In this document: positions 1 to 64,000 of the stretch, piece after piece
Layout of the letters: each line of letters starts with the position of its first letter
Numbering within the stretch: position 1 is the stretch's first letter
From: Micromonospora sp. DSM 45708
GTDB lineage: Bacteria; Actinomycetota; Actinomycetes; Mycobacteriales; Micromonosporaceae
DNA length: 64,000 bases
Direction of reading: 5' to 3'
NCBI RefSeq assembly: GCF_039566955.1
Contig: NZ_CP154796.1
Span: 3,286,001-3,350,000, forward strand
The notes under the pieces: model-generated
Told to the model about the DNA's origin: nothing
The model's input: the letters and a program-made list of their open reading frames with translations, nothing else
Database searches by the model: none
Program-made: the position numbers and the translations under genes

Positions 1-16458
<16,458 letters not shown>

Positions 16459-16652
16459 GATCCACCCGCCCGCAGTTGCTGCCGATCGATTCCGTCGAAC
16501 ACCGAGGTAGCCGCCGGTGCGGCACACGGGGGTACGCCGGCACCCGGCCCGTCACCGTGAGTGGACGCTACTGAGCGCTGACCTGGGACCCAACCCCTAC
16601 GGACCCCTCATTCGCCGTCCCCGGCGGGGGGTCCGGCCGGGCCGGTGGACGG
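16459..16652. promoter_or_regulatory. Intergenic promoter region of PKS D with paired CCCCTA-type motifs
   Basis: These 194 bp separate the PptH-like gene from PKS D. On the plus strand, CCCCTAC (16594-16600) and CCCCTCA (16604-16610) lie exactly 10 bp apart. Read towards PKS D, the inner copy is GTAGGGG, followed directly by TTGGGT, a 17-bp spacer and TAGCGT. This resembles a weak -35/-10 pair with an activator site just upstream. The same arrangement recurs at the other operon starts. Some GC-rich dyad symmetry near 16631-16650 could help terminate the upstream operon, but it is imperfect. Confidence 0.55.
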
Positions 16653-17534
16653 TCAGCGGAGCTGCCCGGCGAGCGCCGGGAGGATGGCCCGGGGCCGGCC
16701 CGGCGGGGTGGCGCGGCGACGCCACTCGCGGGGGTAGCCGACGGACACCTCCTCGAACCGGACGCCGTCGTAACGGGTGCTGCGCGGGATGTGCAGGTGC
16801 CCGTAGACCGCGACGCGGGCGTCGTAGTGCAGGTGCCAGTCGGCGGTGAGGTCGGTGCCGCACCACTGGGCGAACTCGGGGTGGCGCAGGATCCGGGTCG
16901 GCTCGCGGACCAGCGGGTAGTGGTTGACCAGCACGGTGGGCAGCCCGGCGCGCTCGGCGTCCAGCCGCCGTTCGGTGCGGATGACCCGCGCCCGGCACCA
17001 GGCGTCCCGGCTCGGGTACGGGTCCGGATGCAGCAGGATCTCGTCGGTGCACACCACCCCCGTCTCGTACGCCAACGCCAGCGCCTGGGCCCGGTTGTAG
17101 GTGCCCGGTGGCCGCCACGAGTGGTCGTACCCGACGAACAGCGGCACCACCAGCACCGGGTCGCCGTCGGCGTCCCACACCGGGTACGGATCCTCGGGGG
17201 TGAGGACGCCGAGTCGTCGGCACAGCGCCACCAGGTGCCGGTAACGGGCCTCGCCGCGCAACTGCACCGGGTCGTCGCGGGGCGTCCACAGCTCGTGGTT
17301 GCCGGGCGCCCACACCACCCGGGCGAAGCGCCGGGCGAGCAGGCCGAGCGCCCATTCGACGTCGTGCAGGTACTCGCCGACGTCCCCGGCGACGATCAGC
17401 CAGTCGTCGTCGCCGTCGGGGCGCAGCCGTTCGACCAGTTCACGGTTCTCGGCGTACCCGACGTGCAGGTCACTGATGGCGAGCAGCCGGCCACCCCTAG
17501 CCGCGGGCGTACCCCTAGCTCCGGCGCTGGTCAC
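16653..17534 (-). CDS. pptH: PptH-like metallophosphoesterase (putative phosphopantetheinyl-ACP hydrolase)
   Basis: This 293-aa calcineurin-type phosphoesterase has SDLHVG, GDVGE, GNHELW, VNHYPLV and YGHLHIPRS metal-binding motifs in order. The GNHELWTPRDDP, EEVSVGYPREWRRR and DAWCRARV segments resemble, from memory, the mycobacterial PptH family (Rv2795c), which removes 4'-phosphopantetheine from carrier proteins. The GTG start (17532-17534) overlaps the PKS C stop as GTGA, so translation is coupled to the megasynthase. In mycobacteria pptH lies beside the phosphopantetheinyl transferase gene; here no such transferase is visible and the partner is the PKS itself. The likely role is resetting or quality control of PKS ACPs, which is inference. 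Metallophosphoesterase membership is sure; the substrate is not. The N-terminus (ARGTPAARGGR) uses rare AGG codons within two CTAGGGG copies. Confidence 0.8.
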   Translation of the reverse strand: MTSAGARGTPAARGGRLLAISDLHVGYAENRELVERLRPDGDDDWLIVAGDVGEYLHDVEWALGLLARRFARVVWAPGNHELWTPRDDPVQLRGEARYRHLVALCRRLGVLTPEDPYPVWDADGDPVLVVPLFVGYDHSWRPPGTYNRAQALALAYETGVVCTDEILLHPDPYPSRDAWCRARVIRTERRLDAERAGLPTVLVNHYPLVREPTRILRHPEFAQWCGTDLTADWHLHYDARVAVYGHLHIPRSTRYDGVRFEEVSVGYPREWRRRATPPGRPRAILPALAGQLR

Positions 17535-20500
17535 GACTTGCCGAACTCTCGCTGGATGATGGCGAAGATGTCGTCCTCGCCGGCGTCGGCCAGGTCGTCG
17601 GCGACCGGGGCGGCGGGCGGCGTCGCGGCGTCGCCCCGCCAGCGGGCCAGCAGTTCCTCCAGCCGGTGGGTGACCTGCGCGTCGCGCCGGTCGCCGGGCA
17701 CCGCGTCGAGCAGCCGCGCCAGGCGGTCGATCTCGGCGGTGACGCCGTCGGTGCCGGGCCGCAGTTCCCGGCCCAGGTGCTCGGCGAGCGCGGCCGGGGT
17801 GGGGTGGTCGAAGACCAGCGTGGTGGGCAGCGCCAGGCCGGTTCCGGCGGTGAGCCGGTTGCGCAGCTCGACGGCGGTGAGCGAGTCGAAGCCGAGGTCC
17901 AGGAAGCCGCGTCCGGCCCGGACCGCGGCCGGGGTGCGGTGCCCGAGCACGGTGGCGGCTTCGGCGCGTACCAGGTCGAGCAGGATCCGGTCCCGTTCCG
18001 CCGGGCCGGCGGCGGCGAGGCGGTCGCGCAGCGCCGCCGGCGCGTCCGCGTCGGCGGCCGGGGTGGCGGCGCGGTCGGCGGCGGCCTCGGGGATGCCGGT
18101 GAGCAGCGGGCTGGGCCGGCGGGCGGTGAACGAGGCGGCGAACCGCTCCCAGTCGACGTCGGCGACGACAACCGCGGTGTCGTCCCGGTCCAGCGCGCCC
18201 TGGAGGGCGGTCACCGCGAGGTCCGGGTCGAGCGCGGGCAGGCCGCGCCGGGCGAGCTGGTCGCGCTGGTCGCCCTGGGCCATGCCGGCGCCGGCCCACG
18301 GCCCCCAGGCCACGGCCGTGCCGGCCGCGCCGCGGGCGCGTCGCCGGGCGACGAGGCCGTCGAGGTACGCGTTGGCCGCGGCGTAGCCGGCCTGCCCGGC
18401 GGAGCCCCACACGCCGGCGATGGAGGAGAACACCACGAACGCGTCCACGTCGGGCAGCAACGCGTCCAGGTGGGCCGCGCCGTCGACCTTGGCGCGCAGC
18501 ACGTCGGCCAGTTCCGCGCCGGTCATCGCGGCGAGCGGGGTGGCCTGGGCGGCGCCGGCGGCATGCACGACCGCGCGGACCGGCTGGCCGTCGGAGACCA
18601 GGCCATCGAGCAGCCCGGTCAACGCCACCCGGTCGGCCACGTCACACGCCGCCACCGTCACCCGCACGCCACCGGCACGCAGGCGGTCGGCCAGGTCGGC
18701 CGCGCCCGGCGCGTCCGGCCCCCGCCGGCTGGTCAACACCACGTGTTCCGCACCGGCGTCGGCCGCCCACTGCGCCACCCGGGCACCCAACGCACCGGTC
18801 CCACCGGTCACCAGCACCGTGCCGGAGAACCGGAACTCCCGCCGCACGGGATCACCGGAGGCACGCACCAACCGCCGGGCGAACACGCCCGACGACCGCA
18901 CCGCCACCTGATCCTCACCGCCACCGGCCAACACGCCACACACCCGACGCACCGCCCGGTCGTCCAGCACGACCGGCAGATCCACCAGACCACCCCAGCG
19001 ACCCGGCTCCTCCAACCCCGCCACCCGACCGAGCCCCCACGTCCCCGCCGCGACCGGATCAACCGGCGCGTCCGTGGCGCTCACCGCCACCGCACCCCGC
19101 GTCACCCACCACACCGGACCGGAGAGGCCGGCCTCCGTGACGGCCTGCACGGTGGCCAGCGCCGCGCCGGCACCGGCGCCGCCGAGCGCGAGCAGCGACA
19201 CCAACCCGGCGGCCGGGTCGGCGTCGCGCAGCGCCTTGGCGAGCAGTTCCCGGTCGTCGTCCGGCCCGTCGAGCCGTACCGGCCGCACGCTCGCGCCGGC
19301 CGAGGTCATCCCGTCGGTCAGCGCCGCGACCAGCGTGTCGTCGATGCCGGCGTACGGCATCAGCAGCAGCCACGTCCCGGTCAGCGTCGCGGTCGGCTCG
19401 GGTACGCCCGCCCAGTCGACGCGGTAGCGCCACGAGTCGGCGGTGGCGCGTCGCCGGCCGGCGTTCCGCCACCGGGCGAGCGCCGGCAGCAGGTCGGCGA
19501 CCGGCCGCTCGGTGCGGAACTCCGGGTCGAGGCCGGTGAGGTCGGCCTGTTCGACGGCGGCCCAGAACCGGTCGTCCGCCTCGCCGCCGCCGGCTGGCAC
19601 CGGCTGGGGGGTGTCCTCGTCGGACAGCCAGTACCGGGTGCGCTGGAACGCGTAGGTGGGCAGGTCGACGGTGGCCGGCCGCCGCCCGTCCCGGGTGAAC
19701 CAGGCCGCCCAGTCCACTCCTGTGCCGGTCACGTGCAGGTGAGCCAGGGCGGTGGTGAGCGCGGTGATCTCGTCCTGGTCCCGGCGCAACGCCGGGATGT
19801 GGTGAACGGGACGGTCGACCGGGGTGTCGGCGGCCATCGCCGTCAACGTCGCGTCCGGCCCCACCTCCAGAAACGTGCCCACACCCAGCTCGTGCAGCGT
19901 GGCGATGCCGTCGGCGAACCGGACCGCCTCCCGGACGTGCCGCACCCAGTAGTCCGGACCGGCGATCTCGGTGGGATCCGCGAGCCGACCGGTCAGATTC
20001 GACACGATCGGCAGACGCGGCTGCCGCCAGTCCAAGCCGGTGATCGCGGCCCGGAAGTCCGCCAGCATCGGCTCCATCAACCGCGAGTGGAACGCGTGAC
20101 TGACCGTGAGTCGCCGGACCCGCCAACCCTTGGCCGCGCACTCCCCCGCGAGCCGGTCCAGATCCTCGACCGCGCCGGAGAGCACCACCGACGACGGGCC
20201 GTTCACCGCCGCCACATCCACCCCGGAACCGGACGCCGCCCCCAGGCCGGCTCCCGACTCCGAGCCGGCACCGCCGGCCGTCCGAGCGCCGGCATCGGCC
20301 GTGGCGTCACCACCGACGCCGGACGCCAACAACTCCCGGACCCGCGCCTCCGACGCGCCCACCGCCAGCATCCCGCCACCGGCCGGCAACGCCTGCATCA
20401 ACGACCCACGCGCCGCCACCAGAGCGCACGCGTCCGCCAACGACAGGACACCCGCCACATGGGCGGCCGTCACCTCACCGATCGAATGCCCCGCCAGATA

Positions 20501-23500
20501 GTCCGCGGTCACCCCCCACGATGAGAGCAGCTCCCACAACGCCACCTCCACCGCGAACAGGCCCGCCTGCGTGTAGACGGTCTGATTCAACAGCTCGTCA
20601 CCGCCGAACACGACGTCCCGCAACGGCCGGCCCAACCGGCCCTCGAACCCGGCGCACACCCGGTCGAACACGTCCGCGAACACCGGGAACGCGGCATACA
20701 ACTCCCGACCCATACCGGCGCGCTGCGCACCCTGACCGGTGAACAACACCACGCGCCGACCCGACGACACCTCACCGGCCACCACGCCGGGCGCGGAGGC
20801 GCCCTCGACGACGGCCGACAGGCCGGCCAGCAACGCGTCCCGATCCGCACCGACCACCGCCACGCGATGCGTCAACCCGGCCCGCCCGGTCGCCAACGAC
20901 CATCCGACCTCGGCCGACGCGACGTCGGGGTGCTCGCGCAGGTGGTCGCGCAACCGGACCGCCTGGCCCGCGAGAGCCTCCGCCGACCGGCCCGACAGCA
21001 GCCACGGCACGACCGGCAACGCCACGGCGGCACGGTCCTGCTCGGCCTCGACCGACGGTGCTTCCTCAAGGATGACGTGCGCGTTGGTGCCGGAGATGCC
21101 GAACGACGACACCGCCGCCCGACGCGGCCGGTCCACCACCGGCCAGGGACGCGCCGACGTGGCCAACTCCACCGCCCCGGCCGACCAGTCCACCTTGGTC
21201 GAGGGTCGGTCCACGTGCAGTGTCGCCGGCACCACGCCGTGCCGCAGCGCCAGCACCGCCTTGATGACGCTCGCCGCGCCGGCCGCCGCCTGGATGTGCC
21301 CGATGTTGGACTTGATCGAGCCCAACAGCAGCGGTGCGGTCCGGTCCTGCCCGTACGTGGCCAGCAACGCCTGCGCCTCGATCGGGTCACCCAGCGTGGT
21401 GCCGGTGCCGTGTGCCTCCACCACGTCCACGTCGGCGGCGGTGAGCCGCGCCGAGGCGAGCGCGGCCCGGATGACGCGCTGCTGGGCGGGCCCGTTCGGG
21501 GCGGTGAGCCCGTTCGAGGCGCCGTCGGAGTTCACCGCCGAGCCGCGCAGCACGGCGAGGATCCGCCGGCCGGCCCGCTGCGCGTCGGAGAGTCGTTGCA
21601 CCAGCAGCACGCCGACGCCCTCACCCCAGCCGGTGCCGTCGGCGCCCTCGGCGAACGACCGGCACCGCCCGTCGGGTGCGAGCCCGCCCTGGCGGGAGAA
21701 CTCGACGAAGGTGGCCGGCGAGGCCATCACGGTCACGCCGCCGGCCAGCGCCAGCGTGCACTCCCCGCTGCGCAGCGACTGGGCGGCCAGGTGCAGCGCC
21801 ACCAGCGACGACGAGCAGGCCGAGTCGACGGTCACCGCCGGCCCTTCGAGGCCGAGCGCGTACGCCACCCGGCCGGACAGCACGCTGGTGGCGGTGCCGG
21901 TGAGCAGGTGCCCGCCGACGTCCTGGGCGCGACCCATCGCGGTCGAGGCGTACCCCTGGAAGCTGGCGCCGGCGAAGACGCCGACGCGTTCCCCGCGGAG
22001 CCGGACCGGGTCGATGCCGGCCGACTCCACCGCTTCCCAGGACGTCTCCAGCAGCAGCCGCTGCTGGGGGTCCATCGCGAGGGCCTCGCGGGGGGAGATG
22101 CCGAAGAAGTCGGCGTCGAACGCCGCCGCGTCGTAGACGAACCCGCCCTGCCGGGGGAACGAGGTGTCGGAGAGGCGGCCGGCGAGGAACCGGTCCCAGC
22201 CCCGGTCGAGCGGGAAGTCGGCGATGCCGTCCCGTCCGGCCGCGAGCAGCTCCCACAACTCGTCCGGGCCGGTCACGCCGCCGGGGAGGCGGCAGGCCAT
22301 GCCGACGACGACGATCGGGTCGCCGTCGACCGCGGGGGCCGCGTCCGCGGCGGTCGTGTCCGCCGGCTCGCCGGTCAGCGTGGCGGCCAGGTACGCGGCC
22401 AGGGCGGACGGGGTCGGCTGGTCGAAGACGAGCGTGCTGGGCAGCGTCAGGCCGGTTTCGGCGGTGAGCCGGTTCCGCAGCTCGACGGCGGTGAGCGAGT
22501 CGAAGCCCTGCTGCTGGAACGCCCGGTCCGCCGCGACGGCGTCGGCGGCCGGGTGGCCGAGCACCGCCGCGGCCTGGGCGCGGACCAGGTCGAGCAGGTG
22601 GCCGGCGCGCTCGGCGGGGGTGAGCGTGGCGAGCCGGCGGGCGAGCGGGGACGGGCCCTCGGCGGGCGCGGCCTGGGCGGGTCGGGCCTCGGGGAGTTCG
22701 TCGAGCAGCGGGCTGGAGCGCAGCGCGGTGAACGCGGCGGCGAACCGGTCCCAGTCGACGTCCGCGACGACCACGGTGCTGTCGTCCCGGTCCAGCGCGC
22801 CCTGGAGGGCGGTGATCGCCAGGTCCGGGTCCATGGCGGGCAGCCCGCGTCGGGCCAGGTGTTCGCGTGCCTCGCCGCCCTCCGCCATGCCGCCACCGGC
22901 CCACGGCCCCCAGGCCACGGCGGTGCCGGCGGCGCCGCGGGCGCGGCGGCGGGCGACGAGCGCGTCGGCGGCGGCGTTCGCGGCGGCGTAGCCGGCCTGT
23001 CCGGCGGAGCCCCACACGCCGGCGATGGAGGAGAACACCACGAACGCGTCCACGTCGGGCAGCAACGCGTCCAGGTGGGCCGCGCCGTCGACCTTGGCGC
23101 GCAGCACGTCGCGCAGTTCGTCGGCGGTGACGTCGGCCAGCGGGGTGAACTGCGGTGCGCCAGCGGCGTGCACGACCGCGCGGACCGGCTCGCCGTCGGA
23201 GGCCAGGCCGTCGAGCAGCCCGGCCAACGCCACCCGGTCGGCCACGTCACACGCCGCCACCGTCACCCGGACACCCCCGGCACCCAGACGCTCGGCCAAC
23301 TCCGCCGCACCCGGCGCGTCCGGCCCACGCCGGCTGGTCAGCACCACATGCTCAGCACCGCTATCGGCCACCCACTGCGCGACCCGCGCACCCAACGCAC
23401 CCGTACCACCGGTCACCAACACCGTCCCGGAGAACCGGAACTCCCGCCGCACGGGATCACCGGAGGCACGCACCAACCGCCGGGCGAACACGCCCGACGA

Positions 23501-26500
23501 CCGCACCGCCACCTGATCCTCACCACCACCGGCCAACACGCCACACACCCGACGCACCGCCCGGTCGTCCAGCACGACCGGCAGATCCACCAGACCACCC
23601 CAGCGACCCGGCTCCTCCAACCCCGCCACCCGACCGAGCCCCCACGTCCCCGCCGCGACCGGATCAACCGGCGCGTCCGTGGCGCTCACCGCCACCGCAC
23701 CCCGCGTCACCCACCACAGCCGGCCGGTGACGTCGCTGTCGGCGAACGCCTGTGCGGTGGCCAGCGCCGCCTCGGGCCGCGGGTCGAGCAGCGTCAGCAC
23801 CCCGGCGACGTCGCCGCCGGTGGCGGCGGCGCGAAGCCGGCTGGCCGTCTCCCGCCGGTCGGTGGGCGCGTCGAGCAGCACCGGCACGACGTGGACGCCG
23901 TGCGCGGCCAGGCCGGCGACCAGCGGGTGATCGACATGCTCGGCCGTGGTCAGCACCAGCCACGTCCCGGTCAGGACCGGCGGGGGTACGGAGGCCAGTG
24001 GCCGCCAGTCCACCCGGTAGCGCCAGGAGTCGACGGTGGCGCGGGCCCGTCCTGCCCGCCGCCAGCGCGCCAGCGCCGGCAGCAGGTCCCGCAGCGGCTG
24101 GTCGGCGGTGAGCCGCAGCTCGTCGCCGAGGCCGGTGAGGTCCTCCCGTTCGACGGCCGTCCAGAACCGTTCGTCGAGGTCACTCCCGCCGGTCCGTGCC
24201 GTGGGCGCGGTCTCCGGCCAGTACCGGGTGCGCTGGAACGCGTAGGTGGGCAGGTCGACGGTGGCCGGCCGCCGCCCGTCCCCGGTGAACCACGCCGCCC
24301 AGTCCACCGACGTGCCGGTCACGTGCAGCCGGGCCAGTGCCGTGGTGAGCGCGCCGACCTCACCCTGGTCCCGCCGCATTGCGGGGATGTGGTGCACCGG
24401 TCGGTCGACCGGGGTGTCGGCGGCCATCGCCGTCAACGTCGCATCCGGCCCCACCTCCAGGAACGTGCCCACACCCAACTCGTGCAACGTGGCCACCCCG
24501 TCGGCGAACCGCACCGCCTCCCGCACATGCCGCACCCAGTAGTCCGGACCGGCGATCTCGGTGGGATCAGCGAGCCGACCGGTCAGATTCGACACCACCG
24601 GCACACGCGGGGCCCGCCAGTCCAGACCACTGATCGCGGCCCGGAAGTCCGCCAGCATCGGCTCCATCAACCGCGAGTGGAACGCGTGACTGACCGTCAA
24701 CCGCTTCACCCGCCAACCCTCGGCGGTGCACTCCCCCGCGATCCGCTCCAGATCCTCCACCGACCCGGACAGCACCACCGACGACGGACCATTCACCGCC
24801 GCCACATCCACACCAGCCGCCAACTCCCGAACCTGGGCCTCCGACGCGCCCACCGCCAACATCCCGCCACCAGCCGGCAACGCCTGCATCAACGACCCAC
24901 GCGCCGCCACCAAAACGCACGCATCCGCCAACGACAGGACACCCGCCACATGGGCGGCCGTCACCTCACCAATCGAATGCCCCGCCAGATAGTCCGCCCG
25001 CACCCCCCACGACGACAGCAACTCCCACAACGCCACCTCCACCGCGAACAGCCCCGCCTGCGCGTAGACCGTCCGGTCCACCAGGTCACCGCCGTCGAAC
25101 ACCACGTCCCGCAACGAACGGTCCAACCGGCCCACGAACCCGGCACACACCCGGTCGAACACGTCCGCGAACACCGGAAACGCCGCATACAACTCCCGAC
25201 CCATACCGGCGCGCTGCGCACCCTGACCGGTGAACAACACCACCCGCCGACCCGAACCCACCTCACCGGTCATCACGCCGGCGGCGGCATGCCCGTCGGC
25301 CAACGCGGCCAGGCCGGAGAGGAGCGAGTCCCGGTCCGGAGCGACGACGGCCGCCCGGTGCTCCATCGCGGCGCGCGTGGCGACCAGCGACCAACCCACC
25401 TCGGCCGGCGCGGCGTCGGGGTGCTCGCGCAGGTGGTCGAGCAGCCGGGCCGCCTGTCCGGCGAGCGCCGGAGCCGAGCGGGCCGACAGCATCCACGGCG
25501 TGACCGGCAGCGGGGCTACCGCGTCCGGCGTGGATGCGTCCTCGACCGGTGTGGGCGCTTCCAGGATGACGTGGGCGTTGGTGCCGGAGATGCCGAACGA
25601 CGACACCGCCGCCCGACGCGGCCGGTCCACCGCCGGCCACGGACGCGCCGACGTGGCCAGCTCCACCGCACCCGCCGACCAGTCCACCTTGGACGACGGC
25701 GCGTCCACGTGCAGCGTCGCCGGCACCACGCCGTGCCGCATGGCCAGGACCGCCTTGATGATCCCGGCGACCCCGGCGGCGGCCTGGGTGTGCCCCAGGT
25801 TCGACTTCACCGACCCCAGCAGCAGCGGCTGCTCCCGCTCCTGCCCGTACGTGGCCAGCAACGCCTGCGCCTCGATCGGGTCACCCAACGTGGTGCCGGT
25901 GCCGTGCGCCTCCACCACGTCCACCTCCGCGGCGGACAACCGGGCGTCCGCCAGCGCCGCCCGGATCACCCGCTGCTGCGACGGACCGTTCGGCGCGGTC
26001 AACCCGTTCGACGCGCCGTCCTGGTTCACCGCCGAACCCCGCACCACGGCGAGGATCGACCGGCCGTCGCGTCGCGCGTCGGAGAGTCGTTGCACCAGCA
26101 GCACGCCGACGCCCTCACCCCAGCCGGTGCCGTCGGCGCCCTCGGCGAACGACCGGCACCGCCCGTCGGCGGCGAGTCCGCCCTGACGGGAGAACTCGAC
26201 GAACGCTCCGGGAGTGGCCATCACGGTCACGCCACCGGCGAGCGCCAGGTCGCATTCGCCGGCACGCAGCGACTGGGCCGCGAGGTGCAGCGCCACCAGC
26301 GACGAGGAGCAGGCGGTGTCCACGGTCAGCGCCGGCCCTTCGAGGCCGAGCGCGTACGACACGCGGCCGGAGAGCACGCTGGCGGAGGCGCCGGTCGCAC
26401 CGTAGCCGGCGAGGTGCTCGCCGCCGTACCGGATGAGGTGGTCGAAGTCCTGCCCGTTGGTGCCGGCGAAGACGCCGACCCGGCTGCCGCGCAGCGTCTG

Positions 26501-29500
26501 CGGGTCGATCCGGGCGTCCTCGATCGCCGCCCAGGACGTCTCCAGCAGCAGCCGCTGCTGCGGGTCCATGGCGACCGCCTCGCGGGGCGAGATGCCGAAG
26601 AAGTGCGCGTCGAACGCGCCGGCGTCGTCCAGGAACGCGCCCCGGGTGACGTCCGGCGGCAGCGCGGCCAGGTCCCAGTGCCGGTCGCGCGGCAGGTCGG
26701 TCATGGCGTCGACGCCGTCGGCGAGCATCCGCCAGAACTGCTCCGGGGAGCCGGCCCCGGCGGGGAAGCGGCAGCCCATGCCGACGATGACGATCGGGTC
26801 GTCGTCGACCGGGCGTACCGCCGTGGTGGTGGTCCCGGCCGGCCCGCCGGCCAGCTCGGCGCGCAGGTGGGCGGCCAGGTCCTCGGGGTTGGGATGGTCG
26901 AACGCCACCGTGGCGGGCAGCGTCAGACCGGTGGCGGCGGCGAGTCGGTTGCGCAGCTCGACGGCGGTGAGGGAGGTGAAGCCGAGGTCCCGGAACGCGC
27001 GCCGGTGCGGCACCTGGTCGGCGCCGCCGTGGCCGAGGACGGCGGCGATCTCGCTCCGGACCAGCTCGCCGAGGGCGTCCTGCTGTTCGGCCGGGGTGAG
27101 GCCGGCGAGCCGACGCCGCAGCACGGCGGAACGGTCCTCGTCGGCGGCGACGGGGGTGGTGGTGAGCAGGTCGCGGAGCAGCGGGTCGGGTCGCTGGCCG
27201 GGGGCGGCGGCGAGCCGGTCCCAGTCGACGTCGGCGACGACGAGGTGGGTCTCGTCCCGGTCGAGCGCCCGGTGGAACGCGCGGATCGCGCGGTCGGGGG
27301 CCATGGCGCGGACGCCGCCGCGGGCCATCCGGCGCTCGAACTCGCCGGCGCTGACGCCGCCGTCGGCCCACAGTCCCCAGCCTACGGCGGTGGCGGGCAG
27401 CCCCTCGGCGCGGCGGCGGTGGGCGAGCGCGTCGAGCCAGGCGTTTCCGGGCGCGTAGTTGCCCTGGCCGGGGCCGGCCATGGTGCCGGCGAGGGAGGAG
27501 AAGAGCACGAACGCGGTGACGTCGTGGTCGCGGGTCAGCTCGTCGAGGTGGCGGGCCGCGTCGACCTTGGCGCGCAGCGCGGTGGCCATCCGGTCCGGGG
27601 TGAGCGCGTCGGTGACGGTGTCGTCGAGGGCGGCGGCGGTGTGCACGACGGTGCGCAGCGGCGCGTCGGCGGGGACGGCGGCGAGCAGGTCACGCAACGC
27701 GTCCCGGTCGGCGGCGTCGCAGGCCGCGATCGTGACGCGGGCGCCCTGTGCGGTCAGCGCGTCGCGCAGCTCGGCCGCGCCGGGCGCGTCGGGGCCGCGT
27801 CGGCTGATCAGCAGCAGGTGCGCGACGCCGGCGGCGGCGAGGGCCCGGGCGACGTGCGCGCCGAGCGCGCCGGTGCCGCCGGTGACGAGCGCGGTGCCGC
27901 GCGGGGTCCAGCTCCGCGCCGCGACGCCGGGTCGGGCGTCCCGGACCAACCGTCGGGCGTACGCGCCGGCCGCGCGTACCGCCACCTGGTCCTCGGCCGG
28001 CTCGCCGCCGAGCAGCCGGCGCAACCGGGGTACGGCACGCGGGTCGGGCATCGGCGGCAGGTCGACGAGGCCACCCCAGCGGTACGGGTGTTCGGCGCGC
28101 AGCGCGCCGCCGAGTCCCCAGAGCAGCGCCTGGTCGGGGTCGACGGCCGGGTCGGTGGGGTCGACGGCGACGGCGTCGCGGGTGGCGACCCAGAGCCGGG
28201 CGGTGCTGCCGGTGTCGCCGAGCGCCTGGGCGAGCGTGACCGTGCCGGCGAGCCCGGCCGGCACGGAGACGCTGTCCGGGTGGGTGCCGGCGGCCAGGCC
28301 GAGCAGTGACAGCACGGTCCCGGCCGGCGACGTGCGCAGTTCCCGGGCGAGGTCGGCGCGACCCCGGTCGGCCGGCACGGTCAGGACCCGGACGCCGGGC
28401 CCGGTCAGCGCGTCGGCCCAGCGCCGGCCCGGCCCGTCCGCCTCGGCCGGTACGACGAGGAGCAGGTCACCGACGTCGGGGCCGGTGGGGTCCGGCAGTG
28501 GTTGCCAGGTGACCCGGTAGTGCCAGGAGTCGAGCGTGGCTTCGCTCTCCCGGCGGCGTCGCCACGCGGAGAGCGCCGGCAGCACGTCGGCGAGCGGCGT
28601 GTCGGGGTCGACGGCGAGCGCGGCGGCGAGGCCGTCCACGTCCTCGTTCTCGATCACCTGCCAGAACGCCGTGTCGTCGTCGGGGTCGCCGCCGTGGTGG
28701 CGGGTGCGGGCGTCGAGCCAGTACCGCCGGTGCTGGAACGCGTAGGTGGGCAGGTCTACGGTGGCCGGCCGCCGCCCGTCCCGGCTGAACCAGGCCGCCC
28801 AGTCGACCCGGGTGCCGGTCACGTGCAGCCGGGCCAGTGCCGTGGTGAGCGCGCCGGCCTCACCCTGGTCCCGGCGCGACGCCGGGATGTGGTGCACGGG
28901 ACGGTCGACCGGGGTGTCGGCGGCCATCGCCGTCAACGTCGCGTCCGGCCCCACCTCCAGCAACGTGCTCACGCCCAGCTCGTGCAGCGTGGCGATGCCG
29001 TCGGCGAACCGGACCGCCTCCCGGACGTGCCGCACCCAGTAGTCCGGACCGGCGATCTCGGTGGGATCAGCGAGTCGACCGGTCAGATTCGACACGATCG
29101 GCACACGCGGGGCCCGCCAGTCCAAGCCGGCGATCGCGGCCCGGAAGTCGGCCAGCATCGGCTCCATCAGCCGGGAGTGGAACGCGTGGCTGACCGTCAA
29201 CCGCTTGACCCGCCAACCCCGCTGCCCGCACTCCCGCACCAGCCGGTCCAGATCGGCCACCGACCCGGACAGCACCACCGACGACGGACCGTTCACCGCC
29301 GCCACATCCACGTCGACGGCCAACTCCCGGACCTGGGCCTCCGACGCGCCCACCGCCAGCATCCCGCCACCGGCCGGCAACGCCTGCATCAACGACCCGC
29401 GCGCCGCCACCAGGGCACACGCGTCCTCAAGCGACAACACCCCCGCCACATACGCGGCGGTCACCTCACCGATCGAGTGGCCGGCGAGGAAGTCGGCGGT

Positions 29501-31423
29501 CACGCCCCACGACGACAGCAGCTCCCACAACGCCACCTCGACCGCGAACAACCCGGCCTGCGTGTAGACGGTCCGATCCAGCAGGTCGCCGCCGTCGAAC
29601 ACCACCTCCCGCAACGAACGATCGAGGCGACCCTCGAACCCGGCGCACACCCTGTCGAACGCGTCCGCGAACACCGGGAACGCCCCGTGCAACTCCCGGC
29701 CCATGCCGGTGCGCTGCGCGCCCTGACCGGTGAACAGCACCGCCCGCCGACCCGGCGACGCCTCCCCGGTCACCACACCGGACGCCGCTCCGCGCTCGGC
29801 CAGCGCGGACAAGCCGGTGAGCAGCGACTCCCGGTCCGCGCCGAGCACCACCGCGCGGTGTTCCAGGGCGGCGCGGGTCGTCGCGAGCGACCAGCCCACG
29901 TCGGCCGGGGACAGCTCGCCGTGCGCCCGCAGGTGATCGGCCAGCCGCGCGGCCTGGCCGGCGAGGGCTTCCGCCGAGCGTGCCGACAGCACCCACGGGG
30001 TGGTCGGCGCCGGCCCGTCCGGCAGCGCCTCCGGCGCCGGCTCGGGCTCCGGCGCCTCGATGATCACATGGGCGTTGGTGCCGGAGATGCCGAACGACGA
30101 CACCGCCGCCCGACGCGGCCGGTCCACCGCCGGCCAGGGCCGCGCCGACGTGGTCAGCTCCACCGCGCCCGCCGACCAGTCGACGTGGGACGAGGGGGCG
30201 TCGACGTGGATCGTGCGCGGCACGAGTCCGTGCCGCATGGCGAGGACCATCTTGATGATGCCGGCGACGCCGGCGGCGGCCTGGGTGTGGCCCAGGTTCG
30301 ACTTCACCGAGCCGAGCAGCAGCGGCGTGGACCGCTCCTGCCCGTACGTGGCGAGCAGCGCCTGCGCCTCGATCGGGTCACCGAGCGTGGTGCCGGTGCC
30401 GTGTGCCTCCACCACGTCCACCTCGACAGGTGACAGCCGCGCCGAGGCGAGGGCCGCCCGGATCACCCGCTGCTGGGCGGGCCCGTTCGGCGCGGTCAAC
30501 CCGTTCGACGCGCCGTCCTGGTTCACCGCCGAGCCGCGCACCACGGCGAGCACGCGGTGGCCGTGGCGGCGGGCGTCGGAGAGGCGTTCCAGCAGCAGCA
30601 CGCCGACGCCCTCGGACCAGCCGGTGCCGTCGGCGCTGTCGGCGAACGACTTGCACCGGCCGTCCGGGGCGAGGCCGCGTTGCCGGCTGAAGTCGACGAA
30701 CGTCTCCAGCGTGGTCATCACGGTGACGCCGCCCGCGAGGGCCAACGCGGATTCGCCGGAGCGCAGCGACTGCACGGCCAGGTGCAGCGCGACGAGCGAC
30801 GACGAGCAGGCGGTGTCGACGGTGAGCGCCGGGCCCTCCAGGCCGAGCGTGTAGGCGACCCGGCCGGAGAGCACGCTGCTGGCGGTGCCGCCGCCGATGA
30901 ACCCGTCGACCGTGTCGGGCACGTCGTCGAGCCCGGCCGCGTAGTTGTGGTACATCATGCCGGCGAAGACACCGACCCGGTTTCCGCGTAACGACAGCGG
31001 GTCGATCCGGGCGTCCTCGATCGCCGTCCAGGACGCCTCCAGCATGAGCCGCTGCTGCGGGTCCATGGCCAGCGCCTCGTACGGGGAGATGGTGAACAGC
31101 TCCGGGTCGAAGTTCCCGGCGTCGTGCAGGAAGCCGCCTTCGCGGGCGTACGTGCTGCCCCGCCGCTCCCCGGTCGGGTCGTACGCCCGCTCGGTGTCCC
31201 AGCCCCGGTCGGTGGGGAAGCCGGTGATGCCGTCGCCGCCGGCGGCGACCAGTTCCCACAACTGCTCGGGTGAGCGGACGCCGCCCGGGTAGCGGCAGCT
31301 CATTCCGATGATGGCGATCGGTTCGTGGTCCTTGGCGTCGGCGGCCCTCAGCCGTTCGCTGGTCTCGTGCAGGTCGGCGGTGACGCGCTTGAGGTACTCA
31401 CGGAGCTTGGCTTCGTTCGCCAT
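17531..31423 (-). CDS. Type I modular polyketide synthase C (modules 4-6)
   Basis: 4,630 aa with an N-terminal docking helix ([14 protein letters not shown]) and three KS-AT-KR-ACP modules. Approximate residues: KS 35-450, AT near 650-750, KR 1181-1324, ACP 1484; KS 1545-1950, AT 2150-2244, KR 2668-2811, ACP 2974; KS 3038-3448, AT 3646-3775, KR 4204-4351, ACP 4511; then a C-terminal docking segment ending EFGKS. None has a DH or ER. All three ATs have HAFH, so malonyl-CoA is predicted. Three beta-hydroxyl units in a row are therefore expected. The start lies 21 nt after the PKS B stop, with AGGTG upstream, so PKS B, PKS C and the phosphoesterase form one operon. It contains tracts almost identical to each other and to PKS B, and a low-complexity insertion in its third AT. 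Confidence 0.97.
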   Translation of the reverse strand: MANEAKLREYLKRVTADLHETSERLRAADAKDHEPIAIIGMSCRYPGGVRSPEQLWELVAAGGDGITGFPTDRGWDTERAYDPTGERRGSTYAREGGFLHDAGNFDPELFTISPYEALAMDPQQRLMLEASWTAIEDARIDPLSLRGNRVGVFAGMMYHNYAAGLDDVPDTVDGFIGGGTASSVLSGRVAYTLGLEGPALTVDTACSSSLVALHLAVQSLRSGESALALAGGVTVMTTLETFVDFSRQRGLAPDGRCKSFADSADGTGWSEGVGVLLLERLSDARRHGHRVLAVVRGSAVNQDGASNGLTAPNGPAQQRVIRAALASARLSPVEVDVVEAHGTGTTLGDPIEAQALLATYGQERSTPLLLGSVKSNLGHTQAAAGVAGIIKMVLAMRHGLVPRTIHVDAPSSHVDWSAGAVELTTSARPWPAVDRPRRAAVSSFGISGTNAHVIIEAPEPEPAPEALPDGPAPTTPWVLSARSAEALAGQAARLADHLRAHGELSPADVGWSLATTRAALEHRAVVLGADRESLLTGLSALAERGAASGVVTGEASPGRRAVLFTGQGAQRTGMGRELHGAFPVFADAFDRVCAGFEGRLDRSLREVVFDGGDLLDRTVYTQAGLFAVEVALWELLSSWGVTADFLAGHSIGEVTAAYVAGVLSLEDACALVAARGSLMQALPAGGGMLAVGASEAQVRELAVDVDVAAVNGPSSVVLSGSVADLDRLVRECGQRGWRVKRLTVSHAFHSRLMEPMLADFRAAIAGLDWRAPRVPIVSNLTGRLADPTEIAGPDYWVRHVREAVRFADGIATLHELGVSTLLEVGPDATLTAMAADTPVDRPVHHIPASRRDQGEAGALTTALARLHVTGTRVDWAAWFSRDGRRPATVDLPTYAFQHRRYWLDARTRHHGGDPDDDTAFWQVIENEDVDGLAAALAVDPDTPLADVLPALSAWRRRRESEATLDSWHYRVTWQPLPDPTGPDVGDLLLVVPAEADGPGRRWADALTGPGVRVLTVPADRGRADLARELRTSPAGTVLSLLGLAAGTHPDSVSVPAGLAGTVTLAQALGDTGSTARLWVATRDAVAVDPTDPAVDPDQALLWGLGGALRAEHPYRWGGLVDLPPMPDPRAVPRLRRLLGGEPAEDQVAVRAAGAYARRLVRDARPGVAARSWTPRGTALVTGGTGALGAHVARALAAAGVAHLLLISRRGPDAPGAAELRDALTAQGARVTIAACDAADRDALRDLLAAVPADAPLRTVVHTAAALDDTVTDALTPDRMATALRAKVDAARHLDELTRDHDVTAFVLFSSLAGTMAGPGQGNYAPGNAWLDALAHRRRAEGLPATAVGWGLWADGGVSAGEFERRMARGGVRAMAPDRAIRAFHRALDRDETHLVVADVDWDRLAAAPGQRPDPLLRDLLTTTPVAADEDRSAVLRRRLAGLTPAEQQDALGELVRSEIAAVLGHGGADQVPHRRAFRDLGFTSLTAVELRNRLAAATGLTLPATVAFDHPNPEDLAAHLRAELAGGPAGTTTTAVRPVDDDPIVIVGMGCRFPAGAGSPEQFWRMLADGVDAMTDLPRDRHWDLAALPPDVTRGAFLDDAGAFDAHFFGISPREAVAMDPQQRLLLETSWAAIEDARIDPQTLRGSRVGVFAGTNGQDFDHLIRYGGEHLAGYGATGASASVLSGRVSYALGLEGPALTVDTACSSSLVALHLAAQSLRAGECDLALAGGVTVMATPGAFVEFSRQGGLAADGRCRSFAEGADGTGWGEGVGVLLVQRLSDARRDGRSILAVVRGSAVNQDGASNGLTAPNGPSQQRVIRAALADARLSAAEVDVVEAHGTGTTLGDPIEAQALLATYGQEREQPLLLGSVKSNLGHTQAAAGVAGIIKAVLAMRHGVVPATLHVDAPSSKVDWSAGAVELATSARPWPAVDRPRRAAVSSFGISGTNAHVILEAPTPVEDASTPDAVAPLPVTPWMLSARSAPALAGQAARLLDHLREHPDAAPAEVGWSLVATRAAMEHRAAVVAPDRDSLLSGLAALADGHAAAGVMTGEVGSGRRVVLFTGQGAQRAGMGRELYAAFPVFADVFDRVCAGFVGRLDRSLRDVVFDGGDLVDRTVYAQAGLFAVEVALWELLSSWGVRADYLAGHSIGEVTAAHVAGVLSLADACVLVAARGSLMQALPAGGGMLAVGASEAQVRELAAGVDVAAVNGPSSVVLSGSVEDLERIAGECTAEGWRVKRLTVSHAFHSRLMEPMLADFRAAISGLDWRAPRVPVVSNLTGRLADPTEIAGPDYWVRHVREAVRFADGVATLHELGVGTFLEVGPDATLTAMAADTPVDRPVHHIPAMRRDQGEVGALTTALARLHVTGTSVDWAAWFTGDGRRPATVDLPTYAFQRTRYWPETAPTARTGGSDLDERFWTAVEREDLTGLGDELRLTADQPLRDLLPALARWRRAGRARATVDSWRYRVDWRPLASVPPPVLTGTWLVLTTAEHVDHPLVAGLAAHGVHVVPVLLDAPTDRRETASRLRAAATGGDVAGVLTLLDPRPEAALATAQAFADSDVTGRLWWVTRGAVAVSATDAPVDPVAAGTWGLGRVAGLEEPGRWGGLVDLPVVLDDRAVRRVCGVLAGGGEDQVAVRSSGVFARRLVRASGDPVRREFRFSGTVLVTGGTGALGARVAQWVADSGAEHVVLTSRRGPDAPGAAELAERLGAGGVRVTVAACDVADRVALAGLLDGLASDGEPVRAVVHAAGAPQFTPLADVTADELRDVLRAKVDGAAHLDALLPDVDAFVVFSSIAGVWGSAGQAGYAAANAAADALVARRRARGAAGTAVAWGPWAGGGMAEGGEAREHLARRGLPAMDPDLAITALQGALDRDDSTVVVADVDWDRFAAAFTALRSSPLLDELPEARPAQAAPAEGPSPLARRLATLTPAERAGHLLDLVRAQAAAVLGHPAADAVAADRAFQQQGFDSLTAVELRNRLTAETGLTLPSTLVFDQPTPSALAAYLAATLTGEPADTTAADAAPAVDGDPIVVVGMACRLPGGVTGPDELWELLAAGRDGIADFPLDRGWDRFLAGRLSDTSFPRQGGFVYDAAAFDADFFGISPREALAMDPQQRLLLETSWEAVESAGIDPVRLRGERVGVFAGASFQGYASTAMGRAQDVGGHLLTGTATSVLSGRVAYALGLEGPAVTVDSACSSSLVALHLAAQSLRSGECTLALAGGVTVMASPATFVEFSRQGGLAPDGRCRSFAEGADGTGWGEGVGVLLVQRLSDAQRAGRRILAVLRGSAVNSDGASNGLTAPNGPAQQRVIRAALASARLTAADVDVVEAHGTGTTLGDPIEAQALLATYGQDRTAPLLLGSIKSNIGHIQAAAGAASVIKAVLALRHGVVPATLHVDRPSTKVDWSAGAVELATSARPWPVVDRPRRAAVSSFGISGTNAHVILEEAPSVEAEQDRAAVALPVVPWLLSGRSAEALAGQAVRLRDHLREHPDVASAEVGWSLATGRAGLTHRVAVVGADRDALLAGLSAVVEGASAPGVVAGEVSSGRRVVLFTGQGAQRAGMGRELYAAFPVFADVFDRVCAGFEGRLGRPLRDVVFGGDELLNQTVYTQAGLFAVEVALWELLSSWGVTADYLAGHSIGEVTAAHVAGVLSLADACALVAARGSLMQALPAGGGMLAVGASEARVRELLASGVGGDATADAGARTAGGAGSESGAGLGAASGSGVDVAAVNGPSSVVLSGAVEDLDRLAGECAAKGWRVRRLTVSHAFHSRLMEPMLADFRAAITGLDWRQPRLPIVSNLTGRLADPTEIAGPDYWVRHVREAVRFADGIATLHELGVGTFLEVGPDATLTAMAADTPVDRPVHHIPALRRDQDEITALTTALAHLHVTGTGVDWAAWFTRDGRRPATVDLPTYAFQRTRYWLSDEDTPQPVPAGGGEADDRFWAAVEQADLTGLDPEFRTERPVADLLPALARWRNAGRRRATADSWRYRVDWAGVPEPTATLTGTWLLLMPYAGIDDTLVAALTDGMTSAGASVRPVRLDGPDDDRELLAKALRDADPAAGLVSLLALGGAGAGAALATVQAVTEAGLSGPVWWVTRGAVAVSATDAPVDPVAAGTWGLGRVAGLEEPGRWGGLVDLPVVLDDRAVRRVCGVLAGGGEDQVAVRSSGVFARRLVRASGDPVRREFRFSGTVLVTGGTGALGARVAQWAADAGAEHVVLTSRRGPDAPGAADLADRLRAGGVRVTVAACDVADRVALTGLLDGLVSDGQPVRAVVHAAGAAQATPLAAMTGAELADVLRAKVDGAAHLDALLPDVDAFVVFSSIAGVWGSAGQAGYAAANAYLDGLVARRRARGAAGTAVAWGPWAGAGMAQGDQRDQLARRGLPALDPDLAVTALQGALDRDDTAVVVADVDWERFAASFTARRPSPLLTGIPEAAADRAATPAADADAPAALRDRLAAAGPAERDRILLDLVRAEAATVLGHRTPAAVRAGRGFLDLGFDSLTAVELRNRLTAGTGLALPTTLVFDHPTPAALAEHLGRELRPGTDGVTAEIDRLARLLDAVPGDRRDAQVTHRLEELLARWRGDAATPPAAPVADDLADAGEDDIFAIIQREFGKS
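17770..22325 (-). other. PKS C module 6: KS-AT(malonyl)-KR(A-type)-ACP
   Basis: The AT has HAFH near 20100 and carries a 33-residue Gly/Ala/Ser-rich insertion absent from its sister ATs. The KR again has the GVWGSAGQAGYAAAN A-type pattern. The KS active site reads VDSACSSS where most modules have VDTACSSS, still with the nucleophilic Cys. Confidence 0.88.
18822..19113. repeat. Near-identical KR-linker tract, copy in PKS C module 6 (partner 23427-23718)
   Basis: 292 bp in the KR structural subdomain match 23427-23718 at offset 4605 with one visible substitution (18920 G against 23525 A). Confidence 0.85.
23427..23718. repeat. Near-identical KR-linker tract, copy in PKS C module 5 (partner 18822-19113)
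   Basis: Partner of the module 6 tract. It encodes the end of the structural subdomain and the start of the catalytic KR Rossmann fold. Confidence 0.85.
24600..25272. repeat. Near-identical AT tract, copy in PKS C module 5 (partner 34548-35220)
   Basis: About 673 bp covering the core of the AT domain match 34548-35220 in PKS B (offset 9948) with no difference seen in the stretches I compared. Flanking AT sequence diverges sharply at both ends. The tract uses more A at third positions than the surrounding coding DNA. Confidence 0.85.
25815..26050. repeat. Near-identical KS tract, copy in PKS C module 5 (partner 35766-36001)
   Basis: Part of the KS around the EAHGTGT and [18 protein letters not shown] coding regions matches PKS B at offset 9951 with few differences. 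It is a second shared tract between the same two modules, and its offset differs by 3 bp from that of the AT tract. Confidence 0.7.
26860..31330 (-). other. PKS C module 4: KS-AT(malonyl)-KR(B-type)-ACP
   Basis: The AT has GHSIGEV near 29475 and SHAFHS near 29180. The KR has a Rossmann motif (VTGGTGALG) near 27880 and an LDD motif (TAALDDTVTDAL), the B-type signature giving a D-configured hydroxyl. There is no DH between AT and KR. Confidence 0.88.
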
Positions 31424-31444
31424 CGGGAATTCACCTGTCGCGGG

Positions 31445-34400
31445 TCAGGACCGGCCGAAGCGGCTGTCGATGAAGTCGAACAGTTCGTCGTCGCTGGCGT
31501 CGTCGAGGCTGGCGGCCACGTCGCCGCCGTCGCCGTCCCAGCGGGCGAGCAGGGCGCGGAGCCGGGCCGCGACGGCGGTACGGGTCTCGTCGTCGGCGGT
31601 CAGTTCGGCGAGCGTGTCGGCTCCGGTGGCGGCGAACGCGGCTTCGAGGCGGTCCAGCTCGTCGAGGACGGTGGGCGCGGTCGCGGCCGGGCCGAGCCGG
31701 GCCAGCAGGTGCCCGGTCAGCGCGGCCGGGGTGGGGTGGTCGAAGACCAGTGTGGCGGGCAGCGTGAGCCCGGTCCGCGTGGTGAGCCGGTTGCGCAGGT
31801 CGACGGCGGTGAGCGAGTCGAAGCCGAGTTCGGTGAAGGAGCGGTCGGGTCCGACGGCGGCCGGTGAGGCGTACCCGAGCACGTCGGCGACCTGGCCGGT
31901 GACCAGCTCGGCGACCAGGCGCGCCCGGTCCTCGGCGGACGCCCCGGCGAGCCGGTCGGCGAGGCCGCCGGTGGTCGTCGCGGCGGCGCGGCGCGCGGGC
32001 CCACCGGCGAGGCCGTGCAGCGACGCCGGCAGCTCGTCGCGGCCGGTGCGGGCCCGCAGCGCCGCCAGGTCGAGGTGGACCGGGAGCAGCAGCGGCTGCC
32101 GGCCGCGCCGGCTGGCGTCGAAGAGGGCCAGCGCCCGGTCGGTGGTGAGCGGGACGATGCCCTGGCGGGCGAGCCGGTCCCGGCCGGCGGTGCCCAGGTC
32201 GCGGGTCATGCCGCCGGTTTCCGCCCAGGGTCCCCAGGCCAGTGACGTGGCGGCGAGCCCGGCGGCGCGGCGGTGGTGGGCGAGGCCGTCGAGGAACGCG
32301 TTCGCCGCCGCGTAGTTGCCCTGCCCGGGGGCGCCGAGCGGCCCGGCGATCGAGGAGAACAGCACGAACATGGGCAGGTCGAGATGGCGGGTGAGGTCGT
32401 GCAGGTGCCAGGCGGCGTCGGCCTTGGGGCGCAGCACCGCGTCGGTGCGGTCCGGCGTGAGCGCGGTGACCACGGCGTCGTCGAGCGCGCCGGCGGCGTG
32501 CACCACGCCGGCGAGCGGGTGTTCGGCGGGCACGGCGGCGAGCAGCCCGGCGACCTGCTCGCGGTCGGCCACGTCGGCGGCGGTGAGGCTGACCCGCGCG
32601 CCGAGGCGGGTGAGGTCGGCGAGCAGGTCGGCCGCGCCGGGGGCGTCGGCGCCGTGCCGGCTGACCAGCAGCAGGTGCCGGATCTTGTGGTGGGTGACGA
32701 GGTGGCGGGTGACGACGCCGCCGAGCGCGCCGGTCGCGCCGGTGATCAGCACGGTGCCGTCGGGGACGAGGTCCACGGCGCCGGTCGGGTCGGGTTCGGC
32801 CGGGGCGAGGCGCGGGACGAGCAGCCGGCCGGCGCGGAGCGCGAACTGGGGTTCGTCGGTGGCGAGCGCGCGGGCGAGCAGGTCGGTGTCGTCGTCACCG
32901 GCCAGGTCTGCGAGGACGAAACGGCCGGGGTGTTCGAGCTGCGCCGCGCGGACCAGCCCCCAGACGGCGGCGCCGGCCAGGTCGGTGACGTCACCGTCGA
33001 CGGGTACCGCGCCCCGGGTGAGCACGACGAGCCGCCGGCCGGCGTACCGGTCGTCGGCCAGCCAGTCCTGGATCAGGGTGAGCGTGTCGGCGAGCCGGCT
33101 GCGGGTGCCGGCGAGCGGGTCGTCGGGCGCGGTGTGCCCGGCGGGGACGAGCACCAGCCGGGCGTCGTCGGCGGTCCCGGCGAGGCCGGTCCCCGGGTCG
33201 AGCGGCGCGATTCCGGTGGCCGGTCGGGCCGGCAGCGGCACCGGGTTCCAGCGCAGGTCGTAGAGGGGCAGTTCGGCGGTGCCGGGGTCGAGCTGGTCGG
33301 CGGCGAGCGGGCGGGACACCAGCGCGTCGATGCGGGCCACCGGCGCGCCGGCCGCGTCGGCGAGCGTGAGCGTGCTGGCCGGGCCGCTGCGGGTGAGCCG
33401 TACCCGCAGGTGGGTGGCGCCCTCGGCGGTGAGCGTGACGCCGCTCCAGGCCCAGGGCAGCCGGGCGCCGGCGTCGTCGGCGGCGGGGTCGTCGGCGAGG
33501 CCGACGACGTGCAGCGCGGCGTCGAGCAGCGCCGGGTGCAGCGCGTAGCCGGTGGTGGCGGTGCCGTCGGGCAGTTCCACCTCCGCGAAGACCCCGTCGG
33601 GCGTACGCCAGGCGGCGCGCAGCCCGCGGAACGTGGGCCCGTGGGCGACGCCGAGGTCGCGGAGCCGGGTGTAGATCGGTTCGACCGGCACGGCGACGCC
33701 GCCGGGCGGTGGCCAGGCGGTCAGCGGCTCGGCGGTCTCGTCCGCGCCGGGGGCGAGGACCCCGTCGGCGTGGGCGGTCCAGTCGGCGTGCGGGTCGTCG
33801 GCGGGGCGGGAGTGGACGGTGATCCGGCGTCGGCCGTGCTCGTCGGGCGCGGCGAGCTGGAGTTGGAGCGTGCGGGCCCCGTCGTCGGGCAGGACGAGCG
33901 GCGCGGCGAGCGTCAGTTCCTCGACGGTGTCGCAGCCGGCCTGCGCGCCGGCGTGCAGCGCCATTTCGACCAGCGCGGTGCCGGGCACGACGATCCGGCC
34001 GCGGACGACGTGGTGGGCGAGCCAGGGTTGGGTACGCGCGGACAGCCGGCCGCCGTGGACGCGGACGTCACCGGCGGCGGTGGCGAGCGCGGTGTCGAGC
34101 AGCGGGTGACCGGCGTCGCGGGCGCCCAGGCCGGCGGCGTCGTGGCCGGCGGTGCGGGCGTCGATCCAGTACCGCTGGTGCTGGAACGCGTAGGTGGGCA
34201 GGTCGACGGTGGCCGGCCGCCGCCCGTCCCGGGTGAACCAGGCCGCCCAGTCCACCGGTGTGCCGGCCACGTGCAGCCGAGCTACCGCCGTGGTGAGCGC
34301 GGTGACCTCGTCCTGGTCGCGCCGCAACGCCGGAATGTGGTGCACGGGCCGGTCGGCCGGGGTGTCGGCGGCCATCGCCGTCAGGGTGGCGTCCGGGCCG

Positions 34401-36877
34401 ACCTCCAGGAACGTGCCCACACCCAACTCGTGCAGCGTGGCCACCCCGTCGGCGAACCGCACCGCGTCGCGGACGTGCCGCACCCAGTAGTCCGGACCCG
34501 CGATCTCGGCGGGGTCGGCGAGCCGACCGGTCAGGTTCGACACGATCGGCACACGCGGGGCCCGCCAGTCCAGACCACTGATCGCGGCCCGGAAGTCCGC
34601 CAGCATCGGCTCCATCAACCGCGAGTGGAACGCGTGACTGACCGTCAACCGCTTCACCCGCCAACCCTCGGCGGTGCACTCCCCCGCGATCCGCTCCAGA
34701 TCCTCCACCGACCCGGACAGCACCACCGACGACGGACCATTCACCGCCGCCACATCCACACCAGCCGCCAACTCCCGAACCTGGGCCTCCGACGCGCCCA
34801 CCGCCAACATCCCGCCACCAGCCGGCAACGCCTGCATCAACGACCCACGCGCCGCCACCAAAACGCACGCATCCGCCAACGACAGGACACCCGCCACATG
34901 GGCGGCCGTCACCTCACCAATCGAATGCCCCGCCAGATAGTCCGCCCGCACCCCCCACGACGACAGCAACTCCCACAACGCCACCTCCACCGCGAACAGC
35001 CCCGCCTGCGCGTAGACCGTCCGGTCCACCAGGTCACCGCCGTCGAACACCACGTCCCGCAACGAACGGTCCAACCGGCCCACGAACCCGGCACACACCC
35101 GGTCGAACACGTCCGCGAACACCGGAAACGCCGCATACAACTCCCGACCCATACCGGCGCGCTGCGCACCCTGACCGGTGAACAACACCACCCGCCGACC
35201 CGAACCCACCTCACCGGTCACCAGTCCGGGAGCCGCACCGCCCTCGGCCAGCGCGGCCAAGCCGGCCAGCAGCGCGTCGCGGTCCGTGCCGACCACCACG
35301 GCCCGGTGCGCCAACGCGGCCCTCGTGGTCGCCGACGAGAAGCCGACGTCGGCCGGCGACAGGTCGGCGTGCCCGCGCACGTGGTCGAGCAGCCGCGCCG
35401 CCTGACCCGCCAGCGCGTCCGGCGACCGCCCCGACACCAGCCACGGCAGCACCGGCAACGTCGCCGCGTCGAGGATGGCCGGCGGCTCGTCCTCGGCCGG
35501 GGTGGGCGCTTCCAGGATCACGTGGGCGTTGGTGCCGGAGATGCTGAACGACGACACCGCCGCGCGGCGGGGCCGGTCGGCGGCCGGCCAGTCCCGCGCC
35601 GACGTGGCCAGCTCGACCGCGCCGGCCGTCCAGTCCACCTTGGTCGACGGCGCGTCCACGTGCAGCGTGGCCGGCACCGTGCCGTGCCGCATCGCCTGCA
35701 CCATCTTGATCACCCCGGCCACGCCGGCGGCGGTCTGGGTGTGGCCGATGTTCGACTTGATCGACCCCAGCAGCAGCGGCTGCTCCCGCTCCTGCCCGTA
35801 CGTGGCCAGCAACGCCTGCGCCTCGATCGGGTCACCCAACGTGGTGCCCGTGCCGTGCGCCTCCACCACGTCCACCTCCGCGGCGGACAACCGGGCGTCC
35901 GCCAGCGCCGCCCGGATCACCCGCTGCTGCGACGGACCGTTCGGCGCGGTCAACCCGTTCGACGCCCCGTCCTGGTTCACCGCCGAACCCCGCACCACGG
36001 CGAGGACCCGGTGGCCGAGCCGGTGGGCGTCGGCGAGACGCTCGACCAGGAGCACGCCGATGCCCTCGCCGAGCGCGGTGCCGTCGGCGGCGTCGGCGAA
36101 CGCCCGGCAGCGGGCGCCCCGGGACAGGTTGTTCTGCCGGGTGAAGTCCACGAAAATCGACGGGGTCGGCAACACGGTCACGCCGCCCGCCAGGGCCAGG
36201 TCGGACTCACCGGCGCGCAGCGACTGCACGGCCAGGTGCAGCGCCACGAGCGACGAGGAGCAGGCGGTGTCGACCGTGACGGCCGGCCCTTCGAACCCGA
36301 ACGCGTACGACACCCGGCCGGAGCTGACGCTGCCGGCGCTGCCCAGCCCGAGGTAGTCGGCGACCCCGTCGGGCACGTCGGCGGCACCGGCCGCGTAGTC
36401 GGCGTGGGTCAGGCCGGCGAACACGCCGACGCGTCCGCCGCGCAGCCCGGTGGGGTCGACACCGGCGGACTCGAACGCCTCCCAGGACACCTCCAGCAGC
36501 AGCCGCTGCTGCGGATCCATGGCGAGGGCCTCGCGCGGCGAGACGCCGAAGAACGCCGGGTCGAAGCCGGCGGCGTCGGTGAGGAAGCCGCCGTCGCGCA
36601 CGCAGGACGTGCCGGGGCGTTCCCGGTCCGGGTCGTAGAGCGTGGCGAGGTCCCAGCCCCGGTCGTCGGGGAACGGGCCGATCGCGTCCCCGCCGGCCGC
36701 CACCAGGTCCCACAGCACGTCCGGCGAGGTGATCCCGCCGGGAAAGCGGCACGCCATGCCGACCACGGCGATCGGCTGGCGGGCGGAGTCCTCCACGTCG
36801 CGGAGCCGTTGCCGGGTCCGCCGCAGGTCGGTGGTGACCCTCTTCAGATACTCCCGGAGCTTCTCTTCGGTGTCCAT
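31445..36877 (-). CDS. Type I modular polyketide synthase B (module 3): KS-AT(malonyl)-DH-KR-ACP
   Basis: 1,810 aa. The ATG at 36875-36877 begins a docking helix ([14 protein letters not shown]). By residue: KS 35-450, AT with GHSIGEV near 651 and HAFH near 746 (malonyl), DH with HxxxGxxxxP near 956 and the [10 protein letters not shown] motif, KR near 1377-1524 with LDD (B-type), ACP Ser near 1687, and a C-terminal docking tail ending DSRFGRS. DH and KR both look complete, so a double bond is expected from this unit. It is the first gene of a leftward operon with PKS C and the PptH-like gene. The promoter region is shared with the divergent thioesterase gene. Its AT is nearly identical at DNA level to that of PKS C module 5. 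Confidence 0.97.
34548..35220. repeat. Near-identical AT tract, copy in PKS B module 3 (partner 24600-25272)
   Basis: Partner of the PKS C module 5 tract. It runs from the segment just after the SNLTGR coding region to just before the N-terminal part of the AT. Confidence 0.85.
35766..36001. repeat. Near-identical KS tract, copy in PKS B (partner 25815-26050)
   Basis: Partner of the KS tract in PKS C module 5, separated from the shared AT tract by clearly diverged sequence. Confidence 0.7.
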
Positions 36878-37104
36878 CAACCTGACCCTCGGTCGGCGGG
36901 GACCTGCCGTTGTCCGGCGCGCACGCGTCATCCGGGAGCCACGGGTCCCCTCTGCGGGGAAGCTATGGCGTCGCGCTGAGCTGCGACAACCCCTAACCCG
37001 TACGCCCGGCGGGCTAGGGGGTGGCCGGGCCGGCGGCGACGCGGTTACCGTCCGGTGGACCGCCCTGGCGCCCGGGTCGCGGGCGCCACCGCCGGAAGGA
37101 CCGC
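36878..37104. promoter_or_regulatory. Divergent promoter region between PKS B and thioesterase with inverted CCCCTAA/CTAGGGG sites
   Basis: CCCCTAA lies at 36990-36996 and the inverted CTAGGGG at 37014-37020. Towards PKS B, TTAGGGG is followed at once by TTGTCG, an 18-bp spacer and TAGCTT, a good -35/-10 candidate. Towards the thioesterase, CTAGGGG is followed by GTGGCC, 18 bp and TTACCG. The inverted pair fits one activator serving both directions, with each copy pointing to its own gene. Confidence 0.6.
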
Positions 37105-37110
37105 GTGACG

Positions 37111-37866
37111 ATGACCGACCACGACAACGGCCTGTGGGTTCGCCGGTTCCATCCGGCCCCGGACGGTGCCCCCCGGCTGGTGTGCCTGCCGCACGCCGGG
37201 GGCTCCGCGAGCTTCTTCTTCCCGGTGTCCCGGGCGCTGTCACCGGCGGTGGAGGTGCTCAGCATCCAGTACCCGGGCCGGCAGGACCGCCGGCACGAGC
37301 CCTGCGTGCCGAGCATCGGGGAGCTGGCCCGGCAGTTGGCCGACGTGCTGCGGCCCTGGCGGGACCGACCGTTGGCGTTCTTCGGGCACAGCATGGGCGC
37401 GACGCTGGGCTTCGAGGTGGCGAGGCTGCTCGAGGCGGAGGGCGGGCCGGTTGCGCACCTGTTCCCGTCCGGCCGCCGGGCCCCGTCGTGCCACCGGGAC
37501 GAGACGGTGCACCTGCTCGACGACGAGGGCCTGCTGGCCGACGTGAAGAAGCTCAGCGGCCCCAACTCGGCGGTGCTCGGCGACCCGGACATGCTGCGTG
37601 CCGCGTTGCCGGCGATCCGCAGCGACTACCGGGCGGCGGAGACCTACCGATACGCGCCGGGGCCGAAGCTGAGCTGCCCGGTCACGGTGTTCACCGGGGA
37701 CGCCGACCCGAAGACCACTGTGGACGAGGCGAGGGCGTGGTCGGAGCACACCACCGGCGCGTTCGACCTGCACGTCTTCCCGGGCGGGCACTTCTTCCTG
37801 GCGTCCCACCAGCCGGCGATCCTGCGTACCCTCTCGGGTGCGTTGACCGGCACGGCGGTCCGCTGA
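37111..37866 (+). CDS. rifR: Type II thioesterase (editing thioesterase of the PKS)
   Basis: This 251-aa alpha/beta hydrolase has the nucleophile motif FFGHSMGA, an early [10 protein letters not shown] oxyanion segment, and late GDADPKT (Asp) and FPGGHFFL (His) segments, all typical of RifR/GrsT-type stand-alone thioesterases. These hydrolyse mis-primed or stalled acyl groups from carrier proteins. The ATG at 37111 has GGAAGGA at 37094-37100; an in-frame GTG at 37105 is an alternative start. It is transcribed alone, divergent from PKS B and convergent with the methyltransferase gene. It is not a chain-terminating enzyme: it is separate from any PKS module and has the usual editing-type length. 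Confidence 0.93.
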
Positions 37867-37877
37867 GTCGCCACGCC

Positions 37878-37910
37878 GGTCCCCGCCGCCCGGTCCGGGC
37901 GGCGGGGACC
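37878..37910. terminator. Bidirectional hairpin terminator between convergent thioesterase and methyltransferase genes
   Basis: A perfect 15-bp inverted repeat (37878-37892 and 37896-37910) with a GTC loop fills most of the 52-bp gap between the two converging stop codons. There is no clear U-tract, as is common for actinomycete terminators. Confidence 0.75.
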
Positions 37911-37918
37911 GCGGCGGT

Positions 37919-38806
37919 TCACGGCTTCTGCGCCACCGCGATGACGTAGTCGAGCAGACCCAGCTCCTTCTTGATCAGCTCGGTGTCGCGCCAGTGGTTC
38001 GCCATTCCCTTGACCGCGCTGCCGTCGGCGGCGGCGCGGAACGCCGGGTCGGACGGGCGGGCGGACTGGAACCGGCGCCAGCCCTCCCAGGTGCGGTCCG
38101 CGATGGAGTGCACCTCCACGGCGCCGAAGCCGGCGGCGGCGAGCTGCTCGCCGTAGGTCTTACGGTCGTGCCAGTTCTCGTCAGGCAGGCTGAACTTGAC
38201 GAAGCTGAGCGGGCCGGAGTTGAGCGACATGCGCGCGGTGTCGTTGCTCAGCGGAATGATGTCGGCGGTGGCCAGCGTGCCGCCCGGCCGCAGCACCCGG
38301 AACGCCTCGGCGAAGAACGCGCTGCGCGGGTGGAAGTGGAACGCCGACTCCAGCGCCACCACCCGGTCCACGCTGGCGTCCGGGAACGGCAGCGCGGTGG
38401 CGGTGCCGAGCTGGAAGTCGGCCCGGTCGGCCAGGCCCTCGCGGCGGGCCCGCTCCTGGGCGTGCTCGACGTGCCGCGGCGTCACGTTGATGCCGTGCAC
38501 CTTCGCCACCCGGCGGTCCCGCAGCCAGGCGAAGTCCTGGTCGCCGTAGCCGAAGCCGACGTCGACCACGGTGTCGTCGGGCTTGAACCCGGCGGCGTCG
38601 GCGAGCTTGTCGGCCAGCGCCTGGCCGGCCACGTCGATGCTGGTGACGCCCTCCTCCCAGTAGCCGACGTTCATGTAGCGGGAGGTGCGGGCCGCGAACT
38701 CGACGTCCGGCGACTGGATCTCGTAGAACCGGCGGACCCGGGTCACCGGGTCCTTGGTGGTCATGGTCCGGATGACCCGGCCGAGGGTGCGGAGGTTCTC
38801 CAACAT
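37919..38806 (-). CDS. SAM-dependent methyltransferase (EryG/RebM-like, probable O-methyltransferase)
   Basis: 295 aa. Class I SAM-binding motif DTVVDVGFGYGDQD lies near residues 87-100, with ALPFPDASVDRVVALES and FRVLRPGGTLATADI as later motifs. The N-terminal MNVGYWEEG segment matches small-molecule methyltransferases acting on sugars or macrocycles (EryG, RebM). A strong GAGGAG lies just before the ATG at 38804-38806. It follows the monooxygenase by 29 nt in the PKS A operon, so it most likely methylates the ansamycin product, for example a hydroxyl introduced by the monooxygenase. Ansamycin clusters often hold such post-PKS methyltransferases. The exact acceptor atom cannot be read from sequence. 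Confidence 0.88.
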   Translation of the reverse strand: MLENLRTLGRVIRTMTTKDPVTRVRRFYEIQSPDVEFAARTSRYMNVGYWEEGVTSIDVAGQALADKLADAAGFKPDDTVVDVGFGYGDQDFAWLRDRRVAKVHGINVTPRHVEHAQERARREGLADRADFQLGTATALPFPDASVDRVVALESAFHFHPRSAFFAEAFRVLRPGGTLATADIIPLSNDTARMSLNSGPLSFVKFSLPDENWHDRKTYGEQLAAAGFGAVEVHSIADRTWEGWRRFQSARPSDPAFRAAADGSAVKGMANHWRDTELIKKELGLLDYVIAVAQKP

Positions 38807-38835
38807 GTCAGCTCCTCAGGGCTGCGCAGGGGTGG

Positions 38836-40398
38836 TCAGGGTTGCAGGGCGGGGGCGGAGACCTGCCGGCGCAGGTCGGCCACCAGGGTGGCGGCGGCGT
38901 CGGGGCCGGCGGCCACCCCGAAGAGGTAGAAGTCCGGCCGGATCAGCGCGGCGTCCGCGCCGCCCAGCCAGGTCGAGTAGACGCCGTCGAGGTCGGCCAG
39001 CTCGCCCGCCGCCGCGCCGTCGTCCGCCGGCCGCACCACCAGCCGGTACGCGCCGAGGTCGTCGAGGAACGCGACCGCGTCGGCGTCCAGCGTGGCGGGT
39101 TCCCGGGTGAGCAGCGCGAAGCCGACGCCCACCACGTCGTCGAAGCCGCCGGTGCGCCCGTCGACGGTCACCCGGCCCTGCGGCGCGGGCTCGCCGGCGC
39201 GCGGGGTGGGCGTCTGGTCGTCGGCGCGGTGCAGCACCCCGTCGACGATCGCCTCGCGCAGCGAGCGGACGTGCCGCTGCTGGGTACGCCGGCGCAGCGC
39301 GGCCAGCATCACCGAGTCCCGACCGGCGGCCTTCTTCTGGTCGGTCTCGCAGATCACCGCGCCGGAGTCCATCGACATCCGGATCGCGTGCTGCACGTGC
39401 GCCCGCCGTTCCACCTGGTACGTGTCGAGCAGCGCCTCCCCGGCCCGGCCCCGGCGTACCAGGTCGAGCTTCCACGCCAGGTTGACCACGTCGCGGAAGC
39501 CGGAACTCATGCCCTGCCCGAGGAAGGGCGGCATGACGTGCGCGGCGTCGCCGGCCAGGAACACCCGGCCGCGCCGCCACAGGTCGGCGGAGCACGCCTG
39601 GGTGGTGTAGACGCCGTACCGGTCCAGCCGGGCGTTGTCCGGGGTGATGTCGAACAGGCCGAGCAGCCGCCAGGCGCTGGCCTCGGTGCGGAACTCCTCC
39701 AGCGTCTCCCCCGGCACCCGCATGAACTCCCACCGCCGGTGGTGCGGCCCGGCGGAGACGGCGGTACGCGGGCGCGCCGGGTCGCAGATCTGGAGGTTGT
39801 TGGGGGTGAACTCGCGCGGGGTGTGCAGCACCACGTCGCAGACCAGCCAGTCGTGGGTGAAGTCCAGGTCGGTGACGCCTGAGCCGAGCCAGCCCCGGAC
39901 GAAGCTGTTCGCGCCGTCGCAGCCGAGCACCCAGGACGCGGTGTAGGTGTGCTGGTCGCCGTCGCCGTCCACGGCGGTCACCTCGACCCGGTCGCCGTGG
40001 TCGGTCAGGCCGGTCACCTCGACGCCCCGCTGCACCCGCACGCCGGGCAGCTCCGCGCCGCGTTCGGCCAGCCGCTCCTCCACGCCGGGCTGGTAGAACG
40101 ACGTGGAGTCGGGCCAGCCGGACGGGCCGTCCGGCGCGGCGCGCACGTGCAGCAGCGTGCGGCCGAAGCCGTTCTTCCAGGTGTACTCGCCGGACAGTTC
40201 GGTCACGTCGCCGAGCCGGTCGGCGACGCCGCAGGCGGCGAGGATCCGGCTGGCCTCGCCGTCGTAGGAGACGGCGCGCGGCATGCTGTACGGGGTGGTC
40301 CACTTCTCCAGCACCCGCACCGTGAAGCCGCGCTGCGCCAGCAGGATCGCGGCCACCTGGCCCACCGGGCCGTAGCCCACGATCAGTACGTCGGTCAT
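38836..40398 (-). CDS. FAD-dependent aromatic monooxygenase (MhpA/Rif-Orf19-like)
   Basis: 520 aa. The N-terminal FAD motif (VGYGPVGQVAAILLAQRG), a central GCDGANS motif (DG) and GRVFLAGDAAHVMPPFLGQG (GD) are those of class A flavin hydroxylases of the phenol / 3-(3-hydroxyphenyl)propionate hydroxylase group. Related enzymes in ansamycin clusters hydroxylate the AHBA-derived ring and set up quinone formation. The ATG at 40396-40398 has GAGGGA upstream and lies 29 nt after the PKS A stop. Family and cluster position support a tailoring role on the aromatic core. Whether it acts on the growing chain or on the finished macrocycle is unknown. The partial FMN reductase at the right end is not needed by this class, which uses NAD(P)H directly. 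Confidence 0.9.
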   Translation of the reverse strand: MTDVLIVGYGPVGQVAAILLAQRGFTVRVLEKWTTPYSMPRAVSYDGEASRILAACGVADRLGDVTELSGEYTWKNGFGRTLLHVRAAPDGPSGWPDSTSFYQPGVEERLAERGAELPGVRVQRGVEVTGLTDHGDRVEVTAVDGDGDQHTYTASWVLGCDGANSFVRGWLGSGVTDLDFTHDWLVCDVVLHTPREFTPNNLQICDPARPRTAVSAGPHHRRWEFMRVPGETLEEFRTEASAWRLLGLFDITPDNARLDRYGVYTTQACSADLWRRGRVFLAGDAAHVMPPFLGQGMSSGFRDVVNLAWKLDLVRRGRAGEALLDTYQVERRAHVQHAIRMSMDSGAVICETDQKKAAGRDSVMLAALRRRTQQRHVRSLREAIVDGVLHRADDQTPTPRAGEPAPQGRVTVDGRTGGFDDVVGVGFALLTREPATLDADAVAFLDDLGAYRLVVRPADDGAAAGELADLDGVYSTWLGGADAALIRPDFYLFGVAAGPDAAATLVADLRRQVSAPALQP

Positions 40399-40427
40399 CG
40401 CCGTCCCTCGTTGGTCCGCCTGGGCCG

Positions 40428-43400
40428 TCACAGCCCGAGTTCCGTGTCGATCAGGCTGAAGATCTCGTCGTCGCTGGCCCGGTCGAGGTCCAGGTCGTCG
40501 TCGGTGGCGGAGGCGCCGCGCATGGTGCGCCACTTGGCGACCAGCACCTCCAGCCGCGCCGCCACCTGGGTGTGCAGCTCCGCCTCGACGGTGGTCTCGG
40601 CGAGGGCCCGTTCCAGGCGTTCCAGCTCGGCCAGCACCGCCGGGGCGGCCTGCGCGCCGTCGGGCACCAGCCGGGAACGCAGGTACCCGGCCAGCGCCGC
40701 CGGGTCCGGGTAGTCGAAGACGGCGGTGGCCGGCAGCCGTTCCCCGGTGGCCTCGGTGAGCCGGTTGCGCAGCTCGACCGCGGTCAGCGAGTCGAAGCCC
40801 AGCTCGTGGAACGCCTGCCCCTCCCGGATGGCGTCCGGGCTGCCGTGGCCGAGCACCGCCGCGGCGGTGGCCCGGACCAGGTCGAGCAGGAGCGCGGACT
40901 GTTCCGCGCCGGTGAGCGCGCGCAGCCGCCCGGCCAGGTCGCCGCCGCCGGTGGTGGCGGCGCGGGCCTTCGGCCGGTCGACGCGGACCAGGCCACGCAT
41001 CAGCGCCGGCACGTGCGGCCGGCCGGCCAGCGCGGCCCGGTCGACGCGGGTCGGCACCAGGTGTTCCTCCGGTGCGGCGAGGCCGGCGTCGAACAGCGCC
41101 ATGCCCAGGTCGGACGGGATCGCGAGCTGCCCGTCCCGGGTGGTGCCGGCCCGGTCCACGCCGGCGGTCAGCGTGCTGGCCTGCGCCCACAGCCCCCAGG
41201 CGTACGCGCGGGCGGGCAGTCCGGCGCCGCGCCGCCGCCGGGCCAGCGCGTCCAGCCAGGCGTTGGCGGCGGCGTAGTTGCCCTGGCCGGGCACGCCGAA
41301 CACGCCGGCGCCGGAGGAGAACAGCACGAATCCGGCGAGGTCGAGGTGGCGGGTCAGCTCGTCGAGGTGACGGGCGGCGTCGACCTTGGGGCGGAACACG
41401 GTGTCGAGGCGTTCCGGGGTGAGCGCTGTGACCACCCCGTCGTCCAACACGCCGGCCAGGTGCACCACGGCGGTGAGCGGATGCGCCTGCGGCACGGCGG
41501 TCAGCAGTCGCGCCACCGCGTCCCGGTCGGCGACGTCGGCGGCGGCGACGGCGACGGTGGCGCCGAGCGCGGTCAGCTCGGCGGTCAACTCGGCCGCGCC
41601 GGGCGCGTCCGGGCCGCCCCGGCTGGTCAGCAGCAGGTGCCGGACGCCGTGCCCGGTGACGAGCCGGCGGGCCACCAGGCCGCCCAGCAGGCCGGTGCCG
41701 CCGGTGAGCAGCACCGTGCCGTCCGGGTCCCACGTCTCGGGCATGGTGAGCACCACCTTGCCGACGTGCCGGGCCTGGCTGACGTAGCGGAACGCGTCCG
41801 GGGCCTGCCGGACGTCCCAGGCCCGCACCGGCAGCGGGCGCAGCGCGCCGGTGGCGAACAGCGCCAGCAGCTCGGTGAGCATCCGCTGGATCTCGTCCGG
41901 CGCCACCTGCGTCAGGTCGTACGCCTGGTAGTCGACGCCGGGGTGGTCGGCGGCGACCCGGGCCGGGTCACGCAGGTCGGTCTTGCCCATCTCCAGGAAC
42001 CGGCCGCCGCGCGGCAGCAGCCGCAGCGACGCGTCGACGAACTCGCGGGCCAGCGAGTCGAGCACGACGTCCACGCCCCGACCGCCGGTGACGTCGAGGA
42101 AACGCGCCTCGAAGTCGAGCGTCCGGGACGACGCCAGGTGGTCGGCGGGCACGCCCAGCTCCCGCAGCGCGGGCCACTTGCCTTCGCTGGCGGTGGCGAA
42201 GACCTCCGCGCCCAGGTGGCGGGCGATCTGCACCGCGGCCATGCCGACGCCACCGGCGCCGGCGTGCACCAGCACGGATTCCCCGGCCCGCAGCCGGCCC
42301 AGCCCGACCAGTCCCCGCCAGGCGGTGAGGAACACCACCGGCACGGTCGCGGCCTGCGCGAACGTCCAACCGTCCGGCACCGGCGCGAGCAGCCGCCGGT
42401 CGGTGACCGCGACCGGGCCGAAGCAGCCGGTGAACACGCCGAGCACCCGGTCGCCGGGGCGCAGGTCGGTGACCTCGGCGCCGACCTCGACGACGACTCC
42501 GGCGGCCTCCCCGCCGGGTGGGCCGGGGTCGCCCGGGTAGAGGCCGAGCGCGTTGAGCACGTCGCGGAAGTTCAGGCCGGCGGCGCGGACCCGGACCCGC
42601 ACGTCGGATGCGCCGAGCGGCGCGTCGGCCGCGTCGGTGGGCACCAGCGCCAGGTGGTCGAGGCTGCCCCGCCGGGGCACGTCCAGCCGCCAGGCGGTCG
42701 CGTCGGCGGGCGGGGCGAGCGTGGGCGCGTCGGCGCGGCGGGCCAGCCGGGGCACGTACGCGCCGCCGTCGCGCAGCGCCACCTGCGGCTCGTCGGCGGC
42801 GAGCACGGCGGTCAGGGTGGCCGCGTCGGGCCCGGTGTCGGCGTCGAGCAGCACGAACCGGTCCGGGTGTTCGGACTGGGCGGAGCGGACCAGGCCCCAC
42901 GCGGCGGCGGCGTCCGGGTCGTCGACCTCGCCGGGCCCGTGCACACCGACCGCGCCGGAGGTGAGCAGCACCAGCCGCGTCTCGGCCCAGCGCGGCTCGG
43001 TCAGCCAGCGCTGCACCAGCGCGAGCGCGTCACCGGTGAACTTTCGCGCCCGGTCCGGGGCGGCGGGGCCGGTCGTCCGGTGCGCACCGGTGCCGGCGGT
43101 GAGCGGCGCGAGCACCGCGTCCGGCGGCGGGGCGCCGGCGTCGACCGCGGCGGCCAGCGCGGCCAGGTCCGCGTGGTGCGGCAGGTCGGACGCGGCGGAC
43201 CCGTCGGCGTGGCGCGACAGGTCGGCCGGACCGGGCAGGTCGGCCACGGCGGACGGGTCGGTGGCGTCGGTGCTCGGGGCGGCGAGCACCGCGATCCGGG
43301 CCGGCGTCGACGGCGGCGAGGTCGGCAGCGGCTGCCAGGTCAGGTGGAACAGCGCGTCGGTGACCGCGTCGTCGCGGGCGCCCAGCTCGGCGCGGGAGAT

Positions 43401-46400
43401 CGGACGCATGGCCAGCGACGCCGCCTCGACCACCGGCACGCCGGCCGGGTCGGTGGCGGACAACGCGAACGCGTGCGGGCCGACCCGGCGCAGCCGTACC
43501 CGCAGCGTGGTGGCGCCGGTGGCGTGCAGGGTGAGCCCGTTCCAGGCGAACGGCAGCAGGATCCGGTCACCGCCGGCGTCGGCGAGACCACCGAAGTGCG
43601 CGGCGTGCAGCGCGGCGTCGAGCAGCGCCGGGTGCAGCGCGTACCGGTCGGCGTCGGCGCGCGGGCCGGCCGGCAGCTCCACCTCGGCGTACACCTCGTC
43701 GTCGCCGGTCCGGACCGCGCGCAGGCCCTGGAACGCCGGGCCGTAGCCGTACCCCTCGTCGACCAGGCGGTCGTAGAAGCCGGTCAGGTCGACGGCGCGG
43801 GCGTCCGGCGGCGGCCCGGCCGGCGTCGCCGGGGTGGGTTCGGCGGCGGAGAGCGTGCCGCTGCCGTGCCGGGTCCACGGCGCGTCGGCCGGGCCGGCGG
43901 CGGGCCGGGAGTGCACGGTGACCGGCCGGCGGCCGTCGTCGGCGGCCGGGCCGACCGCGACCTGCACCTGGGTCGCGGCGTCCTCGGGCAGCGTCAGCGG
44001 CGCCTCGATGACCAACTCGTCGAGGGCCGGGCAGCCGACCTCGTCGCCGGCGCGCAGGCACAGCTCGACCAGCCCGGTGCCGGGCACCAGCACCCGGCCG
44101 GCGACCCGGTGGTCGGCCAGCCAGGGCTGCTCGGCGACCGAGAGCCGGCCGGTGAACAGGTGTCCCCGGCCGTCGGCCAGCGGCACGGACGCGCCGAGCA
44201 GCGGGTGCCCGGCGGCGGCCAACCCGGCCGCGCCCACGTCGGCGGTCCCGGTGACCGGGCGGGGCCAGTAGCGGCGGTGCGCGAACGCGTACGTGGGCAG
44301 GTCGACCCGGCGTCCGCCGGCCAGCACCGGCTGCCAGTCCACCGGCACGCCGCGCACGTGTAGCGCGGCCACGGAGAGCAGGAACCGGGCCCGGTCACCC
44401 CGGCCGCGCTGCACCGAGCCGACCACCACCGCCGGGTGGTCGTGCTCCTGGAGCGTCTGCTCGATGCCGGGCGTGAGCACCGGGTGCGGGCTGCACTCGA
44501 CGTACGTGAGGTGCCCCTCGGTGGTCAGCGCGCGCACCGCGTCGGCCAGTTCGACCGGCTGGCGCAGGTTGCGGTACCAGTAGTCCGGGTCCATCTCCTC
44601 GCCGCCGAGCCAGCACAGGTCGGTGGTCGAGTAGAGCGGCACCGCCGCCGGTCCGGGCGTGACGCCGGCGACGGCCTCGGCCAGTTCGGCGCGGATGCGC
44701 TCCACCTGCGGGGAGTGGGAGGCGTAGTCGATCGCGAGCCGGCGCAGCCGTATCCGGTCGGTCTCCAGTTCGGCGGCGAACGCGTCGACCGCGTCCGGCT
44801 CGCCGGAGACCACCACGTTCGCCGGACCGTTGACCGCGGCCACGGCGAGCCGGTCGCCGTACCGGGCGATCCGCTCGCGGACCGTGCCGACGGGCAGCGG
44901 CACGGCGGCCATCACCCCGGCGCCGGCCAGCTTGCGCAACGCGCGGGCACGCAACGCCACCAGCCGGGCGGCGTCCGGCAGGGAGAGCACGCCGGCCACG
45001 CAGGCGGCGGCGATCTCGCCCTGCGAGTGGCCGACCACGGCGGCGGGCTGGACGCCGTACGAGCGCCACAGCTCGGCCAGCGACACCATCACCGCGAAGA
45101 GCAGCGGCTGCACCACGTCGGCCCGCTCGGCGTCGGGCGTGCCGGGCGCCTGGCGCAGCAGGTCCCGCAGCGGATGGCCCAGCCAGGGCCGCAGCGCGGC
45201 GTCGCAGGCGGCCATCCGCTCGGCGAACACGGGCGCCTCGTCGAGCAGGTCCAGCGCCATGCCGGCCCACTGGGAACCCTGTCCGGGGAAGACGAACACC
45301 ACCTTGCCGGTGGCGGTGACGTCGCCGCGTACCAGGTCGGTGGCGGGCTCGCCGGCGGCGAGCGCGTCCAGGCCGGCGGCGATCTCGGCCGGGCCGCCGA
45401 CCAGCACGGCCCGGTGGTCGAAGCCGGCCCGGGTGGTGGCCAGTGACCAGGCCACGTCCAGCGGTGGCTGCTCGGGCCGGTCGGCGAGGTGGTCCCGCAG
45501 CCGGCGGGCCTGCCCGGCCAACGCCTCCGGGGTACGCGCGGAGAGCAGCCACGGCAACGCCGCCGGCCCGGCCGGCGGCGCGGCGTCGACGGCCGGCTCG
45601 GCCGGCACGGCCTCGACCACCACGTGCGCGTTGGTGCCGCTGATGCCGAACGAGGAGACGCCGGCGCGGGCCGGCCGGTCGGTACGCGGCCACGGCCGGG
45701 CCTCGGTGAGCAGGTCGACCGCGCCGGCCGCCCAGTCGACGCGGCTGGTGCGGTGCGCGGCGTGCAGCGTGCGGGGCAGCCGGCCGTGCCGCATGGCGAG
45801 GATGACCTTGAGCATCCCGGCGACGCCGGCCGCGGCCTGGGTGTGGCCGAGGTTCGACTTCACGGAGCCGAGCAGCAGCGGCGGGACGCCGTCGGGGCGG
45901 CGGCCGTAGGTGGCGAGGATGGCCTCGGCCTCGATCGGGTCGCCGAGGGGCGTGCCGGTGCCGTGCGCCTCGACCGCGTCCACGTCGGCCGGGTCGAGCC
46001 CGGCGGCGGCCAGCGCGGCCCGGATCACGCGTTCCTGGGACGGCCCGTTGGGGGCGGTCAGCCCGTTGGACGCGCCGTCGGAGTTGACCGCCGAGCCGCG
46101 GACCACGGCCAGCACCGGGTGGCCGCGCCGGCGGGCGTCGGAGAGCCGTTCCACCACCAGCACGCCGACGCCCTCGGACATGCCGAACCCGTCGGCGTCC
46201 TCGGCGAACGCCTTGCAGCGGCCGTCCGGGGCGAGCCCGCGCTGGCGGCTGAACCCGGTCAGCCCGGCCGGGCTGGACAGCACCGACACGCCACCGGCGA
46301 GCGCCAGGTCGCAGTCGCCCTGACGCAGCGCCTGGGCGGCCAGGTGCAGCGCCACCAGGGACGCGGAGCAGGCGGTGTCCACGGTGACCGCCGGCCCCTC

Positions 46401-49400
46401 CAGCCCCAACGCGTACGCGACCCGCCCGGAGAGCACGCTGGCGGCGGTGCCGGTGAGCAGGTGCCCCTCGTCGGCGACGGTCTCACCGTCGTCGGCGGTG
46501 GCGCCGGGGGCGATCCGGTCGGCGTAGTCCTGGCCGTGGGTGCCGGCGAACACGCCGGTACGGCTGCCGCGCAGCGTGTCCGGGTCGATGCCGGCCCGTT
46601 CGAGCGCCTCCCACGAGGTTTCCAGCAGCAGCCGGTGCTGCGGGTCCATGGCGAGCGCCTCGCGCGGGCTGATGCCGAAGAACGCGGCGTCGAAGTCGGC
46701 GAGGCCGGTGAGGAAGCCGCCGGCCCGGGTGTAGGTGCGGCCGGGCGTGCCGGGCTCCGGGTCGTACAGGTCGGCCAGCGGCCAGCCCCGGTCGGTGGGC
46801 AGGTCGCCGATGACCTCGCCGCCGGCGTCGAGCAGCCGCCACAGCTCCTCCGGGGAGCCGATTCCGCCGGGGAACCGGCAGGCCATCGCGACGATCGCGA
46901 CCGGCTCGTCCAGCGCGACGGTGGCGGCGTCGGCGACCTCGGTGGCGGCGGTGCCGAGCAGCCGCGCGTGCAGGTGCGCGGCGAGCAGCTCCGGGGTGGG
47001 GTGGTTGAAAACGGCGTGCGGGGCGAGCCGGACGCCGGTGGCGGCGGAGAGCCGGTTGCTCAGCTCCACCGCCATCAGCGAGTCGAAGCCGAGTTCCTTG
47101 AACGGCCGGCGCGGCTCGATCTGTTCCGGCCCGGCGTGCCCGACGACCGTGGCGCAGCGGGTGCGGACCAGGTCGAGCAGGAGCGCGGCCCGGTCCGGCT
47201 CCCCGAGGCCGGCCAGGCGGTCGGCGAAGCCGGTGCCGGCGCCGGTGCCGGGCTCGGCGACGACGGCCCGGCGCGGGGCCGGCGGCAGCAGCGCCCGTAG
47301 CAGCGCCGGCACCTCCCCGGTGGCGCGGACGGCGGCCAGGTCCAGGCCGATCGGCACCAGCGTCGCCGGCTCGGCGCGCAGCGCGGCGTCGAACAGCGCC
47401 AGCCCGGCGGCGGCGTCCAGCGGACGGGTGCCGGTGCGGGCGAGCCGGGCCAGGTCGGCGGCGGTGAGTCGGCCGGCCATCCCGTCGGTCTCGGCCCACA
47501 GGCCCCAGGCGAGCGCGGTGCCGGGCAGCCCGAGGGCGCGCCGGTGCGCGGCGAGCGCGTCGAGGAACGCGTTGCCGGCGGCGTAGTTGCCCTGGCCGGG
47601 GCTGCCGAACGTGGCCGAGGCGGAGGAGAACAGCACGAACGCGGCCAGGTCGAGGCCGGCGGTCAGCTCGTGCAGGTGCCAGGCGCCGTGCACCTTGGCC
47701 CGCAGCGCCCCGGCCCAGCGGTCCGGGTCGAGGTCGGTGAGCAGCGCGTCGTCGGTGGCGCCGGCGGCGTGCACGACGGCCACCAGCCGGTCGGCGAGCG
47801 GGGCCAGCACGGCGGCGAGCGCGTCCCGGTCGGCCACGTCGGCGGCGACCACCCGGACGTCGACGCCGGTCGCCGCCAGCTCGTCGGTCCACGCTGCGGG
47901 CCGGCCGGTGCGGCTGAGCAGCACCAGCTCCCGCACGCCGTACGCCTGCGCGAGGTGGACCGCGACGTGCCGGCCGATGCCGCCGGTGCCGCCGGTGAGC
48001 AGCACCGCGCCGCCGGCCAGCGCGGGTCGGGCGGCGGCGTCGGGCTCGGTGGCCGGGCGGAGCCGGGGCAGCAGCGCGCGGCCGTCGCGGACCGCGACCT
48101 CGGGTTCGTCGTCGGCGGCGGCCAGCGCGGCGCGGACCGTGGCGTCGTCGAGGGTGTCCAGGTGCAGCAGCAGGAACCGGTCGGGGTGCTCGGCGCGGGC
48201 CACCCGGAGCAGGCCGGCGGCCGGGGCGTGCGCCGGGTCGCCGTCGCGGACCGCCACCGCCAGCCGGGTGTCGGCGGCGCGCGGGTCGTCGAGCCAGCGG
48301 TGGAGCACGCCGAGCAGGTCCAGGCCGATCGCGTCGGCGCGCTGCGCGACGCTGGTGTCCGGATCGCCGTCGGGCAGACGCAGCACCAGCACCGGCGGCA
48401 GCGGCCCGGTCGCCGGGACCGCGTCGGCGAGCGTCCAGGTGGGCACCGGGCCGGTCGGGGCGGGCCGCCAGTCCACCGTGTAGAGGCCGGCCGGGCCGGT
48501 CTCCGGCGCCGGTGCGGCGGCGGCCGACGGCAGCGTCACGGCCCGCAGCGCGATCCGGTCGACGTCGAGCACCGGCCGACCGGCGTCGTCGACGGCGGTC
48601 AGCGTCACCGCGTCCGCGCCGGCCGGGGCGAGGCTGACCCGCAACGCGTACGCGCCGGTGGCGTGCCGGCGCACACCGGTCCAGTCGGTGGGCACGATCC
48701 GCTCCCCCGGCCCGGCCGGCGGGGCGAACCCGGCCAGTGGGAGCAGGCCCAGCGCGGCGTCGAGCACGTCCGGGTGCACGCCGTACCGCTCGGCGTCCGG
48801 GTCGGCCGCGTCGTCGGGCAGCCGTACGTCGAGGTGCAGCCGGTCCCCGGCGGTCCAGGCGGCCCGCAGCAGCGGATGCGCCGCCTCGACCGGGCGGGCG
48901 CCGGCCGGCGGCCAGGCCGGGGCCGGTACGCCGGGCCCGGCGAGCGGGTCGACCGGGGCGAGCACCGCGTCCGCGACCGCCCGCCACGGCTCGTGCTCGC
49001 CGGCGCGGACGTGGCAGCGGGCGGCGCGGCGGCCGGCGGCGTCCGGGGCGGCGACGTCGATCTGGAGGTCGACCGCGAGGCCGGCGGGCAGCGGGGCCGG
49101 TGCCGGCATCCGCAGGTCGGCCAGGACCGGCGTGTCGAGGCGCTCCCCGAGGTGGCCGAGCGCGTCGAGCAGCGCGGCGGCGGGCAGCAGCGGCGCGGTG
49201 CCGTCCGGGGTGGCCGGCCGGGTGGCGGTGAACCGTCCGGTGGCGAGCACCTGGCCGGTGCCGGCGACCGGCAGCACGGCGGCGAGCAGCGGGTGACCGG
49301 CGTCGCCGGTCGGCGCGCCGGGTGTGGCGGGCAGCCAGTAGTGCCGGTGCCGGAACGCGTAGGTGGGCAGCGCGACGGGCACGTGCGGGCCGGGGCCGGC

Positions 49401-52400
49401 CAGCGCGGCCCGGTCCACCGGCGCGCCCCGGACGTGCAGCCGGGCGGCGGCGGTGAGCAGCGCCGCCGGTTCGGGTGTGCCGGCGCGCAGCGTGGGCACG
49501 AACGCCAGGTCGTCGCTGGCGTCGGCGAGGCAGTCGGCGGCCATCGCGGTGAGCACGCCGCCGGGGCCGATCTCCAGGAACGTGGTGGCGCCCTCGGCGT
49601 GCAGGGCGCGGACGCCGTCGGCGAAGCGCACGGTGTCGCGGACGTGCGCCACCCAGTGCTCGGGCGAGGTGAGCCGGGCCGCGTCGACAGGCGCGCCGGT
49701 CAGCGTGGACACCACCGGCAGTTGCGGCGCGCGGTAGGTCAGCCCGGCGGCGACCTCCCGGAACGCGTCGAGCATCGGCGCCATCCGGGGCGAGTGGAAC
49801 GCGTGCGACACCCGCAGCCGGCTGGTGCGGCGGCCGGCGGCGCGCAGCGTCGCGGCGACCGCCTCGACCGCGTCGGCGTCGCCGGAGAGCACCACGCTGG
49901 TCGGCCCGTTCACGGCGGCCAGCCCGACCCGGTCGGTCAGGTGCGGGGCCACCTCGGTCTCGTCGGCCTCCACCGCGACCATCGCGCCGCCGGCCGGCAA
50001 CGCCTGCATGAGCCGGCCCCGCGCGGCGACCAGCGCGGCGGCGTCGGCGAGCGTGAGCACGCCGGCCACGTGCGCGGCGGCGATCTCGCCGATGGAGTGG
50101 CCGAGCAGCAGGTCCGGGCGGACGCCCCAGGATTCGAGCAGCCGGTGCAGCGCCACCTCGACGGCGAACAGCGCCGGCTGGGTGTAGCGGGTCTCGTCGA
50201 GCAGCGCCGCCCGCGCGTCGCCGTCCGGGGCGAGGACCACGTCGGCGACCGGGTGCCCGGTGAGGTGCCGGTCCAGTTCGGCGGCGGCGGCGTCGAACGC
50301 CTCCGCGTAGACCGGGTACGCCGCGTGCAGCTCCCGGCCCATGCCGGCGCGCTGTCCGCCCTGCCCGCCGAAGAGGACGGCGAGCCGGCCGTCGGAGACG
50401 CGGCCGGTGAGCACGCCGGCCGGGTCGGTGTCGCCGCGGCTCAGCGCCGTCAACCCGGCGCGGGCGTCGGCCGGGTCGCCGATCAGCAGCGCCGCCCGGT
50501 GGTCAAGCGCCGCCCGCGTGGTGGCCAGCGCGTACGCCACGTCGGCCGGGTCGGCGTCGATCCGGTCGAGCCGGCTCAACAGCCGGGCCGCCTGGTCACG
50601 CAGGCCCTCCCGGCTCGCCGCGGACAGCAGCCACGGCACGACGCCGGCCGGGGCCTCGCGGGTGACCGGCGGTGGGGTCGGCGTGGCGGGGGCCGCCTCG
50701 ACGACGACGTGGGCGTTGGTGCCGCTGATGCCGAACGAGGAGATCCCGGCGCGGCGGGGCCGGTCGACGTCGGGCCACGGCCGGGCGTCGGTGAGCAGCT
50801 CGACCGCGCCGGCCGACCAGTCGACCTCGCGGCTCGGCGCGTCCACGTGCAGCGTGCGCGGCAGCGTGCCGTGGCGCAGCGCGAGCACCATCTTCATCAC
50901 CCCGGCCGCGCCGGCCGCCGCCTGGGTGTGTCCGAGGTTCGACTTGAGCGAGCCGAGCAGCAGCGGACGGTCCGCCGGGCGGTCCTGCCCGTACGTGGCG
51001 AGCAGCGCCTGCGCCTCGATCGGGTCGCCGAGCCGGGTGCCGGTGCCGTGCGCCTCGACCGCGTCCACGTCGCCCGGCCCGAGGCCGGCGGTGGCCAGCG
51101 CCCGCCGGATGACCCGTTCCTGGGCCGGCCCGTTGGGGGCGGTGAGCCCGTTGGACGCACCGTCGGAGTTGACCGCGCTGGCGCGCAGCAGCGCCAGCAC
51201 CGGATGGCCGTGGCGGCGGGCGTCGCTGAGCCGTTCCAGCAGCAGCACGGCCACGCCCTCGGACCAGCCGGTGCCGTCGGCAGCCTCGGCGAACGCCTTG
51301 CACCGGCCGTCCGGCGCGAGTCCGCGCTGGCGGCTGAACTCGACGAACGCCTGCGGGGTGCCCATCACCGCGACGCCGCCGGCCACCGCGAGCGCGCAGT
51401 CCCCGGCGCGCAGCGCCTGCGCGGCCAGGTGCAGCGCGACAAGCGACGACGAGCAGGCGGTGTCCACGGTCACCGCGGGCCCCTCCAGGCCCAGCGCGTA
51501 CGCGACCCGCCCGGAGACCACGCTGCCGGCGGTGCCGACACCGAGGTAGCCCTCGGTGCCGGGCGGCGCCTGACCGACGTTGGCCGCGTAGTCGTGGTGC
51601 ATCACGCCGGTGAACACGCCGGTGGCGCTGCCGCGCAGCCCGGTCGGGTCGATCCCGGCGCGCTCGAACAGCTCCCAGGACGTCTCCAGCAGCAGCCGCT
51701 GCTGCGGGTCCATGGCGAGCGCCTCGCGCGGGCTGATCGCGAACAGGGTGGCGTCGAAGTCCCCGGCACCGGCCAGGAACCCGCCCACCCGCACGTACGA
51801 GGTGCCGGCCCGGTCGGGGTCGTCGGCGAACAGGTGCGCCAGGTCCCAGCCCCGGTCGGTGGGGAAGCCGGTGAGCCCTTCGCCGCCGGATTCGAGCAGC
51901 TCCCACAGCTCGTCCGGGCCGGTGACGCCGCCGGGCAGCCGGCACGCCATGGCGACGATGGCCACCGGGTCGTCGGCGGCGACCGGACCGGACCGGGCGG
52001 CGGCGTCGGTCGGGCCGGCGCCGCGCAGCAGCGTGGCCAGGTGCCGGGTGAGCGCGGCGGGCGTCGGGTGGTCGAACGCGGCGGTGGCGGAGAGCCGGGC
52101 GCCGGTGGCCCGGTTCAGCCGGTCGCGCAGCGCGACCGCGCGGACCGAGGTGAACCCGAGTTCGGTGAACGCCCGTCCGGGCCGGACCGCGCCCGGGCCG
52201 GGCAGCCCGGCCACCTCGGCGGTGGCGGCACGGACCAGGTCGGCCAGGAGGCGGTCGCCGTCGGCGGTGGTGAGCGCCGCGAGCCGGCGGCGCAGCAGGT
52301 CCGCGTCGTCGTCGGGCCGGGCCGGGCCGCGCCAGGCCGGGTGGGCGGCCACCCGCTCGGCCAGGCCGGCCACCAGCACCAGGTCGTCGCCGTCGTGCGC

Positions 52401-54941
52401 GGCGTCGAACGCGGCGGCCTCCGCCCGCGCCGGTCCGGTGACGCCGATCAGCCGGGCCGGCAGCCCGGCCGCGTGCCGGCGGGCGACGAGCGCGTGCAGC
52501 GCGGCGACCGCGCCCGCCGCCGGTTCCCGTCCGGCGACGCCGAGCAGCAGGTCGGCGGGGACCAGCACGGTGTACGCGGTGGCGCCGGCGTGCCGGGTGT
52601 CCCGGTCCAGCCGGCCGGCGAGGTCGAGCAGCCGGGCGGTCCGGTCCGGGTCGGTCAGGTCGGCGTCGGCGACCCGCAGCACGGCCGCGCCGACCGGTTC
52701 CCCGTCCCGGGTCGAGACGTCGGTGGTGGGGCCGTCGACCGGCAGCAGCCGCAGCGACCGGGCCCCGTACGCGCCGGTCAGGTGTCGGGCCAGCGCCGCC
52801 CGCTCGGCGGTGTCCGCGCCGGCCAGCACCACCGGCGCGGCCGGGTCGAGCACCGTGGCGGCGTGTTCCCTTGCCGGCGCGGCGGCCGGCGCGGGCACCG
52901 CGTACCGGGCGGTGCCGGCGCGCAGCGCGACCTGGGCGGCGCCGGCGTCCACCACGGACGGCAGCAACGCGGCCGAGCCGGGGTCGGCGTCGGCGTCGAC
53001 GAGCACGGTCCGGCCCGGTCGGGCGGCCTGCCGGCAGCGCATCCGGGCCCAGGCGACGGCGGCGGCCGGGACCAGGTCGGGGTCGTCGGGCGTGTCGGCG
53101 GTGGACGCGTCCACCGCGCCGGTGGTCAGCACCACCACCCGGGCGGCGGCGTGCCGGGCGTCGTCGAGCCAGCCGGGCAGCGCCGCCGGGTCGACGCCGG
53201 CCAGCACCAGCACGTCCGCGCCGGTGTCGGTGGAGTGGGCGCCGGTGTGGACGTCCTCGCCCTCGGCGGTCAGCGCGGCGGCGACCGCCCCGGCCTGTGG
53301 CCCGACGACCGCCCAGCGCCGGCCGGGGACGCGGTCGACCGGTTCCAGCGGACGCCAGGTGAGCCGCGTCAGCGCCTCGTGGTGCGCGCCGTTGACCGCA
53401 CGTAGCCGGGCCGGCATCTCCCCCAGCAGCCGCCGGGTGACCTTCCCGGAGGCGGTACGCGGCACCGCGTCGATCTCGTACAGCTCCTGCGGCACCTTGT
53501 GGTACGCGAGCCGTTCGCGGCAGGCGGCGTACGCGGCGGCCGGCACGAAGCCCTCCGGCGCGGGCACCACGTACGCGACCGGCACCTCGCCGAGCACCTC
53601 GTGCGGGCGGCCGGTGACCGCGACGTCGGCTACGCCGGGCACCGCGCGCAGCACGTCCTCCACCTCGACCGGGTGCACCTTCTCCCCGCCCCGGATGACG
53701 AGTTCCCGGTGCCGGCCGGTGACGAAGAGGTTCCCGTCGGCGTCGCGGCGGGCCAGGTCGCCGGTGCGGTACCAGCCGTCGCGCAGCGCCGCCGCGGTGG
53801 CCTCGGGCAGCCCGTGGTAGCCGAGCATGACGCTCGGGCCACGTACCCACACCTCGCCCTCGTCGCCGGTCGGCACGTCGCGGCCGGTGTCCGGGCTGAC
53901 CAGGCGCACCTGCACGCCGTCCACGGCCCGGCCGCAGGAGCCCTCGACCCGGGGCTCGTCCGGGCGGGTCACCGCGATCGAGCCGCACGTCTCGGTGCTG
54001 CCGTACGCGTCGAGCAGCGGCGCGTCGAAGACGTCCTCGAACGCGCGGCGCAGCTCGCCGGTGGTGATCGCGCCGCCGACCAGGCACACCCGCAGCGCGG
54101 GCGCGCGGAACCCGTCGGCGCGCGCGGCGTCGACCAGGTGGTGGTACATGGCGGGCACGCCGGCCAGCACGGTCGCCTCGTCCTCGGCGACCGCGCGCAG
54201 CACGTCGGCGGCGGCGAAGCCGTCGACCAGGCGGGCGCTCGCGCCGACCGCGGTCACGCTCAGCACGCAGCCGATGTGGGAGAGGCTGTGGAACAGCGGC
54301 AGCGGCCAGACCACCCGGTCGGCGGAGGTCAGGCCGGGCACCGGCACGTAGCAGGCGGCCACCGACCAGAGGCAGGTGCGCTGGGTGGAGAGCACGCCCT
54401 TGGGCCGGCCGGTGGTGCCGGAGGTGTAGAGCATCCAGGCGACCTCGTCCAGGCCGAGGTCGTCGCGGGCGTCGGCGGCCGGCGGCGCGTCGACCAGCGC
54501 CGGCCAGGCCGTCGCCGGCTCCGGGTACGGCCCGTCGCCGGTCACCCAGATGCGCAGGTCGGGCCGGTCCGCGCGCAGCCGCAGGAGCTGGTCGAGGTGC
54601 TGCGGGTCGGTGACCACCAGCACCGCGCCGGAGTCGTCGAGCAGGTGGGCCAGCTCGGCGTCCGTGCTGCGCGGGTTCAGCGGTACGCCGACCGCCGCGG
54701 CCCGGGTCACGGCCAGCCAGGTCTCCACCGTCTCCACCCGGTTGCCCAGGCAGAACGCGACCCGCTCGCCCCGGCCGACGCCCGCGTCGACCAGGTGCCC
54801 GGCCAGCCGGCGGGTGACCGCCTCCAGCGCGGCCCAGGACACCGCCCGGTCCGCGTCGCGGAACGCCACCTGGTCCGGCAGCCGGCCGGCGTGGGCCCGG
54901 AGCAGTTCGGGCAACGGCTGGACCAGGTCACTCCGAAGCAT
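40428..54941 (-). CDS. Type I modular polyketide synthase A: AHBA loading module and modules 1-2
   Basis: 4,837 aa, RifA-like. Residues 1-520 are an acyl ligase ([11 protein letters not shown] near 171-181, GWYRTGDLA, and a C-terminal PRTASGK lysine), predicted to activate AHBA. Residues 530-880 are a KR-like remnant without catalytic residues, followed by an ACP with GFTS serine. Module 1: KS 990-1410, AT (HAFH near 1715), a degenerate DH, KR near 2313-2450, ACP near 2619. Module 2: KS 2680-3105, AT (YASH near 3404), DH (His near 3605), ER (HAGAGGVGM near 4234), KR 4410-4554, ACP 4715, then a docking tail ending IDTELGL. It has no N-terminal docking helix, as expected for the first protein of the line. 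It leads an operon with the monooxygenase and the methyltransferase. AHBA as substrate is inferred from the neighbouring AHBA genes. Confidence 0.97.
40600..46910 (-). other. PKS A module 2: KS-AT(methylmalonyl)-DH-ER-KR-ACP
   Basis: The AT has [11 protein letters not shown] and IDYASHS (methylmalonyl). The DH has [11 protein letters not shown], the ER has [13 protein letters not shown], and the KR has [13 protein letters not shown] and NYAAAN. All look active. The KS active site reads TACSAS. Confidence 0.88.
46955..51985 (-). other. PKS A module 1: KS-AT(malonyl)-DH(inactive)-KR-ACP
   Basis: The AT has GHSIGEI and SHAFHS. The DH region begins with [18 protein letters not shown] as usual, but the whole LADHxVxGxxxxP block is missing. 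The segment instead reads [20 protein letters not shown], so the catalytic His is gone while the later HPDVLDAAL Asp remains. The KR has [10 protein letters not shown] and NYAAGN and looks active. A beta-hydroxyl is expected. Confidence 0.87.
52010..54941 (-). other. PKS A loading module: AL - KR-like remnant - ACP
   Basis: The AMP-forming ligase has the [11 protein letters not shown] core and an YGSTET motif. The 350-residue segment after it begins with LTRLTWRPL, as KR structural subdomains do, and contains VVVLTTGAV and a Rossmann-like [12 protein letters not shown], but has no catalytic Ser/Tyr/Asn set. The ACP motif is ELGFTSVRA, with Thr in place of the usual Asp before Ser. Confidence 0.85.
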
Positions 54942-55125
54942 GTCAGCACATCCGTCCTTCGCCGTAACGGCCCAAGTCTGGCCAGCGGCCCGGCGGTGAC
55001 CTACCCCTGTCGCCCCCTAACCGGACCCCGGTTCCCGGCCGCGCGCGGGCTCTCCGGCGGGCCGGCGCGGTGATGATGGGCACGCCCCGAGGACGCCGCG
55101 TACCACCGCCGACAGTCGAGGTGCC
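54942..55125. promoter_or_regulatory. Divergent promoter region of PKS A and the aminodehydroquinate synthase operon
   Basis: 184 bp between two divergent genes. CCCCTGT (55004-55010) and CCCCTAA (55014-55020) lie 10 bp apart on the plus strand. Towards PKS A the inner copy is followed by AGGTCAC, the same block that follows the motif upstream of AHBA synthase. No convincing -10 stands out. No matching site faces the plus-strand gene. Confidence 0.5.
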
Positions 55126-55902
55126 ATGGAACGCTCCTGGTTGTTCGCCGACCTCGCCGTGCCCGGCGCGGGATGCGTCGACGCGCGGGCGGCCGAGCTG
55201 GTCGGCACGGTGCTGGCGGGGCTGGTGGCCGAGCTGCGCGCCGCCGACCCGGGCGGCTGCTGGTTCTTCGACCGGCTCGACGCCCCCGGCCCGGCCCGGC
55301 TGCGGCTGGGCCTGCACGCCGGGTCCGCCGCGCTGGACCTGGCACGGGACCGGCTCGGCCCGTCGGCCCGGCCGGCGCCCCCGGCGTACGCGGTGCGCGA
55401 CCCGGCCCGGGGCGGACCGCTCGCCCACGCCGGCAGCGAGGTGGCGCTGGGCCTGCTCGGCGGGGAGCCGCCGTGGCTGGCCGGGCTGGAGCTGCCGCTC
55501 GCGGTGGCGCACCTGCGGCACCTGTGCGGGCTGTTGCCGGCCGGCGACCGGGCGTCCTTCCTGTTCCTGCACTGGCAGGACCGCAGTCGCGTGCTGACCG
55601 GGGCGCAGCGCCGGGACCTCGCCGCGCAGGCGCACGCCGGCGCCGACAAGATCGTGTTGGCCGCCGCCGACCTGCCGCTCGCCGACGATCCGGTGTCGGC
55701 GGCCTGGCGCCGTTACCTGGACCGGGTGACCGAGGTGGTCGCCGAGGACCATCCGGCCGCGCCACGCGGTTTCCTGATCGCCGAACACGCCCAGCTCAGC
55801 CACCGCCGCTGGGGCATCGACCCGGCCGTCGACTCGCTGGCCGCGCTGGCGTTGCGGCTGGCCGGGCACACCGTCCCCGCAACAGGTGGGAGAGTCGGAT
55901 GA
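55126..55902 (+). CDS. Stand-alone lanthipeptide-dehydratase C-terminal-like (SpaB_C / thiopeptide-type) protein
   Basis: 258 aa. The segment CWFFDRLDAPGPARLRLGL matches the hallmark WFF-RY-DPGPHLRLR of the SpaB C-terminal / thiopeptide-type domain. HAGSEVALGLL and the final AEHAQLSHRRWGIDP also fit that domain (the H-NR-G pattern). In ribosomal peptide pathways this domain eliminates glutamate from activated Ser/Thr or, in TclM/TbtD-type enzymes, performs a formal [4+2] cycloaddition. Here there is no dehydratase N-domain, no precursor peptide and no other RiPP gene. The ATG at 55126 has GAGG upstream, and its stop overlaps the aminodehydroquinate synthase start (ATGA), so it belongs to the AHBA operon. 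Its function is unknown; a pericyclic, eliminating or amide-related step in the ansamycin pathway is speculation. It is not a RifF-type N-acetyltransferase: that fold's Cys-His-Asp motifs are absent. Confidence 0.7.
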   Translation: MERSWLFADLAVPGAGCVDARAAELVGTVLAGLVAELRAADPGGCWFFDRLDAPGPARLRLGLHAGSAALDLARDRLGPSARPAPPAYAVRDPARGGPLAHAGSEVALGLLGGEPPWLAGLELPLAVAHLRHLCGLLPAGDRASFLFLHWQDRSRVLTGAQRRDLAAQAHAGADKIVLAAADLPLADDPVSAAWRRYLDRVTEVVAEDHPAAPRGFLIAEHAQLSHRRWGIDPAVDSLAALALRLAGHTVPATGGRVG

Positions 55903-56909
55903 CCGCCGTCGAACGGGTCGACGTGGCGCTGGGTGACCGCGCGTACCCGGTGCTCGTCGGTCCCGGTGTGCGCCACCGGCTGGCCGCGGAGGTGGCGCGC
56001 GTCGGGGCCCGCCGGGTCGTGGTGGTGTCGGCCCGGCCGCCGGAGTGGACGCCCGACCCGGGCGTGCCGCACCGGGTGGTGCCGGCCCGCGACGGCGAGC
56101 ACGACAAGTCGCTGGCCACCGTGGAGGCGCTGTGCCGGGCGTTCGCCGAGTTCGGGTTGACCCGTGCCGACGCGGTGGTCTCCTGCGGCGGCGGCACCAC
56201 CACCGACGTGGTCGGCCTGGCCGCCGGCCTCTACCACCGGGGCGTCGCGGTGCTGCACCTGCCGACGTCGTTGCTGGCCCAGGTGGACGCCAGCGTCGGT
56301 GGCAAGACGGCGGTGAACCTGCCGGAGGGCAAGAACCTGGTCGGCGTCTACTGGCAGCCGCGCGCGGTGCTCTGCGACACCGACTACCTGGACACGCTGC
56401 CGGCGGTGGAGCGGCGCAACGGCTACGGCGAGATCGCCCGCGCGCACTTCATCGGCGCCGGTGACCTGCGCGGCCGGACGGTGACCGAGCAGATCACCGC
56501 GTGCGTGGCGCTCAAGGCCCGGGTGGTCGCCGCCGACGAGCGCGACGCCGGGCTGCGGCACATCCTCAACTACGGTCACACGCTCGGTCACGCGTTGGAG
56601 CGGGCCACCGACTTCCGGCTGCGGCACGGCGAGGCGGTCGGCGTGGGCACGGTGTTCGCCGGGCGGCTGGCCGGCCGGCTCGGTCGGATCACTCCGGCGC
56701 GGGTGGCCGAGCACCACGAGGTGGTCGCCGGCTACGGCCTGGCCACCGCGTTGCCGTCCGGGGTGACGCACGACGAGCTGATCGCGTTCATGCGCCGCGA
56801 CAAGAAGTCCACCGCCGGCCTGACCTTCGTGCTGGACGGCGGGGGCGGCCCGGAACTGGTCCCCGACGTGCCGGAGACCGAGGTCCGCGCCGCCCTTGCC
56901 GGGATGTAG
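55899..56909 (+). CDS. rifG: Aminodehydroquinate synthase (3-dehydroquinate synthase homologue, AHBA pathway)
   Basis: 336 aa, full length for the family. The SCGGGTTTDVVGLAAG motif, PTSLLAQVDASVGGKTAVN, and the metal-binding histidines in LNYGHTLGHALE and RHGEAVGVG are those of dehydroquinate synthases. In ansamycin clusters the homologue (RifG) cyclises aminoDAHP to aminodehydroquinate. The ATG at 55899-55901 overlaps the stop of the preceding gene. It is separated from the other AHBA genes by the protease cassette, which is transcribed towards it and ends 23 bp away. A primary shikimate enzyme is possible by sequence, but the context makes the amino-pathway role much more likely. Confidence 0.92.
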   Translation: MTAVERVDVALGDRAYPVLVGPGVRHRLAAEVARVGARRVVVVSARPPEWTPDPGVPHRVVPARDGEHDKSLATVEALCRAFAEFGLTRADAVVSCGGGTTTDVVGLAAGLYHRGVAVLHLPTSLLAQVDASVGGKTAVNLPEGKNLVGVYWQPRAVLCDTDYLDTLPAVERRNGYGEIARAHFIGAGDLRGRTVTEQITACVALKARVVAADERDAGLRHILNYGHTLGHALERATDFRLRHGEAVGVGTVFAGRLAGRLGRITPARVAEHHEVVAGYGLATALPSGVTHDELIAFMRRDKKSTAGLTFVLDGGGGPELVPDVPETEVRAALAGM

Positions 56910-56932
56910 GTGGTACGGGATCGGAGACGCGA

Positions 56933-57508
56933 TCAGTTCGGTTCGGTCCGGAAGGACGTGGCGCGTGCCAGCTCGGCCAGGTCGCTGAAGAACTCGCCCG
57001 CCGGCATGGCCTTGCCCTCCTTGCCGATGGGCGACGGTTCCAACGGCACCAGCAGGTCTTCTTCCGCGGAGTGCAGCCACAGTGCCATCTGGTACACGGC
57101 GGGAATGCGCAACAGCCGCAGCTCGAAGCCGGCGGCGGCCAGCTTGGGCAGCCTCCGGACGATTTTCATGGCCTTGTCGGTGGCGGCCACGAACGGCCCC
57201 TCGGTGAACTTCGACACCTCCTGCGTACCCTCCGGGCCGGCCGAGGTCTCGGCGCTGGCAATCGGTTGCCCGCTGTCCTCGATCAGATAGCGCCAACCCG
57301 CGGGCTGCGTCCGGTCGACACCGCCCCCGGCGAGGACGTCGTCGAGCCCCATCGTGAAGACCTGGTGGGGGGTGGACACGTCGAGCTGTTCTTTCCGGGC
57401 GCCGCGTAACGCCTTGCCGGTGAATCTACCCTCGTCGGCGAACCTGTGAAGCTTCGACTTCACCTGGTCGGCCTGGCCGTGCGGTGGCTCGGGAACGTGT
57501 AGTGGCAT
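56933..57508 (-). CDS. Unrecognised 191-aa protein, partner of the cysteine protease
   Basis: I do not recognise this family. The protein has no clear signal peptide or membrane helix. It begins with charged residues (PLHVPEPPHGQADQVKSKL), has a WRYLIEDSGQPIASAET segment suggestive of a small alpha/beta domain, and a helical C-terminal part with AMKIVRRLPKLAAAG and LRLLRIPAVYQMALWLH. No cysteines are seen. The ATG (57506-57508) lies 9 nt after the protease stop, and its GAGGAG ribosome site overlaps that TGA, so the two genes are translationally coupled. Base composition is lower in GC than the flanking AHBA genes. Coupling suggests a chaperone, inhibitor, substrate or immunity partner of the protease; this is inference. 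Confidence 0.85.
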   Translation of the reverse strand: MPLHVPEPPHGQADQVKSKLHRFADEGRFTGKALRGARKEQLDVSTPHQVFTMGLDDVLAGGGVDRTQPAGWRYLIEDSGQPIASAETSAGPEGTQEVSKFTEGPFVAATDKAMKIVRRLPKLAAAGFELRLLRIPAVYQMALWLHSAEEDLLVPLEPSPIGKEGKAMPAGEFFSDLAELARATSFRTEPN

Positions 57509-57517
57509 CTCAGCTCC

Positions 57518-58528
57518 TCATGCTTGACGCACGGTCCGGTAGCTGCGGGACCAGACCCCGCCGGCAGCGGTGTAGTTGTTCACGAAGCTATCGAATGTCA
57601 CGTCCACGAACCCATCCCAGGGATCGTGGATTCTCAGCCATTCGGTGCCGTCCGACTCCCACCGTCCCCGGATCACGACGATGTGGCCTCCGCCGTTCCG
57701 CCAATGCGTGTCGACCCCGACCGGTTGCGACTTCGCCAACTCGGCCGCGACCTCCACGGGCGTCAGTGCCCGAAACAGCTCCTCCTTGAGGTGGCGCATC
57801 CGCGTCAGGGCATCGGTCGGCCAGGATCCCCGGTTACAGGCCGCACCACCGGCGTCGGCGGCGTTGCAGCATTTGTCCTGGCCGAACTGTGCGTTGGCCT
57901 GGGCGCACTGGGTCTGGGTGGTGTTCGGGTTGTAGAACCTCGCGATGTTGACCGAGCTCGCCGCCCAGCACCACATGGTCTGCGACTGCAACTGGGCGTT
58001 GGAGAAGTCGAGGCTTTGCGCGGCCATGCTGATTTTGAACTTCTCTTCTGCGCCGCCGTTGGCGTTGAAGTGGCAGTCGACCTTCCCACCTCCCTGGGCC
58101 GTGTGAGTCGTCACGCCGGTGCCGGTCATGCGCAGGAAGACGTTCGGAAAGCCGAGCGACTCGATGGAGTAGGAACCATCGGCCTGGGCGCGGAACTTGA
58201 ACGTCTCGTGACCGCCGCCGTCGGCGTTGAGCTGGCAGTTGACCACACCACCGGTGGGGGTCTGGGAGTTGACGTCGGCGGCGACCATTCGCAGGAATAC
58301 GCCGGGAAAAGCGATCGACTCGATCGAGAAGGTATCGTTGCCGTGATCACGGAGTTTGAATTTCTCCTGGTCCGCGGCGCGGAAGTTGCAGTTGACCGTC
58401 CCGCCACCCGCCATGGTGGTGGGCACTCCGGTCCCGTCCATGCGCAGGCACACTTCGGGGTAGGTCGTCGATTCGATCGTGATGGGCGTGTCCCCGATTT
58501 TCTTGAGGTCCGCCAACGACAAGGGCAT
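57518..58528 (-). CDS. Papain-like (C39/AvrRpt2-type) cysteine protease with three beta-trefoil-like repeats
   Basis: 336 aa from the ATG at 58526-58528, which has a strong GAGGAGGG just upstream; an upstream in-frame ATG at 58657 adds 43 residues but has no ribosome site. Residues about 12-165 hold three repeats of about 50 residues: each has (I/S)IES-x3-P-x-V-x-LRM, then a VNC or VDC pattern and E-x-FK. Three such units suggest one beta-trefoil, often a carbohydrate- or protein-binding fold. The C-terminal part has SQTMWCWAASS (nucleophile Cys), GGGHIVVIRGRW (His) and RIHDPWDG (Asp), the papain-like triad of AvrRpt2/C39-type peptidases, plus a Cys-rich CCNAADAGGAACNRG insert. GC is clearly lower than its neighbours (34 of 60 bases in 58321-58380). 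It is probably an acquired cassette rather than an AHBA enzyme. No clear signal peptide is seen. Confidence 0.85.
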   Translation of the reverse strand: MPLSLADLKKIGDTPITIESTTYPEVCLRMDGTGVPTTMAGGGTVNCNFRAADQEKFKLRDHGNDTFSIESIAFPGVFLRMVAADVNSQTPTGGVVNCQLNADGGGHETFKFRAQADGSYSIESLGFPNVFLRMTGTGVTTHTAQGGGKVDCHFNANGGAEEKFKISMAAQSLDFSNAQLQSQTMWCWAASSVNIARFYNPNTTQTQCAQANAQFGQDKCCNAADAGGAACNRGSWPTDALTRMRHLKEELFRALTPVEVAAELAKSQPVGVDTHWRNGGGHIVVIRGRWESDGTEWLRIHDPWDGFVDVTFDSFVNNYTAAGGVWSRSYRTVRQA

Positions 58529-58791
58529 ATCCGCCCTCCTCTCCGTCTTGAGACTGCTCGTGAGCAGGCCGAGATCCGTGGCGCAGAGGCAGAGGACGGC
58601 GACACGGCGACGAGGTGAGGGCTCACTCGATGTATGCGAGGCCTCACGTTCGGTCATCAGTATCGATCGATGCGAAGATCAGCACAAGCGAGTGTTTTTG
58701 CATTAAATCTTTTACACGAACTCCGGCAAGGCATTGACACCCGCCGCGACGGTCGGCATGCCCGGACGACAGGGAAGCTGCGGGCCGAGCC
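58529..58791. promoter_or_regulatory. AT-richer upstream region of the protease cassette
   Basis: This 263-bp gap between the phosphatase stop and the protease start holds the most AT-rich stretch of the window (about 58660-58740). On the minus strand TTGCCG (58724-58729) is separated by 17 bp from TTAATG (58701-58706), a possible -35/-10 pair for the cassette. No CCCCTAA motif is present, so the cassette is unlikely to share the cluster's control. Confidence 0.4.
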
Positions 58792-59481
58792 TCAGCGCGC
58801 CGCCGGGCAGTGCGTCAGCAGTTCCTCGGGCTTGTGCGCGACCAGGTCGGGGCCGGCGGCCAGCAACGCGGTCACGTCCCCGCCGTGCCAGGTGGTGGCC
58901 ACCGTGGTCACCCCGGCGTCCCGGCCGCTGGTCAGGTCCGTGATCGCGTCACCGACCATCATGGCCGCGCCCGGCGGCATGTCGAGCAGCTCCAACGCGC
59001 GCAGCACGATGTCCGGCGCCGGCTTGGGGCGGGGCACCTCGTCCGAGCCGATCACGTGGTCGAAGAGCGCGAGCACGCCGAGCAGGTCCAGCAGGGACCG
59101 GGCGCGGGGACCGCTCTTGCCGGTGGCGACCGCCATCCGGACGCCGCGCTCGTGCAGCGCCTCCAGCGTCTCCCGGACGCCGGGGAACAGCGGCACCCGG
59201 TGCGCCAACCGGTAGCTCTCCCGGACGAACGGCGCCTCCATCTCCAGCGGCAGTCCCATCAGCCGCATGATGTCCGGGAAGTACCGTCCCATGTGCTGGT
59301 TGTACTCCTCGAACGGCGCCGGCCCGCCGCCCACCACCTCGGCGTACGCGACGCTGAACGCCTCGCGCATCACCGCCGAGCTGTCCACCACGACGCCGTC
59401 GAGGTCGAACACGACCGCCCGGATGGGGCCCGGACGCGGGGCGAGGACGGCGGCGCCGGCGGTCGACGGCGGCTGGCTCAT
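58792..59481 (-). CDS. rifM: HAD-family phosphatase of the AHBA pathway
   Basis: 229 aa. HAD motifs are VVFDLDGVVVDS (nucleophile Asp and acid Asp), ATGKSGPRA (motif II), PRPKPAPD (Lys) and MVGDAITD (motif IV). It resembles the RifM-type phosphatases that sit beside AHBA synthase and take part in making the amino-sugar precursor of aminoDAHP. The ATG at 59479-59481 has GGGAG upstream. It follows the oxidoreductase by 34 nt in a three-gene AHBA synthase operon. The order synthase-oxidoreductase-phosphatase matches rifK-rifL-rifM. Confidence 0.9.
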   Translation of the reverse strand: MSQPPSTAGAAVLAPRPGPIRAVVFDLDGVVVDSSAVMREAFSVAYAEVVGGGPAPFEEYNQHMGRYFPDIMRLMGLPLEMEAPFVRESYRLAHRVPLFPGVRETLEALHERGVRMAVATGKSGPRARSLLDLLGVLALFDHVIGSDEVPRPKPAPDIVLRALELLDMPPGAAMMVGDAITDLTSGRDAGVTTVATTWHGGDVTALLAAGPDLVAHKPEELLTHCPAAR

Positions 59482-59515
59482 GGCTGCTCCCGAAGGTGAG
59501 GTCGCCCGGTGGTTC

Positions 59516-60637
59516 TCACCGGTCGCGCGCTCCCGCCAGCGCGGGCACCGGCGGGGTGGGCCGGGCGCAGCGGTAGACGCGTTCGATGGCGTCGATGGTG
59601 CGGCGGGCGTCGGCGGCGGCCACGCCCCGGTTCGCCGGGTCGGCGAGCAGGCCGGGCAGCGCGTCGAGCTGCCGGTCGTACTCGGCGCCGATGGTCTCGG
59701 CGGCCAGCGGCAGGGCGACCGTCTCGCCGTCGCGGGTACGGGTCAGCTCCGGCGCGCCGAGCCGGTTCGGGCTGAACCCGAACGTGCAGCGCAGCGTCGC
59801 CGAGCCGCGGGTGCCGTGCACGGAGATGGTGGTGCGGTCCGTCGCCTCGTGCGACGCCCAGCAGGCGTGCAGCGCGGCGGACGCGCCGTCGGCGGTGAGC
59901 AGGAACGCGCGGGCGGTGTCCTCGACGTCGCCGCGTCCACCGGGCCCGGCGGTGCCGCGCCAGGCGGCCTGCGCGGCACCGTCGTTGACGAAGTCGTCGG
60001 AGACGCTGCCCACCGCGTGCGCGATCGGCGCCGGGCCGAGCAGCGGCAGCACCGTGTCGAGCAGGTGCCAGCCCAGGTCGACGAGCGCGCCGCCGCCGGA
60101 GAGGACCCGCCTGGTGAACCAGCCGCCGGCGTCGGGCACGCCCCGGGCGCGTACCCAGGCGACGTCGACGTGCCGGACCGGCCCGAGGTCGACCACGGCC
60201 CGCAGCAGGGCCCGCACGTCGGCGCGGTAGCGGGCGGCGCTGCCGGCCAGCAGCACCGCGCCGCCGGCGCGCTCGGCGTCGGCCAGCTCGTCGGCCTCGG
60301 CCGAGGTGAGGCAGACCGGCTTCTCCAGGAACACCGGTACGCCCCGGCGCAGCAGCCGGGCCGCGACGGCGGCGTGCAGGTGGTTGGGGACCGCCACCAC
60401 CACCAGGTCGGCGGCGTCGGTGGGCAGGTCGGCCACGTCGGCGTACGCGTCGGGCACGCCGTGCGCGGCGCGGGCCCGGTCCCGGGCGGCGGCGTCCGGG
60501 TCGATCACGGCGGTCACCGTGAACCGCTGGTGCGCGGCGAGCCGGGGCAGCCAGATCTGCCGCCCGGCCCAGCCGAGACCGGCCACCGCGACCCGGACGG
60601 TACGCCCCGGCGCGGCGGCCGGCTGCGGCCCGGTCAT
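59516..60637 (-). CDS. rifL: Gfo/Idh/MocA-family oxidoreductase of the AHBA pathway
   Basis: 373 aa. The N-terminal Rossmann motif VAVAGLGWAGRQIWLPRL and the FLEKPVCL segment are typical of Gfo/Idh/MocA dehydrogenases. The ALVDLGWHLLDTVL stretch carries the conserved catalytic-region Asp/His. RifL-type enzymes are thought to work with AHBA synthase (acting as a transaminase) to make 3-amino-3-deoxy sugar from UDP-glucose on the way to kanosamine and aminoDAHP. The ATG (60635-60637) overlaps the AHBA synthase stop as ATGA, so the two are translationally coupled, in keeping with joint action. Confidence 0.9.
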   Translation of the reverse strand: MTGPQPAAAPGRTVRVAVAGLGWAGRQIWLPRLAAHQRFTVTAVIDPDAAARDRARAAHGVPDAYADVADLPTDAADLVVVAVPNHLHAAVAARLLRRGVPVFLEKPVCLTSAEADELADAERAGGAVLLAGSAARYRADVRALLRAVVDLGPVRHVDVAWVRARGVPDAGGWFTRRVLSGGGALVDLGWHLLDTVLPLLGPAPIAHAVGSVSDDFVNDGAAQAAWRGTAGPGGRGDVEDTARAFLLTADGASAALHACWASHEATDRTTISVHGTRGSATLRCTFGFSPNRLGAPELTRTRDGETVALPLAAETIGAEYDRQLDALPGLLADPANRGVAAADARRTIDAIERVYRCARPTPPVPALAGARDR

Positions 60638-61791
60638 CCGGCCAGCACGTCGGCGAGCACGGCGGCGATCTGGTGCATCTGCTCCTCGGTGCCGAGCAGC
60701 GTGCGGTGGTGCAGCCAGACGCAGTCGGCGTGGATCTGCTCGACGTTCGGGCACCGCTCGGCGATCTGCTCGACCGTCTCGTCCGGCGCGCCGGCCAGCC
60801 AGAAGCCGTCGCAGCGGTAGATGGCGCGGAACGCGACGAACGCCGGGATGCCCCGGGCGATCAGCTCGTCGACCACGACCCGGCGGCGTTCCGACGTGAT
60901 GCCGGGGATCCGGAACATGGCCATGTAGTGCGGGTTGCGGTCGCCGCGCGGGTCGCGGCCCTGCGGCACCACGCCGGGGATCTCGGCGAGCAGGCTCGCC
61001 AGCAGCGGCCAGCGCTGCTCGCGCACCGCGATCTGACCGTCCAGCCGGGACAGTTGGGCGCGCAGCACGGCGGCGCTGAACTCGTTCATCCGGTAGTTCG
61101 AGCCGGTGGTGCGGTGCAGGTAGTCGCGGTCGGTGCGGGGCCGGCCGCAGCTGTGCACCAGGAACGCCTTCTCGTAGCTCTCCTCGTCGGGGAAGAGCAC
61201 CGCGCCGCCCTCGCCGGCGGTCATCAGCTTGCCGTTCTGGAAGCTGAACGCGGCGACCGAGCCGAGTTCACCGACCCGCTTGCCCTGCCACTGCGCGCCG
61301 TGCGCGTGCGCGGCGTCCTGGAGCAGCGCGACACCGGCGTCCGCGGTGATCTTGTCGAGCGCGTCCATGTCGGCGAACTGCCCGGCCATGTGCACGGGCA
61401 TCACCACCCGGGTCCGGTCGGTGATGGCGGCGGCCACCGCGTCCGGATCGACGCAGTAGGTGTCCAGGTCCACGTCGACCGGCACGGCCACCGCGCCGAG
61501 GCGCTGCGCGGCCAGCGACGACGAGATGAACGTGAAGGCCGGGACGATCACCTCGGTGCCCGGTCCGACGCCCAGGACCTCCAGCGCCACCTCCAGCGCG
61601 TGCGTGCCGTTGGTGACGGCCAGCGCGTGCGACGACCCGTGGTACGCGGCGAACTCGGCCTCGAACGTGTCGACCTCGTTGCCTCCGACGCGCCACCACT
61701 GGCCCTGCTCCAAGGCCCGGATGAGGCCGGTCCGTTCCTCGTCGCCGAACTGCGGCCACTCGGGGAACTCCGGTGCCGACAGATCACTCAT
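60634..61791 (-). CDS. rifK: 3-amino-5-hydroxybenzoic acid (AHBA) synthase
   Basis: 385 aa, close to the RifK length. It is a PLP-dependent DegT/DnrJ/EryC1-type enzyme with FQNGKLMTAGEGGAV holding the PLP lysine, VTNGTHALEVALE for phosphate binding, and QDAAHAHGA with the cofactor-contacting Asp. AHBA synthase aromatises aminodehydroshikimate to AHBA and defines ansamycin and mitomycin clusters. The chosen start (61789-61791, MSDLSAPEFPEWP) has AGGGAG upstream and matches the family N-terminus; a start 60 nt upstream is possible but would run into the motif-rich promoter. First gene of the leftward AHBA operon. Confidence 0.96.
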   Translation of the reverse strand: MSDLSAPEFPEWPQFGDEERTGLIRALEQGQWWRVGGNEVDTFEAEFAAYHGSSHALAVTNGTHALEVALEVLGVGPGTEVIVPAFTFISSSLAAQRLGAVAVPVDVDLDTYCVDPDAVAAAITDRTRVVMPVHMAGQFADMDALDKITADAGVALLQDAAHAHGAQWQGKRVGELGSVAAFSFQNGKLMTAGEGGAVLFPDEESYEKAFLVHSCGRPRTDRDYLHRTTGSNYRMNEFSAAVLRAQLSRLDGQIAVREQRWPLLASLLAEIPGVVPQGRDPRGDRNPHYMAMFRIPGITSERRRVVVDELIARGIPAFVAFRAIYRCDGFWLAGAPDETVEQIAERCPNVEQIHADCVWLHHRTLLGTEEQMHQIAAVLADVLAG

Positions 61792-61973
61792 GATGTCCCA
61801 CTCCCTGATCCAGATTGGAACGGCCCGGCAGGACGCTAACCGAGCCGGCACGGCGCTGACCTCCCCTAACGGCCCCTAGCCGCCCCTAACCGCCCCCTGC
61901 CGGCGGGGTCCGCGCCGGGGGCGGGGCCGATACTCCGATGACCTGTCGTCGTCCTTCTCCGGTGAGGTGCAAC
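61792..61973. promoter_or_regulatory. Divergent promoter region of the AHBA operons with four phased CCCCTA-type repeats
   Basis: Plus-strand copies CCCCTAA (61863), CCCCTAG (61873), CCCCTAA (61883) and CCCCTGC (61894) follow each other every 10-11 bp, about one helix turn. Towards AHBA synthase the last copy (TTAGGGG) is followed at once by AGGTCA, an 18-bp spacer and TAGCGT, a likely -35/-10 pair. The phased array suggests cooperative binding of an activator along one DNA face. This is the longest array of the motif in the window. Confidence 0.65.
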
Positions 61974-62405
61974 GTGCCCGAGGTGCTCCTGCTCAACGGC
62001 CCGAACCTGGGCATCCTCGGCAGACGGGAACCGGAGATCTACGGCACCGACACGCTGGCGGACATCGAGCGGGCGGTCGGCGAGGAGGTCGCCGGGCGGG
62101 GGTGGCGGGTCGTCGCGAGGCAGCACGACTGCGAGGGCGAGATGATCCGTACCATCCAGGACAGTTATGAGACGGTGGGCGCGATCGTGAACCCGGGCGC
62201 GTTGATGATCGCCGGTTGGAGCCTGCGCGACGCGCTGGCCAACTATCCCCACCCGTGGCTGGAGGTCCACCTGTCCAACGTGTGGGCCCGGGAGAGCTTC
62301 CGGCACGACTCGGTGCTCGCCCCGCTGGCCGCGGGGGTGATCGTGGGCCTCGGCGCGCTCGGCTACCGGCTGGCGGCCCGCGCGCTCGTCGCGACCGTGC
62401 CCTGA
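61974..62405 (+). CDS. rifJ: Aminodehydroquinate dehydratase (type II dehydroquinase)
   Basis: 143 aa from the GTG at 61974, preceded by a GGTGAGG ribosome site; an ATG at 61938 would add 12 residues that do not fit the family N-terminus. Type II dehydroquinase motifs are all present: LLNGPNLGILGRREPEIYG (catalytic Arg/Tyr loop), IVNPGAL, LEVHLSNVWARESFRHDSV (catalytic His) and VIVGLGALGY. In AHBA clusters (RifJ) it converts aminodehydroquinate to aminodehydroshikimate, the substrate of AHBA synthase. First gene of a rightward operon divergent from AHBA synthase. Confidence 0.93.
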   Translation: MPEVLLLNGPNLGILGRREPEIYGTDTLADIERAVGEEVAGRGWRVVARQHDCEGEMIRTIQDSYETVGAIVNPGALMIAGWSLRDALANYPHPWLEVHLSNVWARESFRHDSVLAPLAAGVIVGLGALGYRLAARALVATVP

Positions 62406-62468
62406 CCGTCCACCCCGTCGCACCCGTACCGGTCGTCCGCCGCGACGACCCGACCCCCGAGGAACCCC

Positions 62469-62822
62469 GTGACCGTCGCGATCATCGTTCTCACCATCCT
62501 GCTGGCCATCGTCCTGATTCCGCTGGCCGTGCAGAAGCTCACCGGCAACGCGCAGATGCGCCAGCGGATGTCGCACCTCGGCGTCTCCGCCGGGCTGACC
62601 CGCGTCATCGGCCTGCTGGAGCTGGCCGGCGTCGCCGGGCTGCTGCTGGGCCTGAAGTTCTGGCAGCTCGGCGTGGTCGCCGCGGTGGCGATCACCGTGC
62701 TGCTGATCGCCGCCGTGGCCTACCACCTGCGCGCCAAGGACGACGGCAAGGTGGTCATGGTGCCGCTGTTCTTCGCGTTCGCCTCGGCCGCGCTGGCGTT
62801 CCTGCACCTGCTGAAGCACTGA
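62469..62822 (+). CDS. DoxX-like small integral membrane protein
   Basis: 117 aa from a GTG at 62469. About four hydrophobic segments are visible: residues 3-19, 40-60, 68-85 and 97-114, with LGVSAGLTRVIGLLELAGVA and basic QKLTGNAQMRQRMSHL between the first two. This is the pattern of DoxX-like proteins, whose roles are mostly redox or unknown. It lies between the dehydratase and the sugar kinase, 63 nt after the first and 7 nt before the second, so it is co-transcribed with AHBA genes. No function in AHBA synthesis is established; a helper role in redox protection or transport is speculation. Confidence 0.8.
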   Translation: MTVAIIVLTILLAIVLIPLAVQKLTGNAQMRQRMSHLGVSAGLTRVIGLLELAGVAGLLLGLKFWQLGVVAAVAITVLLIAAVAYHLRAKDDGKVVMVPLFFAFASAALAFLHLLKH

Positions 62823-62829
62823 GGCGGCC

Positions 62830-63807
62830 GTGACGGGCGGGCCGGTCGCCGCGCTGCTGGGCGTCGACGTCGGAGGCACGAAGGTCGCGCTGCGCGCCGA
62901 GGCGGCCGGCCGGCCCGCGTACGAGCGGATCGTCATCTGGCCGGCCGGCGCGGACCCGGCCGGCGACCTGGCCGTGCTGGCCGCCGAGGTGGCCGCGCTG
63001 CGCGTCGGATTCGGTCCGGTCGACGCGGTCGGCGTGGCCATGCCGGCGACCGTCGACCGGGCCGGCACGGTCGTGGCCTGGCCCGGCCGGCCGAGCTGGG
63101 TCGGCCTGGACCTGGCCGGCACGCTGCGTCGTCTGTTCCCCGACACCCCGACCGGGTACGCCGACGACGGCGACCTGGCGGCGCTGGCCGAGGCCCGCCA
63201 CGCGGGCCGCGACGACGTGCTCTACCTCGGGGTCGGCACCGGTGTCGGCGGCGGGATCGTGCTCGGTGGGCGCAACGCCCCGACCGGCGCGTCCGCCGAG
63301 GTCGGGCACATGGTGGTCGACCTGGGTGGGGACCGGTGCGACTGTGGACGGTCCGGCTGCCTCCAGGCGGTCGCGTCCGGGCCGGCCACGCTGCGCCGCG
63401 CCGCCCGGCTCCGCGGTGGGCCGGTCGACCACCATCGGCTGCGCGCCGGGCTGGACGACGGCCGGCCGTGGGCGGTGGAGGCGATCGCACCGAGCTGCGC
63501 CGCGCTGGCCGCCGCGGTGGTGAGCCTCGGCGAGCTGCTCGCCGCCGACCTGGCGATCGTCGGCGGCGGGTTCGCCACCGGCCTGCCCGGTTTCGTGCCA
63601 CTGGTCGGGCACCTCGCCGCCGGCCGTCCGGGGCGGCCCGCGCCCCGGGTCGCCGCCGCCGCGCTCGGCGGGCTCTCCTCGCTGCACGGCGCGCTGCACC
63701 TCGCCCGCGACCTCGCGGGCGTCCCGGTCGTGTCCACGGCCGCGCATCCGACCAGCACCCCGGTCCCGGCCGGGACCGGGAACTCGACCAGGGAGGCCAG
63801 TCAATGA
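62830..63807 (+). CDS. rifN: ROK-family sugar kinase (kanosamine 6-kinase type)
   Basis: 325 aa from the GTG at 62830, with GAGG at 62821-62824. ROK motifs: LLGVDVGGTKVAL (phosphate loop), YLGVGTGVGGGIVLGG, and the zinc signature EVGHMVVDLGGDRCDCGRSGCLQ. In rifamycin biosynthesis RifN phosphorylates kanosamine (3-amino-3-deoxyglucose) to feed aminoDAHP synthesis, and the AHBA context points to the same reaction here. A plain glucokinase cannot be excluded by sequence alone. Its stop overlaps the next ATG. Confidence 0.9.
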   Translation: MTGGPVAALLGVDVGGTKVALRAEAAGRPAYERIVIWPAGADPAGDLAVLAAEVAALRVGFGPVDAVGVAMPATVDRAGTVVAWPGRPSWVGLDLAGTLRRLFPDTPTGYADDGDLAALAEARHAGRDDVLYLGVGTGVGGGIVLGGRNAPTGASAEVGHMVVDLGGDRCDCGRSGCLQAVASGPATLRRAARLRGGPVDHHRLRAGLDDGRPWAVEAIAPSCAALAAAVVSLGELLAADLAIVGGGFATGLPGFVPLVGHLAAGRPGRPAPRVAAAALGGLSSLHGALHLARDLAGVPVVSTAAHPTSTPVPAGTGNSTREASQ

Positions 63808-64000
63808 TCAGGATCGGGGTCGTCGCCGGCAGCACCCGCCCGGGCCGCAAGGCCGACGCGGTGGCGCGCTGGGTGTGCGACATCGCCGCCGCGCGGACGG
63901 ACGTCGACGCGGAACTCGTCGACCTGGCGGACCATCCGCTGCCCCACTTCGCCGAGCCGCTGCCCCCGTCGATGGCGCCGTCGAGCCGGCCGGCGGTCCG
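63804..64000 (+). CDS. NAD(P)H-dependent FMN reductase family protein, 3' end outside window
   Basis: The first 65 residues are visible. The start IRIGVVAGSTRPGRKADAVARWV is the flavodoxin-like GSTRxGR nucleotide/FMN-binding loop of NADPH-dependent FMN reductases, and VDLADHPLPHF follows as in that family. The ATG overlaps the kinase TGA (ATGA), so it belongs to the same operon. It could supply reduced flavin to a cluster enzyme outside the window or reduce a quinone. It is too short here to say more. Confidence 0.8.
   Translation, partial: MIRIGVVAGSTRPGRKADAVARWVCDIAAARTDVDAELVDLADHPLPHFAEPLPPSMAPSSRPAV

Follow-up and report, generated by a model that had tools for sequence, protein, structure and literature searches.

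The window analysed here is a stretch of 64,000 nucleotides from a complete Micromonospora genome of 7.02 Mb, in which it spans positions 3286001-3350000. Its features are collected in Table 1. At their centre is the gene for P0001, a protein related by fold to the SpaB_C domain of RiPP-modifying enzymes, followed by a gene for aminodehydroquinate synthase (aDHQS), the ring-closing enzyme on the way to AHBA, an aminobenzoate that serves some large antibiotics as starter unit. The TGA stop codon of the first gene overlaps the ATG start codon of the second as ATGA (55899), in agreement with the overlap proposed in an earlier note on this DNA. The source of P0058, which is 87% identical to the window aDHQS, gives its name as 5-deoxy-5-amino-3-dehydroquinate synthase. 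A scan for promoters and terminators found nothing.

Table 1. Features of the window (positions counted from its first nucleotide).
Feature	Position	Strand	Basis or content
Third PKS protein	17531..31423	-	3 KS, 3 KR, 3 carrier domains; no DH or ER match
Second PKS protein	31445..37243	-	one module KS/AT/DH/KR/ACP
First PKS protein	40428..54941	-	AMP-ligase loading, 2 KS, 2 AT, 2 DH, 2 KR, 1 ER, 3 carrier domains
SpaB_C-fold protein P0001, 258 aa	55126..55902	+	open, intact ORF; fold from predicted model
Aminodehydroquinate synthase (DHQ synthase family, RifG-like)	55899..56909	+	PF01761 E 4.5e-40, DHQS_C 4e-32
HAD phosphatase (RifM-like)	58792..59481	-	family match
Gfo/Idh/MocA oxidoreductase (RifL-like)	59516..60754	-	family match
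AHBA synthase-like DegT/DnrJ/EryC1 aminotransferase (RifK-like)	60634..61851	-	family match
Type II dehydroquinase (RifJ-like)	61938..62405	+	family match
ROK family kinase (RifN-like)	62830..63807	+	family match

The RifM-, RifL-, RifK-, RifJ- and RifN-like labels are our own assumption, made from family and position. A RifI-like gene (shikimate dehydrogenase family) lies just outside the window, at 3350382-3351161. RifI-like genes are common at aDHQS loci without a SpaB_C gene, and both genes are present here and in L003, L004, L087, G406, G797 and G123, so there is no complementarity between them; SpaB_C as a replacement of RifI was rejected on this ground. No RifH-like gene (class II DAHP synthase) was found in the 230 kb around the cluster. 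The RifH-like matches of the genome all fall in one ORF at 1.317 Mb, and primary metabolism may thus supply the aminoDAHP synthase step. SpaB_C as a replacement of RifH was also rejected, since RifH stands beside SpaB_C in G406, G797 and G123. Between the aDHQS gene and the RifM-like gene are two minus-strand genes (56910-58791), one of 191 aa without a family and one of 379 aa with AbfB/ricin-like and Peptidase_C70 matches. They look newly inserted, because the close relative L003 has only 186 nt at this place.

Fold and active-site residues of P0001

From its own sequence, the SpaB_C assignment of P0001 would be weak: the match to PF14028 has an E of 4e-4 and 21.0 bits (cut-off 24.4) and covers residues 17-71 only, and that to NCBIfam thiopep_ocin has an E of 0.2. 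Six relatives were scanned with PF14028; the cut-off is passed by three (P0017 with 34.2, P0044 with 27.4 and Streptomyces L002 with 50.1 bits) and missed by the other three (L086 with 14.5, L119 with 15.8 and L087 with no match). Searches of PDB sequences with P0001 and with profile A3 gave no relevant match, and it was fold comparison alone that found the relatives. For the predicted structure of P0001, the best 13 Foldseek rows and the best 12 VIA rows all belong to the PF14028/LanB elimination-domain family, the VIA rows leaving room for other families. Using hhalign, the profile of the P0001 family aligned with seven other PF14028 proteins with a probability of 98.1 over 235 columns. As judged from the predicted model, we regard the LanB-elimination/pyridine-synthase fold of P0001 as settled. 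The earlier note had called P0001 a stand-alone protein of SpaB_C/thiopeptide type and had proposed a structure comparison; the model and the fold search agree with this, with TbtD/PbtD-type enzymes among the relatives and no N-domain in the chain.

TbtD, PbtD and TsrL, which are stand-alone SpaB_C pyridine synthases performing a formal aza-[4+2] reaction, share this fold at 13-18% identity to P0001. The setting of P0001 differs from theirs: its partner is aDHQS, its cluster lacks LanB-N, and its genome gave no YcaO match. The C-terminal elimination domains of NisB, MibB and MadB differ from P0001 in two respects: P0001 carries no N-domain in its chain, and its family has replaced the arginine at position 62 and the histidine at position 223.

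These two positions were read from a joint alignment, at ~20% identity, in which 56 rows of the family, many being close Micromonospora relatives, stand beside the seven other PF14028 proteins, five of which are near-copies. Among the comparison proteins are five that were left out of the family as weak class-sample matches (G151, G259, G307, G323 and G369, E 1.5e-4 to 5.5e-4). They are 440-482 aa long and pass the PF14028 cut-off, L016, L017 and L019 whole and the other two as cut pieces. P0001 position 62 is arginine in all seven comparison proteins, whereas 44 family rows have G, 8 have W, one has S and three have a gap (n=56). Position 223 is histidine in all seven; the family has Q in 44 rows, R in 4, G in 3, H in 3, A in 1 and E in 1 (n=56). 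By reading of the hhalign output, both positions are in the same register there. In NisB, roles are ascribed to R786, E823 and R826. The histidine at position 223 we take to be the equivalent of NisB H961, by way of the HM..NR motif. According to the accessible parts of PMC4341554, the H961A exchange abolished dehydration by NisB, and R784A had a mild effect only. The H961 equivalent and the conserved arginine that would mark a LanB glutamate eliminase are thus not kept by the family in this alignment at ~20% identity, and the key LanB elimination residues are, as far as the aligned rows tell, replaced.

The family has conserved residues of its own, down to proteins of about 30% identity. W150, R162, Y197 and R244 are present in 56/56 rows, H129, H221 and Q151 in 54/56, and H226 in 51/56. 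This set of histidine, arginine, tyrosine and tryptophan residues could equally serve as a new catalytic site.

Pairing with aminodehydroquinate synthase

In Micromonospora, a SpaB_C match (E <= 0.01) was found in at least 29 of 160 genomes, every one of which also has aDHQS. AHBA-type aDHQS itself occurs in 32 of the 160 (36 copies), and these 32 include all 29. Counts made with our first profile, A1, such as the 29 of 160, are lower bounds, because A1 missed the diverged G123 copy of the class sample that a wider profile caught. In Streptomyces, 12 of 295 genomes gave a match. Six matches are strong (E < 1e-40), all with an adjacent aDHQS; the six weak ones (E 2e-11 to 4e-4), which we take as other PF14028 proteins, include three in genomes without an aDHQS match, and in G604, G692 and G707 aDHQS lies on another contig or more than 1 Mb away. 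Streptomyces aDHQS is present in 23 of 295 genomes as 27 copies, six of them with a SpaB_C partner gene. Two of the weakly matching Streptomyces proteins (L138 and L139) pass the PF14028 cut-off, and the short ORFs behind their genes resemble RiPP precursors by reading. The class sample has aDHQS in 25 of 394 genomes, and its 23 newly fetched aDHQS loci (L097-L119, flanks 0.9-1.5 kb) have a SpaB_C gene at L119 only. Among the matches listed for the family sample (290 genomes) is G865, from another genus, where the two genes again overlap by ATGA.

The earlier note had proposed a survey of AHBA clusters for the gene. We collected aDHQS loci with both search kinds; removing 15 same-genome duplicates from 99 rows left 84 loci, which are not a random sample. 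A SpaB_C gene is present at 35 of them, in 34 of the 35 directly upstream of aDHQS and on the same strand. The other 49 loci, searched mostly over +-1.5 kb, have no SpaB_C gene, and this is where rifamycin-type AHBA clusters differ; their aDHQS is of the same family, with identities of 66-76% outside the qnm clade. aDHQS can therefore work without P0001-like proteins, and a helper would not be universal. No aDHQS residue among those compared cleanly splits loci with and without the SpaB_C gene.

The one exception to the arrangement is G524 (L087, 8015-8674), where an N-terminally incomplete SpaB_C copy stands 8.4 kb from aDHQS on the opposite strand and is possibly on its way to loss. We counted G524 (E 2.5e-11 with A1) as family and left out G579 (E 2.1e-11 with A4); the G524 copy scores 5e-56 with A2, of which it was itself part. 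This copy adjoins an AHBA-loading-like PKS. For spacing, we used 35 pairs with G865 in place of G524, taking as start whichever ATG or GTG was closest to the start used in the window. For the 33 of these 35 that gave a spacing, the genes overlap in 23, by 4 nt in 11 and by 20-23 nt in 12, and are 16-97 nt apart in 10. Named loci with the pair comprise eleven in Micromonospora and one on a Streptomyces plasmid. At L004 of Micromonospora sp. NBS 11-29 (10001-10767), the SpaB_C gene is split between two reading frames, with residues 1-65 in one and 72-258 in the other, through an assembly error or as a broken gene.

The two proteins also occur as one chain. A search with the joined pair (E <= 1e-150, 8000 candidates scored) listed 57 proteins, and only P0051 (631 aa) and P0052 (627 aa) covered the full query. 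Each has a nearly complete SpaB_C part, 47% (residues 1-231) and 40% (residues 1-237) identical to P0001, respectively, followed by the aDHQS part, which in P0051 is 79% identical to the window aDHQS. Between the parts is a linker of ~40 residues, in which, by reading, S, T, G and P abound in P0051, and the two fusions are 64% identical to each other. Their PF14028 scores are 17.8 bits for P0051 and no match for P0052 (cut-off 24.4). Both keep H129, W150, R162, Y197, H221, H226 and R244; Q151 is changed to R in P0051 and F147 to S in P0052.

The SpaB_C gene is constrained, yet changes roughly three times faster than its neighbour, with a median dN/dS of 0.55 versus 0.19 for aDHQS over the same 289 pairs of close Micromonospora loci (Nei-Gojobori, high-GC DNA and non-independent pairs, hence rough values). 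On the aDHQS tree of the 84 loci, presence of the SpaB_C gene requires at least four changes, of which the starred branches force only one, so the tree fits a single origin of the pairing as well as repeated origins or losses. Fast evolution and patchy distribution are what would be expected if the gene of P0001 were a remnant in decay, or encoded a regulator merely carried along in the aDHQS operon, as are the incomplete G524 copy, the L004 copy in two frames, and in-frame stops in the matches of a few genomes, perhaps mere read-through past the normal stop. We consider this very improbable: dN/dS is below 1, residues are kept in 56/56 rows down to about 30% identity, the gene overlap is kept across genera, and two diverged fusions exist.

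Polyketide and RiPP settings

The PKS ORFs lie on the minus strand at about 3167102-3340941 (genome coordinates), a region of ~174 kb in which a regular expression picks out 30 KS motifs, and the last ORF ends in a thioesterase domain (PF00975, 78.7 bits). No RifF-type amide synthase match was found in 230 kb at E <= 1e-5 (both queries PF00797), that is, the release step by which an ansamycin cluster would be recognised. According to the tables of PMC8698034, the first three PKS proteins of published quinolidomicin-type clusters have the same domain make-up as those here; the likeness extends to size and to presence in Micromonospora, where the available text of that paper describes such clusters as widespread, including in M. 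okii. Quinolidomicin has 34 modules and, in its revised structure, an amino group on the quinone (accessible parts of PMC9054317), which would fit an AHBA starter. A cluster of quinolidomicin type would have an AMP-ligase loading PKS with the matching order of modules, about 34 modules and more than 200 kb; the cluster here agrees with this type, as judged from its first three PKS proteins and the 30 KS motifs. Because of the thioesterase end, the lack of a RifF match in 230 kb and the quinolidomicin-like first PKS proteins, the cluster is AHBA-primed, macrolide-type and quinolidomicin-type, and not the ansamycin cluster that the earlier note had supposed.

The SpaB_C-aDHQS pair adjoins quinolidomicin-type PKS genes at Micromonospora loci L003-L010, L012 (M. 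okii) and L013. In G406, G797 and G123 it belongs to an AHBA block that also comprises RifH-, K-, L- and M-like genes, and the PKS sets nearby are other, smaller ones, that of G123 ending at the contig end. G406 resembles an ansamycin cluster, since it encodes an FAD monooxygenase as well as an N-acetyltransferase of RifF type; in G123 and G797 the pair is 13-18 kb from the nearest recognised PKS gene. Standing beside such different PKSs, the pair is not tied to one polyketide. These observations bear on the suggestion of the earlier note that P0001 could act on a polyketide or an AHBA-derived intermediate. Its place in a PKS cluster and its TbtD/PbtD fold would speak for elimination or cycloaddition on the polyketide, or on a polyketide intermediate derived from AHBA. 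We find this very improbable, as the key elimination residues are replaced, the gene tracks aDHQS from the 174 kb macrolide-type PKS to smaller sets (G406 with an amide synthase), the pair lies within the AHBA block in G123 and G797, and both fusions found are to aDHQS and none to a PKS.

The earlier note had also remarked on the lack of a RiPP setting, and here it holds. No PF04738 (LanB N) gene was found within 3.135-3.365 Mb, a YcaO search of the whole genome at E <= 0.01 gave no cyclodehydratase (five of 14 control genomes gave matches), and no RiPP precursor was seen among the called ORFs near the SpaB_C gene, where an overlapping frame could still hide one; between 54941 and 63807, the called genes leave just two gaps of more than 100 nt, 54942-55125 and 58658-58791. 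Neither the LanB N-domain and precursor of a class I lanthipeptide cluster nor the LanB-N and YcaO that accompany a thiopeptide pyridine synthase were thus found in the cluster.

Elsewhere the genome has four PF04738 genes (2.146, 2.158, 3.622 and 3.624 Mb; L182-L186), none less than 270 kb from the SpaB_C gene. They have no PF14028 partners, and the genome holds no other PF14028 match, as would suit a RiPP elimination domain acting in trans with these proteins. This is the least probable reading of all, and we give it hardly any weight: the key residues are replaced, no PF04738 gene lies within 270 kb, and the neighbouring proteins carry adenylation and ketosynthase domains (at 2.15 Mb also a condensation domain), the setting of amide-forming SnaE-type proteins, which do not co-occur with elimination domains according to the accessible parts of PMC11212132. 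The SnaE/PEARL-type 'lantibiotic dehydratases' described there are likewise LanB-related proteins in non-RiPP NRPS/PKS clusters; they have the N-domain PF04738 without PF14028, and P0001 is the reverse.

Proposed role in AHBA starter synthesis

Fusions, translational coupling and near-exclusive co-occurrence point to P0001 as a partner of aDHQS, and the loss of key RiPP residues together with fast change favours a helper over an eliminase. We therefore propose, with a probability of about 0.62, that P0001 is a dedicated partner of aDHQS in AHBA starter synthesis and neither an eliminase nor a [4+2] enzyme. A RiPP elimination fold that has lost its key residues would here be translationally coupled to aDHQS and probably bind it, the unfused proteins presumably making contact as the fused ones would. 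The old peptide-binding cleft may have been reused with the remade set H129, W150, R162, Y197, H221, H226 and R244, and the protein might shield or deliver aminoDAHP, or stabilise aDHQS.

The same remade and strongly conserved polar set, including H221, H226, R162, Y197 and R244, would also suit an enzyme with an undescribed reaction of its own on an AHBA intermediate (e.g. iminoE4P, aminoDAHP or aminoDHQ). Gene fusions often join consecutive pathway steps, such fusions with aDHQS exist, and the fold-search relatives are enzymes by title. Against such a reaction, 49 of 84 aDHQS loci are without the gene and no replacing AHBA gene was found, the RifI-like gene co-occurring with it here. We consider it unlikely, though less so than the other alternatives, and rank stabilising aDHQS or handing over aminoDAHP ahead of chemistry of its own.

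A stronger form of the partner reading, which we put forward tentatively and at less than even odds, is that a RiPP-tailoring fold has become a subunit on which one class of aDHQS depends, and that it has gained a new site, for catalysis or for binding, that acts on the unstable amino-sugar phosphate. Textbook rif-type AHBA pathways have no such second component, and an obligate subunit would mean a second, two-component AHBA route that is absent from them. In the accessible open-licence literature, supplementary tables aside, we found no description of a SpaB_C gene beside aDHQS, and the available parts of PMC8698034, PMC9054317, PMC11212132, PMC7268733, PMC5765111, PMC11965639, PMC13000494 and PMC4341554 make no mention of the gene.

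Taken as a whole, the analysis suggests that a fold of peptide-modifying enzymes was taken over to assist an enzyme that cyclises a sugar. Where SpaB_C genes occur in PKS clusters, they should be read with caution and not be taken as RiPP or cyclisation enzymes. For the engineering of AHBA-primed macrolides and ansamycins, the protein may be a limiting helper of precursor supply. To our knowledge, the SpaB_C fold has so far been known solely from peptide maturation; if our reading is true, it would extend to the synthesis of small-molecule building blocks, and a second type of AHBA pathway would be present in nearly a fifth of Micromonospora species (29/160 genomes, a lower bound).
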